A stretch of DNA of 64,000 nucleotides. Source: Elusimicrobiota bacterium. Lineage in GTDB: Bacteria; Elusimicrobiota; Elusimicrobia; Elusimicrobiales; UBA9959. This document shows, in pieces, positions 1 to 64,000 of this stretch. Below the pieces are notes generated by a model. That model did no database searches. It saw nothing but the letters and a program-made list of their open reading frames with translations, and was not told the DNA's origin. How positions within the stretch are numbered: position 1 is the stretch's first letter; each line of letters starts with the position of its first letter. The translations under genes and the position numbers were made by a program. Location: the NCBI GenBank assembly GCA_019135865.1, contig JAGVVD010000011.1:124001-188000 (forward strand). The letters are read 5' to 3'.

Positions 1-1155
1 GCCGCCGGCTATTACGTCGACAAGGCCGCCGCCGTGATGGAAGCCTCGTCGGTACGCGAGAACGACGTCGAGAAGGCCTTCGGCTGGCTGGAGAAAGCGC
101 TGAAGCTCGACCCCTCCTCCGAACGGGCGGTGAAGACCGCTGAGGAACTCTCCGCCGCGGCCGCCCGCAACGGTTTCGCGCGCGCTTCCGAGCTGGAAGT
201 GCGCGTGCTCACCGGCCTCGTGAAGGAAAGCCCGCTGCAATGGCACGCCTATCCGCCCCTGGTGCAGGCCCTGGCGATGCGCGGCGAGATGGATACCCTC
301 GCTTCGCTGGCCGCTTCGCTTTCCAGGAAGGAGAAGGAGCTCGACTCCGCCGGCCGCCACCGCGCGCTGATGGCCGCCTGCCTGGCCCGGGCCGCGCTGC
401 TGCCGTGGCTGAGTTCCGACGGGTCCCTGGCCCTCAGCGCCAGTTCCGCCCGCGTCCGGGAGCGCGCGCTCGAATACGCCGCGCAGGCCGAACATCTCGC
501 CTCGGCCCGCGCCGCGGTGGAGGGGCTGGAGAAGAAGGAGCCGGCGCTCAGGACGGGCGTCCCGCCGGCGCTGCTCTCGTCCTTCGAGGTCGCCATGAAC
601 GACGTCTTCTCCCGCCCGGAGGAAATGGAGAAGCTGCGCTCCATTGCCGCTCTCTTCGCCGCGGACGCCGCCTACGCGAAGTCCGCGGACCTCACGGTGA
701 AAGGGAACGTCCACCTGCTGGCCAGGGAGTACGGCCAGGCCCGCGCGATGTTCACCTCGGCGCTGCGCACCTGGCCCGCCATGCTGGACGCCCGCCGCCA
801 GCTGGTGGAAGTGGACTTCCAGGAGGGCGCCGGGCTCGCCGTGGCCGGCTCCGACATGAAACAGGCGCGCAGACTCCTCTACCGGGCCTACGAGGACAGC
901 GAGGACCTCATCGAGGCCGCGCTGGAAAAAGGTCCGGCCCTGCCTTTCGTCAGCCCCGGCCGCTTCGCCGGCGACCTTTACGCGCTCAAGGCCGCGGTGA
1001 TCTCGGCCGTCTACGCCATCGAGGGGCGGAAACTGCGCAACAAGGTGAAGCTGGAGACCGAATTCAAGGCGGCGCTGGACGAGGCCGTGCGCCTCGCCCC
1101 CGACAGCCGCCTGGCGAGGGAACTGCTTGAGCGTTATTCCAAAGAAGGCTTCTAG
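1..1155 (+). CDS. TPR-like repeat protein, C-terminal part (5' truncated by window)
   Basis: The reading frame is open from base 1, so the true start lies upstream; the first internal ATG is at 34. The visible ~384 residues are Ala/Leu/Glu-rich helical repeats. Segments such as AFGWLEKALKLDPSSERA and the one ending in EAVRLAPDSRLARELL match the tetratricopeptide pattern (small residue, then A-x-x-L-x-P near the helix end). No enzyme motif or membrane segment is seen. TPR proteins usually scaffold protein complexes; no partner can be named here. The next gene starts inside its last 29 bases, so the two are probably translationally coupled. Confidence 0.75.
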   Translation, partial: AAGYYVDKAAAVMEASSVRENDVEKAFGWLEKALKLDPSSERAVKTAEELSAAAARNGFARASELEVRVLTGLVKESPLQWHAYPPLVQALAMRGEMDTLASLAASLSRKEKELDSAGRHRALMAACLARAALLPWLSSDGSLALSASSARVRERALEYAAQAEHLASARAAVEGLEKKEPALRTGVPPALLSSFEVAMNDVFSRPEEMEKLRSIAALFAADAAYAKSADLTVKGNVHLLAREYGQARAMFTSALRTWPAMLDARRQLVEVDFQEGAGLAVAGSDMKQARRLLYRAYEDSEDLIEAALEKGPALPFVSPGRFAGDLYALKAAVISAVYAIEGRKLRNKVKLETEFKAALDEAVRLAPDSRLARELLERYSKEGF

Positions 1156-1774
1156 GGCCGCTTTCGCGGCCGCCGCGCTGGGGCTTTGCTGCGCGGCCGG
1201 CGCTTTTTCCCAGGAGGCCTCCACGGCCCCCGCGCCCTCGCAGGGCTCGCTGAAGGTCAATCTCGTCACGGACCTGGAAGGCTCCAGGATGGGCCTGGAC
1301 TATTCGCTGCGCTGGGACTTCCGCGACCTGGCCGGCATCAATCCCTTTTCGCTCAAAGGCTACGCCAGGCTCAACCCTTTCCGCGGCTGGAACATCTACG
1401 ACAATACCCGCTGGCGCTTCTACGGGGTCAGCGTGAACCCCTGGCGCGCGGTGGTCAGCCGGCGCAAGCCGGACCTCTCCGGGAGGGGGCAGGCCGCCGG
1501 GGGGAATAACGGCGGCGGGAACGGGAAAAGGGAGGCGGGACGCAGGACCTGGAAACTGTCGCTCAGCCCCCTGCTCGAGGACCTGCGCGAAAACCTCGAC
1601 GAGGACCTGCGGCGCGCCCTGCTCGACGCGGCGCTGGACCCGGTCTCGGACGACTGGCACGCCGTGCCGCGCGAAGGGAAGAAGGCCTTCATGAGGGACG
1701 TCCTGTCCCTCGAGATCTGGGAACTGCCGCTGCTCGGGCAGCCCGGGAAGGGAATAAAATATATCGCGGAGTGA
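1127..1774 (+). CDS. Exported protein of unknown function
   Basis: A 215-residue protein I do not recognise. I chose the TTG at 1127 because GAGGG lies 6 bases before it; no ATG precedes the signal peptide. Residues ~8-30 form a signal peptide (basic start, AAFAAAALGLCCAAGAFS, likely cut after FSQ). The next ~70 residues alternate polar and aromatic residues (SLRWDFRDL, YARLNPFRGWNIYDNTRW), as in outer-membrane or periplasmic beta-strands. A Gly/Asn-rich linker follows at ~125-140, then a charged helical tail. It overlaps the TPR gene by 29 bases and probably works with it. It ends flush against the stop codon of the convergent gene at 1775. Confidence 0.6.
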   Translation: MSVIPKKASRAAFAAAALGLCCAAGAFSQEASTAPAPSQGSLKVNLVTDLEGSRMGLDYSLRWDFRDLAGINPFSLKGYARLNPFRGWNIYDNTRWRFYGVSVNPWRAVVSRRKPDLSGRGQAAGGNNGGGNGKREAGRRTWKLSLSPLLEDLRENLDEDLRRALLDAALDPVSDDWHAVPREGKKAFMRDVLSLEIWELPLLGQPGKGIKYIAE

Positions 1775-4723
1775 TCAGGGCAGCGCGGCCGCGCCCCTGC
1801 CCGTCCAGCCGTCTATCCTGATGTCCAGCGGCCGCTCCAGCCGCAGATGCCGCACGTACGCGGTCTCGCCCGCCCGCGGCTGCGACTCCAGCCAGTCCCA
1901 GTTTATCTCCCCGTCCCCGCGCAGCGAGTTCACCGTCAGGTAACCGAGCCCCAGCGAGGTCACGTTGTGGAAGAAGTGGGTCCCGTAGGAAGGGTCCACC
2001 GAGAATTCGCCGTAATTCGCCTCGACTATCACGCGGGAGCCGGAGATCTGGTGCCAGCTGACCGGCACGCCCAGGAAAGGGTCGCTCGAGCCCCAGCGGC
2101 CGGGGCCGATCAGCAGGTAGGGCCGCCCCTCGTCCTGCAGCAGGCGGTTGAGCCCGCTGATCTGCTCGGCTATCTCCCGCGTCTTCGACGGCGAGAAGGC
2201 GTCCGGCCTGACATAGACTATGTCCAGCACTCCCTTGACCTCGCCGTTGCCCAGGGCGGTCCCGCTGCTGCATATTATCCTGGCGGGGTCCATCCCGGAC
2301 ATGTCCACCCTGCGCGAGGACGTGCGCGAGACCATCGGCCTCATCTGGAGTATGTGGAATTCGGCCGTCCCCGTTCCCGGGTCGCGCGTGCCGGCGAACT
2401 CCATCTCTATATTGCTGCCCATGGCCTCGCGGCCCAGGTCCGAGAGTTCGCTCAGCAGCGCCGCCAGCGGCACCACCTCGCTCTTCAGGACGGGGGCGAA
2501 GGTCACCAGTTTCGGGCCGTCGGCCGCCAGGGTGTCCACGACCGCGTCGTTCTCGCGGGAATAGGTGGAGCCCGCCAGTTCCAGCGTGCCGTCCGCGGCC
2601 GCGGCGTCCAGCCCGAACACCGCCAGGTCCGGCTCCTTCTCGTAGGTGAAGGACGAGCCGGCCTTCCGGAGGTCCAGGGCGGCGAACTGTTTCTGCGAAT
2701 TGCCGAGGAAGTCCTTTATCGTGGAGAACTGGTGCAGGTTGCGCGGGTGGGCCGGCGAGAAGCGCAGCGCGTTGTGCCCCTCCACTATCGTCTTGCCCAG
2801 TCCCAGCGCGATATGCGCTATCGGCTCCTCGGCCTCCAGCGGCGGGACGGGATAGTAGTTGTACGACTGCACCACGCCCGCGAAATCCGGGTAATGCCGG
2901 CCTCCCTCCGCGTGGGTGCGGCCCACGACCTTCTGTATGATGACGGCCATCTTCTCCTCGTCGGGCAGGTGGGGGGAGAAACGGCGGTACGCGCGCGCCT
3001 CGCTGGAGAAGGCGGAGGCGTAGACGTACTTTATCGCGCGGCGCAGCTGTTCCAGCCGGACTTCGGCGTCCGGGTGGTTGTTGGCCAGCATGTAGGTCCT
3101 GTAGATGCCGGCGAAAGGCTGGGTCTTGGAATCCTCCAGCAGCGAGGAGGAGCGCACGGCCAGCGGGCCCCTGATGACGGTCACTATCGTCCTGAGGTCC
3201 TCTATCAGGAAGTCGGGCAGCCTGGCCGCCTCGAAGATCGCGGCCACGCGCTCGTTGGAATGGGTGTCGCTGAGCTGCGCGTCCAGGCCGTTCTGCTCCA
3301 TGAAGAAATCGAAAACGTCGGTCGCCAGAACTATCGTGTTGGGGGTCTCCACGCAGACCCCGGGGAACTTTTCGCGGAAATCCTCGCGGCTGAGCAGGAA
3401 GTCCACGAAGGCCAGGCCGCGCGCCTTGCCGCCTATCGACCCGGAGCCTATCTTGACGAACGGCGTAGAATCGTCGAAGAGCCTGCGGTCGAACTTCAGC
3501 ACCGTGCCCAGCTGCGTGCGGTGCACGAACTGGTGCAGCGTCTCCATCAGGTACTTGCGCAGGGCCTCGAGGTCGCGGAACTCCGAGATGCGCTTGGGGC
3601 GTATGTGGTAGGCGATCTCGAACTCGGTGCGGGCGAAGAGCCACTTGGAGAAATGGTTGCGTTCCGCGTGGTAGAAGATGGATTCCAGCGGCACGGCCTT
3701 GAGCAGCTTTATCATCCCCTGCAGGTCGGCCGCGCGGGCGAGCTCGTTGCCGCGCGGGTCCGAGAAGACGAAGTCGCCGAAGCCGAAGTAGCGCAGTATG
3801 AAGCCGCGCAGCTGGCGGCCCAGGTCCTTGGAGGACTTGTGCAGGAAAGAGGCCCCCAGCTCGCCGGCCGCGCGCGACATCGCCGAGTTCGACGACTGCA
3901 GCAGCACCGGCATGTCCGGGTCCTCCTCCTTGATGCGCCGCGCCAGCCGCAGGCCGGCCTCCGGATCGCAGGCGTCGCCCACGGGATACTCTATGTCGCT
4001 TATCACGCCCAGGAGATTGGCCCTGTACTTCGAGTAGATCTCCCAGGCCCTGTCGAAATCGCCGGCCAGCAGCACCTTGGGACGCGCGCGCAGCCGCAGC
4101 ATCTTCTTGGAGGGGTTGAGCTCGTCGGCCATGACGACCTGCGTCTGCTTCATCAGCTCCGAATAGATGACCGGGAGGTAGGACGAGTAGAACCGGACAT
4201 TGTCCTCCACCAGCAGCACGGCCTGCACGCCGGCCTTCGAGTCGCTCTCGAAGTTGAGGGAATCCTCCATCAGGTTTATGATGGCCGAGAAGATCGCGGT
4301 GTCGCCGTGCCAGAGGAACACCCCGTCCACCAGCGCGCGCGTGGCGGGCGAGAGGTTGAGCACGTCCTGCATGTTGAACGAGAGCAGCACTATCGGCAGG
4401 CCGGGCCGCTGCTCCTTTATGTCCGCCGCGAACTCGCGCATGTCCGTGTCGCCCAGCTGGACCATCGCTATGACCAGGTCGTAATCGCCGGTCGCCAGCC
4501 TGAGCGAGGCCTCTTCCGCCGTGGAGACGCGCGCGATGCGCGGCGCCTCGGCCAGCTCGCTGAACAGCGCCTCGGTCAGGCGCTCGTCGTCGGCTATCAG
4601 GAAAGAGTCGTAGAGCGAGGCCACCATCAGGATGTTCTTTATCCTGCGCGGCATCAGCTGCTCGAAGCCCCTGAAAGAAAGGTCGTGCTCCGGAAGGTCC
4701 TTGCGCGGCGTCATCATGGGCAT
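1775..4723 (-). CDS. Receiver-domain / PEP-synthase-type ATP-binding protein
   Basis: About 980 residues. Two receiver-like domains fill the N-terminal third: residues ~30-150 (LMVASLYDSFLIADDE, YDLVIAMVQLGDTDMRE) and ~165-310 (AVLLVEDNVRF; VISDIEYPVGDA supplies a possible acceptor Asp). A PPDK/PEP-synthase N-terminal ATP-binding module follows, with GSGSIGGKARG near residue 430, RGPLAVRSSSLLEDS near 520 and LQMRPMV near 800. The swivelling phosphohistidine domain and the PEP-binding barrel of true PEP synthase are absent, so ordinary pyruvate-water dikinase activity is not expected. A signalling kinase-like role is inference. Starts are possible at 4723, 4717 and 4714. A TAGAAT box at ~4730-4725 sits 7 nt before ATG 4717, which favours leaderless initiation there. 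Confidence 0.8.
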   Translation of the reverse strand: MPMMTPRKDLPEHDLSFRGFEQLMPRRIKNILMVASLYDSFLIADDERLTEALFSELAEAPRIARVSTAEEASLRLATGDYDLVIAMVQLGDTDMREFAADIKEQRPGLPIVLLSFNMQDVLNLSPATRALVDGVFLWHGDTAIFSAIINLMEDSLNFESDSKAGVQAVLLVEDNVRFYSSYLPVIYSELMKQTQVVMADELNPSKKMLRLRARPKVLLAGDFDRAWEIYSKYRANLLGVISDIEYPVGDACDPEAGLRLARRIKEEDPDMPVLLQSSNSAMSRAAGELGASFLHKSSKDLGRQLRGFILRYFGFGDFVFSDPRGNELARAADLQGMIKLLKAVPLESIFYHAERNHFSKWLFARTEFEIAYHIRPKRISEFRDLEALRKYLMETLHQFVHRTQLGTVLKFDRRLFDDSTPFVKIGSGSIGGKARGLAFVDFLLSREDFREKFPGVCVETPNTIVLATDVFDFFMEQNGLDAQLSDTHSNERVAAIFEAARLPDFLIEDLRTIVTVIRGPLAVRSSSLLEDSKTQPFAGIYRTYMLANNHPDAEVRLEQLRRAIKYVYASAFSSEARAYRRFSPHLPDEEKMAVIIQKVVGRTHAEGGRHYPDFAGVVQSYNYYPVPPLEAEEPIAHIALGLGKTIVEGHNALRFSPAHPRNLHQFSTIKDFLGNSQKQFAALDLRKAGSSFTYEKEPDLAVFGLDAAAADGTLELAGSTYSRENDAVVDTLAADGPKLVTFAPVLKSEVVPLAALLSELSDLGREAMGSNIEMEFAGTRDPGTGTAEFHILQMRPMVSRTSSRRVDMSGMDPARIICSSGTALGNGEVKGVLDIVYVRPDAFSPSKTREIAEQISGLNRLLQDEGRPYLLIGPGRWGSSDPFLGVPVSWHQISGSRVIVEANYGEFSVDPSYGTHFFHNVTSLGLGYLTVNSLRGDGEINWDWLESQPRAGETAYVRHLRLERPLDIRIDGWTGRGAAALP

Positions 4724-4820
4724 AATTCTACAAAAAACGGGGCGCGGCGCCCGTCGGCGCGCTATTTTCGCGCCGGAGCCGCCGCGTTCTTTCCGGGCTA
4801 TTGCCGCGCCTCGCCGGCGT

Positions 4821-4829
4821 TGCTATCAT
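4821..4829 (+). promoter_or_regulatory. Extended -10 promoter of the phoB-like gene
   Basis: TGCTATCAT fits an extended -10 (TGnTATAAT with one change) and ends 7 nt before the ATG at 4837. Transcription would begin at or next to the start codon, giving a leaderless mRNA. No Shine-Dalgarno sequence is visible, which agrees with this reading. Confidence 0.45.
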
Positions 4830-4836
4830 GTTAGCC

Positions 4837-5520
4837 ATGCCCAGGCGGATACTGATCGTGGAGGACGAGAGGGACATCTCCAGGATGCTGGACTACAATC
4901 TCCGGAAAGAGGGCTACTCCACGCTGCTGGCCTACGACGGCCCGGCCGCCGTCGAGCTGGCCTCGAAGGAGCGGCCGGACCTGGTCCTGCTGGACGTCAT
5001 GCTGCCGGAGCTCGACGGCACCGAGGTGCTCCGGCGCCTGCGCTTCGACCGGAGAACGGCCCGCCTGCCGGTCATCATGCTGACCGCCAGGTCCGAGGAG
5101 ACCGACAAGATAGTGGGCCTGGAACTGGGCGCCGACGATTACGTCACCAAGCCCTTCGCCGTGAAGGAACTGCTGGCCCGGGTCAAGGCCGTCCTGCGGC
5201 GGTCTTCCGAGGCGCTGGCCGCGGAGGAGCGGTTCAAGGACGGCGCGCTGGAGATAGATTTCGGCCGGGTCCTGGTCACCCTCAAAGGCCGGCCGGTCGA
5301 CCTGACCGCCAAGGAGTTCGCGCTGCTGCGCGCGCTGGTGGACGCGGGCGGCAGGGTCCTCTCGCGCGAGGCCCTGCTGGAAAAGGCCTGGGGGATGGGC
5401 GCCGCGCTGGAACTGGAGACCCGCACCGTGGACGTGCACGTCGGCACGCTGCGCCGCAAGCTGAAGGGCGAAGGCGCCCGCATCATAACGGTGAAGAACT
5501 TCGGTTACCGCTTCGAATAA
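4837..5520 (+). CDS. phoB: PhoB/OmpR-family response regulator
   Basis: 227 residues from the ATG at 4837, giving the usual receiver beginning MPRRILIVEDERDI. The in-frame TTG at 4801 would add a non-homologous 12-residue tail, so I rejected it. The receiver spans ~4-118 with acid pocket E9/D10, phospho-acceptor D53 (LVLLDVMLP) and the conserved Lys in YVTKPF. The winged-helix OmpR DNA-binding domain is ~130-227 (LTAKEFALLRAL, TVDVHVGTLRRKL, NFGYRFE). It is followed without a gap by a PhoR-like histidine kinase, then by a DUF47 protein and a PiT phosphate transporter. Control of phosphate uptake is the likely role. The name phoB rests on that context; another OmpR paralogue is possible. Confidence 0.85.
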   Translation: MPRRILIVEDERDISRMLDYNLRKEGYSTLLAYDGPAAVELASKERPDLVLLDVMLPELDGTEVLRRLRFDRRTARLPVIMLTARSEETDKIVGLELGADDYVTKPFAVKELLARVKAVLRRSSEALAAEERFKDGALEIDFGRVLVTLKGRPVDLTAKEFALLRALVDAGGRVLSREALLEKAWGMGAALELETRTVDVHVGTLRRKLKGEGARIITVKNFGYRFE

Positions 5521-7290
5521 ATGCTCAAGACGCTCAAGTTCCGCCTGCTGGCCTCCTGCCTCACGGTGGTTTTCTTCTCGCTCGGTCTCGCCGCCTGGCT
5601 TGCCGACGGCCGCCTGGAGAAGGAATCCCTGGCGCGGCTGGAAGCGGCCCTTTCCGCGCAGGCCGTTCTCATCGAGAGCCGGCTCCCGGCGGACGGTTTC
5701 GGCGCCGCCGGCCCCCGCGCGCTGCCGCCGCTGGCGGCGGAGCTCGGCCGCAGGCTGGACGAACGGGTCACTTTCATAGACATGAGGGGAAGGGTGCTCG
5801 CCGATTCCGGACTTCCGGGCGGCGCCCCGGCCGGCATGGATAACCACGCCGCCAGGCCCGAGGTGGCCGCCGCCCTGGCCGGCTCGCAGGGACGCGCCCT
5901 GCGCCGCTCGGACACCCTCGAAGGCGAAATGTTCTACTTCGCGCGCCCGGCCCTGGAAAAAGGGCGGCAGACCGGGATCATCAGGCTGGCGGTGCCGCTG
6001 GCCGGAGTCGAGAGACAACTGGCCGCCATACGCCGCAGCGTGGCGGAGGCCGCGGCCGTCTCCGCCGTCCTGGCGGTCCTGCTCGGGCTCTGGCTCATCC
6101 ACTTCCTTTCCAGCCCCTTCGGCGGGATCATACGGGCCTCTAAGCGTTTCGCCGCCGGCGATCTCGAATACAGGGCGGAGGTCCCGGCTTCCGGCGAGCT
6201 CCGGCTCCTGGCCGAGACGCTCAACTCCATGGCGGAGGACCTGGCCCGCAAGATGGGGGAGCTTTCGGCCGGCAAGAGGGAAGTGGAGGCCGTGCTGGAG
6301 AACATGTCGGAAGCGCTGGTGCTTACCGACGGCCGCGGCGTCATAAAGGCCATGAACCCCGCCGCCGAAAGGCTGGCCGGCCTGAAACCCGGCGCGGCGG
6401 CCGGCCGGCGGATGCTCGACGTTTTCGGCGGCACCGGTTTCGAGGAGGCGGCGCTGGAGGCGCTGGTCTCCGGCCGTCCCGCCTCCCGCGACTCCGCCCC
6501 GGCCGCCGGCCGGCCGGCCGAATTGAAAGTGAACGCCGCCCCGGTGCTGGAGGGGGGGAAGGTGAAAGGCTGCGTGCTGGTGGCGCACGACGTCAGCGAG
6601 CTCAAGAAGGTGGAGCGGCTGCGCAAGGATTTCGTCGCCAACGTCTCCCACGAGCTCAAGACCCCTTTGACGGCCATAAAGGGCAGCGTGGAGACCCTGC
6701 TCGGCGGCGCCGTGGACGACCGGGAACACCGCGGCGAATTCCTGGAGTCCGTGCTGCGGCAGGCCTCCCGGCTGGAAGCGCTGGTCGACGATCTGCTCAG
6801 GCTCTCCAGCCTCGAGTCCGCCGCCGTGCGTCTGGAACTCTCCGGCCTCCCGCTGCGGGGACTGGCGGAGGAGGTCCACCGCTCCCTGCTGCCGGCCTTC
6901 AAAGGCAAAAGGATCTCCTTCGAGAACAGGGTATCCCCCTCGCTCCAGGTGCGGGCCGACCGGAAAGGACTGGAGCAGGCCCTCTCCAACCTGCTCGACA
7001 ACGCCTTCAAGTTCACTCCCGACGGCGGCTCGGTGACGCTCTCCGCCTCGGAAGAGACCGGCCGCGTCAGAGTGACCGTGGCCGATACCGGCCCCGGCAT
7101 CCCGGCCGACTCGCTGCCCCGCGTTTTCGAGCGTTTCTACCGCGTCGACAAGGCGCGCTCGCGCGAGCTGGGCGGCACCGGCCTCGGGCTTTCCATCGTC
7201 AAGCACGCCGTGGAGCTCCACGGCGGCTCCGTCGGCGTCGAATCGGAAGAGGGCCGCGGCTCCGCTTTCTGGTTCACCCTGCCGGCCTGA
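5521..7290 (+). CDS. phoR: PhoR-like sensor histidine kinase
   Basis: 589 residues; the ATG directly follows the TAA of the regulator gene, so the two are coupled. Order: TM1 (~9-29), periplasmic sensor (~30-170), TM2 (~175-198), HAMP (~200-250), PAS (~255-350), HisKA with phospho-acceptor H377 in NVSHELKTPLTAIKG, and HATPase_c with N-box SNLLDNAFKFTP, G1 DTGPGIP and G2 GGTGLGLSIVKH. All catalytic motifs are intact. It should autophosphorylate in response to an envelope or phosphate signal and pass phosphate to D53 of the adjacent regulator. The TM-HAMP-PAS-HisKA order matches PhoR/WalK kinases. The ligand cannot be read from sequence. Confidence 0.88.
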   Translation: MLKTLKFRLLASCLTVVFFSLGLAAWLADGRLEKESLARLEAALSAQAVLIESRLPADGFGAAGPRALPPLAAELGRRLDERVTFIDMRGRVLADSGLPGGAPAGMDNHAARPEVAAALAGSQGRALRRSDTLEGEMFYFARPALEKGRQTGIIRLAVPLAGVERQLAAIRRSVAEAAAVSAVLAVLLGLWLIHFLSSPFGGIIRASKRFAAGDLEYRAEVPASGELRLLAETLNSMAEDLARKMGELSAGKREVEAVLENMSEALVLTDGRGVIKAMNPAAERLAGLKPGAAAGRRMLDVFGGTGFEEAALEALVSGRPASRDSAPAAGRPAELKVNAAPVLEGGKVKGCVLVAHDVSELKKVERLRKDFVANVSHELKTPLTAIKGSVETLLGGAVDDREHRGEFLESVLRQASRLEALVDDLLRLSSLESAAVRLELSGLPLRGLAEEVHRSLLPAFKGKRISFENRVSPSLQVRADRKGLEQALSNLLDNAFKFTPDGGSVTLSASEETGRVRVTVADTGPGIPADSLPRVFERFYRVDKARSRELGGTGLGLSIVKHAVELHGGSVGVESEEGRGSAFWFTLPA

Positions 7291-7340
7291 AATTTACCCG
7301 GATTTTACACGCTCTTTAAGGCGCCTTGATGCGCCTCCGC

Positions 7341-7346
7341 TATACT
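7341..7346 (+). promoter_or_regulatory. Probable -10 box of the DUF47-pit operon
   Basis: TATACT at 7341-7346 lies between the kinase stop and the DUF47 start, with no good -35. A Shine-Dalgarno AAGGAGAG follows at 7371-7378. No classical Pho box (CTGTCAT direct repeats) is visible, so PhoB control of this promoter is only inferred. Confidence 0.4.
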
Positions 7347-7382
7347 ATTCCGGAGTAAAACGGACAGCCCAAGGAGAGTGCC

Positions 7383-8006
7383 ATGGTAAGCTTCGTGCCC
7401 AAAGAGATGAAATTCTTCGATTTCCTGAGCCTGCAGGCCGAGAACCTGATGAAGGCCGCCGAGTTCTTCAAGAAGGCCATAAAGGACGGCGTCCTGGACG
7501 AGGCCGAGGTTAAGAACATCCGCGAGCTCGAGCACGAGGGCGACGCCCTGCTGCACGAGATCACGGACATGCTCAACCGCACCTTCATCACCCCGATAGA
7601 CCGCGAGGACATCTACAGCCTGGCCAATACGCTCGACGACGTGCTGGACCTGCTCAACGCCATGGCCGGCCGCGTCAGGCTCTATAAGCTCGACCCCCGC
7701 GACAAGGACTTCGCCCGGTTCATAGACCTCATAGACCAGGCCACCGCGGCCCTGGCCGGCGCCGTCAAGGCCATGCCTGACATGAAGCGCCAGCGCCGCG
7801 TGGTGGACTACTGCATAGAGGTGAACCGCCTGGAGAACCTGGGCGACGCGGTGCGCGAGAAGGCCATCGGCCGCCTCTTCGACGAGGAGAAGGACCCGGT
7901 GCAGGTCATCAAGTGGAAGGAGCTCTACGAGACCGCCGAGGGCGCGCTCGACACCTGCGAGCACGTGGCCAAGACCATCGAGGCGATACTGGTGAAGCAT
8001 GGATAG
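7383..8006 (+). CDS. DUF47 (PhoU-like) pit accessory protein
   Basis: 207 residues, the usual length for the DUF47/PhoU-like family, preceded by a strong AAGGAGAG ribosome site. The sequence is all-helical with the family's acidic signature E-x-E-x-x-x-D near residue 60 (IRELEHEGDALLHEITDMLNRTFITPIDREDI). A second matching bundle is RLENLGDAVREKAIGRLF. These Glu/Asp clusters bind metal ions in PhoU-type folds. DUF47 genes are almost always next to PiT transporters, as here, where the reading frames overlap by 8 bases. It probably gates or regulates the transporter in the cytoplasm. It is not a canonical PhoU of a Pst system. Confidence 0.9.
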   Translation: MVSFVPKEMKFFDFLSLQAENLMKAAEFFKKAIKDGVLDEAEVKNIRELEHEGDALLHEITDMLNRTFITPIDREDIYSLANTLDDVLDLLNAMAGRVRLYKLDPRDKDFARFIDLIDQATAALAGAVKAMPDMKRQRRVVDYCIEVNRLENLGDAVREKAIGRLFDEEKDPVQVIKWKELYETAEGALDTCEHVAKTIEAILVKHG

Positions 8007-9009
8007 CGTGTTCCTGGCGGTGATCTTCCTGATCGGGCTGGCGCTGTTCTTCGACTTCCTGAACGGCTTCCACGACGCCGCCAACTCGATAGCCACCATC
8101 GTGGCGACCCGCGTTCTCTCCCCTAAGTACGCGGTGCTCTGGGCCGCCTTCTTCAACTTCATCGCCTTCGCCGTCTTCGGCCTGCACGTGGCCAATACGC
8201 TGGGCAAGGGCATCGTCGATATCGGCCAGGTGGACAGCTACATCATCTTCGGCGCGCTGACGGGCGCCTGCAGCTGGAACCTCATCACCTGGTTCTTCGG
8301 CATCCCGTCGAGCTCCTCGCACGCGCTGGTCGGCGGCCTGATAGGCGCGGCGCTGGTCAAGGCCGGGCCGGCCGCGCTGGTGATGAAGGGCATAATGAAG
8401 ACGGTGGCGTTCATCTTCATCTCGCCCATGGTCGGCATGCTGCTGGGCATCGGGCTCGGCGCGGTGGTCTATAACCTCTTCGCCCGGCAGACGCCCTCCA
8501 AGGTGGACCACTGGTTCCGCAAGGGCCAGCTCGTGTCGGCGGCCCTCTACAGCCTGGGCCACGGCGGCAACGACGCGCAGAAGACGATGGGCATCATGGC
8601 CGGTCTGCTGTTCAGCGCCGGTTACCTCGGGGAGGAGTTCCATATCCCGCTCTGGATAGTGCTCTCCGCGCACGGCGCGATAGCGCTGGGCACGATGAGC
8701 GGCGGCTGGCGCATAGTCAAGACGATGGGGCACAAACTCTCCAAGCTGCGCCCGGTCGACGGCTTCTGCGCCGAGGGCGCCGCTTCGCTGGTCCTCTTCG
8801 GCGCCTCCGCCATAGGGGTGCCGATAAGCACGACCCATACCATCACCGGCGCGATAGTCGGCGTCGGCACGCTGAAGAACATAAAGGCCGTGAAATGGGG
8901 CGTGGCCGGCAACATAGTCTGGGCCTGGATCATAACCATCCCCGCCTCGGCCGCGATCTCGGCCGCCTGCTACTGGCTGGCGGTAAGGGCCGTTCCCCTG
9001 CTTAACTGA
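7999..9009 (+). CDS. pit: PiT-family inorganic phosphate transporter
   Basis: 336 residues, about ten membrane segments, overlapping the DUF47 gene by 8 bases. Both PiT signatures are present: DFLNGFHDAANSIATIVATR near residue 20 and SLGHGGNDAQKTMGIM near 180. A PSSSSHALVGG loop and its C-terminal echo PISTTHTITGAIVG show the family's internal duplication. PiT proteins carry metal-phosphate in symport with H+ or Na+ across the inner membrane. Together with the two-component system upstream this is a compact low-affinity phosphate uptake module; no pstSCAB genes are seen in this window. Confidence 0.93.
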   Translation: MDSVFLAVIFLIGLALFFDFLNGFHDAANSIATIVATRVLSPKYAVLWAAFFNFIAFAVFGLHVANTLGKGIVDIGQVDSYIIFGALTGACSWNLITWFFGIPSSSSHALVGGLIGAALVKAGPAALVMKGIMKTVAFIFISPMVGMLLGIGLGAVVYNLFARQTPSKVDHWFRKGQLVSAALYSLGHGGNDAQKTMGIMAGLLFSAGYLGEEFHIPLWIVLSAHGAIALGTMSGGWRIVKTMGHKLSKLRPVDGFCAEGAASLVLFGASAIGVPISTTHTITGAIVGVGTLKNIKAVKWGVAGNIVWAWIITIPASAAISAACYWLAVRAVPLLN

Positions 9010-9021
9010 AGCCCGCTTTTC

Positions 9022-9043
9022 CCCGGCCGGCGGACCGGCCGGG
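9022..9043. other. Perfect 9-bp stem hairpin after pit
   Basis: CCCGGCCGG, loop CGGA, CCGGCCGGG. It lies 12 bases after the pit stop and has no T-run, so it is at best a weak or factor-assisted terminator. A second dyad (GGCCCTCG at 9050-9057 with CGAGGGCC at 9082-9089) follows, just before a TACACT -10-like box at 9096-9101. Confidence 0.5.
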
Positions 9044-9139
9044 AGGCTGGGCCCTCGTAGGCCCTTTGGCCCTTTCCCGGGCGAGGGCCGTCGCCTACAC
9101 TATATCATGACTTATCATCCTGGCAGGCCCGGAGTCACC

Positions 9140-10078
9140 GTGCGCAAGTTCGCGATACTGCTTTCGCTGCTCTTCCTCCCGCTTTCCGGCTGGGCGCAGC
9201 TCAACGTGTATTTCCTGAACGTCGGCCAGGGCGACGCGACCTACATAGAGCTGCCGGGCGGCTCCAATGTGCTGATAGACGGCGGCCCCTCCTCGCTGCC
9301 GGTGCGCGAGTTCCTGATGGCCAAAGGCGTGCGCAGGATAGACCATGTCGTCCTGACCCATCCGCACAGCGATCATTACCGCGGCCTCAAGAAAGTCTTC
9401 CAGTATTTCGAGGTGCAGAATTTTTACGACAGCCGCCTGGAGAACCTCAACGCGGTGGGAGACAATAACCTGCGCGAGCTGGCCGCCGCCCAGTCCGCCA
9501 AGGTCCATTTCCCCGAGATCGGCCAGAACCTTAACTGGGATCCCAAGGTCACGGTCAAGGTCCTCAGCACCTGCTCCGAGGAGATAAAGACCAGGGATTC
9601 CAGCGCCATCAATAATTGCTCTATCGTCCTGCGCTTCTACTACAACGGTACCGCCCTGCTGACCACCGGCGACATCGAGGCCGCGCAGGAGAATGCCATA
9701 ACCCGCATGTTCAAGTCGGGGCTCGAGTCGCAGATCCTCAAGGTCCCGCATCACGGCTCGTCCTATTCCTCCTCGCCCAAGTTCCTCGAGCGCGTCAAGC
9801 CCGTGCACGCGATAATCTCCTACGGCGTCGGCAATAATTACGGCCACCCGCACGCGGACGCGCTGGTGCGCCTGCAGGGCGCCGGCGCCACCGTCTACGG
9901 CACGCAGGACGGCAACCTGATGATGACCATCCCGGCCCCCGGCCGCGGCGAGAAGACCATCGTGGCCCCGCTGCCCTACACGATCACCCCGATAAGCGCC
10001 GAGGAACTGGCCGAGATGGCCGTTCCCTCGCCCGAATCGCAGGCCTACCAGCAGCTCAGCGGCGTCCCGCTGCGCTGA
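9140..10078 (+). CDS. Secreted ComEC/Rec2-type metallo-beta-lactamase-fold hydrolase
   Basis: I chose the GTG at 9140 because GGAG sits 5 bases before it and the protein then opens with a clean signal peptide (MRKFAILLSLLFLPLSGWAQ). The in-frame ATG at 9107 would add 11 residues before it. The domain is the MBL fold of ComEC C-termini: VGQGDATYIELP, LIDGGP, metal-binding H74-x-H76-x-D78-H79 (LTHPHSDH), LLTTGDIE, KVPHHGS and YGHPHAD. About 312 residues with no channel domain, so it is a stand-alone exported nuclease or phosphodiesterase-like enzyme rather than a DNA uptake channel. Substrate unknown; DNA is plausible for this subfamily. Confidence 0.8.
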   Translation: MRKFAILLSLLFLPLSGWAQLNVYFLNVGQGDATYIELPGGSNVLIDGGPSSLPVREFLMAKGVRRIDHVVLTHPHSDHYRGLKKVFQYFEVQNFYDSRLENLNAVGDNNLRELAAAQSAKVHFPEIGQNLNWDPKVTVKVLSTCSEEIKTRDSSAINNCSIVLRFYYNGTALLTTGDIEAAQENAITRMFKSGLESQILKVPHHGSSYSSSPKFLERVKPVHAIISYGVGNNYGHPHADALVRLQGAGATVYGTQDGNLMMTIPAPGRGEKTIVAPLPYTITPISAEELAEMAVPSPESQAYQQLSGVPLR

Positions 10079-10097
10079 GCCCGGGCCCGGCCCCGTA

Positions 10098-10125
10098 AAG
10101 GCCCCCGCCGCCGCGGGGGCTTTTT
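10098..10125 (+). terminator. Rho-independent terminator
   Basis: GCCCCCGC, loop CGCC, GCGGGGGC, then TTTTT. The hairpin is 10101-10120, 23 bases after the hydrolase stop. AAG before the stem can also pair with the Ts, so it may work weakly on the other strand. Confidence 0.9.
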
Positions 10126-10169
10126 CATTAGATAAGTCCCCGCCAAAGTTGTAGAATCCATCTATAAAG

Positions 10170-11504
10170 ATGATGAAGAGCAGGCCCCTCAGGATAACGC
10201 TGGCGCTGACCCTCTTCGCGGCCGTCTCCGCCGCGCTGGCGCTGGAACCCGCCTCGGCGCTGGCCGTCTACCCGCTTTACGGCTTCGTCTTCCTGTCCCT
10301 CGCGCACGAGGACAGGGACATAAAGTTCCTGCTGGCCTTCCTCTGCGCCGCGGCCGGCTTCGTGCTGCCGCGCTTCGCCTGGCAGGACCTGCAGGTGCAG
10401 CGTTCGCTGCTGATGTTCCTGGAGATGGCGGCGCTGCTGGGTTTCGCCTGGCTGACGCAGCACGTGGAGGACGCCAGGAAGGACGCCTCGCTGCGCGCCG
10501 AGGGGGCCCTGGCCGAGAGTTCCCGCCGGCTGAAGGCGCTGGAAGAGGAACTGGCCCGTTACGAGTCGCATAAGAAGAGGCTGCTCGACCGCATCAAGTT
10601 CCAGTCCGGCCTTTCCTCGTCCATACAGCACCTTTCGGCTTCCGCCTCGCCCGAGGAGATAAAGTCCCGCCTCGGGCAGCTGGTCAAGGACCAGTTCTTC
10701 GACGCCTCCGTGGACCTGGTCCCCGGCGCGCCGCGCGACCCGCTCGAGGCCTGGTCGGCCGAACGCAAGGTCTCGCTGCTGGTCCGGGATTCCGCCTCCG
10801 ACAACCGCTTCTCCGCGCGCGACTTCTCCGCCGGGGAGCGCTCGGCCATGGTGGTGCCGCTCCCGCATTTCGGCTCCACCGCCGGTTTCATCCGCCTTTC
10901 CTCCCAGCGCCCGGAGCGCTTCGGCACCGAGGACCTGCGCGCCGTGGAGCTGCTGGCCGCCATAGCCGGCGTGGCCACGGAGAACCTCTACCTTTACGAG
11001 CGCGTCGGCGAGCTGGCCGTGCGCGACGCCCTGACCGGCCTCTACACCCACCGCGCCTTCCAGACCCGCCTAGAGGAGGAGATCCTGCGCGCGGCGCGCA
11101 GCAAGGTCCCCTTCTCCGTGCTGCTCTCCGACATCGATCATTTCAAGAGCTACAACGACCGCTTCGGCCACCAGGCCGGCGACCACGTGCTCAAGACGGT
11201 GGCGGCGGTGATAGCCGGCCGCGTGCGCGCCGTGGACCTGGCGGCCCGCTACGGAGGCGAGGAGTTCGCCGTCATACTGCCCGGCGTCGCCAAGGCCGAA
11301 GCCGCGGCCGCGGCCGAGGAACTGCGGCGGGCGGTGGAGGCCCAGCCTTTCAGTTTCGGCGGCGCGCCGGCCGGCGTCACGGTCAGTTTCGGCGTGGCCG
11401 AGTTCCCCGCCGAGGCCGCCGTCCCCAGCCAGCTCGTGCGCGTGGCCGACGAACGCCTCTACCGCGCCAAGAAAGAAGGACGGAACAGGGTGGTCCATGC
11501 CTGA
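10170..11504 (+). CDS. Membrane diguanylate cyclase (GAF-like + GGDEF)
   Basis: 444 residues. Three to four membrane segments lie in the first ~100 residues, then a coiled linker (~105-140), a GAF-like region (~145-275) and a GGDEF domain (~285-444). The active-site loop is GGEEF at residues 362-366, and the metal/substrate helix motif is SDIDHFKSYNDRFGHQAGD. An inhibitory I-site is present: RAVD, five residues before GGEEF. It should make cyclic di-GMP from two GTP and be feedback-inhibited by it. A TAGAAT box at 10152-10157 leaves almost no leader before ATG 10170/10173. It overlaps the next cyclase gene by 8 bases. Confidence 0.9.
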   Translation: MMKSRPLRITLALTLFAAVSAALALEPASALAVYPLYGFVFLSLAHEDRDIKFLLAFLCAAAGFVLPRFAWQDLQVQRSLLMFLEMAALLGFAWLTQHVEDARKDASLRAEGALAESSRRLKALEEELARYESHKKRLLDRIKFQSGLSSSIQHLSASASPEEIKSRLGQLVKDQFFDASVDLVPGAPRDPLEAWSAERKVSLLVRDSASDNRFSARDFSAGERSAMVVPLPHFGSTAGFIRLSSQRPERFGTEDLRAVELLAAIAGVATENLYLYERVGELAVRDALTGLYTHRAFQTRLEEEILRAARSKVPFSVLLSDIDHFKSYNDRFGHQAGDHVLKTVAAVIAGRVRAVDLAARYGGEEFAVILPGVAKAEAAAAAEELRRAVEAQPFSFGGAPAGVTVSFGVAEFPAEAAVPSQLVRVADERLYRAKKEGRNRVVHA

Positions 11505-12765
11505 GAGCGAAATAGCCCTCGCCGCCCTGTCGGCGCTCTGGTTCCCGGTCCTGTTCCTGTGCCGGCTGGGCCGCGCCGCCGTCCCGCTCGCGGCGGCGGC
11601 CGGGGCCGGGCTTTTCTGGCTCGCCCTGCCCGCGGCCGTTTCGACGGGGGCGGCGGCATTGACCGCCCTCTGGGCGGCGGCCGCCTGCCGGTGGGTCCTC
11701 GCGCGCCGCTCCGGGAGCGCCGCCGGCGGAGCCGCGCGGGAGGGAGGAGCGGAGAGGCTGGGGGAAGTGGCGGAACGGCTGGCGCTGGCCAAAAAGGAGT
11801 TCAACGAGGCCGGCGGCCGCGAGAAGAAGGTGCTGCTGCTCTATTCGGCCATGAAATACCTGGCCGAGGCCGTCGACCAGCAGGCCGCCGGGCGCCAGTT
11901 CGCCCGCTACATAAGCGATTACTTCGGCACCGAGGATTTCGCCTTCTACCTGCTGGGCCCGGCCGGCGAGGCGGAACTTTTCGCCTGCGGCCGCGACACC
12001 GCCTCCGATTTCAATTCGCCCGAAGGCCTCCGGCGCGCCGCCGGGCTGCCCGGCAAAGGTCCGCCCGAGCCTTTCGCCGCGGACGGTAAGCCGCCCAGGG
12101 CCGGCGTCATGGTCAACCACGCCGGCGAGGCGGTCGGGTTCTTCGCCGCCGCCTTCCCCGGTTCGTCCGCGTCCGCGGCGGAACTGGCCGCCGCCATGCT
12201 CTCCTTCGCCGAGGAGCTCGCTTTCGCCGTGCGCCGCCTGCGCCTGTTCCGGGAGGTCGAATGGCTCTCGCGCGTCGACGGCCTGACCGGCGTCTTCCGC
12301 CGCGGCGTGCTGGACGAGCGCATCGAGGAGGAGGTCCGCCGCGCGCAGGCCTTCCGCACCACTTTCGCCGTACTCATAGCCGACATCGACCATTTCAAGC
12401 GCCTCAACGACGGCTACGGCCACCAGTTCGGCGACTTCGTGCTCAAGCGGGTGGGCACCCTGCTGCGCGAGAGCGTCTACGAGACCGACTTCGTCGCCCG
12501 TTACGGCGGGGAGGAGTTCGCGGTGGTCCTGCCGCGCGCGGAGCCGGAGGGCGTCCTGCGCAAGGCCGAGGCGATACGCGCCCGCATAGCGGCCGAGAAT
12601 TTTTCGCACGGACTTGAAAGTGTTAGAATAAGCGTGTCCATAGGCGTGGCCCATTTCCCGCGGGACGGCCGCGACGCCGCCGGAGCCGTGGCCGCCGCGG
12701 ACGCGGCGCTCTACCGCGCCAAGGAGAGCGGCCGCAACAGGGTGGTGGACGCCAGCCAGCTTTGA
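11497..12765 (+). CDS. Second membrane diguanylate cyclase (GGDEF)
   Basis: 422 residues, start codon inside the end of the previous cyclase gene. Two or three hydrophobic segments occupy ~5-65, a GAF-like sensor region ~110-250, and the GGDEF domain ~260-422. Catalytic GGEEF is at residues 337-341, with ADIDHFKRLNDGYGHQFGD before it. The I-site position reads YETD instead of RxxD, so product inhibition is probably lost, unlike its neighbour. The two proteins share architecture (TM, sensor, GGDEF) and look like an ancient tandem duplication. It likely makes c-di-GMP at the inner membrane under a different signal. Confidence 0.88.
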   Translation: MPESEIALAALSALWFPVLFLCRLGRAAVPLAAAAGAGLFWLALPAAVSTGAAALTALWAAAACRWVLARRSGSAAGGAAREGGAERLGEVAERLALAKKEFNEAGGREKKVLLLYSAMKYLAEAVDQQAAGRQFARYISDYFGTEDFAFYLLGPAGEAELFACGRDTASDFNSPEGLRRAAGLPGKGPPEPFAADGKPPRAGVMVNHAGEAVGFFAAAFPGSSASAAELAAAMLSFAEELAFAVRRLRLFREVEWLSRVDGLTGVFRRGVLDERIEEEVRRAQAFRTTFAVLIADIDHFKRLNDGYGHQFGDFVLKRVGTLLRESVYETDFVARYGGEEFAVVLPRAEPEGVLRKAEAIRARIAAENFSHGLESVRISVSIGVAHFPRDGRDAAGAVAAADAALYRAKESGRNRVVDASQL

Positions 12766-12792
12766 CGGACAGCGAGATCAGCCGGAGGAACG

Positions 12793-13914
12793 ATGGAAGA
12801 GATAAAGAACCCTTTCCCCGAACCGGAGAGGACCCCGCAGGAGGGCGCCGCCGCCCCGCAGCCCGGAGCGCCGGAGCCGCCCCAGGCTTCTCCCGCGCCC
12901 GCGGCGCCGCCGCCCGCGCGGGAACCCGCGCCGGCCGCGCCCAGGACCGCGACCAGGCTCTGGCTGAAGGTCCTCGCCGTCCTCTACGCCGGCGCGATAA
13001 TGGTCTCGCTTCTCGTCATAGAGAAAGCCGCCACGGCCCGCAAGGCCAGGCCCGCCGATCTGGACCTCAAGCAGATCACCGGCATGGTGCCGACCGGCAA
13101 GGACGCCGTCGCCGTCGTGCCGGTCTACGGCCCCATTTACCAGAGCGATTCGGCGCGCTCCTGGGACAGGGGCAGCGGCCAGACCGCGCGCAAGATAGAC
13201 AAACTGGCCGCCCGCAAGGAAGTGAAGGCGATCCTGCTGGACATCAATTCGCCCGGCGGCACCGTCTCGGCCGTGCAGGAGATCAACGCGGCCATCCTGC
13301 GGGCCCGCAACGAGCACAAGAAGCCCGTCGTCGCCGTGCTCGGCGACGTGGCGGCGAGCGGCGGCTACTACATCGCGGCCGCCTGCGACAAGGTCGTCTC
13401 TCATCCCGGGACCATCACCGGCTCCATCGGCGTCATCTTCAGCGGCGCCAACCTGGAAGGCCTGATGAAGAAGATCGGCTACAAGCCGGAGATCATCAAA
13501 TCCGGCAAGTTCAAGGATATCGGCTCCATGGGCCGCGAGATGACGGCCGAGGAGCGCCGGCTGCTGCAGGCCATGATAGACGATTCCTACGACCAGTTCG
13601 TCGCCGTGGTCTCGACCGGTCGCAATATCCCCGCCGACAAACTGCGCTCGGAGATAGCCGACGGCCGCATCTTCACCGGCCGCCAGGCGCTGGAAGCGAA
13701 ACTGGTGGACGTTCTCGGCGACACCCAGACGGCGCTGGACCTGGCCGGCGAACTGGGCAAGCTCGGCAAGAACCCGCGCGTCATCCGCGACACCGACCCC
13801 TTCTCCAGCATCTTCTCGATCCTGGAATCCAGGCTGGGCCTGTTCGGCGGCGGCAGGGTCGCGGAACTGGTCACGGACCACCCGCGCCTCGAATACCGGT
13901 GGCAGGGGTTCTGA
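12793..13914 (+). CDS. sppA: Signal peptide peptidase SppA
   Basis: 373 residues; CCGGAGGA lies 4 bases before the ATG. A Pro/Ala-rich cytoplasmic tail (~1-50) precedes one TM (~55-77). The protease domain carries catalytic S189 in GDVAASGGYYIAAACDK and general base K241 in SGKFKDIGS. The Ser-Lys spacing of 52 matches the Bacillus-type short SppA. LDINSPGG and GSIGVIFSGAN are further family blocks. It degrades cleaved signal peptides in the membrane, anchored with its domain outside. It starts 27 bases after the cyclase stop and is followed by a membrane protein 3 bases after its own stop. Confidence 0.93.
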   Translation: MEEIKNPFPEPERTPQEGAAAPQPGAPEPPQASPAPAAPPPAREPAPAAPRTATRLWLKVLAVLYAGAIMVSLLVIEKAATARKARPADLDLKQITGMVPTGKDAVAVVPVYGPIYQSDSARSWDRGSGQTARKIDKLAARKEVKAILLDINSPGGTVSAVQEINAAILRARNEHKKPVVAVLGDVAASGGYYIAAACDKVVSHPGTITGSIGVIFSGANLEGLMKKIGYKPEIIKSGKFKDIGSMGREMTAEERRLLQAMIDDSYDQFVAVVSTGRNIPADKLRSEIADGRIFTGRQALEAKLVDVLGDTQTALDLAGELGKLGKNPRVIRDTDPFSSIFSILESRLGLFGGGRVAELVTDHPRLEYRWQGF

Positions 13915-13917
13915 GCC

Positions 13918-14463
13918 ATGACCCTGCTGTCCGACGCGGCCGACATAGTCGATAACCCGGCGGGCTCGCTCGCCGCGCTGACGCGCAAGCGCCTGGGCGC
14001 CGCCGGCTGGGCCGGCTACTTCGTCGGCTCGCTCAGCCTGTTCGCCTTCCTGCGCATGTTCATGGCCATACCCGGCGGGCCAGCGTCGTTCATCGTGCTT
14101 TTCCTGCTGCTGCGCGCCATGAACTTCGTCTCCGCCGCCTCGGTGCACCTGGCGCTGGAGACCGCCTCCGCCGAGGGCAGCGCGCTGCGCCTGTTCCTGG
14201 CCTTCGGCCTGGCCGAGTTCTTCTGGGCCTTCGCCGTGCCGCTGGCCTTCTTCGCGCGCCTCGGTTATCTCAGCCCTTTCCTGGCGTTCATGCTGACGCT
14301 GCTGATAGTCTTCTACGCCCGCGTCCGCCTGATAAAGGGCCTCTACGCCGCCGGTTCCCGCAAGGCGGTGCTCTCGGTGCTGGCGCCTTTCTACCTCATG
14401 TGCGTGCTCGGCTTCCTGGGCTTCGCCTGGCTGCTGGGCTGGACGATCTGGGCCGTGTCCTGA
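13918..14463 (+). CDS. Polytopic membrane protein, possibly Yip1-like
   Basis: 181 residues starting 3 bases after sppA. After an amphipathic N-terminus with a DNPAGS stretch, about five hydrophobic segments fill the protein (~37-57, 60-78, 95-115, 120-138, 155-180). An N-terminal NP-x-G motif followed by five helices is reminiscent of the Yip1 superfamily, but this is a weak resemblance and I do not assign a function. Tight spacing puts it in one transcript with sppA and the epimerase gene. Confidence 0.6.
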   Translation: MTLLSDAADIVDNPAGSLAALTRKRLGAAGWAGYFVGSLSLFAFLRMFMAIPGGPASFIVLFLLLRAMNFVSAASVHLALETASAEGSALRLFLAFGLAEFFWAFAVPLAFFARLGYLSPFLAFMLTLLIVFYARVRLIKGLYAAGSRKAVLSVLAPFYLMCVLGFLGFAWLLGWTIWAVS

Positions 14464-14473
14464 ACGCCTCTTT

Positions 14474-15196
14474 ATGTCCAAGATACCGCAGGTGAAGGAA
14501 TTCCAGGGGCTCCCCGTGGTGACGCCGGAGAAGATCCGCGTCATCGACAGGAAGGCCGTGACCGAATACGGCGTGGCCGAGGGTGAGCTGATGGAGAACG
14601 CCGGCCGCGGCGCCGCCGACGAACTCCTGCGCATAGCCGGGACCCTGAACCTGCCGTCGCCGGCCAGGATAGCCGTCTGCTGCGGCAAGGGCAATAACGG
14701 CGGGGACGGACTGGTCGCGGCCAGGTATCTCAAGCAGAAAGGCGCCGAGGCGGAGATCTTCATACTCGAGCCCAGGGACACCGGCTACGGCGAACTGGTG
14801 GTCAGGAACCTCGAAGCCGCGCGCGCGGCCGGCGTGAAGATCACGCTGGTGAAGAAGGACTCCGTCGAGGAACTGGCCGGCGCGCTGCCGGCCTTCGGCC
14901 TGCTGGTCGACGCCCTGCTCGGCATCGGTTCGATGGGCAAACCCGCCGGCGTCCTCAAGCGCGTCATCCAGCTCATGAACAAGAGCGGCCGGCCGATAGT
15001 CGCGCTGGACCTGCCCTCGGGCCTGCTGCCCGACACCGGCCACCATACCGGCGTCTTCGTCATCGCCGCCCACACCCTGACCTTCGGCCTGGCCAAGACC
15101 GGGCTCATGGCCGCCCACGCCCAGAAGAACATAGGCGAGCTTAAAGTGATCGATATCGGCTACCCGCCCGAGCTGGTCGCCTGGGCCGGCCGGTAG
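14474..15196 (+). CDS. nnrE: NAD(P)H-hydrate epimerase (YjeF N-terminal domain)
   Basis: 240 residues, the whole YjeF_N domain and no ADP-dependent dehydratase domain. Diagnostic blocks: RVIDRKAVTEYGV, LMENAGRGAAD, IAVCCGKGNNGGDGLVAARYL, LLVDALLGIGSMGKP, IVALDLPSGLLPDTG and TLTFGLAKTGLM. The enzyme interconverts the R and S forms of damaged hydrated NAD(P)H so that the partner dehydratase (NnrD) can repair it. That partner is not in this window. No clear ribosome site is seen (CCTCTTT before the ATG), so translation may be coupled to the preceding gene 10 bases upstream. Confidence 0.92.
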   Translation: MSKIPQVKEFQGLPVVTPEKIRVIDRKAVTEYGVAEGELMENAGRGAADELLRIAGTLNLPSPARIAVCCGKGNNGGDGLVAARYLKQKGAEAEIFILEPRDTGYGELVVRNLEAARAAGVKITLVKKDSVEELAGALPAFGLLVDALLGIGSMGKPAGVLKRVIQLMNKSGRPIVALDLPSGLLPDTGHHTGVFVIAAHTLTFGLAKTGLMAAHAQKNIGELKVIDIGYPPELVAWAGR

Positions 15197-15206
15197 GTCC
15201 GGGTTT

Positions 15207-15938
15207 TCAGGATTTTCCCGACAGGTCTTCCGCTATATCCACGAGGTGTTCGCGTATGCGCGGCTGCTTCCTCTCCAGCAGCGGCAGCAGCGTCGCGCGT
15301 ATCCAGTTGCGGGTGTATTTCTGGTCGTCGTTAGTGGAATCTTTCCGGGCCTTCATCCCGTTGGCCCGCAGGTAGTCTTCTATTTCGCGCCGCGTCAGCG
15401 CCATCAGCGGGCGTATCACGCGCACGCCTCCGCCCAGCGGCCGCGAGGGAGGGATGCCGGCCAGGCCCTTCGCCCTGGTGCCGCGCAGCAGGTTGAGCAG
15501 CACCGTTTCGGCGTTGTCGTCGGAGTGATGGGCCGTGGCCACCAGCCGGCAGCCCCTGGAACGGGCGTATTTCAGCAGCAGGCGGTAGCGCTCCGTCCTG
15601 GCCGCGTGCTCCGTGCCCGAGCCGGACTTCCTGGCCAGCGCCTTCACACGCGCCTTGAAAACGCCGCAAGGCAGGCCGTAGGACCCCGCCAGCCGCCGCA
15701 CGAATCGTTCGTCCGCGTCCGACTCCCGGCCGCGCAGGCCGTGGTTCACGTGGCAGACGTAAAGCTTCAGCCGGCGCCCGCGCGCCTGCCGCGCGAAATA
15801 GTCCAGCATGACCACCGAATCCGGCCCGCCCGAGACCGCCAGCACCATGGCGTCGCGGTCCCTGAAGAGGCCGCGCTCTTTGGAGAAAGCGTTTATCCGG
15901 TTCCAGGCGTTGAGCGTGGCTTTGCGCTTGGACTGCAT
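15207..15938 (-). CDS. tilS: tRNA(Ile)-lysidine synthase, short form
   Basis: 243 residues with the PP-loop ATP pyrophosphatase signature SGGPDS at residues 36-41. Other TilS blocks: HVNHGLRGRESDADE, TAHHSDDNAETVLLNLLRGT, GLAGIPPSR and RPLMALTRREIEDYL. The C-terminal substrate-binding domains of E. coli TilS are missing, as in many shorter versions. It converts C34 of tRNA-Ile(CAU) to lysidine so that ATA can be read, which fits the frequent ATA codons in this genome. A TATAAT box (15950-15945, minus strand) ends 6 nt before the start codon, indicating leaderless or very short-leader transcription. Confidence 0.93.
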   Translation of the reverse strand: MQSKRKATLNAWNRINAFSKERGLFRDRDAMVLAVSGGPDSVVMLDYFARQARGRRLKLYVCHVNHGLRGRESDADERFVRRLAGSYGLPCGVFKARVKALARKSGSGTEHAARTERYRLLLKYARSRGCRLVATAHHSDDNAETVLLNLLRGTRAKGLAGIPPSRPLGGGVRVIRPLMALTRREIEDYLRANGMKARKDSTNDDQKYTRNWIRATLLPLLERKQPRIREHLVDIAEDLSGKS

Positions 15939-15944
15939 GAACAG

Positions 15945-15950
15945 ATTATA
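15945..15950 (-). promoter_or_regulatory. Consensus -10 of tilS
   Basis: TATAAT on the minus strand, six bases before the tilS ATG. It lies just outside the left arm of the inverted repeat at 15960-16057, so the repeat would cover its -35 region. Confidence 0.6.
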
Positions 15951-15959
15951 GTATTTGAG

Positions 15960-16057
15960 GGGACGTTGTTGACTTGTTGAGTTGTTGACTTTTCGGGCCG
16001 GTAATACGGCGGGGGGCTGCGGATCAAGTCAACAACTCAACAAGTCAACAACGTCCC
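15960..16057. repeat. Perfect 32-bp inverted repeat between divergent tilS and alaS promoters
   Basis: Left arm 15960-15991 is the exact reverse complement of right arm 16026-16057, with a 34-base spacer. Each arm is itself built from two copies of an 11-mer (GTTGTTGACTT on the left arm) separated by GTTGA. The arms sit immediately upstream of the -10 boxes of both tilS and alaS. The element could be a MITE/REP-like insertion, a large cruciform or a shared operator; sequence alone does not decide. Confidence 0.9.
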
Positions 16058-16064
16058 TAATTAG

Positions 16065-16070
16065 TATAAT
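16065..16070 (+). promoter_or_regulatory. Consensus -10 of alaS
   Basis: TATAAT, eight bases before the alaS ATG at 16079, with no Shine-Dalgarno between them: a leaderless arrangement. The -35 region falls within the right arm of the inverted repeat. Confidence 0.65.
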
Positions 16071-16078
16071 TGACATTT

Positions 16079-18721
<2,643 letters not shown>

Positions 18722-18737
18722 ACGTTCAGGCGCCTAT

Positions 18738-18746
18738 TGGTATAAT
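18738..18746 (+). promoter_or_regulatory. Extended -10 promoter of the tRNA-Arg gene
   Basis: TGGTATAAT, a perfect extended -10, 24 bases before the mature tRNA 5' end and 17 bases after the alaS stop. Confidence 0.65.
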
Positions 18747-18770
18747 GTAATCTCGGTTCTTTGGATTTGC

Positions 18771-18842
18771 GCGCCCGTGGTGAAATGGATATCACAGGAG
18801 CCTCCGAAGCTTCTAGTGCAGGTTCGATTCCTGCCGGGCGCA
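18771..18842 (+). tRNA. tRNA-Arg(CCG)
   Basis: Full cloverleaf. Acceptor GCGCCCG/CGGGCGC, D stem GTGA/TCAC, anticodon stem GGAGC/GCTTC with loop CTCCGAA (anticodon CCG, reads CGG). The variable loop has four bases, the T arm is GCAGG-TTCGATT-CCTGC, and the discriminator is A. CCA is not encoded (AATTAG follows). Its last 17 bases (GATTCCTGCCGGGCGCA) are the start of a 161-bp tandem repeat that continues downstream. Confidence 0.95.
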
Positions 18843-19176
18843 ATTAGTTCTTAGCAGTCGACCGGAGCGGGCCGCGGTGCGGCCTGTGTCAGGAATCGAA
18901 AGCCGGAGCCGCGAGGCCAGCCGGCCGCAGCGGCGAGGCGGGGTCGCGGGTCCCGAGGAGCGGCGGCGACGAGGGAACCCGTGACCGATTCCTGCCGGGC
19001 GCAATTAGTTCTTTGCAATCGACCGGAGCGGGCCGCGGTGCGGCCCGCGTCAGGAATCGAAAGCCGGAGCCGCGAGGCCGGCAGGCCGCAGCGGCGAGGC
19101 GGGGTCGCGGGTCCCGAGGAGCGGCGGCGACGAGGGAACCCGTGACCGATTCCTGCCGGGCGCAATTAGTTCTTTG
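18826..19176 (+). repeat. 161-bp tandem repeat seeded by the tRNA-Arg 3' end
   Basis: Unit 1 is 18826-18986, unit 2 is 18987-19147, and a partial third unit is 19148-19176. Each unit opens with the last 17 bases of the tRNA (T-arm 3' part plus acceptor and discriminator) followed by AATTAGTTCTT. The two full units differ at only a few positions. Mid-unit each carries CAGGAATCGA (18890-18899, 19051-19060), the inverted T-arm sequence. No convincing gene lies inside; the open frames on the minus strand are antisense to tRNA sequence. Confidence 0.9.
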
Positions 19177-19357
19177 AAGTCGTAGAACGTTCTGCAGGAA
19201 TCGAACGTTCGAGTCACGGATAAAGCGCATAGCGCTTTTCCGCGACCCCGGCTCGGCGGTTTCGCTTGCGCAGGAAACCGCCTGCGCCCTTGCGGACCGC
19301 ACGCGAAGCACGCCGTGCTTCGCTCCAAAGGGCGGTCCTCACCTGCCGGGCGCACCA
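19177..19357. repeat. Palindrome cluster with inverted T-arm and CCA-bearing tRNA 3'-end copies
   Basis: Positions 19194-19206 are the exact reverse complement of the tRNA T arm (18822-18834). GAACGTTC occurs at 19185-19192 and 19203-19210. AAAGCGC-ATA-GCGCTTTT near 19223-19240 could terminate the tRNA transcript. GCGAAGCACG/CGTGCTTCGC forms a perfect stem at 19303-19323. Positions 19342-19357 (CCTGCCGGGCGCACCA) repeat the tRNA 3' end, now with CCA attached. Confidence 0.7.
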
Positions 19358-19600
19358 AGATCTTTTCAGCAAGGTAAAACATTCCGGTGTCCGCCGGGCT
19401 CACCACGAAAAAACGCCGCTCGCACACCGTGCTCGCGCTCCGATCTCGGCCCTCGCGCTCGTATGCGCCTCCGCTCCGCGAGGAGCAAAGCACCGTCAGC
19501 TGCGGCGCATACTCCGTAAGCTCGGGCCTTCGGACGGTTTTTCTTAGGTGAGCCCTGCGAACCCCGGTTGTTCCCTGATATAAGGCTGAAAAGGTCCGGG
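19358..19600. other. Non-coding stretch, nothing further recognised
   Basis: No credible gene, RNA or known mobile element is seen between the palindrome cluster and the next gene's ribosome site. GC and base order resemble the preceding repeat block, so this may be more decayed material of the same origin. Confidence 0.4.
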
Positions 19601-19625
19601 CTTCAAATTTTCAAGGGGGAATTCG

Positions 19626-20312
19626 ATGAAAAATGTGACCATACTGCCCATTCTATTCGCGATGGCGATGCCGGCGGCGGCGCAGGACGCCGTCTCGCAG
19701 CTCGGCGCGGCCGCGCCGGCGGCGGAAGAGCTCGTCATCCCGGCCCCGGACTTCGTCCCGGCCGCGAAGACCACTTTCCTCCTGCTCGACCCGCGCACCG
19801 GCGGGACCCATGTGGTGATCCCCGCCGGCGGCGGCTTCATCTACGCGGCTACCGGCAAGTTCGAGCCGGCCGTTTATAACGGCTCCGGCTTCATCCTGCG
19901 GGACGGGACTTACATGCCGGTCGTAGGCGGCGCCAAAAAGACCGCCCGCGGGGCCGTCGAGACCGCCGGGTCCGCCGCGGCGGAGATGTGGAAGGCCCTG
20001 AACTTCGTTTCCGTGATAGAAGAGATTGATTTTCACGCCGTGGCGGACGGCAAGGACACGCTGACGGCCGAGTCGGTCAGCTGCGTGGACGAGAACTACA
20101 CCGCCTGCTCGATGTTCGTCAGCGTGGCCGGCGAGCGCAAGCTGATAGTCACGCTGGACGCCTCGGTTAAACTGATACGCGCCTTCTACGCCAACGGCTT
20201 CGCCTTCGACGACGAGACCGGCATACTCTACGCCGCGCGCGTCTCCTGCTCCAAAGCCGGCGAGGCCTATTCCTGCGAGCTGCTTCACGAACCGCGCGCG
20301 GACTCCATATGA
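19626..20312 (+). CDS. Exported protein of unknown function
   Basis: 228 residues with GGGGGA before the ATG. Signal peptide MKNVTILPILFAMAMPAAAQ, cut after AAA-Q. The mature part has TTFLLLDPRTGGTHVVIPAGGGFIYAATGKFEPAVYNGSGF early. Two pairs of cysteines (SCVDENYTAC; SCSKAGEAYSC) near the C-terminus may form disulphides in the periplasm. I do not recognise a family. It overlaps the next gene by 4 bases (ATGA), and the following Ycf46-like ATPase is close, so the three may act together. Confidence 0.65.
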   Translation: MKNVTILPILFAMAMPAAAQDAVSQLGAAAPAAEELVIPAPDFVPAAKTTFLLLDPRTGGTHVVIPAGGGFIYAATGKFEPAVYNGSGFILRDGTYMPVVGGAKKTARGAVETAGSAAAEMWKALNFVSVIEEIDFHAVADGKDTLTAESVSCVDENYTACSMFVSVAGERKLIVTLDASVKLIRAFYANGFAFDDETGILYAARVSCSKAGEAYSCELLHEPRADSI

Positions 20313-20911
20313 AAAAGCTCGTCATCGAGGCCCTCCTGCTGGGCCTCGCTATGGCTTCCGCCGCGGTCTTCAGGGAACAGATGCGGCTCTCGGTCGAAGC
20401 GGCCAGCCGGAACCCTTTCAAAGCGCTGGTCTGGGGACTGGTCGGCGGCGCGGTCTTCCTCATAGTGTCGATGCTCGTGCTCAGCCTGGCTTCAGGCACC
20501 CGTGCGGGCATATTCGCCCTTCTATTCGTCCCGTTCCTGGCCTATCTTTACGCGCTGGGAAGCGTGGGACTGGTCCGCCTCATCTGGAACGACGCTTTCA
20601 GGATGCGTTTCATCGTGATCCCGGCCATGATGACTTTCAGCTACCTGGCGGATATTTCCGGCATACCTTACGGGGGGAAGATAAGCGTGGGGCTTCTGGG
20701 TTTCGGCTGCGGCTGTCTTATAGCGGGCCTGGGTTATTATGACCGCGAGGCCGAGCTCGCCGGAGAGCGTGAGCGCGACGGCGAAGCGCCCGAAAGCGCA
20801 CCCGTCGCCGGTTCGACCAAAAAGCTGGCCGATATCACCCCGATCTTCAAGGATAAGGACGGCCGGTATCCCGGCGCGCCGCCCGGCGATCGAGGCGGCC
20901 GGGACTCATGA
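20309..20911 (+). CDS. Polytopic membrane protein of unknown function
   Basis: 200 residues, translationally coupled to the exported protein by an ATGA overlap. About five hydrophobic segments (~6-22, 36-60, 66-88, 98-116, 123-140), then a hydrophilic C-terminal tail of ~60 residues rich in Glu, Arg, Pro and Gly (presumably cytoplasmic). No family recognised. Confidence 0.65.
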   Translation: MKKLVIEALLLGLAMASAAVFREQMRLSVEAASRNPFKALVWGLVGGAVFLIVSMLVLSLASGTRAGIFALLFVPFLAYLYALGSVGLVRLIWNDAFRMRFIVIPAMMTFSYLADISGIPYGGKISVGLLGFGCGCLIAGLGYYDREAELAGERERDGEAPESAPVAGSTKKLADITPIFKDKDGRYPGAPPGDRGGRDS

Positions 20912-20929
20912 TGAGAACCTCCTGCTAGG

Positions 20930-22414
20930 ATGAATTTCGAGAACGAGGCCGCCCTTCTTATCAAGTCCCGCTACCCGCTGGTGGCGGTGGACACCATCGA
21001 CGAAATACACGTTTCGCGGCAGCTCTTCGACGTCGCGCGCGCGAACGGCATGAAGTACTACCGCTGGTCGCTTACCAAGGGTCTGCGCGTGGACATGAAG
21101 GACGAGCCTTTCTACCAGACCGGCGACCCGGTCAAGATGCTCAAGCTCGCCGCCGACCTGCTCGACCCCGCGCACGAATCCGTCTTCGTTCTCAAGGATT
21201 TCCAGAAGCATCTCAAGGACAATGTCCCGCTGCGGCTCTTCAAGGACCTGCTCAACCGCGCGCGGGAGACCCGCACGACCTTCTTCATACTCGGCGCCGA
21301 ACTATCGCTGCCGCCCGACATACAGCCGCTGGCGGCGCGCATAGCCGGCGGCTATCCCGACGAGAAGGAGATACTCGCCGAGATAAACGCGGCCGTGCTG
21401 GAGTTCAGGCGGAGCGGCGCGAAGATAGAGATAGCCCTCGACCCCGAAGAGGTCAGGCGGGTCATCAAATCGCTCAGGGGGCTTTCGCTGCAGCAGGTGC
21501 GCTCGGCGCTCAACCAGGCCATAGTCAAGGATTGGCGGCTCTGTTCGCGCGACCTCCTCGAGATAGAGAAGTTCAAGAAGGACGTTTTCGACCGGGACGG
21601 CGTGCTGGAGTATTTCGCGCCGGAAGGGCCGGCCGCCATAGCCGGCTTCGACGGGCTCAAGCGCTGGGTCGCCGACCGCAAGGCCGTCGTCTTCAACGAA
21701 AGTTCCAGGCTGCCGCCGCCCAAGGGCCTGCTGCTGCTGGGCGTGCAAGGCTGCGGCAAGTCGCTGGCGGCCAAGGTGATAGCCGGGGAACTTGGAGCCC
21801 CGCTCTACCGGCTGGACCTCAGCCGCCTTTATTCAAAATACGTCGGCGAGACCGAGGAGAACCTGCGCAAGGCGCTCAAGACCGTCGAGCGCCTAGCCCC
21901 GGTCTGCCTGTGGATAGACGAGATCGAGAAGGTCTTCGCCAGTTCCGGCGGCGAGATAGACGGCGGCGTCTCGCGCCGCATCCTGGGCGCCTTCCTGACC
22001 TGGATGCAGGAGCGCAAGGACCGTTCGTTCATCGCCGCCACCGCCAACGACATAGAGTCGCTGCCGCCCGAACTCCTGCGCAAGGGCCGCTTCGACGAGA
22101 TCTTCTTCGCCGACCTGCCCGGCCCGGAAGCGCGCGCGGAGATCTTCCGCATCCACATCGCCCGCCGCGGGATGGACGCGTCGGTCTTCGACCTTAAAAA
22201 GCTGGCGGAGGCCTCTCACGATCTCAGCGGCGCCGAGATAGAGCAGGCCGTCATCTCGGCCATGTACCGCGCCGAAGGCGCGGGCGGACCCGTCGATACC
22301 GAAGGCGTGCTGGAACAGGTGAAGCTGACCCGCCCCATCTCGGTCATGCGCCCCGAGGCCGTGCGCTCGCTGCGGGACTGGGCGAAGAAAAGGGACATCC
22401 TGCCGGTAGGCTGA
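20930..22414 (+). CDS. Ycf46-like AAA+ ATPase
   Basis: 494 residues. The N-terminal ~235 residues match the Ycf46 pattern (LLIKSRYPLVAVDTIDE, VFVLKDFQKHL, FFILGAELSLPPDI), a degenerate P-loop-like region. The C-terminal AAA+ domain has Walker A GVQGCGKS starting at residue 271, Walker B CLWIDEIEK, sensor 1 IAATAN, arginine finger region LLRKGRFDE and sensor 2 DLSGAEIEQAV. The length agrees with Ycf46 proteins of cyanobacteria and other bacteria, whose cellular role is poorly known. GCTAGG before the ATG is a weak ribosome site; the gene lies 18 bases after the membrane protein gene. Confidence 0.85.
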   Translation: MNFENEAALLIKSRYPLVAVDTIDEIHVSRQLFDVARANGMKYYRWSLTKGLRVDMKDEPFYQTGDPVKMLKLAADLLDPAHESVFVLKDFQKHLKDNVPLRLFKDLLNRARETRTTFFILGAELSLPPDIQPLAARIAGGYPDEKEILAEINAAVLEFRRSGAKIEIALDPEEVRRVIKSLRGLSLQQVRSALNQAIVKDWRLCSRDLLEIEKFKKDVFDRDGVLEYFAPEGPAAIAGFDGLKRWVADRKAVVFNESSRLPPPKGLLLLGVQGCGKSLAAKVIAGELGAPLYRLDLSRLYSKYVGETEENLRKALKTVERLAPVCLWIDEIEKVFASSGGEIDGGVSRRILGAFLTWMQERKDRSFIAATANDIESLPPELLRKGRFDEIFFADLPGPEARAEIFRIHIARRGMDASVFDLKKLAEASHDLSGAEIEQAVISAMYRAEGAGGPVDTEGVLEQVKLTRPISVMRPEAVRSLRDWAKKRDILPVG

Positions 22415-22438
22415 AACAGTATACCGTCCCCGGAATGG

Positions 22439-22470
22439 AAAAGCCCCCGCCTGAAGGCGGGGGCTTTTTT
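22439..22470. terminator. Strong bidirectional terminator
   Basis: AGCCCCCGCC, loop TGAA, GGCGGGGGCT (stem 22442-22465), A-run on the left and TTTTTT on the right. It serves the Ycf46-like gene on plus and icd on minus. Confidence 0.92.
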
Positions 22471-22489
22471 ACGCCCTGCCGGGACGCCG

Positions 22490-24802
<2,313 letters not shown>

Positions 24803-24880
24803 CTAAAAAGATCCGGGAGCGGCCTTTATACAGGGGTAATTGTAATAAAACCCGGGAGGGGGGGCAACCCCGCCGATTAG

Positions 24881-24886
24881 TATAAT
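24881..24886 (+). promoter_or_regulatory. Consensus -10 of the YbjT-like gene
   Basis: TATAAT eight bases before ATG 24895, with no Shine-Dalgarno, again a leaderless layout. It is divergent from icd. Confidence 0.6.
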
Positions 24887-24894
24887 AAGTAACG

Positions 24895-26346
24895 ATGAAA
24901 AGGATCCTGGTCACCGGCCCTACGGGCTATATCGGCGGCCGCCTGGTCCCCAGGCTGCTGGCCGCCGGCCACACGGTGCGCGTGCTGGCCAGGCAGCCGG
25001 CCGACCTGGAGGGGCGGCCCTGGACCGGCTCCGCCGAGATAATGCGCGGCGACGTCTTCTGCGGCGAAGGGCTGGCGGAGGCCATGGACGGGGTGGACAC
25101 CGCTTATTACCTGGTCCATTCCATGTCCGACACTCTCAACTTCGAGGCTTACGAAGAGACTTCGGCCCGCAATTTCGCCGCGGCGGCCAGGAACGCCGGC
25201 GTCAGGCGCGTCATCTACCTGGGCGGCCTGGGCGCCGACGCCGCCGCGCTGTCCCATCACCTGCGCTCGCGCCACCGCGTGGGCGTCGTCCTGCGCGAGC
25301 ACGGTCTCAACGTGACGGAGTTCCGCGCCGCGATAATCGTGGGCTCGGGCAGCGTCTCCTTCGAGATGATACGCTACCTGGTCGAGCGGCTTCCGTTCAT
25401 CCCCTGCTTCCTCTACCTGCGCGACACCCGCTGCCAGCCCGTCGCCATACGCGACGTGCTCTCCTACCTGGTCTCGGCGCTCGACAATCCCGCCTCCGAC
25501 GGCCGGATCCTGGAGATAGGCGGCAGCGCGGTGCACACCTACCGCGAGATGATGGAGATCTACGCCCAGAGCCGCGGCCTCCGGCGCGGCTTCTTCAACT
25601 GCCTGCTCTGGTCGCCGGAGCTGGCCGCCAGGCTGGTGGACCTGCTCACCCCCGTGCCGGCCGTGCTGGCGCGCCCGCTGCTCGAAAGCCTGCGCAACGA
25701 CGTGGTCTGCTCCTCCGACGAGGCCCTGCGCGTCTTCCCCGATATCAAGCCGCTCGACTACCGCACCGCCGTCCAGTACGCGCTGATGCGCGTCAGCGGC
25801 AACGAAGTGGAGACCTCCTGGACCACGGCCTACGAGCCGCATTACGCCAGGCCCTGCTCCTTCATCGACACCGAGGGCATAATACTGCAGGACCACCTGC
25901 AGCCGATAAACGCGCCGGCCGATAAAGTGTTCGCCGTCTTCTCCGGCATAGGCGGCTCGCGCGGCTGGTTCTGCGCGCAGTGGCTCTGGGAGCTCAAAGC
26001 CCTGCAGGACCGGCTCATCGGCGGCGTGGGCATGCGGCGCGGCCGCCGCCATCCCGACGTGATACACCAGGGCGAAGCGCTGGATTTCTGGCGCGTCGAG
26101 CGGGTGGTCGACGGCCGCATGATCCTGCTGCGCGCCGAAATGAAGCTGCCCGGCAAGGGCTGGCTGCAGTTCGAGGCCCGGCCCCGGAACGAGGGGACTT
26201 CGGTTCTACGCGTCGCCGCTTACTTCGAACCCAGGGGTTTCTTCGGCAATCTCTACTGGTACTCTTTATATCCCGTGCACACCTTCATCTTCCGCGGCCT
26301 TACCGCCGAGATAAAGCGCCGTGCCGAGAAGGGGGAGAAAAAATGA
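24895..26346 (+). CDS. YbjT-like SDR-family protein with DUF2867 domain
   Basis: 483 residues, close to E. coli YbjT (~476). The N-terminal Rossmann domain has the NAD(P)-binding motif VTGPTGYIGGRLV at residue ~5, then VDTAYYLVHSM and RRVIYLGGLG, as in atypical extended SDRs of the NmrA/YbjT group. From ~330 the DUF2867 (SRPBCC-like) domain follows: KVFAVFSGIGGSRGWF, ALDFWRVERV, LPGKGWLQFEA and YFEPRGFFGNLYWYSLYPVHTFIF. The second domain may bind a lipid-like or hydrophobic ligand. Substrate unknown. It overlaps the next gene by 4 bases. Confidence 0.85.
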   Translation: MKRILVTGPTGYIGGRLVPRLLAAGHTVRVLARQPADLEGRPWTGSAEIMRGDVFCGEGLAEAMDGVDTAYYLVHSMSDTLNFEAYEETSARNFAAAARNAGVRRVIYLGGLGADAAALSHHLRSRHRVGVVLREHGLNVTEFRAAIIVGSGSVSFEMIRYLVERLPFIPCFLYLRDTRCQPVAIRDVLSYLVSALDNPASDGRILEIGGSAVHTYREMMEIYAQSRGLRRGFFNCLLWSPELAARLVDLLTPVPAVLARPLLESLRNDVVCSSDEALRVFPDIKPLDYRTAVQYALMRVSGNEVETSWTTAYEPHYARPCSFIDTEGIILQDHLQPINAPADKVFAVFSGIGGSRGWFCAQWLWELKALQDRLIGGVGMRRGRRHPDVIHQGEALDFWRVERVVDGRMILLRAEMKLPGKGWLQFEARPRNEGTSVLRVAAYFEPRGFFGNLYWYSLYPVHTFIFRGLTAEIKRRAEKGEKK

Positions 26347-27311
26347 AAGGTCTTTTCAAAGCGGCCGCCCCGGCGGCGGCCATCCTGGCCGGCCTCGCCG
26401 GCGGTCCCGCCGTCCCGGCCGCGGCGCAGACCGCGGCCGCCGCCGACTACTGCGGCGCGCCGCTGGCCTCGGCCAGGGCTGCGGCTTTCACCCTGGGCCT
26501 CTCCACCGCCGTGCCGGCCGAAGAAGGCTACCGCCTCCTGGAAATAGGGTCCGCCGCGCGCGCGGACCAGCTGGAACTGCTGCTGGAACCCTTCTCCCGC
26601 AGGGAGAAGAAACTCATAAAACGCATGCGCCGCCGGCCGCCCTACCTGGTGACCCGGGTGAAGTTCGACAAGCTGCGCTCCATACTATCGGGCGGCGCCC
26701 TGCTTTCGCCAGCCCGCGCCTGGCTCGGCGGTGCGCTCAAGGAAAAGCCCTTCACCCCGCCCATCGAGGACAGCCTCTTCGGCGGCCATTCCTGCGTCTT
26801 CTCCTCCTACGGCCCCTACGCCGGCCGCGAGCGCTACGGCGACGTCCTCTTCCGCCTGGACCTGCGGCGTATCGAGAAGCGCACCTGGGGCTCCCGCGCC
26901 AGCGGCTGGCATTTCCTGGAGTCCGTCCGGGCCGTGGACCCGGACTCGCGCGACTCGGTGCTCCCCGACGAGATAGCCGCTTTCGCGGACACGGCCTTCG
27001 CCGGCCGCGACCTGCCGCGCGTCTTCCCGCTGATGACCGTCGCCTTCCTGCGCGCCCGGCCCGCCGCCGAGCGGGACCGGCTCTACGCCGAGCTGCTGCT
27101 CCTCGAGGACGGCCCCGCTTTCTACGCCCTCATCGACTCCGAGCGGCTGGGCTACCTGGAGGTCAAGACGGATTCCTCGGTGCCGCTCCCGGCGGCGCCG
27201 GACATCGAGGTCCCTCCCGGCAAATTGCGCGAGGTGCTCTCCTGGCCGGAGTCGGGCCCCTGGCGCAAGCGCATAGCCCCCGCCGCCGACTGGTCGTCCC
27301 GCCTCAATTGA
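26343..27311 (+). CDS. Exported protein of unknown function
   Basis: 322 residues from ATG 26343, which overlaps the previous stop (ATGA) and has GGGGGAG upstream. Signal peptide ~1-28 (AAAILAGLAGGPAVPAAAQ). The mature part begins DYCGAPLASARAAAFTLG. A central block YLVTRVKFDKLRSILSGGALLSPA, then SLFGGHSCVFSSYGP and YGDVLFRLDL, superficially resembles the layout of ADP-ribosyltransferase-like folds (a hydrophobic strand plus 'I-L-x-x-G-x-L'). I see no conserved catalytic Glu context, so I make no functional claim. Probably co-transcribed with the YbjT-like protein. Confidence 0.65.
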   Translation: MKGLFKAAAPAAAILAGLAGGPAVPAAAQTAAAADYCGAPLASARAAAFTLGLSTAVPAEEGYRLLEIGSAARADQLELLLEPFSRREKKLIKRMRRRPPYLVTRVKFDKLRSILSGGALLSPARAWLGGALKEKPFTPPIEDSLFGGHSCVFSSYGPYAGRERYGDVLFRLDLRRIEKRTWGSRASGWHFLESVRAVDPDSRDSVLPDEIAAFADTAFAGRDLPRVFPLMTVAFLRARPAAERDRLYAELLLLEDGPAFYALIDSERLGYLEVKTDSSVPLPAAPDIEVPPGKLREVLSWPESGPWRKRIAPAADWSSRLN

Positions 27312-27338
27312 GCCCCGCCGCCGGAAAGGGCCCCGCGC

Positions 27339-27400
27339 CGAAGTCCCGCGAAACCGCGTAAACGGCGCGGAAAGGCGGGCGCGGCATAGTCTCGCCCTTC
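27339..27400. repeat. Dispersed imperfect repeat, copy A
   Basis: About 60 bases sharing the core GAAAYCGCGTAAA and a following GC-rich hairpin region (CATAGT-CTCGCCC) with the stretch at 36999-37062. Identity is roughly 70 % by eye. The two copies bracket the cyclic glucan synthase gene. Copy A lies 27 bases after the preceding stop; the hairpin is weak here. Confidence 0.45.
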
Positions 27401-27476
27401 CAAATATGTTTCAATTACCGCTGAAAAGCGCAGTAGAACGCGGCGGCGGCCGCGCCGAGTTCCCCCGTAAAAAACA

Positions 27477-30400
27477 ATGGACACCCCCGGAATACTCGTC
27501 AGTTATTTCTCCAGGCACGAAGAGGCCCTCGCCGCTTTCGCCAGGCTGCGGCGCAAAGGCTATGAGCGCGCCGCGTGGATCAGCAAGAGCCCGGAAGGCG
27601 GGGTGCGGACCCGCGACCCGTTCGCCTGGCTCCGCCTGGCGGCCGCCGTCGCGACCGCCGTCCTGTTCCTGGCGCTGGCCGAAGCCGCTTTTGTCCTGCC
27701 GGCGGCGCACCCGCGCTCTCCCGGCGGGAAGGCCCTCTTCCTGTCCGCCGCGCTCCTAGCGCTCTTCTTCAACTTCGTCTGGCTCAGGCGCTCCAGGTTC
27801 GGCGTCGACCGGCGGCTGCTCAAAGACCACGCGCGCTGGCTGACGGCCGGCGAAACCGTCGTCCTCTTCCAAGGGCCCTACGAAACCCTGCACCTGCCGC
27901 ACGCCGTCCTGCTGGCCGGCAAGGAGCGCCCGCCGGTCGTCTGCGTCCTGCATCCCCGCCGGCCCGCCGGGGACGGGGAGGCCGCGGAGGAGGGGGACCC
28001 CGGCAGGTTCCCGCTGGACGCCGCGCAGCTGGAGGACCACGCCCGGCGCCTGGCCGGCAGGCACCGGCTGGCAGGCGGGACGCCCCGCGACCCGGAACTG
28101 CTCCGGCGCCTGGGCCGAGGTCTCGGGCTTTTCCGCCAGGCCTGCCGGGAGCTGGCCGCCGCCTACCGCCTGAAGCTGTCCCCACCGCTGACCAGCGAAT
28201 GGCTGCTCGACAACGATCATATCTTCGAGAGCAACGCCCGCGACGTGCGCCTGAACCTGCCCTGGCGGTTCTACCGCCAGCTGCCGGCGCTCTCCGGCGG
28301 GCCCGACCGGGGCCTGCCGCGCATCTACGGCCTCGCCCGCGAGCTCTCCGCCCGCGCCGACCTGCACCTGGACCAGGCGAGCGTACTTTCCTATATCCGC
28401 GCCTACCAGTCGGTCACGCCGCTCTCGATAGGCGAGCTCTGGGCGGTGCCCCAGATGCTGCGCACCGCGCTGCTGGAGAACATACAGCGGCTGACGCTCA
28501 AGGCGGTGGCGGAGCTGCGGGAGGGCGAGCTCGCCGATTTCTGGGCGAACCGCCTCGTCACCGCCACCCGGCACGACCCGGACCAGCTTTACGCCATCCT
28601 GGCGGAGCTGACCGAGACGCACCGCCGCCCCGGCCGGCATTTCGCGCTGGACCTGCTCGATTACCTGCACGACGAAGAGTCCGCCCTCGCGCCGGTGCGG
28701 GCCTGGCTGGAGCGGTCCCTGGGCGGCTCCCTGGCCGAGCTCACCCAGCGCGGCAAGACCGCCCGCGCCAGGGACCAGATCTCCATCGGCAACGCCTTCA
28801 ACAGCCTGCGGCTGCTCTCCCTGATCGACTGGAAGGAGTGCTTCGAGGAGCTCAGCGGCGTGGAGCGCGTCCTGCGGCAGGACCCCGCCGGCGTCTATCC
28901 CGGCATGGATTTCGCCACGCGCGACCGTTACCGCCGGGCGGTGGAGGACCTGCACCGCGGCTCCGGCCGGCCCCAGGAAGAAGTGGCCGCCGCCGCCGTG
29001 GAGCTGGCCCGGCGCGCCGCCGGGGAGCCCGACGCGGAACCCGGCGCCGGCCACGTGGGCCTTTACCTTATAGGCGACGGGCGGGAGGAGCTCGCCCGCT
29101 CCCTGGGCTGCCGGGAGGCCTTCCGCTTCCGCGTCCTGCGGTGGATCTACCGCAACCATACGGCCGTCTATTTCTGCGGCCTGGGTTCGCTCACGGCCGC
29201 GCTGATCCTGCTCGCGCTGCGCCTTGGCCTGCCCGGCGGCGCGCCGGCCGGCCTGGTCCCGGCCGCCGCCCTCCTGCTCCTTCTCCCCGCCAGCCAGCTG
29301 GCGCTCGAGCTGTTCAATTACCTGGTGATGCGCCTGCTGCCGCCGCGCACTCTGCCCAAGATGGATTTCCGGGCGTCCGGCATCCCGGACGACTGCCGCA
29401 CGCTGGTGGTGGTGCCGATGATGCTGCTGGACCGGGCCACTATCGACGCGGAGGCGGAAAAGCTGGAGGTGCGCTATCTCGCCAACCGCGAGAACAACCT
29501 CCTCTTCGCCCTCTACTCGGATTACAGGGACGCGCCGCAGCCCCATTGCGAGGAGGACGCGCCGCTGCTCTCCGCCGCCGTCCGCCGCATCGAGGAACTC
29601 GACCGGCGCCACGGCGGGGGGCGTTTCTTCCTCTTCCACCGCGAGCGGCGCTGGAGCGAAAGCGAACAGAAGTTCATCGGCTGGGAGCGCAAGCGCGGCA
29701 AGCTCGAAGAGCTCAACGGCCTGCTCGACGGCACGCGGCCGGACGCGGCGGAACTGGTCCGCTGCGGCGACCCCGCCGGCCTCTCCGATATCCGTTTCGT
29801 CATCACCCTCGACAGCGACACGCAGCTGCCGCACGACGCCGCGCGCCGCCTGGTGGAGACCCTGGCCCACCCGCTCAACCGCGCCCGCCTCGACGGCGAA
29901 GGCCGGGTCGTGTCAGGCTACGGCCTGATCCAGCCGCGCGTAAGCCCGTCCCTCTCCAGCGCCAACGGAAGCCCTTTCAGCCGGCTCTTCTCCGACGGCA
30001 GCGGCATCGACCCCTATTCCAACGCCGTCTCCGACGTGTACCAGGACCTCTCCGGCGAGGGCTCCTATCACGGCAAGGGCATCTACGACGTGCGCGTCTT
30101 CAGCCGCGTCCTCTCCGGCAGGTTCCCCGAAGCGACGCTGCTCAGCCACGACCTCATCGAAGGCGCGCACGTGCGGGCGGGGCTGGCCAGCGACATCGAG
30201 CTCTTCGACGAGAGCCCGCAGGATTACATCACCTACATCAACCGGCATCACCGCTGGGTGCGCGGCGACTTCCAGATCGCCGGGTGGGTGACTCCCTCCG
30301 TCCCCGCCGCCGGCGGCGGGCGCGTCCCCAACTCCCTCTCAGCGCTCAACCGCTGGAAGATCTTCGACAACCTGCGCCGCAGCCTGCTGCCCGCCGCCTT

Positions 30401-33400
30401 CCTGGCCCTGCTGGCCGGCGCCTGGACCCTTTCCGCGCGGGCCGGCTGGACCGCCTCCGTCCTGGTCTTCGCCCAGCTCTTCTTCCATTCGCTCCTGCAG
30501 TCCTTCACCTGGGTCTTCAACAGCCGCAGCCGCAAGGCCTCCTCTTCCGGCCAGCGGACCCGCGACATGCTCCGGATGGTGGCCAAGGCTTCGGTGCTGC
30601 CTTACAAAGCCTGGATCTCCCTGGACGCCGTCCTGCGCGCCTCCTACCGCATGCTCGTCTCGCGCCGCGGGCTCCTGGAGTGGACCTCCGCCCAGGCCGC
30701 CGGCGCGCGCGCCCGGTCCAAGGTGCCGGCCTTCCTCTCCTCGCTGTTCCTGCTGACCCTCCTGAGCGCCGCCGCCGGCTGCTGGCTCCTGGCCCGCCAC
30801 CCGTCCGGCTTCGGCGCGGCCCTCCCCTGGCTGGCACTGTGGGCCGCCTCGCCGCTGACCGGCTGGCTGCTGGTGCGCCGCCCGCCGGCGCGCCAGCCCC
30901 GCCTGGCGGTGTCCGCCGCCGACCGGCAGTTCCTCCGCGCCGTGGCGCGGCGCACCTGGCGCTATTTCACGGATTTCGTCGACGAGGAGAGCTCCTGGCT
31001 CCCGCCCGACAATTACCAGGACACCGAACCGGAGCAGCTGGCCATGCGCACCAGCCCGACCAATATAGGGCTCTACCTGGCCAGCGTCCTCTCCGCCCGC
31101 GACTTCGGCTACCTCACCGCCGACGGGGCCGTCGACAGGCTCTCGCTTACCATGGCCTCGGTGGACAAACTGGAGCGCTACGAGGGGCACCTGCTCAACT
31201 GGTACGACATCCGCACGCTGGAAGCGCTCAACCCGCGCTATGTCTCCACCGTGGACAGCGGCAATCTCCTGGCCTCGCTCTGGGCGCTGGCCCCGGGCCT
31301 GGGCGCGCTGGAGCGCGCGCCGCTGCTGGACGGGAGGGCCTTCGAAGGTCTGCGCGACGCCTGCGACATCCTGCGCCAGGCCCTGCGCGCCGGGGACTTC
31401 CCCGAGAACTCCTCCCGCGTGCTGGAGGAACTGCGAGACGCCTGCCGTTTCCCGCCGGAGCGGGCGGCCGACGCGCTGGTCCTGCTCAGGAGGATCGATA
31501 CCCTCGCGGGCGAGCTGTCCGCCAGGCTGAGCGCGCCCGCCGCCGGCGGGGCGCCGCGCCGCGCGGAACCCCCGGCCTCGGCCTGGGCCCGGGAACTGCG
31601 GGAGCAGTCCGCGGCCTGGCTCGCCCAGACCGGCCGCTACCTCGCCTGGCTGGAGGTGCTGGCCGAAAAGACCGCGGCCGAACTCTCCGCCCTGGAGCCG
31701 GCCGCCCAGGACGATTTCCGCCGGGCCCTGCGCCGCGCCCCTTCCCTGCTCGAACTCGCGGAGGGGGAAGTCCCCTGCGCGGCCCGCGTCCGCGCCATAC
31801 GCGAGCGCTCCCTGTCGGGCCCGCCGGCCCTGCTCGACTGGTGCGACCGTTTCCTGGCGGCTTTCGACAAGGCCAAGTGGCTGGCCGGCGAAACCCTGGC
31901 GCGGACGGAAAAGCTGCGCGCCTCGGTGCGCGCGCTCTCCGATTCCATCGACATGCGCTTCCTCTACGATCCCGGCCGTCGGCTCTTCTCCATCGGCTTC
32001 AATGTCTCGGAAGGCCGGCTGGACCGCGCCTTCTACGACCTGCTGGCCAGCGAGGCGCGCCTGGGCAGCTTCGTCGCCATCGCCCGCGGCGACCTGCACG
32101 TCGAGCACTGGTTCGCCATGAACCGCACCTACGGCTCCGTGGGAGAGCGCCGGGCGCTGCTCAGCTGGACCGGGACGATGTTCGAATACCTCATGCCGCT
32201 GCTCTTCCAGCGCTCGCACTCCAATTCCCTGCTGGACAAGGCCGCGCGCGAGGCCGTGGAGGTCCACATCGCCCACGGGCGCAGGCACGGCACCCCCTGG
32301 GGCGTCTCCGAATGCGCTTACGCCGACGTGGACAACCGCAAGACCTACCAGTACCAGGCCTTCGGCGTGCCGGAGCTGGGGCTCAAGCGCGGCCTGTCCG
32401 AGAAGCTGGTCATAGCGCCCTACGCCGCGCTGCTGGCCGCCGGCATAGCGCCCAGGGAAACGGTGGAGAACCTCCGCCGCCTGGCCGGGCTGGGCATGCT
32501 GGGCGAGCTCGGTTATTTCGAAGCGCTCGACTACAGCCGCGCGGACGGCGCCGGGGTGATAGTGCGGGCCTACATGGCGCATCACCAGGGCATGGGCTTC
32601 CTGTCGCTGGCCAATTTCATCAATAACGGTTCCCTCCGCCGCTATTTCAATTCCGACCCGCGCGTGCGCGCCGCCGAGCCGCTGCTCTACGAGCGCATCC
32701 CGGCCCTGCCCCCGCTCTACCATATCTCCACGCGGGAGCGCGTCTCGTCGGTGGCCGGCCTCGGCGAGCCCGCCCCCTCGGTCCGCCAGTTCGACACGCC
32801 GCATACCTCCGTGCCCAAGACCCAGCTGCTGTCCAACGGCCGCTACGGCCTGATGGTCACCAATACCGGCGGCGGCTACAGCCGCTGGGAGGACATCGAC
32901 ATCACCCGCTGGCGGTCGGACCGCACCCTCGACGACCAGGGTTCCTTCTGCTATATCCGCGAAGCCGGGGGCGACCGGCTCTGGTCCAATACCTACCAGC
33001 CGGTGCGCGGCAAGCCCGAGTCCTGCTCGGCCAATTTCATGCTGGACCGGGCGGTGTACCGCCGCGTCGAACACGGCATCGAGACCGGGACCGAGGTCAT
33101 CGTCGCGCCCGAGGACGACGCGGAGATCCGCCGGATAACGCTGATAAACCGCTCCGCGTCGGAACGCGTGCTGGAACTGACAAGTTACTTCGAGCTGGCG
33201 CTGGCGCCGCACGCCGCCGACCGCCAGCACCCGGCCTTCAGCAAACTCTTCGTCGAGACGGAGGCGCTGCCGGAGCAGCGCGCCCTGCTCGCCCGCCGCC
33301 GCCCGCGCGCCGAGGGGGAGCGGCCGGTCTACGCGGCCCACCGCTTCACGCTGGAGTCCCCGGCCGCCGGGGAACTGCGCTACGACACCGACCGCCGCCG

Positions 33401-36400
33401 CTTCATCGGCCGCGGCCGCACGCCGGCCCGCCCCATGGGCGCCCTGGGGGAGCCGGGCAACACCAGCGGCTTCGTCCTGGACCCCATCTTCAGCCTGCGC
33501 CAGGAAGTGACCCTGCCGCCCGGCGGGCGCGTCCAGGTCTCGCTGGTCCTGGCCGCCGGCTCTTCCCGCGAGCAGGTGGTGGCCGCCATGAACAAGTACG
33601 GCGACCCGCGCGCCATCGACAGGGCCATGGATTTCGCCTGGACCTCCGCCCAGCTGGAACTGCGCCTGCTGCGGGTGCAGCCCGACGACACGCGCCGCTT
33701 CCAGCAGCTGGCCGGCCACCTGCTCTATCCCAGCCCCGTCATGCGCAGCGCCGCCGACCGCCTGGCCAGGAACCGCAAGGGCCAGGCCGGCCTGTGGGCC
33801 TATTCCATCTCGGGCGACCTGCCCATCGCCCTGGTCTCCATCAGCGAAGCCCGGGACCTGACGCTGGTCCGCCAGCTGCTGCAGGCCCACGCCTACTGGC
33901 GCCTGCACGGCCTCAAGGCGGACCTGGTCATACTCAACGAGGAGCCCGGCGGCTACGAGCAGCCGCTGCGCGAGAAGCTCGAGCGCCTGGTCCAGGCCCA
34001 GTCCTCCGACGCCGGCGTGGAGAAGCCCGGCGGCGTCTACCTGCGCGGCGCCGGCCTCATCCCCGCCGAGGACCTCATCCTCCTGCGGGCGGCGGCCAGC
34101 GTGGTCCTGGTGGCCGCCAGGGGCTCCCTCGCCCACCAGCTGGGCGCCGCGCCCGAGACGGCCGAACTGCCCGCCCCCCTGGACGCGAACGGCGGCGGCC
34201 GCGAGCCGGCGGCCGCGCTGCCTTTCCTGGAACTGCCGTACTTCAACAGCCTGGGCGGCTTCACCGCCGACGGCCGCGAATACGCCGTCTACCTCGGCCC
34301 GGGCATCAACACCCCGATGCCCTGGGTCAACATCCTCTCCAACCCCTCCTTCGGCGCGCTGGTCAGCGAGACCGGCGCGGGCTTCGCCTGGCAGGGCAAC
34401 AGCCAGCGCAACCGCCTCACCCCCTGGTCCAACGACCCCGTGCTGGACCCGCCGTCGGAGGCCGTCTATATCCGCGACGAGGAAAGCGGGGCCTTCTGGA
34501 CGCCCACCGCCTCGCCGGTGCGCGAAGACTCGCCCTACCGCGCCAGGCACGGCGCCGGCTACACGGTCTTCGAACACAACAGCAACGGCATCGACCAGGA
34601 ACTGACGGTCTTCGTCCCCGTCGACGACCGCGGCGGCGAGCCGGTCAAGCTGCAGCGGCTGGCGCTCAGGAACTCCTCCGACCGCCCCCGCGAGCTCTCG
34701 GTCACCTACTACGCGGAATGGGCGCTCGGCGAATCCAGGGAAACCTCGCAGATGCACATCGTCACCGACTGGGACGAGGAGGCGGGAGCCCTGTTCGCCC
34801 GCAACCCTTTCAATCCCGCCTACGCGGAGACCACCGCCTTCGCGGCCCTGAGCGTGCCCGCCGCCAGCTACACCGGTGACCGCGGCGCCTTCATCGGCCG
34901 CAACCGCTCGCTGAGCGACCCCGCCGCCATGGAGCGCGTCAGCCTCTCGCATCGCACGGGCGCGGGCCGCGACCCCTGCGCCGCACTGCAGGCCACGGTG
35001 AAGCTCTCGCCCGGCGAGACCGCCGAGCTCACCTGCCTGCTCGGCCAGGCTTCCTCGCCGGCGGCCGCCCGCGCGCTGATAAAGACCTACCGCGCCGACC
35101 AGGCGGCGGAAGCCGCGCTGCGGCGGACCCGGGAGTGGTGGGACAAGCGGCTGGGCTCCGTCAAGGTGCGCACGCCCGAACTCTCCGCGGATTTCATGAT
35201 CAACCGCTGGCTGCCGTACCAGGTCCTCTCCTGCCGCCTCTGGGGACGCTCCGCCTTCTACCAGTCCGGCGGCGCCTTCGGCTTCCGCGACCAGTTGCAG
35301 GACGTGATGGCGCTGCTCTACGCCCACCCCGCCCTGGCCCGCGAGCACATACTGCGCGCGGCCGCCCGCCAGTTCAGGGAAGGCGACGTACAGCACTGGT
35401 GGCACCCGCCTGCCGGCGAGGGCGTCCGCTCGCGCATCTCCGACGACCTGCTCTGGCTCCCCTATGTCGCCGCCCGCTACGTAGCGGTGACGGGCGACGC
35501 CGCCATCCTCAAAGAGACAGTCCCTTTCCTGGAAGCCCCGCCCCTCGCCGAAGGCCAGGCCGAAGCCTACCAGGCGCCGGCGGTCTCCTCCGAGCGCGCC
35601 CCCCTGTTCGAACACTGCCGCCGCGCGGTGAAGCGCGCCATGACCTGGGGCGCCAACGGCCTGCCGCTCATGGGCGCCGGCGACTGGAACGACGGCATGA
35701 ACCTGGTCGGCGCCGGCGGCAAAGGCGAAAGCGTCTGGCTGGCCTGGTTCCTGGCCGACGTGCTCAAGTGCATGGCGGAAATGTCCGGCCTTCTCGGCGA
35801 CGACGCCGCCCGCCGCGAATACGAGCGGGAGCGCGCGGAGCTGGCGGCCCGGACGGAGAAATTCGCCTGGGACGGCGCCTGGTACCTGCGCGCCACCTTC
35901 GACGACGGCTCGCCGCTGGGCTCCAATACCTGCGCCGAGGCGAAGATCGATTCCCTGCCGCAGTCCTGGGCCCGGCTGAGCGGCGCCGCCGACCCTGAGC
36001 GCGCGGCCCGCGCTCTGGAAGCGGCCTGGGAGCGGCTCGTCCGCGAGGACGAAGGCCTGGTCCTGCTCTTCGAACCCCCGTTCGAGAAGGCCGAGCCTTC
36101 GCCCGGCTACATCAAGGGCTACCCGCCCGGCGTGCGCGAGAACGGCGGACAGTACACCCACGCCGCCGTCTGGCTGGCCATGGCCCTGGCGCGCGGCGGC
36201 GACGGCACCCGCGCGGCCGGGATCCTGCGGATGATAAACCCCTGCGAGCGCTCCCGCGACCCCGAGACGGCCTGGCGCTACGGCGCCGAGCCCTACGCGG
36301 TGGCGGCCGACATCTACCGCCTGCCCGGCAGGGTCGGCCACGGCGGCTGGTCCTGGTACACCGGCTCGGCGGCGTGGATGTACCGCGCCTGGGTTGAGGA

Positions 36401-36665
36401 GATACTCGGGCTGAAGGTGCGCGGGGAGAGCCTGGAGCTCGACCCCGTCATCCCCGCCGCCTGGGACGGCTTCGAACTGACCTACCGCCACGGCGAAGCC
36501 GTCTACGAGATCCGCGTCGAGAACCCCGGCCGCGTCGAGCGCGGCGTCGTCTCGGTGGAGCTGGACGGCCGCGTCCTGGAAGGCCGCGAGATAGCGCTCA
36601 GCCGCGACCTGGTCAAGCACCGCGTCGTGGTCCGCCTCGGCGGACCCGCCGCCCCTCTCAATTGA
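27477..36665 (+). CDS. ndvB: Cyclic beta-1,2-glucan synthase (NdvB/ChvB type)
   Basis: 3062 residues, slightly longer than the ~2800-2900 usual in rhizobia. N-terminal membrane pair (~46-70, 83-100), further helices near ~560-625, 965-1045 and 1085-1130. The GT84 glycosyltransferase block (~620-960) has FVITLDSDTQLPHDAARRLV and HRWVRGDFQIAGW. The glycoamylase-like middle carries EHWFAMNRTYG, FEYLMPLLF and MAHHQGMGFLSL. The C-terminal GH94 phosphorylase domain has GDWNDGMNLVG, EPYAVAADIYRLPG and GHGGWSWYTGSA. It builds, cyclises and trims periplasmic beta-1,2-glucans at the inner membrane from UDP-glucose. Its start has no clear ribosome site (GTAAAAAAC before the ATG). Confidence 0.93.
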   Translation: MDTPGILVSYFSRHEEALAAFARLRRKGYERAAWISKSPEGGVRTRDPFAWLRLAAAVATAVLFLALAEAAFVLPAAHPRSPGGKALFLSAALLALFFNFVWLRRSRFGVDRRLLKDHARWLTAGETVVLFQGPYETLHLPHAVLLAGKERPPVVCVLHPRRPAGDGEAAEEGDPGRFPLDAAQLEDHARRLAGRHRLAGGTPRDPELLRRLGRGLGLFRQACRELAAAYRLKLSPPLTSEWLLDNDHIFESNARDVRLNLPWRFYRQLPALSGGPDRGLPRIYGLARELSARADLHLDQASVLSYIRAYQSVTPLSIGELWAVPQMLRTALLENIQRLTLKAVAELREGELADFWANRLVTATRHDPDQLYAILAELTETHRRPGRHFALDLLDYLHDEESALAPVRAWLERSLGGSLAELTQRGKTARARDQISIGNAFNSLRLLSLIDWKECFEELSGVERVLRQDPAGVYPGMDFATRDRYRRAVEDLHRGSGRPQEEVAAAAVELARRAAGEPDAEPGAGHVGLYLIGDGREELARSLGCREAFRFRVLRWIYRNHTAVYFCGLGSLTAALILLALRLGLPGGAPAGLVPAAALLLLLPASQLALELFNYLVMRLLPPRTLPKMDFRASGIPDDCRTLVVVPMMLLDRATIDAEAEKLEVRYLANRENNLLFALYSDYRDAPQPHCEEDAPLLSAAVRRIEELDRRHGGGRFFLFHRERRWSESEQKFIGWERKRGKLEELNGLLDGTRPDAAELVRCGDPAGLSDIRFVITLDSDTQLPHDAARRLVETLAHPLNRARLDGEGRVVSGYGLIQPRVSPSLSSANGSPFSRLFSDGSGIDPYSNAVSDVYQDLSGEGSYHGKGIYDVRVFSRVLSGRFPEATLLSHDLIEGAHVRAGLASDIELFDESPQDYITYINRHHRWVRGDFQIAGWVTPSVPAAGGGRVPNSLSALNRWKIFDNLRRSLLPAAFLALLAGAWTLSARAGWTASVLVFAQLFFHSLLQSFTWVFNSRSRKASSSGQRTRDMLRMVAKASVLPYKAWISLDAVLRASYRMLVSRRGLLEWTSAQAAGARARSKVPAFLSSLFLLTLLSAAAGCWLLARHPSGFGAALPWLALWAASPLTGWLLVRRPPARQPRLAVSAADRQFLRAVARRTWRYFTDFVDEESSWLPPDNYQDTEPEQLAMRTSPTNIGLYLASVLSARDFGYLTADGAVDRLSLTMASVDKLERYEGHLLNWYDIRTLEALNPRYVSTVDSGNLLASLWALAPGLGALERAPLLDGRAFEGLRDACDILRQALRAGDFPENSSRVLEELRDACRFPPERAADALVLLRRIDTLAGELSARLSAPAAGGAPRRAEPPASAWARELREQSAAWLAQTGRYLAWLEVLAEKTAAELSALEPAAQDDFRRALRRAPSLLELAEGEVPCAARVRAIRERSLSGPPALLDWCDRFLAAFDKAKWLAGETLARTEKLRASVRALSDSIDMRFLYDPGRRLFSIGFNVSEGRLDRAFYDLLASEARLGSFVAIARGDLHVEHWFAMNRTYGSVGERRALLSWTGTMFEYLMPLLFQRSHSNSLLDKAAREAVEVHIAHGRRHGTPWGVSECAYADVDNRKTYQYQAFGVPELGLKRGLSEKLVIAPYAALLAAGIAPRETVENLRRLAGLGMLGELGYFEALDYSRADGAGVIVRAYMAHHQGMGFLSLANFINNGSLRRYFNSDPRVRAAEPLLYERIPALPPLYHISTRERVSSVAGLGEPAPSVRQFDTPHTSVPKTQLLSNGRYGLMVTNTGGGYSRWEDIDITRWRSDRTLDDQGSFCYIREAGGDRLWSNTYQPVRGKPESCSANFMLDRAVYRRVEHGIETGTEVIVAPEDDAEIRRITLINRSASERVLELTSYFELALAPHAADRQHPAFSKLFVETEALPEQRALLARRRPRAEGERPVYAAHRFTLESPAAGELRYDTDRRRFIGRGRTPARPMGALGEPGNTSGFVLDPIFSLRQEVTLPPGGRVQVSLVLAAGSSREQVVAAMNKYGDPRAIDRAMDFAWTSAQLELRLLRVQPDDTRRFQQLAGHLLYPSPVMRSAADRLARNRKGQAGLWAYSISGDLPIALVSISEARDLTLVRQLLQAHAYWRLHGLKADLVILNEEPGGYEQPLREKLERLVQAQSSDAGVEKPGGVYLRGAGLIPAEDLILLRAAASVVLVAARGSLAHQLGAAPETAELPAPLDANGGGREPAAALPFLELPYFNSLGGFTADGREYAVYLGPGINTPMPWVNILSNPSFGALVSETGAGFAWQGNSQRNRLTPWSNDPVLDPPSEAVYIRDEESGAFWTPTASPVREDSPYRARHGAGYTVFEHNSNGIDQELTVFVPVDDRGGEPVKLQRLALRNSSDRPRELSVTYYAEWALGESRETSQMHIVTDWDEEAGALFARNPFNPAYAETTAFAALSVPAASYTGDRGAFIGRNRSLSDPAAMERVSLSHRTGAGRDPCAALQATVKLSPGETAELTCLLGQASSPAAARALIKTYRADQAAEAALRRTREWWDKRLGSVKVRTPELSADFMINRWLPYQVLSCRLWGRSAFYQSGGAFGFRDQLQDVMALLYAHPALAREHILRAAARQFREGDVQHWWHPPAGEGVRSRISDDLLWLPYVAARYVAVTGDAAILKETVPFLEAPPLAEGQAEAYQAPAVSSERAPLFEHCRRAVKRAMTWGANGLPLMGAGDWNDGMNLVGAGGKGESVWLAWFLADVLKCMAEMSGLLGDDAARREYERERAELAARTEKFAWDGAWYLRATFDDGSPLGSNTCAEAKIDSLPQSWARLSGAADPERAARALEAAWERLVREDEGLVLLFEPPFEKAEPSPGYIKGYPPGVRENGGQYTHAAVWLAMALARGGDGTRAAGILRMINPCERSRDPETAWRYGAEPYAVAADIYRLPGRVGHGGWSWYTGSAAWMYRAWVEEILGLKVRGESLELDPVIPAAWDGFELTYRHGEAVYEIRVENPGRVERGVVSVELDGRVLEGREIALSRDLVKHRVVVRLGGPAAPLN

Positions 36666-36969
36666 GCGCGGCCGCCGCGCCCGGCCGCAGCCTGCGCGCG
36701 TTGCCCAGCCGCAGCGCTATCTCGATGAGGTCCAAGTCCGAGATCTCCGGCCAGCATTTGCCCGCCTCCAGCGCCTTCACCGTCGCGCCCTTCCTGTCGA
36801 AATAGATCCGCGCTATCGGGCTGCCGTGGTAATGCACCTCGTAGCCCGGCGCGCCGCCGCGCTTGAAGAAGTCGTTCCAGACCGGCGCGCGGTAGACATA
36901 GACCTCGCTGCCGTCGTTCTTCTCCGCCTTGAAACTCTCGCTCGCCCACTCTTTAAGCGTCCATCTCAT
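36658..36969 (-). CDS. Small protein of unknown function
   Basis: 103 residues, no signal peptide or membrane segment. Sequence EVYVYRAPVWNDFFKRGGAPGYEVHYHGSPIARIYF looks like a small antiparallel beta fold, followed by a helical DLDLIEIALRLGNARRL. No family recognised. GGGGGAAAC lies before the ATG. Its 3' end overlaps the last 8 bases of the convergent glucan synthase gene. Confidence 0.55.
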   Translation of the reverse strand: MRWTLKEWASESFKAEKNDGSEVYVYRAPVWNDFFKRGGAPGYEVHYHGSPIARIYFDRKGATVKALEAGKCWPEISDLDLIEIALRLGNARRLRPGAAAALN

Positions 36970-36998
36970 GTTTCCCCCTTACCGCATCGGATTCGCCC

Positions 36999-37062
36999 GG
37001 AAGCCCCACGAAATCGCGTAAATAGTGTAGAAGAGGGGCGCGACAGCGTAGTGTCGCGCCCC
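36999..37062. repeat. Dispersed repeat copy B with strong hairpin
   Basis: Matches copy A at 27339-27400 in its first half (GAAATCGCGTAAA) and ends in a perfect 11-bp stem: GGGGCGCGACA (37035-37045), loop GCGTAG, TGTCGCGCCCC (37052-37062). No T-run follows. It lies between the divergent 36658-36969 and 37154-37927 genes. Confidence 0.55.
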
Positions 37063-37087
37063 CCTTGCGCCCGCCCGCGCCGCTTTT

Positions 37088-37096
37088 TGATATTAT
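37088..37096 (+). promoter_or_regulatory. Extended -10 promoter of the 37154 gene
   Basis: TGATATTAT, an extended -10 with one change from TATAAT. About 50 bases of leader follow, with GGGGGAGG ending 6 bases before the ATG. Confidence 0.45.
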
Positions 37097-37153
37097 GAAC
37101 GGAACGCTCCGTCAGCGGCCGGTCCGGCGCTGAGACGACCAGGGGGAGGCAAA

Positions 37154-37927
37154 ATGCGGAATTATGCGGTCATGTTCCTTGTTTTAAGTGTTCCTTACTT
37201 TATCGCTCCGACAACGGCGTTCGCTTCTGAAAAAAGCCCCGGCAATGCCGGCGCGATAACCGAACCGGCGGCCGGGAATTCAGGGGGAAATGTCCGGGAC
37301 GCGGCGGGCGAAAAGCGGGAAGCCCGGCGGCTGATGCGCCGGAACAAGTTCTACCTCAAGTTGTACAAGCTCATCGATAGCGGCAAGACTAAAAAAGCCG
37401 AAAAGCTTCTGGAAAAATATGTCAGGGACGTCCCCGAGCGGAAGAACGACGAGGCTTATCTGGTCGCAAAGAGCAAGCTCGCCTACGCGAAGGGCGACTA
37501 TCAGTCGGCTTATGCCGAGGCTGATAAATACATAGCGGATATTGAAAAAGCCTTCGCGCCGCAAAAACCGTATGAGGTCTCTTTTAAGAACAAGAACGAG
37601 AAGGACAGCACGTTCCGCGCTTATATTCTCAGGTTCCAGGCCCTGTCCGGGATGCAGCGGCACGAGGAGGCCCTGGCCGATCTGGAGCGTGCGCAGCAGT
37701 TGACCGAGTCGCCGGAGCTATTGCGCGCGAAGACGTCCACTTTGCTCTGGCTGGGGAAATATGCCGAGGCCGCCGCCGCCGCGGACAAAGCCTACGGCAT
37801 GGATAAAAATATTTTTGTGTCCAGCTCCCATAGGGAACGCTATTGTCAACTCTTCAGCGGGCAGGGCTACTCTATTAAGGCATGCGCCGATCCCGCCGCG
37901 GCCGCTGAAGGAAAGACCGCGGACTAA
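37154..37927 (+). CDS. Exported TPR-like protein
   Basis: 257 residues with a strong ribosome site (GGGGGAGG). Signal peptide ~1-24 (YAVMFLVLSVPYFIAPTTAFA). The mature part has a short Gly/Asn/Ala-rich linker and then helical repeats of TPR type: KAEKLLEKYVRDVPE, AKGDYQSAYAEADKYI, MQRHEEALADLERAQQL and WLGKYAEAAAAADKAYG. A C-terminal Cys pair is near the end. Codon use is less GC-biased than in the genes to the left, which marks the start of the lower-GC island. Periplasmic scaffold role is inference. Confidence 0.65.
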   Translation: MRNYAVMFLVLSVPYFIAPTTAFASEKSPGNAGAITEPAAGNSGGNVRDAAGEKREARRLMRRNKFYLKLYKLIDSGKTKKAEKLLEKYVRDVPERKNDEAYLVAKSKLAYAKGDYQSAYAEADKYIADIEKAFAPQKPYEVSFKNKNEKDSTFRAYILRFQALSGMQRHEEALADLERAQQLTESPELLRAKTSTLLWLGKYAEAAAAADKAYGMDKNIFVSSSHRERYCQLFSGQGYSIKACADPAAAAEGKTAD

Positions 37928-37939
37928 AGGCGGCTTCCG

Positions 37940-38239
37940 CTATTTCTTCAGGTAGGTCTTGACCCGTTCGATCACCGCCGCCTTCAGGTCGGGCGGCGAG
38001 ACCACCCGTATATAAGGAAGGAATTTAAGTATATTGGGAAGCGCCTCGTTGGGGTGGCTGATGCGGCATTCCACCGAAAAGGACGACGGGCCCTTCTTCC
38101 CTATCTTCTGCTGCGGGAAATAATCGCAGGCCTCGAAATAATCGCGCACCGTGTTATCGGCCTCCAGTACGACATTCACCGGCGACTGCGTGCCGAACCA
38201 GATGTTCCGCGCATTGCGTCCGGTCGCGGTGGAGTTCAA
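37940..38239 (-). pseudogene. WYL-domain regulator, 3' fragment (direct-repeat copy 1)
   Basis: Only the C-terminal ~90 residues of a WYL-family transcriptional regulator remain: NARNIWFGTQSPVNVVLEAD through LPYIRVVSPPDLKAAVIERV. The HTH and the core WYL fold are absent. The matching stretch at 46437-46715 has the same orientation and exactly the same length (279 bases up to the shared breakpoint GCATTGCG). The 114 bases next to the breakpoint are identical in both copies. Unlikely to be a functional regulator; the Met-initiated start is arbitrary. Confidence 0.8.
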
Positions 38240-38379
38240 AGTCGGGGAGTTCCCGCCGGAGCATGCGGGCGGGCCGCAGATCCTGTCCGGCGGCGCTTGG
38301 CGCCGTGGTTAAAACCGCGGATGAGGATATATAAAAGAATCGCCCGGAGTAAAGAGAATCGCGGCGGTTCGGGGGGGCT

Positions 38380-38727
38380 TTATTCCCTGCGCGTTTTGTA
38401 CGGCCGCAGTGTTTCGCGGATGATCCGGTAAGCGCGCTTCTGCTGTTCGACCGGCCTGTCGCGCAGTATGCCGGCTATCTTGCCCTCCCAGGAAGAGGGG
38501 GTGTATTTCACCGGCGGTTCGCTTAACAGGTCCGAAATCTTCGCCTTGAGCGCGAGGGAGATCTTTCGCAGCGTTTCCAGGCTGATCTTCTTCGTTCCGC
38601 GCTCTATCTGGCCGATATAGCTGGGATGAAGGCCGGAGCGCTCGCCGAGTTCTTCCTGCGACCAGCCGTGCGCCAGCCGGCGGCTTTTTACGGCCGCGCC
38701 CATCGCGGCATAGATGTTTTTCTCCAT
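38380..38727 (-). CDS. XRE/Cro-family HTH transcriptional regulator
   Basis: 115 residues. Canonical helix-turn-helix at ~10-63: GAAVKSRRLAHGWSQEELGERSG, SYIGQIERGTKKISLETLRKISLALK. A short C-terminal tail (~70-115) of charged helices follows and may mediate dimerisation. It is divergent from the outer-membrane protein gene at 38949. A perfect 9-bp inverted repeat at 38776-38800 between them is a candidate operator. It may repress itself and the barrel gene; this is inferred from layout. Confidence 0.88.
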   Translation of the reverse strand: MEKNIYAAMGAAVKSRRLAHGWSQEELGERSGLHPSYIGQIERGTKKISLETLRKISLALKAKISDLLSEPPVKYTPSSWEGKIAGILRDRPVEQQKRAYRIIRETLRPYKTRRE

Positions 38728-38775
38728 AGGTTCGAATATATCTTAGCCTCAAACGGAGGGGTGCTCCAGAGTTTT

Positions 38776-38800
38776 TAAGGTTTTTATTTATAAAACCTTA
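38776..38800. promoter_or_regulatory. Candidate operator (inverted repeat)
   Basis: TAAGGTTTT, 7-base spacer, AAAACCTTA. It ends 5 bases before the -35 of the promoter at 38806-38834 and 49 bases before the XRE gene start. This is a suitable place for the XRE protein to bind. Confidence 0.5.
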
Positions 38801-38805
38801 TAGTA

Positions 38806-38834
38806 TTGACTTGTTTCGCGCTTATTGCTATAAA
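38806..38834 (+). promoter_or_regulatory. Sigma-70-type promoter of the barrel gene
   Basis: TTGACT (38806-38811), 17-base spacer ending in TGC, TATAAA (38829-38834). The start of transcription would be near 38841, leaving ~108 bases of leader. Confidence 0.7.
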
Positions 38835-38887
38835 ATCTGCGTTCCCGGGGATTTGGGTCTGCTTCCTGCGTATCACTGCGCTCCGGG

Positions 38888-38908
38888 CGGCGGCTTTGCC
38901 GCCGTTTT
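38888..38908 (+). terminator. Terminator-like hairpin in the leader (possible attenuator)
   Basis: CGGCGGC, loop TTT, GCCGCCG, then TTTT. It sits about 50 bases into the predicted transcript and 41 bases before the barrel gene start, so it could terminate early and attenuate expression. Confidence 0.5.
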
Positions 38909-38948
38909 GTAATAGCTGTTCAGGTAATCTTGACGTAAGGGGATACTA

Positions 38949-39653
38949 ATGAAAAAGGCGATAAACCTGGCTGTGGTTGCGGCGTTGATGTTTGGCTCCG
39001 GCGCGGCGGCGTTCGCGCAGTACGCGGCGGGAGACAATGAAGCGGGATTGATCATCGGCGCGGCCATACCGCGGACGAAGACCGACCTGACGAGCGTCGG
39101 AGGAGGGAAAGAAACCTCTGCCAAGACCGGCATGAACCTGGGCGCCAGGTATCTTTACCACATAAGCCCGGAATGGGCTTTCGGCGGCGAGGTCGCCTCC
39201 GCTTCTTATGGCGATAAGGAGAAGAATGTAAACTACGCCGGCACTCCGCTTGTCGTACGCGAAGGGGCTAAAACGATGGCCTTCGAGGGACTGGCGAAAT
39301 ACACATTCCAGCCTGAAAAGAAGACGCGCCCCTATTTGCTGGGCGGGTTGGGTTATGGCCGGACCACCTGGAAAGGCGAAACCAAGCCCGGGGCCGGGTA
39401 TGTCTGGGCCGATACTTCCACCAGCGAATACCGCACCAACTTCGACGAGGATATGAGCGCGCTCTCTTTCTCGTTCGGCGCCGGACTGGAGACGACGATG
39501 AGTGAGAACATCTCCCTGGCTTTCGAAGCGCGCTGGCGGACCATACGGGCGGATGATACCATCGCGGATAAACTGTTCCCTTTAAAATGGGAAGCCGAAG
39601 CGGCTAATGCTTTTCTGCTGACCGCCGGCCTCAACTGGAAGTTTGGAAAATAA
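38949..39653 (+). CDS. Small outer-membrane beta-barrel protein
   Basis: 234 residues, ribosome site AAGGGGA. Signal peptide MKKAINLAVVAALMFGSGAAAFAQ. The rest alternates in the manner of an eight- to ten-strand barrel (GMNLGARYLYHISPEWAFGGEVASASYG, FEGLAKYTFQPEKKTRPYLLGGLGYGRT, LSFSFGAGLETTMSENISLAFEARWRTI). It ends in a typical C-terminal strand with a near-terminal aromatic (LTAGLNWKFGK). Similar in style to OmpW/opacity-type barrels; no specific substrate can be named. Upstream DNA holds a good promoter, a palindromic operator candidate and an attenuator-like hairpin. Confidence 0.8.
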   Translation: MKKAINLAVVAALMFGSGAAAFAQYAAGDNEAGLIIGAAIPRTKTDLTSVGGGKETSAKTGMNLGARYLYHISPEWAFGGEVASASYGDKEKNVNYAGTPLVVREGAKTMAFEGLAKYTFQPEKKTRPYLLGGLGYGRTTWKGETKPGAGYVWADTSTSEYRTNFDEDMSALSFSFGAGLETTMSENISLAFEARWRTIRADDTIADKLFPLKWEAEAANAFLLTAGLNWKFGK

Positions 39654-39770
39654 GACAGAATCCTCCCCGCCGGTCGCTCTTCCAATACCCCCAAACCCGA
39701 AAACGGCCGGCGGAGACAGTCAATGATCCCGCTGAAATCCGGGCGTTGAGGAGATCCAGGGAGGATCTCT

Positions 39771-39974
39771 ATGGATAAGGAAAAAGATAAGAATGCCGCG
39801 CACAATAAGGGGGAGCAAGATTATGGGAGATCAAAGGAGCGGGCTTCGGGGCAGGATTTCTTTCAGTCATTTATACATGCGGTAGATCTGACGGATAATG
39901 ATTACGATCCCCCGGAAGGACACGGGAAGGAATATAAAACCGGCTGGGATAATGCGAAAAAACAGGATAAATAG
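39771..39974 (+). CDS. Small charged protein of unknown function
   Basis: 67 residues, GGAGG 7 bases before the ATG, which supports real translation. Highly hydrophilic (Lys, Asp, Glu, Gln) apart from one aromatic stretch DFFQSFIHAVDL. The C-terminal EYKTGWDNAKKQ recalls the Y-x-x-G-W-x-N-A motif found in several small uncharacterised bacterial proteins. No signal peptide. It ends 19 bases before the next gene. Confidence 0.55.
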   Translation: MDKEKDKNAAHNKGEQDYGRSKERASGQDFFQSFIHAVDLTDNDYDPPEGHGKEYKTGWDNAKKQDK

Positions 39975-39993
39975 CGGGTCGGCGCGAAAAACT

Positions 39994-42756
39994 ATGAAAC
40001 AAGTATTTTGCCCGGTGATATCCGGGGCTTTCCTTATTCTTAATTCTTTTGTCGGCATTGCCGGCGCTGAAACTTACTGGGACTATAGAGGAAAAGTGGG
40101 ATATGCTTTTAACAATCCTTATAAACTGGCCACGGATTCCGGCTCCAACTTGTATGTCCTGGACGACAACGATTATAAGGTTTACAAATTCGATGCCAAT
40201 GGCGACCTCGTTTGTTCCGTTGGCAGTCAGGGGACAGGCGATGGACAATTTTACGGAAAACCCAACGCCTTGGCGGTAGATCCTTCCGGGTCGTTTATTT
40301 ATGTGTTGGATGGGAATGGGTCTGACCGCAGTAAACTGGTTAAATTTTCGGCGACGGGGCCCGGTTGCTCATGGGAGAGAAACATCGGCTCATGGGGCGG
40401 GTGTTCTCCGGCGGCCGATGACGGGAAATTTTGCGCAGCCCGTGCAGTAGCCGCCGATGCGGTTAATAATATTTACGTGCACGATGGAGGTTTTGACACA
40501 CCACTGCGGATCCAGAAATTTTCCTCCGCCGGAGCATTCCTGTCCAAATGGAATACGGTGTCGCTTGGCAGTCTTAGCTACTATGACAACTCTCTATATG
40601 CTACACAAGGAACCAATTTCTCCCAAATTACCCGCTATAACCTCTCGGGGGTTCAGCAATCTCAGTTCGGAACGTACGGAAGTTCGCCTGGACAAATCTA
40701 TGAAGGGGCGGACCTGTTTATCAGCGCGGATCGCATTTTTGAAGCCGACGGCTATGGGCATAGGGTGCAAATATTCAATCATGCCGGCACATATCTAGAC
40801 GGGTTGGGAAAAATCGCGGAGTCCGGCACTGGGGAAGGGGAATTTAATAACCCTACCGGGGTAGCCCTGACAAACAATGGGACGCTCTGGGTGGCGGACC
40901 ATGGTTGGGTGCAAAAATTTTCCACCACCTCATATAAGCCGGCGGCCGGCATAGGCATGGGTATAAAAAGTTCCATCGCTTATGATAAAGACGGCGGATT
41001 ACACCTTGCATTCGGCTATAACGGCGGTCTTTATTATGGCAAATGGAACGGAGCTTCATGGTCAACATCATCGGTAGTTCTTTCCGGAGTCCAAGGAAAT
41101 GACGACGATCCTCCTGCCCTGGCCATGGATTCTCTGGGAAATCCAACTATTGCGTTCCTCGACACAGACGCGGATACCATAAAGTTCGCGAAATGGAACG
41201 ACGGCAGCTGGGATATCTCCAGTGTGGCGGCAATGGCCTCGTCAGTCATAGGCCTTTCTATGGTATTGGATGCGGCGGATATGCCCCATATCGCCTACTC
41301 GAACAAATATGCGCGGTTCGAAGGGCAGACCTGGCAAACATATACGGCCTTCGAGACCGGCGGTTTTGAACAGCTCGCACTCTCCTCAAAGGGAATGCCT
41401 AATATAGCCTACTGGAAATCAGGCGCGGGACTATATTTATCCACCTGGACCGGGACCGGCTTTAATTCGAGGCTTGTTACCGCGGAAATGACCGGTGGAT
41501 CGTTTGGTTTCGCCCTTGACGCCTCTGGCGATGCGCACTTCGTGTACACCACGGCAGGGGTGGGAACACCGGATCTTAAGTATATTACGCAAACCGGACC
41601 TAGCACATGGAGTGCGCCTGAAACAATCCACGAGGCTATCTCCGGGGGAGTAAAGATAGATTCCTTTCTTTTGGATGCCGACGCCAATCCCCATATTTTC
41701 TGGCGCGGTACGCATACCTGGAAAAACGGCGCAACTTGGACAGGCGAGATTATCAATATCGCAAATGAAGCCGGTGCAGGCGCAGACGCTGCTCTGGATG
41801 CCTCCGGCAAGCCTAATACAGTTTATAGAAATAATGTCGGTAAACTTCTTTTTTCCCAGTGGACCGGGACGGGGTATCCCGCCGTCTTGGGGGGAAATCC
41901 GCGAGGAAAACTCTTTATGCCTACGGCTATGGCCGGTTCCGGCACCGGCAGCGGTATTAACTGGACTTGGACCGACAATGCGCCCAACGAAACCGTGTAT
42001 AAGGTTTTTGGTTCCACTTCCCCGGCGGGGCCGTTCGGCCAGGTTTCAGGAGACCTGGCCCCGGGGAGCGCCTCTTTTGCCGAGACGGGGCTTGCGCCGG
42101 GAACCACCTATTACCGTTATGCCGCCGCGCTGAATGCCGGCGGCTTTGTAACTTCCGGCCTGGCCTACGTGTATCTGACTTCCGGTGAAACCGCAGGCAT
42201 AAGCGACCTGTACCCGGCCTCGGCATTCCCGTCCGCCGGCGTTGCTGTAACGATAAGAGGCGCCGGATTTGCCCCAGGCACTTCGGTAAAGCTGAAAAAA
42301 ACAGCACAAAGCGATATAGCGGCTTCGCCCGTCACTTATGTCTCCGCCTCCAGCCTGAACTGCGTGTTCGATTTGAGCGCGGCCGAAAAAGGCGCGTGGG
42401 ACGTTGTTGTGTCCGTGCCGGGCAAAAGCGATGCCACTCGCCCCGCCGGATTCGCCGTGCTGTCGCAGCCGGAGACGCCGGCGAGGGTTTATAACGGCAT
42501 TTTCGAGCCAGGTGCGGGAGGAAAATCCTTTATCGCCACCAGGCTGGCAGCGCCGGGGAAGGTGACGGTGAAGGTTTACGACAGCAGCGGGCGGTTGGTG
42601 CGCGCACTGTTCGATGGCAGCCGGGCCGCCGGGGATTACACCGACGAATGGAACGGGCGCAATGCGGACGGGTCCATGGTGGCCAGCGGCGTGTATCTTA
42701 TAAGAATAGAAGGCCCCGGAATTAAAACCACCCGGCGTGTGGCGGTGGTGAAATGA
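39994..42756 (+). CDS. Large exported protein with NHL, Fn3/TIG and FlgD-type Ig domains
   Basis: 920 residues from ATG 39994, giving a signal peptide (MKQVFCPVISGAFLILNSFVGIAGA). Residues ~30-310 are NHL/beta-propeller repeats (YKLATDSGSNLYVLDDNDYKVYKFD, ALAVDPSGSFIYVLDGNG, GVALTNNGTLWVADHG). ~320-640 is a second propeller of BNR-like repeats. A fibronectin-III-like domain (~645-750) and an IPT/TIG domain (~760-845) follow. The last ~70 residues are a FlgD-like Ig/sorting domain (VTVKVYDSSGRLVRALFDG, WNGRNADGSMVASGVYLIRI). GC is clearly lower than in housekeeping genes. It is likely displayed on or secreted from the surface; the ATGA overlap links it to the PorV-like gene. Confidence 0.8.
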   Translation: MKQVFCPVISGAFLILNSFVGIAGAETYWDYRGKVGYAFNNPYKLATDSGSNLYVLDDNDYKVYKFDANGDLVCSVGSQGTGDGQFYGKPNALAVDPSGSFIYVLDGNGSDRSKLVKFSATGPGCSWERNIGSWGGCSPAADDGKFCAARAVAADAVNNIYVHDGGFDTPLRIQKFSSAGAFLSKWNTVSLGSLSYYDNSLYATQGTNFSQITRYNLSGVQQSQFGTYGSSPGQIYEGADLFISADRIFEADGYGHRVQIFNHAGTYLDGLGKIAESGTGEGEFNNPTGVALTNNGTLWVADHGWVQKFSTTSYKPAAGIGMGIKSSIAYDKDGGLHLAFGYNGGLYYGKWNGASWSTSSVVLSGVQGNDDDPPALAMDSLGNPTIAFLDTDADTIKFAKWNDGSWDISSVAAMASSVIGLSMVLDAADMPHIAYSNKYARFEGQTWQTYTAFETGGFEQLALSSKGMPNIAYWKSGAGLYLSTWTGTGFNSRLVTAEMTGGSFGFALDASGDAHFVYTTAGVGTPDLKYITQTGPSTWSAPETIHEAISGGVKIDSFLLDADANPHIFWRGTHTWKNGATWTGEIINIANEAGAGADAALDASGKPNTVYRNNVGKLLFSQWTGTGYPAVLGGNPRGKLFMPTAMAGSGTGSGINWTWTDNAPNETVYKVFGSTSPAGPFGQVSGDLAPGSASFAETGLAPGTTYYRYAAALNAGGFVTSGLAYVYLTSGETAGISDLYPASAFPSAGVAVTIRGAGFAPGTSVKLKKTAQSDIAASPVTYVSASSLNCVFDLSAAEKGAWDVVVSVPGKSDATRPAGFAVLSQPETPARVYNGIFEPGAGGKSFIATRLAAPGKVTVKVYDSSGRLVRALFDGSRAAGDYTDEWNGRNADGSMVASGVYLIRIEGPGIKTTRRVAVVK

Positions 42757-44159
42757 ACTGGAAGATCTCCCGTCTTGCCGCAATCCTCCTGGCTGCCGCG
42801 CCGGCGGCTTTATCGGCTTCCGGCGCGGGCACGACCGCGGCACCGTTCCTTAAAGAAGTCCCCACCGCGCGCGGCTTTGCCCTCGGCGGCGTTTATCTGC
42901 CTCTGGTAAACGAAGCCGGCGCGTTCTGGTCCAACCCGGCGGCGCTCGGCGCCATGAGCGGCCATCATATCGAACTGTCGGCCTGGAGGGGCTTGGACGC
43001 CGAGAGCGAGTATGGCTACCTGGGCGCGGCGCTTGACGCCGGCCGCGTGGGTGCGTTCGGGCTGAGTTACCAGTCCTACGACAGCGGCGCGGAGGAGATA
43101 TGGGATCTCAACGGCAACATGTCGAAAATTTCCCTCCAGAAAGACTACGCCGTTACGGCGGGCTGGGGGCGGAACTTCGGCGAGAACCTGTTTTTCGGCG
43201 CTTCCGCCAAAACGGTGAACAGCAAACTGGTGGAGACTTACAGCGCCGGTGCGGTCAGCTTCGACGCCGGCCTTATCTACCGCTCCCTTGACGATAAATT
43301 TGTGATCGGCGCGAGTGCGCGGAATATTTCCGGCGAGCTGAAGTATAAATCCGAGGCGGACCCGCTGCCCAAAACTCTGTGCGGCGAGGCGGGTTATCGT
43401 TTTAACGCCGGAAGGAACCAGATAGCTCTGGGCGGCCTTATACAGAAACCAGACGATGCGGACAACCTGGAGGGCGGAGCTGGAATGGAGATATCCCCGG
43501 CGGGTATGCCGGTGGCGCTGCGGGCAGGCTTGGCGCGTACTGCGGACGAAACAGCTTTTACCGCTGGCCTGGGCCTTGATATAGGTCGCTTCGGAGTAGA
43601 TTACGGTTTTAAGCCGGCTGGAGCTCTCGGCGAGACATCGCAACGGCTTACGCTGCGCATGGACTTCGGCTCCTCCGGCGACGCCGCACGCGCGGAAGCT
43701 TTCCGGGAGCGCGGGCTTAAGCGCAAGGCGCTGGCCATGGGCTACACCTATGCCGGCCCCCGGATAACGGTGTCGGTGCTGCAGCCCGAGATCGGAGAGG
43801 GGGTCACCGCTGAGGAGGGCGCGGCGGTGGCCGAAGCGCTGCGTTCCGGCATGGGCCGAAGCCCAAAGCTGCAATTGGTCGCGCGTGAAAAAACCGAACA
43901 GATACTCAGGGAGCAGCATTTCCAGTATTCCGTCTGCGGCTCGGCTGATTGCGCCGTGGAGGCCGGGAAGCTGCTGGGCGTGCGCAAGATAATAGGAGTG
44001 TCCATGATGCGCATAGGCTCCAGGTACGCCCTGACTATAAAATCCATAGATGTCGAGACCGGAGCCCAGGATTATTCCGTCACGGAGACGGCCGGCAGCG
44101 TGGAGGGCCTGTATAACCAGGCCGTCAAATTCGCCGAAAAGGCGGCGTTGGAAGAATAA
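42753..44159 (+). CDS. PorV-like outer-membrane barrel fused to a CsgG/LpoB-like domain
   Basis: 468 residues. Signal peptide ~1-23. Residues ~28-310 resemble the PorV/UPF0164 barrel: TARGFALGGVYLPLVNEAGAFWSNPAALG, ELSAWRGLDAESEYGYLGAAL, VTAGWGRNFGENLFFGASAKTV and GRFGVDYGFKPAGALGETSQRLTLRMDF. After a linker the last ~135 residues look like a CsgG/LpoB-type periplasmic domain (ITVSVLQPEIGEGVTAEEGAAVAEALR, KLQLVAREKTEQILREQ, GKLLGVRKIIGVSMMRIGSRYALTIKSIDVETG). PorV proteins shuttle or anchor secreted cargo in type IX-like export. The upstream gene product with its FlgD-like C-terminus is the obvious cargo candidate (inference). Confidence 0.75.
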   Translation: MNWKISRLAAILLAAAPAALSASGAGTTAAPFLKEVPTARGFALGGVYLPLVNEAGAFWSNPAALGAMSGHHIELSAWRGLDAESEYGYLGAALDAGRVGAFGLSYQSYDSGAEEIWDLNGNMSKISLQKDYAVTAGWGRNFGENLFFGASAKTVNSKLVETYSAGAVSFDAGLIYRSLDDKFVIGASARNISGELKYKSEADPLPKTLCGEAGYRFNAGRNQIALGGLIQKPDDADNLEGGAGMEISPAGMPVALRAGLARTADETAFTAGLGLDIGRFGVDYGFKPAGALGETSQRLTLRMDFGSSGDAARAEAFRERGLKRKALAMGYTYAGPRITVSVLQPEIGEGVTAEEGAAVAEALRSGMGRSPKLQLVAREKTEQILREQHFQYSVCGSADCAVEAGKLLGVRKIIGVSMMRIGSRYALTIKSIDVETGAQDYSVTETAGSVEGLYNQAVKFAEKAALEE

Positions 44160-44174
44160 AAAACGGAGGGGATT

Positions 44175-44615
44175 ATGAAAAAGAACTGCGTTCTGGCGGC
44201 GGTGTTCCTGGCCTGCGGCTGCGCCGCCTCGCCCGACAAGGGCATGGTGTCCAAGACCGGCGAGATAGATACGGAATGGGTCGAGGAAGGAGTCACGGCC
44301 AATTACGTTTTCGCGCGCGGCATCGGGGCGGCGGACCAGGCGCTGGCCAATAAGACCCAGCGCCTGGCCACGGCGCGCAACGCCGCGATAGTCAACGCGC
44401 AGTATAACATGCTCTCGTTCCTGAAAGGCGTGCAGCTTGAGGGCGGGATCACCGTGGAAAAAGCCATAGAGACCGACTCCGTGCTGGCGACTAAGATAGA
44501 CCAGTTTATCAGGGGAGCGCAGGTCGTGCGCACGGAGTGGACCTCCGACGACGGCTGTGTGCTGGTGCTGCGCCTGGCTAAAAGTTCGCTGGCCGGCTCA
44601 GGGTTGAAGTTATAG
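44175..44615 (+). CDS. LPP20-like lipoprotein
   Basis: 146 residues; GGAGGGG before the ATG. Lipoprotein signal with lipobox LACGC (Cys ~16-18). Body: NYVFARGIGAADQALANKTQRLATARNAAIVNAQYNMLSFLKGVQLEGG resembles the LPP20 family (Ala-rich helix ending in a repeated R-x-x-A-x-x-x-A pattern, then 'V-x-G'). It finishes with VRTEWTSDDGCVLVLRLAKSSL. Only 15 bases after the PorV-like gene, so part of the same operon and presumably of the same envelope complex. Confidence 0.7.
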   Translation: MKKNCVLAAVFLACGCAASPDKGMVSKTGEIDTEWVEEGVTANYVFARGIGAADQALANKTQRLATARNAAIVNAQYNMLSFLKGVQLEGGITVEKAIETDSVLATKIDQFIRGAQVVRTEWTSDDGCVLVLRLAKSSLAGSGLKL

Positions 44616-44689
44616 CGGAAAGCGGATCTTCTGAAAGGTTTTTCGGGCCGGATATCCAGGCGATATCCCGGCGCGCCGGGAAAAGATCC

Positions 44690-44785
44690 TGAGTCAGGTC
44701 CGGCGGCGAGACCACCCTTATATACGGCAGGAAGCGATATTGGGCAGCGCCTCGTTGGGATGGCTGATGCGGCCGGTCGAAGCCG
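44690..44785 (-). pseudogene. WYL regulator remnant (direct-repeat copy 2)
   Basis: About 90 bases match the WYL-domain end seen at 37970-38065 and 46475-46565 (encoding the FLPYIRVVSPPDL region), in the same orientation. Both sides are unrelated to the other copies. Clearly a decayed fragment without coding capacity. Confidence 0.75.
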
Positions 44786-44891
44786 TGGCGAGGGGTCAGG
44801 CGGGGGATATTGGGATGGGGTAGATGAAATGAGCCGTTGATATTATCCGCATTATTATGCACAATACTTCAAGTAACTTAAAGGATTGTGT

Positions 44892-45476
44892 ATGCCAAAA
44901 AACCGGGTCGCGTCGGAAAAACTGTTTGAAATAGCTGTCGGGCAACAGGGTTACTTCACTTATAGGCAGGCTATTGAGTCGGGCTATCTGCCAAGTTCCA
45001 CGATATTCCACGTCAAGGCCGGGAACTGGATCAAGGAGAAAATACGCGGCATTTATCGCCTCGCTCAATTCCCGCCGCAGGAACGGCCCGACCTTGTTCT
45101 TTGGGCGCTGTGGTCCGCCAACCGCAAGGGAACGGTGCAGGGGATTTATTCGCACGAGACGGCGCTCTCGATTTACGAGCTTACCGACATCATGCCCGCC
45201 AAGTTTCACATGACCGTCCCGAAGCGCTTTCGCAAGAACGGTATAATGCCGCCGAATATCGTGCTTCATCGTTCGGATATAAAGCCGCGGGATATCCGCA
45301 AAATGCACGGCTATTGCGTTACAACTCCCGCCAGGACCATAATGGACATGTTCGAAGCGGGCGCCATGCATCCCGATGACGTCGCCGCGGTTCTCAAGCA
45401 GGCGGTGGAAAGCGGACTTATAACGCAGGAAGAGTCCCGCTATATCCGCGTCGGAAGGCGGGGGAATGGGAAATAA
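44892..45476 (+). CDS. abiEi: AbiEi-type antitoxin (type IV toxin-antitoxin)
   Basis: 194 residues from ATG 44892 (a GTG at 44886 is less likely); AAAGGA upstream. The N-terminal winged helix (KLFEIAVGQQGYFTYRQAIESGYLPSSTIFHVKAGNWIKEKIRGIYRLAQFP) matches the AbiEi_4 DNA-binding domain. The C-terminal part has GIYSHETALSIYELTDIMPAKFHMTVPKRFRK and TTPARTIMDMFEAG, both usual in the family. The protein normally represses its operon and counters the toxin encoded immediately downstream, whose start overlaps it by 11 bases. It lies inside the low-GC island. Confidence 0.9.
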   Translation: MPKNRVASEKLFEIAVGQQGYFTYRQAIESGYLPSSTIFHVKAGNWIKEKIRGIYRLAQFPPQERPDLVLWALWSANRKGTVQGIYSHETALSIYELTDIMPAKFHMTVPKRFRKNGIMPPNIVLHRSDIKPRDIRKMHGYCVTTPARTIMDMFEAGAMHPDDVAAVLKQAVESGLITQEESRYIRVGRRGNGK

Positions 45477-46320
45477 CCGGTATAAGACCGCCGCCGCTTT
45501 TCGCCAGGCGCTGGAAAACCGGCTCCAGGTCATGGCGGAACAGCTGAATCTGGAACTGCAGCGTCTTCGTCGCAGGGCGGCGTTTAACCGCTTCCTGGCC
45601 AGGATGTTCGCCAGCGCCGGCGGCGGTTGGGTTTTAAAGGGCGGGTACTCGATGGAACTGCGTCTGGCAAATGCGCGCTCGACCAAGGATATCGACTTGA
45701 GCTTTGCGGGCAAGTTGGCCGATGTGGGGAGTAAACCGGAGATGTTTATTCTGGAACTTTTGCAGAAAAGTGCGGCCATGGACCTGGATGATTATTTCGA
45801 TTTTCAGATAGGTAAAACTCAAATGCAGCTGGAAGGGCCTCTATATGGCGGGGCGCGCTATCCGGTAAAGGCCATGCTTGACGGCAGGCTGTTTGTCTCT
45901 TTCCATGTGGATGTGGCTTTAGGTGATTACATTCCGGCTGAGGTCGAAGTGTCGGAGGAGCCGGATTGGTTCGCTTTTGCCGGCGTGGCGGCGGCGAAAT
46001 TCAACATGCTCCCCCGTGCGGTGCAGTTCGCGGAGAAGCTGCATTCTTATTCCCTGCCGAGGGCCGTGCCGAATTCACGCATCCGCGACCTGGTTGATCT
46101 GGTTCTGCTGATCAAGGAAGGCAAACTGGATAAACATACGCTGAAGAAAACCCTGTCGGTTGTTTTCAGCAGGCGCAAAACGCACGGCTTGCCGGCAAAA
46201 CTGGACCCGCCGCCGGAGGAATGGGTTAAGCCGTTCAGGCGCATGGCGGACGAATGCGGACTTGAGGGGGATATTTCGGCCGCGTTCGAGATTCTCAACC
46301 GGTTTTATTCCGGCGTCTGA
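45466..46320 (+). CDS. abiEii: AbiEii-type nucleotidyltransferase toxin
   Basis: 284 residues. The family core is intact: GWVLKGGYSMELRLANARSTKDIDLSFAG near residues 47-75, i.e. the G-G-x-x-L...R-x-T-x-D-x-D nucleotidyltransferase signature with metal-binding Asp residues. Later blocks are FHVDVALGD and KFNMLPRAVQFAEKLHSYSLPR...RIRDLVDLVLL, with the catalytic-type Lys of 'A-E-K-L-H'. AbiEii toxins transfer nucleotides, in studied cases to tRNA acceptor ends, and stop growth during phage infection. The pair is probably functional; phage defence is known for the family, not shown here. Confidence 0.9.
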   Translation: MGNNRYKTAAAFRQALENRLQVMAEQLNLELQRLRRRAAFNRFLARMFASAGGGWVLKGGYSMELRLANARSTKDIDLSFAGKLADVGSKPEMFILELLQKSAAMDLDDYFDFQIGKTQMQLEGPLYGGARYPVKAMLDGRLFVSFHVDVALGDYIPAEVEVSEEPDWFAFAGVAAAKFNMLPRAVQFAEKLHSYSLPRAVPNSRIRDLVDLVLLIKEGKLDKHTLKKTLSVVFSRRKTHGLPAKLDPPPEEWVKPFRRMADECGLEGDISAAFEILNRFYSGV

Positions 46321-46436
46321 CAGACCGTTATTGTTGCGTATTTTACGGTAAATCAGGCGGTATATATGCGTATTATCATAGGGAGCCTGATGTCGTTCGG
46401 GCTTTCAACTATTGTCGGCCGGCCGGCGGCTTCCGG

Positions 46437-47383
46437 CTATTTCTTGAGGTAGGTCCTGACCCGGTCCAGCACCGCCGCTTTCAGGTCGGGCGGCGAGATC
46501 ACCCTTATATAAGGAAGGAAGCGCAGGATATTGGGCAGGGCCTCGTTGGGGTGGCTGATGCGGCATTCCACCGTGAACGACGACGGGCCCTTTTTGCCCA
46601 GCTTCTGCTGCGGGAAATAATCGCAGGCCTCGAAATAATCGCGCACCGTGTTATCGGCCTCCAGTACGACATTCACCGGCGACTGCGTGCCGAACCAGAT
46701 GTTCCGCGCATTGCGAGCGGCTCCACCGAGACGATATTGGAATAGCGCACCGTGCGGATGTCCTTGAACCGGCCGTTCTCGCCGGGCAGGTAGCCCAGGT
46801 ACCACAGCCCCTCCGACATGATCAGCGCGAAAGGCGCGCCTTTTATCGTCGCCGTGCCGCCCGCCTTGCGGTAGGTCAGGTTCATCATCAGCTTTTCCTG
46901 GATGGCGCGGTAGAGGTCCTTGTAGAAAGGCAGCGTCATGTCCGGGTTCTTAACGCGCGGCGTTATCATGAAGAAGGGGTAGGAGGTCTCGTCCAATAAG
47001 AACAGCTTGTCGATGGACTGCAGCACCGACTTGTTGACCTCGCCGCCGAAGATCTTTGAGAGCTTGTAGATGAAGGCCAGCGTGGCGGCGTCGTGATCGG
47101 TCACGTTCATCTTGAGGAAAGACTGCGTTTCGCCGTTGAACAGCCACCGGCCCTGCTCGCTCTCGTCGGGGTAGATCACCTGGTCCTGCCGCAGCGATTC
47201 CAGGTCGCGCTGCACGGTGCGGCTGGAGACATTGAAGACCTCGGCCAGGTCGGAGGTGCGCACCCAGCCGCGCGACTGCAACTGGCCGAAAATGTAGAAA
47301 AGCCGCTTCTTGAACGAATCGAAGCGCTCCTGCCGGCGCGCCTTGTCCGCCGCCCTGAACGCCACGCTTTTGATCTTTTTCAT
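46437..47383 (-). pseudogene. WYL-domain HTH regulator, broken by a deletion/frameshift (direct-repeat copy 3)
   Basis: Start ATG 47383 (GGGGGG upstream). The first ~225 codons encode the HTH (FYIFGQLQSRGWVRTSDLAEVFNVSSRTVQRDLESLRQD) and core WYL domain (YRKAGGTATIKGAPFALIMSEGLWYLGYL, RYSNIVSVEPL). At ~46715 the frame is lost, and the C-terminal WYL extension (NARNIWFGTQ to the end) continues in another frame. About 25-30 residues that usually link the two parts are missing. The split point is the same GCATTGCG boundary at which copy 1 diverges. A truncated 236-residue protein could still be made and might bind DNA. Confidence 0.8.
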
Positions 47384-47426
47384 CGTCCCCCCTATGTGGA
47401 GCATATTCTACAATAATGAGGATATC

Positions 47427-47470
47427 GGGGATACAATACCTATTTCGGTCGAAATAGGTATTGTGTCCCC
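47427..47470. repeat. Inverted repeat of the GGGGACACAATAC type, copy 1
   Basis: 21-base arms (47427-47447 and 47450-47470) with a 2-base loop and one mismatch. The arm reads GGGGAYACAATACCTATTTC. Repeats of this kind are widespread in bacterial genomes, often linked to REP-associated tyrosine transposases; none is encoded in this window. Confidence 0.8.
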
Positions 47471-47514
47471 CGATTAAGCAGGCAACTTTGTAGGATATAC
47501 AAGCGTATTAATAG

Positions 47515-47562
47515 GGGGACATAATACTTAATTGCCCCCGTGGAAATAAGTATTGTGTCCCC
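47515..47562. repeat. Inverted repeat of the GGGGACACAATAC type, copy 2
   Basis: 16-base arms (47515-47530, 47547-47562), one mismatch, unpaired centre. Related to copy 1 at 47427. It ends four bases before the ATG of the sigma factor, so the repeat makes up the whole immediate leader of that gene. Confidence 0.8.
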
Positions 47563-47566
47563 GGAT

Positions 47567-48139
47567 ATGGAAGAAGCCGAACTGATAGACCGCTGCCTGC
47601 GGGGGGACGAAGGGGCCCTCGGAGAGGTCATCGGCCTTTACCAGGACAGGCTTTACGGTTTCGCGCTGCGGCTGCTGGGCAATACCAGCGACGCCGAGGA
47701 CGCCGTGCAGGACGCCTTCGTCCGGGCCTTCCGCGCGCTGCCCTCGTACGACAAGCCCCGCCCTTTCAAGACCTGGCTTTTCACCATACTGCATAACCGC
47801 TGCATGGACCTGCTGCGCGCGCGCCGCCCCGATATCTCCATAGACGAAGAGGCGGGGGCCGCCGCGGCCGACGCCGCGTCCTCCGCGCCCGACCACGGCC
47901 CGCTGGCCTTCGAGACCGCGCTGGTGGAGAAGGCCCTCTCCGGCCTGCCGCCCATCTACGCCGAGATCCTGCTGCTTCAATATAAGGAAGACCTGGACGG
48001 GGGGGAACTGGCCGCCGTTCTCGGCGTGCCGGAGGGGACGGTCAAGGCCCGTCTCTCCCGCGCCCGGGCGATGATGAGGGAAAAACTGATGCAACCGAAC
48101 GGCCGGGACGGCCGTATTACCTGTGGAGACCTGAAATGA
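47567..48139 (+). CDS. ECF (RpoE-type) RNA polymerase sigma factor
   Basis: 190 residues from ATG 47567, giving the typical opening MEEAELIDRCLRGDEGALGEVIGLYQDRLYGFALRLLGN; a GTG at 47540 would lie inside the upstream repeat. Region 2: DAEDAVQDAFVRAFRALPSYDKPRPFKTWLFTILHNRCMDLLR. Region 4: ALSGLPPIYAEILLLQYKEDLDGGELAAVLGVPEGTVKARLSRARAMMREKL. Both are intact. The ATGA overlap with a small membrane protein suggests sigma/anti-sigma pairing, and the next gene is a likely target. Confidence 0.93.
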   Translation: MEEAELIDRCLRGDEGALGEVIGLYQDRLYGFALRLLGNTSDAEDAVQDAFVRAFRALPSYDKPRPFKTWLFTILHNRCMDLLRARRPDISIDEEAGAAAADAASSAPDHGPLAFETALVEKALSGLPPIYAEILLLQYKEDLDGGELAAVLGVPEGTVKARLSRARAMMREKLMQPNGRDGRITCGDLK

Positions 48140-48579
48140 ACCGCCGTGAAGACCGGATAGCCGAAGCGATAGCCGCCCTGCCGGGGATAAAGGCCCCGGC
48201 CGGCCTGCGCCTCGCCGTGCTGGCCGCCCTGCGGAGGGAGACGGCCCCCTGGTACCTGCCCGCCCTGCGCGGCGCGGCCGTGCTGCTGGCCGCCTGGGGC
48301 GCCGCGCTGCTGGCGGCCGGCGCGTTCTGGCTGCTGAACAATGCCGGGGAAATGGCCGCGCTGGCCGCCGATCCCGCCGCGCTGGCTATGGCCGCCAAGG
48401 CCTGGGCGCTGCGGGGCCTGACCCTGCTGCCGAAAGCCTGGGACATCGCCGTCTCCGTGCCGAGGCTGCTGGCGGACAACCCGCCGCCGCTGGCGCTTTT
48501 AGCCGAACTGACCGCCGCCGCCGCGCTGACCACCGCCTGGCTCTCCAGGCTGCCGTCGCGCGCCGCGGCCCGTAACTAA
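48136..48579 (+). CDS. Putative anti-sigma factor (membrane)
   Basis: 147 residues, overlapping the sigma gene by 4 bases. The short N-terminus (NRREDRIAEAIAALPGIKAPAGLRLAVLAALRRE) is followed by one clear TM (~46-68) and further hydrophobic stretches (~88-105, 118-138). No zinc-binding HxxxCxxC motif, so it is not a ZAS-type anti-sigma. Role inferred from position and membrane topology only. Confidence 0.6.
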   Translation: MNRREDRIAEAIAALPGIKAPAGLRLAVLAALRRETAPWYLPALRGAAVLLAAWGAALLAAGAFWLLNNAGEMAALAADPAALAMAAKAWALRGLTLLPKAWDIAVSVPRLLADNPPPLALLAELTAAAALTTAWLSRLPSRAAARN

Positions 48580-48590
48580 AGGAGAAAGAA

Positions 48591-49781
48591 ATGAAAAGGA
48601 TAGTATTGCCCGTTCTCGCCGCCCTGACGCTGGCGGCCTATGTCCCCGCGGACGCCCACGCGCGCCGCGGCGGCAAGGTCGTGCTGCACGGCGACATAGT
48701 GATAGAGAAGGATTCGCGCCGCACGGAAGACGTGCTGACCGACGGCTCGCTGAGGATCGACGGCACGCTGGCCGCCGACGCGGTCTCGCTGGGCGGACCG
48801 GTCACGGTCAACGGCCTGGTCACCGGCGACGTCTCCACGATGGGCGGCCCCGTCACCATAAACGGCCGCGCCGACGACGACGTCTCCTCCTTCGGCGGCC
48901 CGATAACCGTGGCCGGCGAAGTGAGCGGCGACGTCTCGTCGCTCGGCGGACCGGTGCTGGTCTCGGGCCACGTCGAGGGCGATATCTCCTCGCTGGGAGG
49001 CAACGTCAAGCTGACCTCCGGCGCGGTGGTGGACGGCGACATCTCCACGATGGGCGGCCTGGTGGAGAGGGAGGACGGCGCGGTGCACCGCGGCTCGGTC
49101 ACCTCCTTCGACACCCGCGACATACGCCGCGCGCTGCTGGACGTCGGCCGCGTCGCGCGCCAGGGCGAGAAGCGCCTCTCCCCGCTGCTGGCCGGCGGCC
49201 TGGCCACGGCCGGCCTCATCTTCCTCTTCTCGCTGCTCTTCACCGGCGTCATCCTGCTGCTGCTGCCCGCCGTCTTCTTCCCGCTCCACACCGGCCGCGC
49301 CGCCGAAGCCGTCCGCGCCGACTTCTGGCGCGCCACCGGCATAGGCGCGCTGATCACGGTCGCCTTCTTCCCGGCCATGCTGATGCTGCTGGTCTCGATA
49401 CTGGGCATACCGCTCATCCCGCTGGCCCTGCTGCTGCTGGTCTGCGCCGCGGCGCTGGGCCTGAGCGGCTTCAGCGTGGTGCTGCAGGAGCGCTTCTTCG
49501 AGGGCATCAAGCGCAAGGGCCCCGCTTCCCTGCTGGGCCAGGTGGTCGTGGGCTACGCCCTGATGGCCGGCCTGCTCATCTTCGGCAATATCATCCCGCT
49601 GATCGGCGGCGTGCTGTCCTTCATCGGCTTCATGATGATGGCCTTCGGCGCGGTCGTCGGCCTGGGCGCCGCCTGGGATACCCGCATGGGGAACCGCCCG
49701 GCGCCGGTCCCGCCGGCCGCCGCAGCGCAGACCGCCCCCGCGGCCCGGCCCCCCGCGCAGGAGCCTCCGCCGCAGTCCTGA
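48591..49781 (+). CDS. Membrane protein with bactofilin-like repeat domain
   Basis: 396 residues; AAGGAGAAAG before the ATG. Signal peptide ~1-24. Residues ~30-165 form a beta-helix with ~18-residue turns (LRIDGTLAADAVSLGGPVTV, NGLVTGDVSTMGGPVTI, NGRADDDVSSFGGPITVAGE), like bactofilin/polymer-forming domains. Then 4-5 membrane segments (~200-225, 252-275, 278-300, 320-345, 350-370) and a Pro/Ala-rich tail. The beta-helix is probably periplasmic. Likely an envelope stress protein under the adjacent ECF sigma factor (inference). Confidence 0.8.
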   Translation: MKRIVLPVLAALTLAAYVPADAHARRGGKVVLHGDIVIEKDSRRTEDVLTDGSLRIDGTLAADAVSLGGPVTVNGLVTGDVSTMGGPVTINGRADDDVSSFGGPITVAGEVSGDVSSLGGPVLVSGHVEGDISSLGGNVKLTSGAVVDGDISTMGGLVEREDGAVHRGSVTSFDTRDIRRALLDVGRVARQGEKRLSPLLAGGLATAGLIFLFSLLFTGVILLLLPAVFFPLHTGRAAEAVRADFWRATGIGALITVAFFPAMLMLLVSILGIPLIPLALLLLVCAAALGLSGFSVVLQERFFEGIKRKGPASLLGQVVVGYALMAGLLIFGNIIPLIGGVLSFIGFMMMAFGAVVGLGAAWDTRMGNRPAPVPPAAAAQTAPAARPPAQEPPPQS

Positions 49782-49805
49782 CCCGGGTCCTAAGCGAGCC
49801 GGAAC

Positions 49806-49837
49806 GAGGCCGTTCTCCCCGCGCGGAGGGCGGCCTC
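49806..49837 (+). terminator. GC-rich hairpin, possible terminator
   Basis: GAGGCCG (49806-49812) pairs with CGGCCTC (49831-49837) and CTTCATT follows; only a few Ts. It separates the sigma-factor operon from the AAA+/NERD operon. Confidence 0.45.
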
Positions 49838-49851
49838 CTTCATTGAATCTT

Positions 49852-49860
49852 TGCTATTAT
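49852..49860 (+). promoter_or_regulatory. Extended -10 promoter of the AAA+/NERD operon
   Basis: TGCTATTAT, an extended -10 with one change from consensus. No -35 is obvious. GGCGGAG lies at 49864-49870 and the ATG at 49883. Confidence 0.5.
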
Positions 49861-49882
49861 ATTGGCGGAGAAACGCGATATC

Positions 49883-50800
49883 ATGACAGAACGCGACCCA
49901 GAACTCGAGCCCGCGGCGGCGCCGCCGGCCTCCGAAAGCGCGCCGCCCGGCCGCTCCCCCGGCCCGGTCCCTCTTCCCGCCGGTCCAGGCAGCGGGCACG
50001 GCTCCCCCGGGGCGAAAACCTCCGGCCATTTCTGGCTCTATCCCGCCATCCTGCTCGCGGTACTGCTTTCCGTTTTCGCAGTCTTCCGGAACGAAATGCG
50101 CCCCGTGATGCCCCTCTCCGGCGAGCGGCCCGCTCCCGTCCTGCCGCTTCCCGCGGCCCGCGTCCCGGCTCCGCCGCCGGCCCCCGCGGCCGAAAGGCCC
50201 CCGGAGCCGCTGCCGCCGGTGCCTATAGCCGAGGTCGGCATGAACCTGCCGGAATACGGCGCCCACGGCGTCGCCGCCGGCGCTTCCGCGCCGTCCGCCT
50301 TCCGCCCCGCTTCGATGGGGACCCTGCCGATCCTGAGCATCGATGGACCGGCCGGCTCCCCCGGCGGGGACACGGCGCGCTACGACGACGGGTACCGCGC
50401 CGGGGAAACGGCCGGGCTGGACGGGGGCCTCAGGGTGGACCCCTCTCTCCGCCGCCAGCCGGCGGAGAAGACCATGACCGCGGCGGAACTGGCCGCCTGC
50501 CCCGCCTGCAAGGTCGGCGCGGCGGCGGGCAAGAGTTCCGGCCTCAGCAAGCTGGCCACCGGGAAATACTTCGTCCAGAACGAGCTGGTCGTCGAATCCC
50601 TGGGCCTCTGCGAAGGCATGCACGTCTACCGGTACAGGAACCAGAGCCCGAACAAGACGATAACGTCCACCGTGCAGAATATCAGCGGGGAGACCTGGAC
50701 CTTCACGCTCGAACCCGGCAAGACCTACGAACTCAGCAGTTCGATCGAACTTACCCGCGACACGGCCGTGTCCATAAGGGTGGGCGAGGTGCTCAACTGA
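49883..50800 (+). CDS. Single-pass membrane protein of unknown function
   Basis: 305 residues from ATG 49883 (TTG 49862 lies inside the promoter region). N-terminal ~45 residues are Pro/Glu/Ala-rich (cytoplasmic), one TM at ~46-62 (WLYPAILLAVLLSVFAVF), then a long Pro-rich linker (~65-200). A compact C-terminal domain (~200-305) has an AACPACK motif and a beta-rich end (YFVQNELVVESLGLCEGMHVYRYRNQ, ETWTFTLEPGKTYELSSSIELTRDTAVSIRVGE). No family recognised. It is the first gene of an operon with two Clp-like ATPases, so the C-terminal domain may present or sense a substrate outside the inner membrane (speculative). Confidence 0.65.
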   Translation: MTERDPELEPAAAPPASESAPPGRSPGPVPLPAGPGSGHGSPGAKTSGHFWLYPAILLAVLLSVFAVFRNEMRPVMPLSGERPAPVLPLPAARVPAPPPAPAAERPPEPLPPVPIAEVGMNLPEYGAHGVAAGASAPSAFRPASMGTLPILSIDGPAGSPGGDTARYDDGYRAGETAGLDGGLRVDPSLRRQPAEKTMTAAELAACPACKVGAAAGKSSGLSKLATGKYFVQNELVVESLGLCEGMHVYRYRNQSPNKTITSTVQNISGETWTFTLEPGKTYELSSSIELTRDTAVSIRVGEVLN

Positions 50801-50801
50801 G

Positions 50802-51119
50802 ATGACGCCGGACGCCTCACCCGCCCCGGAGCCCGGCAGGCCCGAACCCCGGCCCGCGCCCGTTCCCGCCGAAAGGCCGGCCGCGGCCGGCGGCCCTCCC
50901 GGCGACAGGGGCCCGAGGGGACCGGGCGAACCCTATACCCCGATGCCGGTGTTCCCGGCCCCCCGGCGCAGGGCGGGCGCGCTCGCGGCGCTGCTGCTGC
51001 TCGCGCTGGCCGCGGTCTCCGGCCTGCTGTTCATGCTCAAAGGCGGAGGCCCCGGCGGACCGGCCGCCCCGGCGGCGGAGCCGCCGGCCGCGTCCGAAGC
51101 GGCGGACGCCGTACGATGA
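50802..51119 (+). CDS. Small Pro-rich single-pass membrane protein
   Basis: 105 residues, one base after the preceding stop and overlapping the next gene by 4 bases (ATGA). A Pro/Arg/Ala-rich N-terminal half, one TM (~59-80, AGALAALLLLALAAVSGLLFML), then a Gly/Pro/Ala tail. Low complexity, no family. Its layout copies that of its larger neighbour without the C-terminal domain. Position strongly suggests it belongs to the same membrane complex. Confidence 0.6.
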   Translation: MTPDASPAPEPGRPEPRPAPVPAERPAAAGGPPGDRGPRGPGEPYTPMPVFPAPRRRAGALAALLLLALAAVSGLLFMLKGGGPGGPAAPAAEPPAASEAADAVR

Positions 51120-52225
51120 TGAAACTGCATCCTTTCTTCATGGTGATGATCGTGCTCGGCATAGTCACGGGCATGTACAGCGTCTACACCATCTTCCCGC
51201 CCAGCATGCCGCTGCTGTTCGTCGGCAGCCTGATCGGCCTTTTCGTCAGGATAAACCAGGTCCTGCTGGAGAAACGCAAGCAGACGGACGCCGGCGCGGC
51301 CGTGGACTTCGCGCGCCTGCGGGCCATCGATCTCAAGTGCTACGCGGGCTGGATAAAGGAGAACGTGCGCGGCCACGACGAAGTGGTCGACCGGGTGGTG
51401 AGCCGGATACAGCAGGGGCTGGCCGTCGCCGCGCCAGGCCAGGTGCCGGGCGCCTTCATGCTCTCCGGCCCCACCGGCACCGGCAAGACCTTCCTGGCCG
51501 AGATCGTCGCCCGGGCCCTTTACAAGGAGAGCGAGCTGCTCCTGCTGCGCATGAACCAGTACAAGTCCCCGCAGGACGTCTTCACCCTCATAGGCCCGCC
51601 GCCCGGCTACCAGGGCTACGAGATCGGCGGCGCGCTCACGCGCCCCGTGCTGGAGAACCCTTACCGCGTGATCCTGCTCGACGAGTTCGAGAAGGCCCAT
51701 ATAGACGTGCAGCACTGCCTCTATAATATCCTCGACAGGGGACAGTGCCGCGAGAAGAGCTCCGGCCGCACCGTGCATTTCAGCGCCTGCGTCTTCTTCG
51801 CCACCTGCAACTGCGGCGTGGACGCGCTGCGCGCCATCTGGAAGAAGACGGAGGACCCCGCCCTGCGCAACGGCCGCGCCCGCGAGGCCATGGCGCGCGA
51901 AGGCTTCGAGCGGCCGCTGCTGGCCCGGTTCAGCGACATCCTGGTGATGGACCAGCTGGACCCCGTCGAGATAGCCGAGGTCGCCTGCCTGCAGATAGCC
52001 AAGCACTGGCGGCAGTACGGCATAGAGGTCGCTTATACCTCGCCGGAAGTGCTGATCGAGGCCATCAGGCGCAACGTCGAGTTCCAGGATTACGGCGTGC
52101 GGCAGCTGGCCAACCTGATACGCGAGATCACGACCCCGTCCATAGAAGAGGCCCGCCGGCTCGGCGCCACGCGCGTGCGGCTGAGCCTCGACGAGAAGAC
52201 GGGGCAGGTGACGGTGACGCGATGA
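51116..52225 (+). CDS. Membrane-anchored single-ring Clp-like AAA+ ATPase
   Basis: 369 residues. Two N-terminal TMs (~7-25 and ~29-46) precede a ClpA/ClpB D2-type AAA_2 module. Walker A GPTGTGKT starts at residue 118 and Walker B ILLDEFEK has D189/E190. Further motifs are the pore/substrate loop region GYQGYEIGGALTRPV, sensor 1 FFATCN, arginine finger area RPLLARFSDI and sensor 2 YGVRQLANLIRE. There is no N-domain, D1 ring or ClpP-binding loop. True Clp ATPases are soluble; a membrane-anchored one-ring form is unusual. It probably unfolds or remodels a client at the inner-membrane surface. Confidence 0.85.
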   Translation: MMKLHPFFMVMIVLGIVTGMYSVYTIFPPSMPLLFVGSLIGLFVRINQVLLEKRKQTDAGAAVDFARLRAIDLKCYAGWIKENVRGHDEVVDRVVSRIQQGLAVAAPGQVPGAFMLSGPTGTGKTFLAEIVARALYKESELLLLRMNQYKSPQDVFTLIGPPPGYQGYEIGGALTRPVLENPYRVILLDEFEKAHIDVQHCLYNILDRGQCREKSSGRTVHFSACVFFATCNCGVDALRAIWKKTEDPALRNGRAREAMAREGFERPLLARFSDILVMDQLDPVEIAEVACLQIAKHWRQYGIEVAYTSPEVLIEAIRRNVEFQDYGVRQLANLIREITTPSIEEARRLGATRVRLSLDEKTGQVTVTR

Positions 52226-53433
52226 GCGAGAACAGGGATATCTCCGTCATCGCGGACGTCTGGGTGCAGGTCTTCACCCTGCTGCTGATAGTCTCCGCCG
52301 TCTTCTCGCTGCATTATCTTCTCGCCGCTCCTCCCGCCGCCGCCCCGCCGGCCGCGCCCGCCGCCGCGGAGGGAACGGCGCCTGACCCCGCCCCGCAGGC
52401 CGCTCCTCAGCCGGCGCCGGCGGCGGCCGCCCCCGCCGCGACTCCGGCCGCGCCGGTCTCGGCCGCCGCTCCCGCCGCCGCCTCCCCGGCCGACCGCGTC
52501 CAGTGGGTGGTATCCAAGGAGAGCGAGAAGCGCACCACGCTGGGCAGCGTTATCGCCATGGCCAGGGACGGCGACACCATCCTGGTCCAGCCCGGCAGAT
52601 ACGACGTCAGCGCCCTGATCGGCAAGTCCCTGACGATAACCGGCGGCGGCGCCTCGCCGGCCGAGGTCGAACTGACCCACGCTTTTTCCCCGACCCTGTC
52701 GGTCAACGGCGGCGATCTCACGCTGCGCAATCTCACCATCGGCAATACCGCCACGCTCGAACACTGGACGCTGTCGATCTCCAGGGGCAAGCTGAACATG
52801 CGCGGCGTCAGGCTCAAGTCCTCCGTCAAAGGCCTCAAGGCGGTGGATTCCTCCGTCGAAGCCTCCGACTGCGAATTCGACGCCGAGACGGCCGTCTTCG
52901 TCTCCGGCAGGTCCAATGCCCGCTTCTCGGACGTGTCCCTCACCGGCAGTTATATCGGCCTCCGGGTGGAGGACGGGACGGCCGAGGTCCTGCTGGAGGA
53001 CTCCATCGTTTCCAAAGGCGGTACGGGGATCGTCGCGGCCGGCGGGGCGCGCGTCGAGATAAAGGGCACCACCGTTTCCGGCCATACGGCCTACGCCCTG
53101 GCCGCGGGGTCCGGCGCCGAGATACGCGTCAAGGACTCCTCGCTGACGGAGAACGCGGACTGCGCCGCTTTCATCCACGACACCGACGGCAGGGTGGTCC
53201 TGGAGAAGGTCCTGCTGCGCCGCAACAAATGCGGGGTGCAGTTCGCCGGGAAGGGGTCCCTGGACGTGCGCCTGAGCAGGTTCCGGGACAATTCCATGGG
53301 CGCGGTGGCCCTGAGCCCCCTGCAGGGGGACCTCGCCGTGATAACCGGTCACGGCAACGAAGGTTTCACGGTACCCGGCGAGAAGAAGCCCGCCGCCAGG
53401 AAGCGCGCGGCCGCCGCGCCGCGCAGGAAATGA
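52222..53433 (+). CDS. Membrane-anchored right-handed beta-helix protein
   Basis: 403 residues; ATGA overlap with the membrane AAA+ gene. One TM (~14-35, VQVFTLLLIVSAVFSLHYLLA), a ~65-residue Ala/Pro linker, then from ~95 a pectate-lyase-like parallel beta-helix: DGDTILVQPGRYDVSALIGKSLTITGGG, LTLRNLTIGN, VEASDCEFDA, GLRVEDGTAEVLLEDSIV and RVVLEKVLLRRNKCGVQF. A basic tail (KKPAARKRAAAAPRRK) ends it. No catalytic Asp triad of polysaccharide lyases is evident, so it may be a binding scaffold rather than an enzyme. It sits between the two Clp-like ATPase genes. Confidence 0.8.
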   Translation: MSENRDISVIADVWVQVFTLLLIVSAVFSLHYLLAAPPAAAPPAAPAAAEGTAPDPAPQAAPQPAPAAAAPAATPAAPVSAAAPAAASPADRVQWVVSKESEKRTTLGSVIAMARDGDTILVQPGRYDVSALIGKSLTITGGGASPAEVELTHAFSPTLSVNGGDLTLRNLTIGNTATLEHWTLSISRGKLNMRGVRLKSSVKGLKAVDSSVEASDCEFDAETAVFVSGRSNARFSDVSLTGSYIGLRVEDGTAEVLLEDSIVSKGGTGIVAAGGARVEIKGTTVSGHTAYALAAGSGAEIRVKDSSLTENADCAAFIHDTDGRVVLEKVLLRRNKCGVQFAGKGSLDVRLSRFRDNSMGAVALSPLQGDLAVITGHGNEGFTVPGEKKPAARKRAAAAPRRK

Positions 53434-53455
53434 CGCCATTCCGGAGAGGAACAAT

Positions 53456-54466
53456 ATGACGGACCTGAACAAGATGACCGACTGGAGCAAACTCAAGGAG
53501 ATGGTCGCGGGCTCGGAACTGGGCAGCAAGAGCCGCACCGTCGACGAGAAGCTGCTGCTGGAACACCTGCAGTCGCGCGTGAAGGGCCAGGACCACATCG
53601 TCACCGACGTCGCGCGGCTGATACGCCTGAGCTGGGAGAAGCAGGAGCGCACGCGCCCCATCTGCAGCCTGCTGCTGCTGGGCCCGACGGGCACCGGCAA
53701 GACCGAACTGGCCAAGGCCATGGCCGAGTACCTCTTCGGCAGCGAGAAGGACATGCTGCGCTTCGACTGCTCGGAGCTGAGCAGCCCGGACATGGCCAAG
53801 AGCCGCCTGACCGGCTCCTCCGCCGGCTTCAAGGATTCCGAGTCTGGCGGCCAGCTGACCCGCCCCATGATGGCCAACCCGCGCCGCCTGGTGCTCTTCG
53901 ACGAGGTGGAGAAGGCCCACCCGCTGGTCTTCGACCTGCTGCTGCAGCTGCTGGGCGACGGCCGCCTGACCGAGCAGAGCACCGGCAGGACCGCGGACTT
54001 CACCCAGTCCATCGTCGTGCTGACCAGCAACGCCATCGCCGACCAGGTGGCCAAGGCCGTCGAGGGCATGGACGACTACCGCGAGATGCTCAACGCCATA
54101 AAGACGCTGCTCTCCGAGTCGGGCACCTTCCGCCCGGAGATCATGGGCCGCATCGACAAGGTCTACCTGTTCAAGCCGCTCGAGGGGATGATCGTCGCCG
54201 AGATAGCGCTGCTCAAGATCGCCAGGCTCGCCAGGGAGTACGGCATGACCGTCGACTTCGTCGCGCCGGAACTGCTGCTGCAGGCGCTGGAGGCCAACCT
54301 CAAGGTCAGCCGCTTCGGCATACGCGAGCTGGAGCGGATCCTGTTCGATTTCTTCGCCGAGCAGCTGGTGGCCATGCGCGAGAAGAAAGTGACGCACGTC
54401 TCTTTCCGACGGGGGGACGACGGGAAGATAGTCTGCGAGCCCTCGGCCGGCAAGCCCGGCCGTTAG
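53456..54466 (+). CDS. Soluble single-ring Clp-like AAA+ ATPase
   Basis: 336 residues; GGAGAGGA lies 6 bases before the ATG. No membrane segment. AAA_2 module as in ClpB/ClpA D2: Walker A GPTGTGKT from residue 76, Walker B LVLFDEVEKAHP (D149/E150), LLQLLGDGRLTEQSTGRTADF, sensor 1 VVLTSN, arginine finger FRPEIMGRIDKV and sensor 2 FGIRELERILFDF. A ~60-residue helical N-terminus (SRTVDEKLLLEHLQSRVKGQDHIV) precedes it. Paralogous to the membrane-anchored ATPase two genes upstream; the pair could form a hetero-ring or act in sequence. Confidence 0.88.
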   Translation: MTDLNKMTDWSKLKEMVAGSELGSKSRTVDEKLLLEHLQSRVKGQDHIVTDVARLIRLSWEKQERTRPICSLLLLGPTGTGKTELAKAMAEYLFGSEKDMLRFDCSELSSPDMAKSRLTGSSAGFKDSESGGQLTRPMMANPRRLVLFDEVEKAHPLVFDLLLQLLGDGRLTEQSTGRTADFTQSIVVLTSNAIADQVAKAVEGMDDYREMLNAIKTLLSESGTFRPEIMGRIDKVYLFKPLEGMIVAEIALLKIARLAREYGMTVDFVAPELLLQALEANLKVSRFGIRELERILFDFFAEQLVAMREKKVTHVSFRRGDDGKIVCEPSAGKPGR

Positions 54467-54485
54467 ACGCGGGGGACCCCACGCT

Positions 54486-56135
54486 ATGGCGAAGATGATA
54501 CACGGCAACGCGCTGGATTTCAACAACCAGAGCGAGAAGCGTTTCTTCGAACTCCTGCAGCACAGCCCGGCCACCGCCGCCTGGACCGTCATCTATTCGC
54601 ACAAGACCGTCACCGGCGGCGAGCGCGAGACCGACTTCGTCGCCATGATCCCGGAGATCGGCCTGGTCGCCATCGAGCTCAAGGCCGCCGAGCTCTCCTA
54701 CAGCTCGCGGGTGCCCGGCTTCAAGTACGCCAGGGGCGGCTTCATCTCGCTGCGCGACGTGCTGGTCGCCGCCAAGAAGAAGGAGCGCCACCTGCGCGAG
54801 CTCCTGCTCAAGCGCTGCGGCAACGTCTTCTCCGGCGAGATCAGCGTCTTCCTCAACGTCCGCCAGGCCGACCTGCGCCACCTGCCCGACTCGCCGTCGC
54901 TCTACATCGCCTCCGACTGCAAGTACCAGGACATCCCCGCGCTCATCGCCGCCAAGGCCCTGGAGCAGAAGGCCGCGGTCACGCAGGCGCACCGCATGAG
55001 CTTCGTGAAGTGGAAGGAGGGGGACATCTCCGCCTTCGCCCGCTACCTCAAGGGCGAGTTCATCGAGGAAGAGGGCAATATCTGCCGCAATTACCTGGAG
55101 ACCCACTGGAAGGCCAACGCCGAGGCGCTGGGCATCACCTACAACATGCTCTCGACGATGCCGCGCCTGCTGCTGCGCGGCCCCGCCGGCACCGGCAAGA
55201 CCGGCCTGCTGCTGCAGCGCGCCCGCGAGCTCGACCGCAGCAACGACACGCTGGTGCTCTGCTACAACAAGCTGCTGGCCGAAAGCCTCCGGAACGAACT
55301 GTCGAAGTGCGACCGCACCGACGTCTGGTGCCTGGAGGACTACCTGCGCGAGGTCTGCGGCGCGCCGTGGAACGCCGACGAGGACATCGGCCCGCTGATC
55401 CGCGACAAACTGCCCGCCGCCGCGCTGGAGAAGCTCAAAAAGAAAAGACCGGCCTACGACGTGCTGCTGGTGGACGAGTTCCAGGATTTCATGCGCCAGG
55501 GCTGGCTGGACGTGCTCGACGCCTCCCTCGACGGAGGCCTGGCCGCCGGCAAGGCCTGGCTCTTCGCCGACTTCTCCGTGGCCTCGATGGCCGAGAGCGA
55601 CGTTAACCCCGGCGATTTCCTCAAGAAATACGGCTTCAAGGACGAACTGGTCAACCTGCGCGTCAACTACCGCAACGCCTCGGAGATAGCCGCGGTGGTG
55701 GAATACGTCGCGGGCTCTAGCAATAAGCGCGTCCTTTACGACAAGGCCCTCAATCTCTGCGACCTGCCCATCGAGGTGGTGACCTACGCCGACGACGAGG
55801 AGCAGGCGGCCCTGGTCAACAACTCCGTCTCGGACCTGATGGGAGAGGGCTATTGCTACCAGCCCTCGGATATCGCCGTGCTCTCGGCGCACCGCGCCTC
55901 CGAGTCGGCCCTGGGCGCCTCGCTGCGCGAGGATATCGCCTTCAACTCGATACACGCCGTCAAAGGCATGGAGGCGAAAGTGGTGCTCGTCACCGACCTG
56001 CACGAGCGCACGCCCCTGCGCCCCGACCCGCGCGTCCTGCTCTACCTCGGCGCCTCGCGCGCCATGTTCAAGCTGCTTTTCTTCGTCCAGAAGGACTTCT
56101 ACCAGAAGTTCCTGAAGATAACCGGCCTGAGCTGA
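54486..56135 (+). CDS. NERD nuclease domain / UvrD-like helicase
   Basis: 549 residues. The N-terminal NERD domain (~12-120) has the PD-(D/E)xK-type residues E17, D50 and E64-L-K66 (ETDFVAMIPEIGLVAIELKA). The SF1 helicase part follows with Walker A GPAGTGKT at 232-239, motif II VDEFQDF, motif III-like WLFADFSVAS, motif IV region LRVNYRNASEI, motif V HAVKGMEAKVVLV and motif VI LYLGASRAMFKLLF. Compared with UvrD it is compact. It should cut and/or unwind DNA (or RNA). It starts 20 bases after the soluble ATPase gene and ends the operon; a promoter for a non-coding transcript starts 36 bases later. Confidence 0.88.
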   Translation: MAKMIHGNALDFNNQSEKRFFELLQHSPATAAWTVIYSHKTVTGGERETDFVAMIPEIGLVAIELKAAELSYSSRVPGFKYARGGFISLRDVLVAAKKKERHLRELLLKRCGNVFSGEISVFLNVRQADLRHLPDSPSLYIASDCKYQDIPALIAAKALEQKAAVTQAHRMSFVKWKEGDISAFARYLKGEFIEEEGNICRNYLETHWKANAEALGITYNMLSTMPRLLLRGPAGTGKTGLLLQRARELDRSNDTLVLCYNKLLAESLRNELSKCDRTDVWCLEDYLREVCGAPWNADEDIGPLIRDKLPAAALEKLKKKRPAYDVLLVDEFQDFMRQGWLDVLDASLDGGLAAGKAWLFADFSVASMAESDVNPGDFLKKYGFKDELVNLRVNYRNASEIAAVVEYVAGSSNKRVLYDKALNLCDLPIEVVTYADDEEQAALVNNSVSDLMGEGYCYQPSDIAVLSAHRASESALGASLREDIAFNSIHAVKGMEAKVVLVTDLHERTPLRPDPRVLLYLGASRAMFKLLFFVQKDFYQKFLKITGLS

Positions 56136-56170
56136 AAATTCCCGCGGAAAAAATATTCTGGTCCTGGGTC

Positions 56171-56199
56171 TTGACAAGTCAACGTCCGCCTGTTATAGT
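56171..56199 (+). promoter_or_regulatory. Near-consensus sigma-70 promoter of the non-coding unit
   Basis: TTGACA (56171-56176), exactly 17 bases, then TATAGT (56194-56199) preceded by TGT (extended -10). It is the best promoter in the window and no gene follows it before two terminators. Confidence 0.85.
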
Positions 56200-56205
56200 C
56201 TATCT

Positions 56206-56540
56206 GCGGTCCTGATCTTTGAGACAGTTTCGGTGCGCCGGTTCGGTGGTTGCGGTCGCGGTCTCGGTTGCGGTCGGCTCGGGGGTGGCCCCGGCCCCGG
56301 CGCGGTTCCCCGGCTCCGCCTTCGGTGTTCGCGGCGGCTCCCCCCGGGGCGCCCGGTCCCCGTCCCGCCCCCTCGGGCGCGCGGTCCCCGGGCCTGCGGT
56401 CCGGCTGCGGTGTCGGTGCGGTGTGTTCCCGCGGTCGTGGTCCTCGGTAGCGGTCGTGGTGCGGTTGCGGTCGCCGGTCCGCCTGTGCGGTGTGTTCCGA
56501 GTAGAGAGCCCCCGTCGTCCTGACGGGGGCCCTCTTTTTT
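56206..56540 (+). ncRNA. Candidate non-coding RNA with a 222-nt adenine-free run
   Basis: Expected transcript from ~56206 to the terminator ending at 56540 (~335 nt). Positions 56227-56448 contain no A, and only one A (56449) occurs in 56227-56499. The body is made of short G/C/U words: GTGCGGTGTGTTCC at 56416-56429 and 56485-56498, GCGGTCGTGGT at 56431-56441 and 56450-56460, CGGTTGCGGTCG twice. It lacks the signatures of tmRNA, RNase P RNA, 6S and SRP RNA. Frames are open only because stop codons need A. I infer a structured RNA; function unknown. Confidence 0.6.
56504..56540 (+). terminator. Strong Rho-independent terminator of the ncRNA unit
   Basis: CCCCCGTC, loop GTCCT, GACGGGGG extended by GAGAG/CCCTC pairing, then TTTTTT. 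Confidence 0.92.
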
Positions 56541-56554
56541 ACGGCTTTAGCCGG

Positions 56555-56593
56555 AAAAAAAGAGCCCAGGCGTTCACTGGGCCCTCTTTTTTT
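56555..56593. terminator. Bidirectional terminator, serves the DUF481 gene
   Basis: A-run, GAGCCCAG, 7-base loop, CTGGGC(C)CTC, T-run. On the minus strand it lies 19 bases after the DUF481 stop. Confidence 0.88.
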
Positions 56594-56611
56594 ATACCCG
56601 CGATCCGGGTC

Positions 56612-57325
56612 TTAGTAGTTGATTATCAGCGAGACGCCGGTGATGGTGTCCTTGCGCCTGAACCCGGCGCCCGGCTTGTTGACCATTTTCCAGACATACG
56701 ACGCCTTCATCGACATGTGCGAATTGATCGACGCCACCAGCGCGGTCTCGGCGTTGATGCGGTAGCCCGACGAGTCCTTCAGGTTGCCCAGCCATTCCAG
56801 GTCCTGCGCGGCGTGCGCGGTGGGGGAGAGCTTGCGCTGGTATTTCATGTAGCCGCGGTAGGTGCCGAAGTCCTCGTTCTTCGAGGTGATGCGGTCCTCC
56901 CAGATATAACCGCCGCCGGCTTCCAGCGAGAGTTTGTCGTTCTCCTTGTCTATCAGGTTGCGCCCGAGACCGAGACCCAGGTCCCAGCGGTCCTGGATAT
57001 TGGCGAAGCGGTTCTTTTCCCAGCCCAGCCGCTCGAAGGCGTAGTTCTTGCCGGAGAACTTCAGGCTCACCTTCTCGTGGGCGTTGAACTGCTCGGCGGT
57101 GGTGGTGCCCTCGCTGTTGGTGCCCAGGCCCCCGGCCGCCAGCTCCAGCGCGGCCCTGGTCCAGTCGTAATTGAACAGGTTCTTGGCCGAGAGCGTGGAG
57201 TTCTTGGAATTGCCCGTCGTCTTCACGTAGGACAGTTCCGCCGTGTCCTTCCACGGCTTGGCCTCGTCGGCCGCCGCCGCCGGCAGCGCCGCCGCTAAGA
57301 ACAGGATAGTCGCAAGTGTTTTCAT
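56612..57325 (-). CDS. DUF481 outer-membrane protein
   Basis: 237 residues, CCGGAGGA before the ATG. Signal peptide MKTLATILFLAAALPAAAA. The mature protein is the DUF481 (YdiY-like) barrel: AELSYVKTTGNSKNSTLSAKNLFNYDWTR at the start (the family's G-N-[ST] strand), then WDLGLGLGRNLID, LSLEAGGGYIWED, ALVASINSHMSMKASYVWK and a C-terminal strand ending in Tyr. These proteins sit in the outer membrane; some are induced by salt or acid. Specific role unknown. Confidence 0.88.
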   Translation of the reverse strand: MKTLATILFLAAALPAAAADEAKPWKDTAELSYVKTTGNSKNSTLSAKNLFNYDWTRAALELAAGGLGTNSEGTTTAEQFNAHEKVSLKFSGKNYAFERLGWEKNRFANIQDRWDLGLGLGRNLIDKENDKLSLEAGGGYIWEDRITSKNEDFGTYRGYMKYQRKLSPTAHAAQDLEWLGNLKDSSGYRINAETALVASINSHMSMKASYVWKMVNKPGAGFRRKDTITGVSLIINY

Positions 57326-57398
57326 GTCGTCCTCCGGTCAAGTTCCATATAATCCTACCAAAATTGGGCCTTGACATATAAATCCCGTCTGCTAACCT

Positions 57399-57446
57399 AT
57401 AAAGGAGCCTGCGGCCCATTAAACGGGCGTCTGCAGGCTCCTTTAT
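57399..57446. other. Perfect 14-bp stem hairpin upstream of the EF-hand gene
   Basis: ATAAAGGAGCCTGC (57399-57412) pairs exactly with GCAGGCTCCTTTAT (57433-57446). The 20-base loop contains a further GCCC/GGGC stem. TTGACA (57371-57376) lies 22 bases upstream, and a TAAAAT box (57452-57457) follows, 6 bases before ATG 57464. It could be a terminator of an upstream start, an attenuator or a REP-like element. Confidence 0.6.
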
Positions 57447-57463
57447 TTCTGTAAAATACAGGT

Positions 57464-58948
57464 ATGAAGAATTTCGCGAGAGCGGCCGTCCTGGCGGCGC
57501 TCGCGGCCGGGGCCCTGGCCGCGGCCGTCTACCTGACACTGCCGGTCAACCGCGTCGACATGCGTTCGCGGCTGGTCATGCTGGGCGACTTCGACGGCGA
57601 CAATAAGTGGACCGCCGCGGACGCGGCCGCCCTGGACTCGCTGGCCGCGGACCCCTTCGCCGGGCCGGCCGAAAGGGCCTGGCTGGCCGACGCCGACCAT
57701 GACGGCGCGCTGACAGCCTCCGACCTCGACCTCCTGCGCGGGCTCTACGCCGCGGGAGGCGACGCTTACGCGGCGCGCGACAAGGCCCTGTCCGCGGGCC
57801 GGACCTTCCCCTACCCGCGCGAGTTCTTCCGCTACGTGCCCGACAGCGAGTATATCCAGCGCCCGGTCTTCGTCCTGCCGCACCCGGCCGCGAAGACCTC
57901 GCCGCTCGGCTTCCTGGAGGAGGCCCGCCGCCGCGCCCTCTCGTCCCGCGACCCGTACGAGGCCGCCCTGCTGGGCGAGATCCACGACGAAGGGCTGCGC
58001 TTCTCGCTGTCCTACGCCCGCCGCCTGCCCGGCCTGCTGCCCAAAGAGCGGGAATACGCCGGGATGAAGATCGCCCGCTGCGCCGCCCTCTGGAAGAAGG
58101 GCCTGGAGCACGAACTGCTGCTCGACCTCGTGGCGCTGACAGAGGACGCCGAGACGCTGACCGTAAAAGGCCAGCCGGATTTCGTGGCCCGTTCTCTCTA
58201 TTTCCGCGACCATCTGCGCGACCTGCTGGCCTCGCCGCTCTACGCCGACTACCAGGCCGGCCGCCAGCCGGCCGAGGCCGTCGCCCGCGTGCTGGAGCGC
58301 TTCCTGGCCGAGGATATAAGGCTCGAGGTCGGCGTGCTGGACATGCCCGCCCCGCGCGACTTCCTTGAGCTGAAGAATTACGCCGACCGCGCGCGGTGGC
58401 AGTATTACAAGTCGTCTTCGACGCGCGGGGACTTCCGCAAGCTCCTGCGGTTCGCCCAGTACGACCGCCGCTACCTGCGAGCGGCCGCCCGCACCACCCG
58501 CAGGCACTCCGACGAGGCGCTGGAGAACCATAACCTCCCGATGATACTGCTGTTCCGCGAGGCGCTGGCGATAAAAAAAGGCGACAAGAAGGCGGCCGTG
58601 GGCCTGATAGACGAGGCGGTACGCATCCCCTTCACCTGGGTACGAGCCATACCGCGCGAGAAGCTGCCCGCCAGCGTGGCGCTGGAGAACTTTTTGCTGC
58701 CCGGCAACAAGGAGGACGGTTCCGACAAGAGCCGCCACTGGAACGTCTTCGGCGGCATCAGCCTCTACAAGTCGCCCGAGGAGTCGCTGCGGCTGGCCCT
58801 GGCCCGCGAGGTCAAGGACTACCGCGACGACCCTTCGCCGCGCGCGATGACCGAGTTCATCCGCGACACGATGGCCAACCTCAATGGCATTTACTACGTC
58901 GTAAGCATGGACCCGGACCTGCTCTCCGGCCCTTCCAGGGAGAAATAA
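57464..58948 (+). CDS. Exported/anchored protein with EF-hand pair
   Basis: 494 residues. N-terminal signal anchor (~6-26, AAVLAALAAGALAAAVYLTL). Two calcium-binding EF-hand/dockerin-like loops: DFDGDNKWTAAD (~43-54) and DADHDGALTASD (~75-86), both with Asp at loop positions 1, 3 and 5. The remaining ~390 residues are helical with many Arg/Leu/Ala and no enzyme motif that I recognise. It overlaps the TauE-like gene by one base (TAATG). Function unknown; a calcium-responsive envelope protein is the most that can be inferred. Confidence 0.7.
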   Translation: MKNFARAAVLAALAAGALAAAVYLTLPVNRVDMRSRLVMLGDFDGDNKWTAADAAALDSLAADPFAGPAERAWLADADHDGALTASDLDLLRGLYAAGGDAYAARDKALSAGRTFPYPREFFRYVPDSEYIQRPVFVLPHPAAKTSPLGFLEEARRRALSSRDPYEAALLGEIHDEGLRFSLSYARRLPGLLPKEREYAGMKIARCAALWKKGLEHELLLDLVALTEDAETLTVKGQPDFVARSLYFRDHLRDLLASPLYADYQAGRQPAEAVARVLERFLAEDIRLEVGVLDMPAPRDFLELKNYADRARWQYYKSSSTRGDFRKLLRFAQYDRRYLRAAARTTRRHSDEALENHNLPMILLFREALAIKKGDKKAAVGLIDEAVRIPFTWVRAIPREKLPASVALENFLLPGNKEDGSDKSRHWNVFGGISLYKSPEESLRLALAREVKDYRDDPSPRAMTEFIRDTMANLNGIYYVVSMDPDLLSGPSREK

Positions 58949-59739
58949 TGGAATACATCGCCATACCGCTGGCAGCGCTCATCGCCTCGACGCTCAGTTT
59001 CTATTCCGGCTTCGGCCTGGGCACGCTGCTCATGCCCGTGCTGGCCGTCTTCATGCCGCTGCCGGCCGCCATCGCCGCCACCGCCGTGGTACACGGCTCC
59101 AACAATCTCTTCAAAATAGCGGTGGTCGGCGCGCGCGCCGAGAAAGAGCTGGTGCTCAAGTTCGGCCTGCCCGCCATCGCGGCCGCGCTGGCCGGCGCCT
59201 GGTCGCTGCATATTTTCACCGCGCTCTCGGGCGAGGTCGCCTGGACCTGGCACCCTTTCGGCCGCGAAGCCGTCGTCACCCCGCTGAAACTCCTGCTGGC
59301 CGCGCTGATGCTGGGCTTCGCGCTCTTCGACGTCCACCCGGCGCTTAAAAAGATCAAGTTCGACCGCCGCTACCTGCCCGTCGGCGGCCTGCTCTCGGGT
59401 TTCTTCGGCGGCCTCTCCGGCCACCAGGGCGCGCTGCGCTCGGCCTTCCTGGTCAAAGTGGACGTCACCCCCGAGGCCTTCGTCGCCACCAACGCCGTCA
59501 TCGGCTTCATGGTGGACGCCTCGCGCCTGGCCGTCTATGCCTACACCATCTTCGCGCTCGGCGACGCCTCGGGCCTCCACTTCCCGGGCGCCGTAGTCGC
59601 CGCCGCCATCGCCGCCTCGACCGCCGGCGTCCTCATCGGCATCAGGTTCCTCAAAAAGGTCACCATTTCCACCATACAGCTCATCACCGCCGTCATGCTT
59701 GGCCTCATCGCCCTGTTCCTTGGCGCCGGCATCATTTAA
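58948..59739 (+). CDS. TauE/SafE-family membrane transporter
   Basis: 263 residues with 7-8 TM segments. The family's opening AALIASTLSFYSGFGLGTLLMPVLAVFMPLPAAIAATAVVHGSNNLFKIAVV and the mid-protein GLLSGFFGGLSGHQGALRSAFLVK both match TauE/SafE (UPF0721), which export or import small sulfur-containing or organic anions across the inner membrane. No substrate can be named. Its start overlaps the EF-hand gene stop, so the two are co-translated. Confidence 0.88.
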   Translation: MEYIAIPLAALIASTLSFYSGFGLGTLLMPVLAVFMPLPAAIAATAVVHGSNNLFKIAVVGARAEKELVLKFGLPAIAAALAGAWSLHIFTALSGEVAWTWHPFGREAVVTPLKLLLAALMLGFALFDVHPALKKIKFDRRYLPVGGLLSGFFGGLSGHQGALRSAFLVKVDVTPEAFVATNAVIGFMVDASRLAVYAYTIFALGDASGLHFPGAVVAAAIAASTAGVLIGIRFLKKVTISTIQLITAVMLGLIALFLGAGII

Positions 59740-59767
59740 AAAAGCCGGGAGTCCTTCCCGGCTTTTT
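59739..59767. terminator. Bidirectional terminator between convergent genes
   Basis: AAAAAGCCGGGA, loop GTCCT, TCCCGGCTTTTT. It stops the transporter transcript on plus and the YhaN-like transcript on minus. Confidence 0.93.
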
Positions 59768-59783
59768 CCTGCCCCGGTCCCGT

Positions 59784-62069
59784 TTACAGGTCTATGATAG
59801 TGGTACGGAGGCCGTCTATCAGGGCGGCCTCCGCGGCTATTGCGGGGTCTTTGGTGAGGATGACGACCTGCCAGCCGCTGGTCTTGTGGAAATCGGCGAG
59901 GAGGCGCAGGGCGGCGCGCGCGCGTTCGGGGTCGAGCGTGTAGAACGGCTCGTCGAGGACCAGCGGCACCGGGCCGTCCTCGCCGCGGGCCTTGCGGGCC
60001 AGCGCCACGCGCGCGGCCAGCATGAACAGGTCGCGCGTGCCGGCCGAGAGCAGGCCCACCGGCCTGGCCGCGCCGCCGGCGTCGGTCAGAGAGGCCGAGG
60101 CGGCGTCGAAATCGGCGAATTCCGCCGCGGCGGAAGGCAAAGCGCCGGCCAGCGCGGCCGTTACTTCCTTGCCCAACTGCTTGAATGCTGCCGACGAGGT
60201 CTCCGCTATCCTGGTGAAGACGCCCGCGGCCAGCAGGCAGGCGGCCCGGCGCTCCTCGATCTCCCCGGTCTCGGTCCCGCCGGCGGCCAGTTCGTCGCGC
60301 AGCCGGCCTATCTCCTCGGGCAGGCCTTCCAGCTTGGCCCCGGCCGCCGCCCTCGCCACCTCTAAATTCTTGCCCAGTTCCAGCAGCTCGCGATCGCGCG
60401 CCCGCGCGTCTTCGGCCGCGGCGGCCAGCCGCTTCTCCAGCCGCTCCAGCTCCTTGCGGTCGGCCTTCTCCGGGTCGAAACCCTTGCGCTCCAGCGCTTC
60501 CTTCTCGTCGAACAGGCGGTCTTTGAGATCTTCATCGGAAGAAGCGCTCATCCGCTGGCGCATGACGGCGGCGCGCTGGGCCAGGTTCTCGGCCTTGCCG
60601 GCGAGCGCGATATACTCGGCCAACTTGTCCAGGTATTCGTTCTCCGAGGCGCAGCCGCGCGAGCGCAGCCATTCCTCCGCCTTGCCCGCCAGCGACTTGG
60701 CCTCGCCGTCGCGGTCCTTCAGCTCTTCCGTCGCTGCCGTGATGCCGCCGTCGGCCGGCGCCACCTCGGCCTTGCGCGCCGCCAGCGCCTCCGCCGCCGA
60801 CCTGTGGGCGGCCTCGGCGTCGGCGAAGAAGCCGCGCACTTCCTCCAGCTTCGCGGCCGTCATCGGCTCGCCGGTCCCGGCCTTCCATTCGGCGGCCAGC
60901 CCGGCGATGAATCGCGTCATTTCCTCGGGGCGATGGCCGGCCAGCATCGGCTTCAGCGATATCTTCACGCCCGCCCAGACCGCGCCGGCGAAGATGAAGG
61001 CCGAGGCGATATAGGCGGCGGTATTGCCGCCCGACCAGGCGACGAAAGCGGCCAGCGCCGCGCCGGCGAACCAGACGCCCGCCCGCGTGGGCATATGCGG
61101 GACCAGCATGATCTGGTCGGGGCCCGAGGCATAGGCGGCCAGCTTGGCCTTCAGCGCCTCGGCGGTCTCGCGGCGCTTGCGCAGCGCCGACTCGCGCGCC
61201 TCCAGGTCGGCCACGGCCTTCTTTAAAGCGGCCGCCGCCGTCTCTTTCTCGCGCAGCGCGGCCGCCGCCGACAGCGCCCGGCCGGTCGCCTCGTTCTCGC
61301 GCTCCTTGAGCGCGCGGTAGGCGCCTATCTCGCTCTTGGCGAAATCCTTGCGTATCTCCAGCGAGTCGCGCGCCTCTTTGAGCTCGCGCAGAGCCTTTAT
61401 ACCTTCCTGCGCCTCGCTCAGCCGGCAGGCGCCCGTAAGTTCCTCGACCTTGCCCTTGAACTCGGCCAGTTTCTTATTTATCTCGTCCAGCTCGGCCCGC
61501 TTGGCCGCTATCGCCCGCTCCAGCTCGGCGCTCTGCTGTTCGGCCGCGAAGATCGCCCCGCGTTTGGCCTCCAGCTCGTCGAGCCGGGCCTGCGCCTCGA
61601 CGGCCGCCGTCTTTATTTTCTTCATCCGCGCATTGAAAGAATCGCGGGCATTGGAGGTGGTCCTGGCTTCCAGCGCGGCGGCCAGACGGGCGGGATTCAA
61701 GCCGGCGTTCAATAATGAATTCTCCGCCGCGGCCGCCCAGGCCGACGAGCCCTTATCGCCCGAGAGCGCGTTCACCGCCGCCTCGCCGCCGCGTATGGCG
61801 AAAATTTCAAGGAACTCCGATTCATCTATCGCCGGCCGCGCGTCCTCCGGCTCCCAGACCGCCGAGGCCTGCCGCTCGTCGCCGTAGCGCTCCAGCAGCC
61901 GCTTCCAGGCGGACCTGGTGTCGTTGCGCTTACAGAGCGATTCGAAAATAGCGTCGAAGACCGTCGTCTTACCGGCCTCATTGGCGCCCTGTATGACCGT
62001 GAACGGGCCCAGCTCCAGGTCGCACCCGCGGAACTTGCCGAAATTTATCAGCCGGAGCCGCCGTATCAT
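59784..62069 (-). CDS. YhaN/SbcC-like ATPase with internal membrane pair
   Basis: 761 residues. N-terminal ABC half: LRLINFGKFRGCDLELGPFTVIQGANEAGKTTVFDAIFE (Walker A GANEAGKT). A long coiled coil (~150-310) follows, two hydrophobic segments near ~325-370 (AGVWFAGAALAAFVAW, AAYIASAFIFAGAVWAGV), a second coiled coil (~400-620), and the C-terminal half with signature LLSAGTRDLFMLAARVALA and Walker B PLVLDEPFYTLD. Two membrane helices at the tip of the coiled coil are a feature of the YhaN branch rather than SbcC/Rad50. It overlaps the nuclease gene (ATGA) and should form an Mre11-Rad50-like DNA-end complex tethered to the membrane. Confidence 0.85.
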   Translation of the reverse strand: MIRRLRLINFGKFRGCDLELGPFTVIQGANEAGKTTVFDAIFESLCKRNDTRSAWKRLLERYGDERQASAVWEPEDARPAIDESEFLEIFAIRGGEAAVNALSGDKGSSAWAAAAENSLLNAGLNPARLAAALEARTTSNARDSFNARMKKIKTAAVEAQARLDELEAKRGAIFAAEQQSAELERAIAAKRAELDEINKKLAEFKGKVEELTGACRLSEAQEGIKALRELKEARDSLEIRKDFAKSEIGAYRALKERENEATGRALSAAAALREKETAAAALKKAVADLEARESALRKRRETAEALKAKLAAYASGPDQIMLVPHMPTRAGVWFAGAALAAFVAWSGGNTAAYIASAFIFAGAVWAGVKISLKPMLAGHRPEEMTRFIAGLAAEWKAGTGEPMTAAKLEEVRGFFADAEAAHRSAAEALAARKAEVAPADGGITAATEELKDRDGEAKSLAGKAEEWLRSRGCASENEYLDKLAEYIALAGKAENLAQRAAVMRQRMSASSDEDLKDRLFDEKEALERKGFDPEKADRKELERLEKRLAAAAEDARARDRELLELGKNLEVARAAAGAKLEGLPEEIGRLRDELAAGGTETGEIEERRAACLLAAGVFTRIAETSSAAFKQLGKEVTAALAGALPSAAAEFADFDAASASLTDAGGAARPVGLLSAGTRDLFMLAARVALARKARGEDGPVPLVLDEPFYTLDPERARAALRLLADFHKTSGWQVVILTKDPAIAAEAALIDGLRTTIIDL

Positions 62070-63166
62070 CGCGCGTCCTCCAGCCGGCCGGCTATCTCGT
62101 CCAGGCCGTAGTGACGGGCCAGCAGCCAGCGGCGGCCGCCGCGCTCGTCGGAGGCCTCGGGCTTTATCGTCTCCATCTCGGCCAGGAAGGCTTTGGCCAG
62201 CGCGTTCCCGGAGATCTCCGCCGCCACCCGCGTGTCCAGTTCCACGGCCACCCGCCGCACCATCGGCGCCAAACGCTCGCGCAGACCGTCGGCCGCCGCG
62301 CGCACCGCCTTCTCGTCGTCAACGATACCGCTCAGCCGCACCGTCACAAGGTCGGGCTTCTCGAGCTCCAGAATAAGTTTGGACACCGGTTGCTCGGGCA
62401 CCGCGCCGTCCGGCCCCAGCGGCAACGTGTACTCGCGGTACTGCCCGGCGCTGACCAGCTCCAGCGCGCGTATATTGACCGGCGAGCCCGCCGTATCCAC
62501 CAGCCGCACCGTCTTGCGCCCCGCCTCGCGCGGATGCGCCCGCCAGACGCGGGGGGAACCCGGGTAGCAGGCCAGCGCCCCGCCCAGCAGCATCTGCCGC
62601 CCGGCGTGCACATGGCCCATCGCCGCGTAATCCACCGCGAAACGCTGGAAGAAATTGTCGTCCATCACGCCCGCGCGCGCCTGGTCCTCCGGGTCCGGCC
62701 CGGAGAAGATGGTGGAATTGAGCGCGTGCACCAGCGCCACCCGCACCGCGCCCGGCTTTTTGGGGTCCACCCTCCAGTCTCGATATCCGTCATAGGCCGC
62801 CGCGTGCGGCACGCAGAGGAACTCCACGCCCTTGCTCTCAAACAATGTGAACGGCAGCTCCGCCTTGAAGGTCAGCGGCTTGAGGTCGTACTTCGACAGG
62901 TCCGGCTGCCCGCCCAGCGACTCGTGATTGCCGGGGATATAAATAACCTCGCAGCCAGCCTTGACCAGCGGCTCCAGCCGCGCGCAGACCTCGCGCCGCA
63001 GCGCCTCGAAATCGGCGAAGGAATCGAACAGGTCGCCCGATATCAGCAGAAAATCTGCCCGCTCCGTCCGGCAGAGCCCGATTATTTCTCCCAGCACCGA
63101 CAGGCCGTAGTCCTTATCGTCCCCGGTCGCCAGGTGCAGGTCGGCAGTATGTATTATCTTGGCCAT
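62066..63166 (-). CDS. SbcD/YhaO-like metallophosphoesterase (DNA repair nuclease)
   Basis: 366 residues. Mre11/SbcD motifs in order: HTADLHL (motif I, residues 6-12), ISGDLFDS (II), IPGNHES (III), ALVHALNS-type motif IV region, and YAAMGHVHAGRQ (V). The metal-binding Asp/His set is complete. The C-terminal ~120 residues would bind the ATPase partner encoded immediately downstream. It should resect or clip DNA ends with its partner. Upstream DNA is AT-rich with palindromes. Confidence 0.9.
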   Translation of the reverse strand: MAKIIHTADLHLATGDDKDYGLSVLGEIIGLCRTERADFLLISGDLFDSFADFEALRREVCARLEPLVKAGCEVIYIPGNHESLGGQPDLSKYDLKPLTFKAELPFTLFESKGVEFLCVPHAAAYDGYRDWRVDPKKPGAVRVALVHALNSTIFSGPDPEDQARAGVMDDNFFQRFAVDYAAMGHVHAGRQMLLGGALACYPGSPRVWRAHPREAGRKTVRLVDTAGSPVNIRALELVSAGQYREYTLPLGPDGAVPEQPVSKLILELEKPDLVTVRLSGIVDDEKAVRAAADGLRERLAPMVRRVAVELDTRVAAEISGNALAKAFLAEMETIKPEASDERGGRRWLLARHYGLDEIAGRLEDAR

Positions 63167-63272
63167 GAAGTCCCTCTAATTATAGTTATTATCGCCTTTA
63201 AGTGTATTCGCCATAATTAAAGTGTGAGCGCTTAAAATTTAATTACCAGCATCTAATTAAACTTTATCGCGC

Positions 63273-63305
63273 AAACTTTAATAAGAAAGGGCCTTATTAA
63301 ACTTT
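63273..63305. repeat. AT-rich inverted repeat
   Basis: AAACTTTAATAAG (63273-63285) and CTTATTAAACTTT (63293-63305) pair with one mismatch across a 7-base spacer. It is the centre of a ~130-bp AT-rich patch (63170-63310) in an otherwise GC-rich region and carries several ATTAAACTTT/TAATTAAAG words. A smaller perfect palindrome (TTTCAGCA/TGCTGAAA) follows at 63322-63339. Possible operator for the nuclease operon. Confidence 0.6.
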
Positions 63306-63360
63306 GCCTGGTTAGCCGGGCTTTCAGCAAATGCTGAAACATGGCCTCCGGGTGAATTTG

Positions 63361-63389
63361 AAAAGCCGCCGCGCTTATCTTAACGCGGC
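63361..63389 (-). terminator. Terminator of the AAA ATPase gene
   Basis: On the minus strand GCCGCG (63389-63384) pairs with CGCGGC (63373-63368), followed by GGCTTTT. It abuts the stop codon at 63392-63390. Confidence 0.6.
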
Positions 63390-64000
63390 TCAATAGAGAA
63401 AACCGAACAGGTAAAGCGGGATCCTGTTGCCGGCCCCTATCTCTATCCGGTCCAGCGCCAGATATGAGTTCTTAACCCCCTTTATCTGCCGGGCGCTCTT
63501 GCCGCCTCCTCCCACCTCGAAAGTGAGAGAGCCGTTGACGGTGAAGTCCCCTTTGCCGGACGCGGTCACGATCTCGGTCACGGAGACCTGGTTGATGAAG
63601 AAGGTTTCGCGTACCGCGCCTTCTTCGGCGTCCGCTTTCAGGGACCCGTTGACCGCGGCGAGCAGGCTGGTGTTCTCCAGGAAGAGCTTTTCCGCTTTGC
63701 GCAGCGACCTGTACCCCTTTCCCGCGGAACGCAGCGCCGTAACGATACCGGACTGTTCCAGATACTCCAGGTAGCGGTAGACGTAGAGCTTGGAGATCCC
63801 CAGTTCCCTGCTGAGCTTGTCGATGTTGGGCGAAAAGGAGGCCGCCCCGGCTATAAGCCAGAGGATCTTCTTGAGGACGGCGATATTGCCGGGCTTCATG
63901 TTGCCGGCCAGCGCCACGTCCTCGTAGAGGGTTTTCTCTATCAGGTTCAGGACTTTGCCGGGGTAGGCGGGCGCGCTTTCCGTGAAGAACGGATAATAGC
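63390..64000 (-). CDS. AAA-family ATPase of the DUF4143-like type, C-terminal part (5' truncated by window)
   Basis: The frame stays open to the window edge; the first Met inside is at 63917 but sequence upstream is typical of the family (YYPFFTESAPAYPGKVLNLI). The visible ~203 residues hold the helical linker (EKTLYEDVA) and a winged helix (NIDKLSRELGISKLYVYRYLEYLEQSGIV). A C-terminal region normal for these ATPases (KAEKLFLENTSLLAAVNG, SLTFEVGGGGKSARQIKG) follows, whose fold recalls a decayed PD-(D/E)xK nuclease. The P-loop domain lies outside the window. Such proteins are common accessory ATPases of unknown cellular role. Confidence 0.75.
   Translation of the reverse strand, partial: YYPFFTESAPAYPGKVLNLIEKTLYEDVALAGNMKPGNIAVLKKILWLIAGAASFSPNIDKLSRELGISKLYVYRYLEYLEQSGIVTALRSAGKGYRSLRKAEKLFLENTSLLAAVNGSLKADAEEGAVRETFFINQVSVTEIVTASGKGDFTVNGSLTFEVGGGGKSARQIKGVKNSYLALDRIEIGAGNRIPLYLFGFLY

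Follow-up and report, generated by a model that had tools for sequence, protein, structure and literature searches.

Isolated NBD2 of ClpB or Hsp104 has been reported neither to hexamerise nor to work alone (PMC7343390), and a protein made only of a D2 ring therefore plausibly needs a partner or a scaffold. Two further kinds of described system share parts with the locus considered here: Msp1, a membrane-protein extractor with a TM-anchored single AAA ring (PMC7018516), and the NTP-dependent conflict systems in which TM-anchored Sel1 domains are known (PMC7159879). We analysed an Elusimicrobiota operon, genes A–E, that encodes two D2-only Clp ATPases together with three predicted envelope proteins. 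The set as a whole had no match in system-library, structure or literature searches (open-licence papers; a description elsewhere is possible). A sequence-only reading had taken the locus for an operon not described before, in which two D2-only Clp ATPases are paralogues that differ in localisation; this description stands, since the two recur together and match no characterised system.

The window, that is the whole 64-kb stretch of DNA analysed, is part of a 2.95-Mb Elusimicrobiota genome (G000). The six packed, same-strand genes read there earlier were all confirmed as ORFs on the + strand (49883-56135):

49782..49882, no strand: left junction of A–E, downstream of a bactofilin-like gene (48591-49781, upstream of A); in G002, a genome of the same genus, the bactofilin-like gene is directly followed by F.
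49883..50800, + strand: gene A, with a Pro-rich, predicted cytoplasmic tail carrying xP[LM]P, one TM helix (~50-68), a Pro-rich stretch and a C-terminal beta domain.
Gene A, C-terminal domain: small, beta, with CxxC (C206, C209) and C243; gene A is 35% identical to its orthologue in G017, a genome of the same family.
50802..51119, + strand: gene B, a short bitopic protein with Y-T-P-M-P in its predicted cytoplasmic tail ahead of the TM helix (~61-79).
50934..50948, + strand: YTPMP motif of B, a candidate docking motif present in 14/14 relatives, the phage copy included.
51116..52225, + strand: gene C, a predicted TM hairpin (hydrophobic helices ~1-19 and 26-44) and a single Clp-D2 AAA+ ring.
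52222..53433, + strand: gene D, with a W-V-Q membrane anchor, an Ala/Pro-rich linker and a right-handed beta-helix ectodomain.
53456..54466, + strand: gene E, a soluble single Clp-D2 AAA+ ring with an invariant N-terminal MTDWxxL and the pore-loop aromatic kept.
54467..54485, no strand: right junction, the 19-bp stretch separating E from F, of which about CACGCTATGG just 5' of F is all that is shared with G001 and G002, both of the same genus.
54486..56135, + strand: gene F, a NERD/UvrD-like helicase, an independent neighbour outside the module.

Genes A and B are separated by 1 bp, B–C and C–D overlap by 4 bp each, and gaps of 22 and 19 bp precede E and F, respectively.

Of the two ATPases, C has 369 aa and E has 336 aa; each aligns over ~200-270 aa, solely with the second (D2) AAA ring of ClpB/ClpA/ClpV, and the D1, M and N domains are absent in profile scans. 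Pfam AAA_2 is matched at 2.6e-31 by C and 1.4e-38 by E, the NCBIfam ClpB/ClpV profiles are covered at positions ~555-833 of ~853, and the PDB matches are the D2 domains of ClpB/ClpC. In all 23 C and 24 E sequences the Walker A, Walker B, sensor 1, Arg finger and sensor 2 motifs are intact; with these five motifs both families carry the signature expected of active Clp-D2 ATPases. In the tree, the C clade (support 100/100) and the E clade (100/98) stand apart from 14 housekeeping Clp D2 domains. The aromatic pore loop, the signature of a threading motor, is kept in 24/24 E sequences. For C the picture is mixed: the loop reads GYQGYE in the window and has Y throughout the window's clade, elsewhere the residue is Q, H, V or S, and in part of family f15 the loop is shortened or lost. 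Hydropathy predicts no TM helix in E. The membrane anchor that the sequence-only reading gave to C is borne out, but as two hydrophobic helices forming a hairpin and not as one.

We also looked in C and E for features of related unfoldases. In a scan that covered the E sequences but left out C, window E has no [LIVM]G[FLY] after Walker A and thus lacks an IGF/LGF-type ClpP loop; VGF or VGY in 3/24 E sequences are the only IGF-like matches, and all three coincide with the pore-loop sequence. This missing ClpP-binding loop sets window E apart from ClpA, ClpX and ClpC as unfoldases of ClpP. Pfam scans found no peptidase family in C or E that would indicate an FtsH-type protease, and no ankyrin family as in Skd3/CLPB.

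The remaining proteins are predicted to be bitopic, with A, B and D each having a single hydrophobic helix close to the N-terminus. Pfam identifies D as a right-handed beta-helix (3.8e-12). The CPAC domain noticed earlier in A is present and belongs to a pattern conserved in its small C-terminal domain, a CxxC and a third cysteine. In B, Y[TVI]P[LM]P lies 11-26 residues before the TM helix in 14/14 sequences, against an expectation of 0.002 in shuffled tails, the sequences being related to one another. A similar P[LMI]P occurs in the A tails of most members, and an anchor of W-[FVLI]-Q type is common to most beta-helix D proteins and to the phage Sel1 proteins described below. Anchors and tails are thus kept, whereas the ectodomains are exchanged. 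Averaged over 8-9 loci of the window's family, identity is 0.87-0.88 in C and E against 0.56, 0.68 and 0.71 in A, B and D. This contrast is in keeping with motors that work on, or by way of, bitopic partners with outer parts that adjust to changing targets. The C-terminal domains of A and of B', the phage counterpart of B, are predicted to be all-beta at low confidence and had no significant PDB or viral match; a match of A to Pfam DUF1344 (0.0025) falls short of the curated cut-off and was set aside. Neither A nor D has a paralogue elsewhere in the window's genome, and PADLOC gave no matches for A, B or D.

Gene C occurs in 24/340 Elusimicrobiota genomes; a 25th, G181, matches as E-type only. 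D follows C in 22/22 fetched loci and E follows D in 21/22, the exception being L061, one of two C loci in G207 and the second of them. The pairing of C with E extends from the window's family to other families of the class. In the window's family A and B lie ahead of C, as do diverged copies of them at some other loci (L056, L059); in family f15, a single B-type protein with a YVPLP/YTPLP tail, a TM helix and a different beta domain replaces them. In several g4 genomes (g4 being one genus), E is followed by a sixth gene, which encodes a TM protein, Sel1-repeat-like by sequence. Other recurring flank families, that is, apart from A–E, the Sel1 gene and the B-type proteins, are confined to a few related loci. 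The C and E distance matrices correlate strongly over 22 pairs (r = 0.94; 0/5000 permutations as high), with shared descent contributing. A genome-collection scan with two short patterns as query, which distant relatives could escape, returned 21 loci, all in Elusimicrobia. Several apparent relatives were rejected: G012 has a truncated ClpC-type gene, plasmid and INPHARED phage copies match only at the ClpB/ClpA/TssH level (<60% identity), the Microvirga hit H1 is an ATPase standing alone on a plasmid stretch close to transposases, and the Legionella hit H3 proved to be ClpA. Recurrence of the same order in other genomes makes the grouping of A–E more than chance, and by these comparisons A–E is a real, co-inherited bacterial module. 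There is an empty site at the genus level, since G002 lacks A–E. The module may have been inserted in G000 or lost in the sister genomes.

A related operon is carried by a phage. The 43,326-bp IMG/VR contig 3300035696_000096, which by PHROGs has terminase, portal, head protease, major head, tape-measure and DNA polymerase genes, contains B'-C-Sel1-Sel1-X-E at 28228-35178 on the minus strand. B' has the tail AVGYTPLPQ, a TM helix and an f15-type C-terminal end, two Sel1-repeat TM proteins with a similar anchor take the place of the beta-helix, and X is a 303-aa protein without a match. Phage C groups with the C proteins of L063 and L064 (98/98), and phage E is the first branch inside the E clade. 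Since the cassette genes (GC 0.45-0.54, GC3 0.43-0.59; B' is outside the gene table) differ from the 27 other genes of the contig (GC 0.616, sd 0.019; GC3 0.76, sd 0.04), with sharp borders of the low-GC block near 28 and 36 kb, the phage appears to have acquired the cassette. It is unlikely that the arrangement stems from a double assembly chimera. Scans with C, E and B' for further phage copies gave the same contig only, plus short Clp-like matches. No terminase match at 1e-40 was found in the 340 Elusimicrobiota genomes, a result uninformative alone. Among INPHARED phages, Verrucomicrobia phage P8625 gives the best terminase match, at 25%, and the DNA-polymerase relatives, at <=35% identity, are too distant for a comparison with close relatives lacking the cassette.

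We propose, with a probability of about 0.45, that A–E form a membrane-docked, two-motor machine that remodels envelope proteins at the inner membrane. C would be held at the cytoplasmic face by its hydropathy-predicted TM hairpin, as a membrane dock or partner ring of E, and E would be its soluble partner and the likely threading motor, because E alone always keeps the pore-loop aromatic. A, B and D would each cross the membrane once, with a predicted cytoplasmic N-terminal tail bearing a short conserved tail or anchor motif (xP[LM]P in A, Y-x-P-[LM]-P in B, W-[FVLI]-Q in D), and would expose to the periplasm domains that can be swapped and evolve fast (beta-helix, Sel1 repeats, small beta domains). 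The motors may engage these tails, or envelope clients that the tails recruit, and then pull or remodel them in a dislocase-like activity uncoupled from ClpP. Among the three roles offered by the sequence-only reading, client unfolding at the envelope fits best, as a proposal. The module is accessory, with a patchy distribution and one phage-borne insert of foreign composition, and its benefit is therefore probably conditional, as under envelope attack or stress or in phage exclusion.

Several observations bear on this machine. Linkage of C, D and E across divergent Elusimicrobiota families and a phage counts for it, as do the invariant catalytic motifs of both ATPase families, their separate clades, the pore-loop aromatic kept in every E but not in every C, the predicted TM helices of A–D and their absence from E, the C/E distance correlation, the B motif, the shared anchor and the lower identity of A, B and D. 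Counting against it are the absence of A and B from some loci and of E from L061, the small beta-domain folds that are predicted at low confidence and match nothing, and the part of the pair correlation that reflects vertical descent. A dock role for C is opposed by its keeping all ATPase motifs, with which it may be a full motor. More tentatively, the module could stand for a new machine type, in which a membrane-docked and a soluble D2-only Clp ATPase jointly handle bitopic proteins whose periplasmic sensors can be exchanged, and of which phages carry versions to control host entry or envelope state.

Envelope remodelling is a biochemical mechanism, and the explanation that competes with it best, anti-phage defence or superinfection exclusion, is a purpose, so that the weights given to the two answer partly different questions. 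In that explanation, which we consider possible if doubtful, the periplasmic domains would sense an incoming phage (tail, injection proteins or altered envelope), and the membrane ATPases would either unfold or pull out a factor used for entry, or set off damage to the envelope. The low-GC block in a tailed-phage contig resembles an acquired accessory cassette, the distribution is patchy with a genus-level empty site, the ectodomains evolve fast, and TM-anchored Sel1 domains are shared with the conflict systems cited above. The window carries AbiEi/AbiEii and a WYL regulator 2.5-5 kb upstream, yet recurrence in defence islands, which the earlier reading had raised, was not seen over 14 bacterial loci: their 85 flanking proteins gave few PADLOC matches at 1e-10, each in 1-2 proteins, and among the top 25 flank families listed the Pfam names are mostly housekeeping or repeat families. 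In f15 several genomes have their flanks in common, as expected for a locus passed on vertically. PADLOC matches C and E only as generic Clp-type ATPases and yields no specific, near full-length match that would assign the module to a known anti-phage system; no effector domain was recognised among its proteins, and the phage copy is a single case (n=1). A defence role is thus possible: genomic location supports it weakly, and the phage copy and patchy distribution lend it some support. The "membrane-coupled defence" suggested earlier accordingly gains from the foreign composition of the phage copy and loses from bacterial flanks that are mostly non-defence.

It seems unlikely that the module is a surface-structure assembly or transport factor, whose ATPases would energise export or insertion of A, B, D or surface proteins encoded elsewhere. 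All non-ATPase parts are indeed predicted envelope proteins with long Pro/Ala-rich linkers, but nothing that recurs beside the module is an outer-membrane, pilus or secretion component, and a phage-borne copy is a poor fit to a complete secretion system. General envelope protein quality control, an FtsH- or Msp1-like extraction without a fixed protease, would suit the TM-anchored single AAA ring and the ClpP-type loop not being seen in window E; it is nevertheless quite improbable, given that C in only 24/340 genomes of the phylum is too patchy for housekeeping and that the partner proteins are dedicated and diversifying.

The sequence-only reading had joined the NERD-helicase to the ATPases. 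F is UvrD/NERD-helicase-like, with weak Pfam matches, PADLOC matches to NERD+UvrD (1e-12) and RTasNERD-Hel (5.9e-15), and no predicted hydrophobic TM helix. Its orthologues in G001 and G002, 95% and 93% identical, occur in genomes where C is absent. In G002, where alone both F flanks are visible (the G001 contig ends just upstream of F), 75 bp containing a 42-bp palindrome lie between the bactofilin-like gene and F, with A–E absent between them. Conversely, G017 has A–E in the same order, followed after E by a different, opposite-strand gene and no F. F is present in 11/340 genomes of the phylum, and the window's genome is the only one with both F and C, so that 1/11 F-bearing genomes has the ATPase pair. 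A six-gene system that includes the helicase, for which the 19-bp spacing from E to F in the window's genome speaks, can be practically discarded in the face of this presence/absence pattern over 340 genomes and the G002 locus. By these comparisons the sixth gene is a mere neighbour and A–E the module, which corrects the first reading: five of its genes recur together, and the adjoining helicase is a separate gene. As the data give no sign of a nuclease/helicase coupled to the ATPases, nothing is left to carry the proposed DNA import/export surveillance. A 46% identical relative of F in G020 adjoins a type II methylase and a restriction enzyme, which makes it plausible that F is a defence-type helicase in its own right.

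In comparison with known systems, C and E align with the ClpB/Hsp104 D2 ring with all five motifs intact, but they lack the N-domain, the D1 ring and the M-domain, form separate clades, and have a TM hairpin (C) or an MTDWxxL N-terminus (E) instead; at 140 and 202 bits against a cut-off of 1232 bits, neither is a ClpB disaggregase. Skd3/human CLPB (PMC7343390) likewise has a single D2-type ring, whereas C and E are without ankyrin repeats and are two paralogues in one operon with envelope proteins. ClpV1 of the ClpV/TssH family is the best-scoring model for C (1.4e-42; 146 bits against an 885-bit cut-off), yet ClpV is a two-ring protein in the T6SS and C has one ring; no T6SS genes are among the annotated neighbour families listed (top 25 flank families and window neighbours). 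With Msp1/ATAD1 and FtsH the module shares a membrane-anchored AAA ring facing the cytoplasm (predicted for C), but those belong to other AAA clades, FtsH has a protease domain that C and E lack, and the bitopic partners here are dedicated. The TM-Sel1 conflict systems (PMC7159879) resemble the phage operon, which has TM-anchored Sel1 repeats next to an AAA+ module, and differ in their MoxR, vWA and STAND components, none of which was identified among A–E. The NERD+UvrD (PADLOC C3a187) and RTasNERD-Hel helicases are similar to gene F only. We therefore rate the domains as known, the arrangement as new, and the system as categorically new with a proposed function. Current searches place it in a little-studied phylum and one phage, whose copy opens a role in phage-host conflict to direct testing, and its few parts are a small, testable set for AAA+ motor action on envelope proteins. 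If our reading is right, two co-inherited proteins of one ring each, one docked at the membrane, here share the work of an unfoldase, their periplasmic partners can be exchanged, and the whole is an energised inner-membrane remodelling system unlike FtsH, Msp1, ClpB and ClpV.

Two elements, one of them a candidate non-coding RNA, were noted, and a relative of F, the NERD/UvrD-like helicase gene, occurs in G020, another genome of the phylum:

window 56171-56530, downstream of F: candidate non-coding RNA, predicted from a promoter-like site and a terminator-like hairpin
window 47427-47471 and fetched locus L036 2390-2431: 42-bp near-perfect palindrome, GGGGACACAATACC...GGTATTGTGTCCCC
L037 525-5191 (G020): F relative beside a DNA cytosine methylase and a type II restriction enzyme

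The promoter-like site of the candidate RNA is strong (TTGACA-17-TATAGT with TG) and is followed after ~310 bp by the hairpin, also strong; this element is kept in the same-genus genomes G001 and G002. The + strand of the region is nearly devoid of A and carries GCGGT/TCGGT repeats. No match of the region to an Rfam family reached the gathering threshold. The palindrome is likely a terminator or REP-like element. Its window copy lies upstream of a sigma-factor gene, the G002 copy lies between a bactofilin-like gene and F, and in G001 it likewise precedes F.

Among the loci carrying the membrane Clp-D2 ATPase (C) and beta-helix protein (D) genes, L061 (G207:C22) is a second C-D locus of its genome, where the soluble ATPase E was not detected. 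In L060 (G180:C407), C contains one in-frame TGA. The related phage operon includes one further protein:

L099 9221-10132 (phage G340): 303-aa protein without PHROG or Pfam matches, its gene flanked by the Sel1 genes on one side and E on the other

Other genes in the window are as follows:

27477-36665: 3062-aa ORF
38949-44159: outer-membrane barrel, NHL/FlgD_ig/CHU_C protein and PorP/SprF-like protein
44886-47404: AbiEi/AbiEii type IV toxin-antitoxin pair and WYL-domain regulator
59784-63166: 761-aa SMC/Rad50-like ATPase and adjoining 366-aa gene

Of the last two genes, the 761-aa ATPase alone gave PADLOC matches. The barrel-containing set is suggestive of type IX-like secretion, and the ATPase and its 366-aa neighbor are possibly an SbcCD/YhaNO-type pair.

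Follow-up and report, generated by a model that had tools for sequence, protein, structure and literature searches.

A family of boxA-led, adenine-poor predicted RNA genes in Elusimicrobia, including a member with a 222-nt adenine-free run

The window analysed here, a 64-kb stretch of an Elusimicrobiota genome, contains a locus at which a near-consensus sigma-70 promoter (TTGACA-17-TATAGT with a TG extension, 56171–56199; 11 of 12 consensus matches) and an intrinsic terminator enclose DNA that is almost devoid of adenine (Table 1). There is no A in the 222 nt from 56227 to 56448, and a lone A at 56449 is followed by another 50 A-free nucleotides (56450–56499). Run, promoter and terminator had all been described in an earlier, sequence-only reading of this DNA, and all three hold, the run by letter count. 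The word GCGGT occurs 14 times in 56206–56538, GTGCGGTGTGTTCC and GCGGTCGTGGT also recur, as that reading had stated, and hexamers form tandem arrays at 56248–56276 and 56431–56473. The bases directly 5′ of the locus are A-rich, which indicates that the A-poverty tracks the transcript and not the region. Because the next downstream gene, which encodes a DUF481 protein, is convergent, the locus cannot be read as an mRNA leader. Elsewhere in the window, a tandem 161-bp repeat (18825–19176; 2.2 copies, 96% match) overlaps the 3′ end of a tRNA gene (18771–18842).

Table 1. Features of the predicted RNA gene, in window coordinates.
Feature	Position	Strand	Basis
−35 hexamer inside the inverted repeat TTGAC-AA-GTCAA, a candidate operator	56171..56182	+	(Nearly) invariant in 56 non-redundant copies
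−10 hexamer TATAGT with TG extension	56194..56199	+	Sequence; family conservation
Predicted noncoding transcript, ~335 nt, start site inferred	56206..56540	+	Promoter and terminator positions; homologues
boxA-like antitermination motif TGATCTTTGAGA	56213..56224	+	Same motif in rrn leaders of own and related genomes; near-invariant in family
Body with a single A (56449)	56227..56499	+	Letter count
P1 helix, 5′ arm GCGCCGG	56235..56241	+	Pairs with 56297–56303; compensated variants in relatives by eye
Hairpin CGGGG-GUGG-CCCCG inside P1	56280..56293	+	Sequence reading
P1 helix, 3′ arm CCGGCGC	56297..56303	+	Partner of 56235–56241
P3 hairpin CGCCC-CCUC-GGGCG	56366..56379	+	Relatives have the homologous hairpin, with compensating changes
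Predicted stem, 5′ arm (GCGGUCCGGC), closing a large GCGGU-rich loop	56396..56405	+	Partner 56473–56482
Predicted stem, 3′ arm (GCCGGUCCGC), same GCGGU-rich-loop stem	56473..56482	+	Partner 56396–56405
Intrinsic terminator GAGCCCCCG..CGGGGGCCCUCUUUUUU	56506..56540	+	Stem 56508–56530, then T6; kept in relatives

Adenine makes up 16.9% of the window, and the probability of 222 letters without it, (1 − A)^222, is 1.6 × 10−18 per start position. Across 60 simulated 64-kb sequences (order-5 Markov), the longest A-free run averaged 62 nt and reached at most 95 nt, which bears out the claim that such a run should practically never arise by chance. The 16S rRNA of the same genome is 25% A and its A-free runs are all ≤18 nt. 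Coding DNA can hold long A-free runs, yet not of 222 nt; a 129-nt run lies at 11515–11643 of the window, within what looks from its sequence like the gene of a hydrophobic membrane protein. A-free DNA offers no stop codon in any plus-strand frame, and frames are open at 56219–57298 and 56233–56523, as an unrecognised protein gene would have them; however, the longest frame does not stop at the terminator but continues into the convergent gene for the DUF481 protein, same-genus copies differ by single-base and non-triplet indels and have no common start, and the copies of relatives contain A. No conserved reading frame was found at the locus, and we regard a protein gene as exceedingly improbable.

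Two congeneric genomes carry the unit 3′ of the orthologous gene (93–95% protein identity), and its promoter, leader, body and terminator match those of the window copy. These copies have a few more A (longest A-free runs, 169 and 94 nt), and GCGGT-type repeat units have been gained or lost among the three, as expected from the proposal that the run grew by repeat expansion. At the nucleotide level, a search recovered homologues from further genera of the same Elusimicrobia family (best E = 2 × 10−22, others weaker). The copies that we read have one architecture (CTTGACAAGTCAA-N7-CTGTTATACT, TGTAGTCYTGATCTTT, a GC-rich body and GAAGAGCCCCCG..CGGGGGCTCTC-T(n)), and all extracted copies have a near-invariant promoter (TTGACAAGTCAA-N11-TATACT) and the terminator GAGCCCCC..GGGGG. 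The window copy has an TTGACAAGTCAA-N11-TATANT promoter, the boxA leader, an A-poor body and the same GAGCCCCC..GGGGG terminator. The 69 distinct full copies measure 274–627 nt from the −35 hexamer (median 416 nt including the promoter; transcripts of about 240–600 nt) and contain 2.1–11.4% A (mean 6.8%) and 18.9–31.1% T, with longest A-free runs of 31–222 nt. The family as a whole tends to be A-poor, with the window copy at the extreme, and absolute A-freeness is no conserved rule; of the suggestion that selection maintains an A-less RNA, the family data support selection for low A content but not for a strict absence of A.

The alternative that the stretch is low-complexity filler, left by hexamer slippage within GC-rich intergenic DNA under a biased mutation spectrum, would account for the tandem hexamer arrays and for indels among the three same-genus copies that often equal repeat units. 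Against it, four more genera keep the unit together, its promoter, leader and terminator near-invariant and its hairpins compensated, and A-poverty is confined to the transcript; we consider this alternative very unlikely. Of the unconserved, A-containing filler for which relatives were checked, only the presence of A was found; the unit itself is conserved. That promoter, leader, body and terminator are kept together in other genera, in several copies per genome, strongly supports the earlier proposal of a noncoding RNA gene.

Genera that carry the RNA family have 1–5 copies per genome. Scanning 84,980 species genomes for the promoter–leader pattern returned 67 loci, and all of the named ones are in Elusimicrobia metagenome-assembled genomes. 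A single IMG/VR match (L232) proved to be a phage-like promoter with GTCAA repeats from which the RNA element is absent. A 3′-domain covariance model (R1) from which the genus of the window (g1) was left out matches 38 of the 59 genomes of the Elusimicrobia family, at most 5 times in any one genome, and nothing outside that family among 295 genomes sampled from the phylum. Within the window it finds the terminator only (17.5 bits, E = 0.054), indicating that the 3′ domain is divergent or replaced there. Genus g1 is a divergent branch whose links to the rest of the family are the promoter, the leader, the P1 domain, P3 and the terminator. The nearest protein neighbours of the family copies represent 80 clusters out of 126, and synteny is local, between close relatives only; the NERD-helicase context described for the window thus recurs locally, and other neighbours are found elsewhere. 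As the neighbours are not conserved, the RNA probably acts in trans.

Several helices are predicted to be family features. For P3, P4 and P6, pairing in cis beats all 300 arm swaps (z = 8.0, 5.4 and 4.8, respectively, with relatedness left in by the swaps). The P3 arms occur as CCGCCC/GGGCGG, UCUGCU/GGCAGG, CCCCAC/GUGGGG and UCGCU/GGCGA, and those of P4 and P6 as UGGC/GCCA and CGGC/GCCG; because differing complementary words occupy the same place, these variants are compensating changes. P1 variants identified by eye (GCGCCGG/CCGGCGC, GCGUCGG/CCGACGC, GCUCCGG/CCGGAGC and GAGCCUG/CAGGCUC) follow the same pattern, and the arm permutation is without power for this helix because the best of many arms always pair in GC-rich sequence. 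Hairpin P5 and the stem outside it (arm-swap z = 0.5 and −1.1) are not counted as family helices. RNAalifold on the global alignment, which was misregistered, recovered little beyond the terminator, and a column-pair scan was likewise fruitless. The predicted fold of the window copy is less stable than those of all 100 shuffles (z = +2.1; family mean z = −0.9), and the unpaired bases in predicted folds are 46% U and less than 10% A.

The best-conserved transcribed element, among 56 copies, is the boxA-like leader: TG(A/C/T)TCTYT(N)AA stands at the transcript start in nearly all of them. The rrn leaders contain the boxA-like sequences TGATCTTTTAAA, TTGCTCTCTAAA and TTGCTCTCTAAAA, such motifs occur in nearly all genomes with a readable leader, and the variants in the RNA family are those of the rrn boxA of the same bacteria. 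The Elusimicrobia leader motifs match the published gamma-proteobacterial consensus GYTCTTTAANA (PMC5725501), and NusB is encoded in the genome of the window (PF01029, E = 1.2 × 10−29). Along other untranslated arrays, the addition of boxA leads to higher transcript levels (PMC7862264). Elusimicrobia rRNA operon leaders often have two boxA-like motifs, ~470–620 and 260 nt 5′ of the 16S gene (L094, L238–L256). The conservation of boxA and its match to the rrn motif would also suit an RNA that works through boxA itself, by titrating NusB/NusE or joining ribosome biogenesis; however, the long conserved body and the terminator, which make up most of the gene, would then be superfluous, and the other RNAs with the same promoter lack boxA, making such a role unlikely.

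The inverted repeat at the −35 hexamer is common to other RNAs. We found 8 exact TTGACAAGTCAA sites in the 2.95-Mb genome, compared with 1 and 1 for reversed-pattern controls at ≤1 mismatch. Four of the eight lie 5′ of noncoding RNAs: the window RNA; a GCGGT/GCAGT-repeat RNA that neighbours a dinB-like gene; a short GAGGGAGGC RNA, followed by a TPR gene; and a short RNA with a hairpin, followed by a glutamate formimidoyltransferase-like gene. Others lie 5′ of genes for membrane or secreted proteins; all gene names here were assigned by eye. These sites may reflect a common regulator or merely a strong promoter class. The boxA leader, the promoter palindrome common to other RNAs and the multi-copy family all go beyond the sequence-only reading.

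Other elements with this promoter type were also observed. The repeat RNA beside the dinB-like gene, a second RNA-like gene of the window's genus with the same TTGACAAGTCAA promoter, has a long GCGGT/GCAGT/GTAGT hexamer array between GC hairpins and a terminator, and occurs in four g1 genomes (L097, L116, L120, L122; in the window's own genome at G000:C30:87530, minus strand). The short conserved RNA GAGGGAGGC ... GGGAGCRCGAAA..CTTTTCGTGCTCCC-T lies directly 5′ of a TPR-protein gene at 7 of 7 loci read, in at least four genera (L095, L110, L113, L114, L118, L125, L126). A conserved 5′ leader with an CCCTGAAC...GTGTCAGGG-type stem and the same palindrome precedes the gene of a membrane-anchored uncharacterised protein (L096, L099, L112, L119, L128), and a short leader or RNA with the same promoter and a terminator-like hairpin, AAACCCGC..GCGGGTTTT, precedes glutamate formimidoyltransferase-like, acetate-kinase-like and other genes (L098, L105, L109, L129, L130).

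Across the family copies, GCGGT is found 404 times against 94–99 expected (about 4-fold) and TGCGGT 164 times against 17 (ten-fold), and the complements are scarce (GCCGC, 19 versus 98 expected; GCCGT, 15 versus 92; ACCGC, 0 versus 8). A thermodynamic model gives GCGGU a slight excess of openness (0.27 versus 0.23 in shuffles). Two uses of these sites were weighed. As a base-pairing regulator, the RNA would direct (U)GCGGU(U) seeds at ACCGC/GCCGC in mRNAs or at the 5′ strand of helix 45 (AACCGUA) of 16S rRNA; the 4–10-fold enrichment of GCGGT, TGCGGT and GCGGTT, together with the depletion of self-complements, would leave the seeds free for targets, whereas the many repeat variants in relatives (UCUGGU, UUCGGU, GUGUGGU) argue against it. 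As a sponge or scaffold, the RNA would offer the repeats to a protein. We tentatively favour the sponge or scaffold, with seed pairing, which we regard as somewhat doubtful, a close second.

We propose that this locus belongs, as a single-copy member, to a multi-copy family of Elusimicrobia RNA genes that are independent, structured and untranslated. Transcription would start from a strong sigma-70-type promoter shortly 5′ of boxA, with the −35 hexamer in an inverted repeat that other RNAs share, as do some genes for secreted or membrane proteins. NusB/NusE would then load at boxA and let polymerase cross ~300–500 nt of untranslated RNA without Rho termination, up to the strong terminator, as in rRNA operons. 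The RNA would fold into several GC hairpins, its depletion of A removing Shine–Dalgarno sequences, AUG and long U–A pairing. Avoidance of A would achieve all three together, as suits an RNA meant to be untranslated and open. Finally, its many (U)GCGGU sites would let the RNA serve in trans as the sponge or scaffold of an RNA-binding protein. The initiation and folding steps, taken as properties of an RNA family, are very probable from the sequence comparisons; boxA antitermination, by analogy with known boxA biology, is quite likely; and the account up to and including folding is, overall, likely. The last step is possible at best. More speculatively, these may be parts of a new post-transcriptional system in which boxA-transcribed, nearly A-free RNAs sequester a putative GCGGU-binding protein while ribosomes and self-pairing are kept off GCGGU, with two such RNAs in the window's genus under one operator-promoter.

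The use of boxA by noncoding RNAs outside rRNA has been pointed out as a gap (PMC5725501), and the RNA family, which adds such a use, touches it. In the window, Rfam 15 at the gathering threshold detects tRNA only, and at E ≤ 1 the related loci yield three sub-threshold chance matches, none of them credible; literature searches of incomplete coverage on Elusimicrobia noncoding RNA and adenine-free RNA returned nothing relevant. The boxA-led, A-poor family is thus previously unlisted, being absent from Rfam and from any paper found. Kept across a bacterial family at as many as five copies per genome, and equipped with an rRNA-type antitermination signal, the RNA is probably abundant and important. 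Natural structured RNAs normally depend on unpaired A, which makes the near-total avoidance of this base unusual and opens a testable question: can base choice be selected so that an RNA escapes both ribosomes and pairing with itself?

Among known systems, 6S RNA is a stand-alone noncoding RNA of ~180 nt that forms one bulged hairpin; the RNA described here also stands alone but is not a single hairpin of this kind and has no Rfam match to 6S RNA. OLE, ROOL and GOLLD are large bacterial structured RNAs, long and conserved, with roles that are unknown or scaffold-like, and the new family resembles them as a long conserved structured noncoding RNA but is A-poor and has no Rfam match to them. With CsrB/CsrC/RsmZ (PMC7652899) it has in common independent intergenic genes, several copies, a short repeated motif in varying number and a common upstream regulatory site; it differs in its GCGGU rather than GGA motif, its much larger closed-stem body and its boxA. 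A CsrB-type sponge, which would carry numerous GGA motifs in its hairpin loops, was rejected, as the elements have 0–4 GGA each (56 copies), none is possible in the A-free stretch, and the window's own genome has no CsrA/RsmA (no PF02599 match). Like rRNA operon leaders and the boxA-bearing leaders of CRISPR arrays (PMC7862264), the unit combines a strong promoter and a host-type rrn boxA with a long untranslated structured RNA; unlike them, it is a separate gene of 250–600 nt that ends in a terminator of its own and has a body poor in A and rich in GCGGU.
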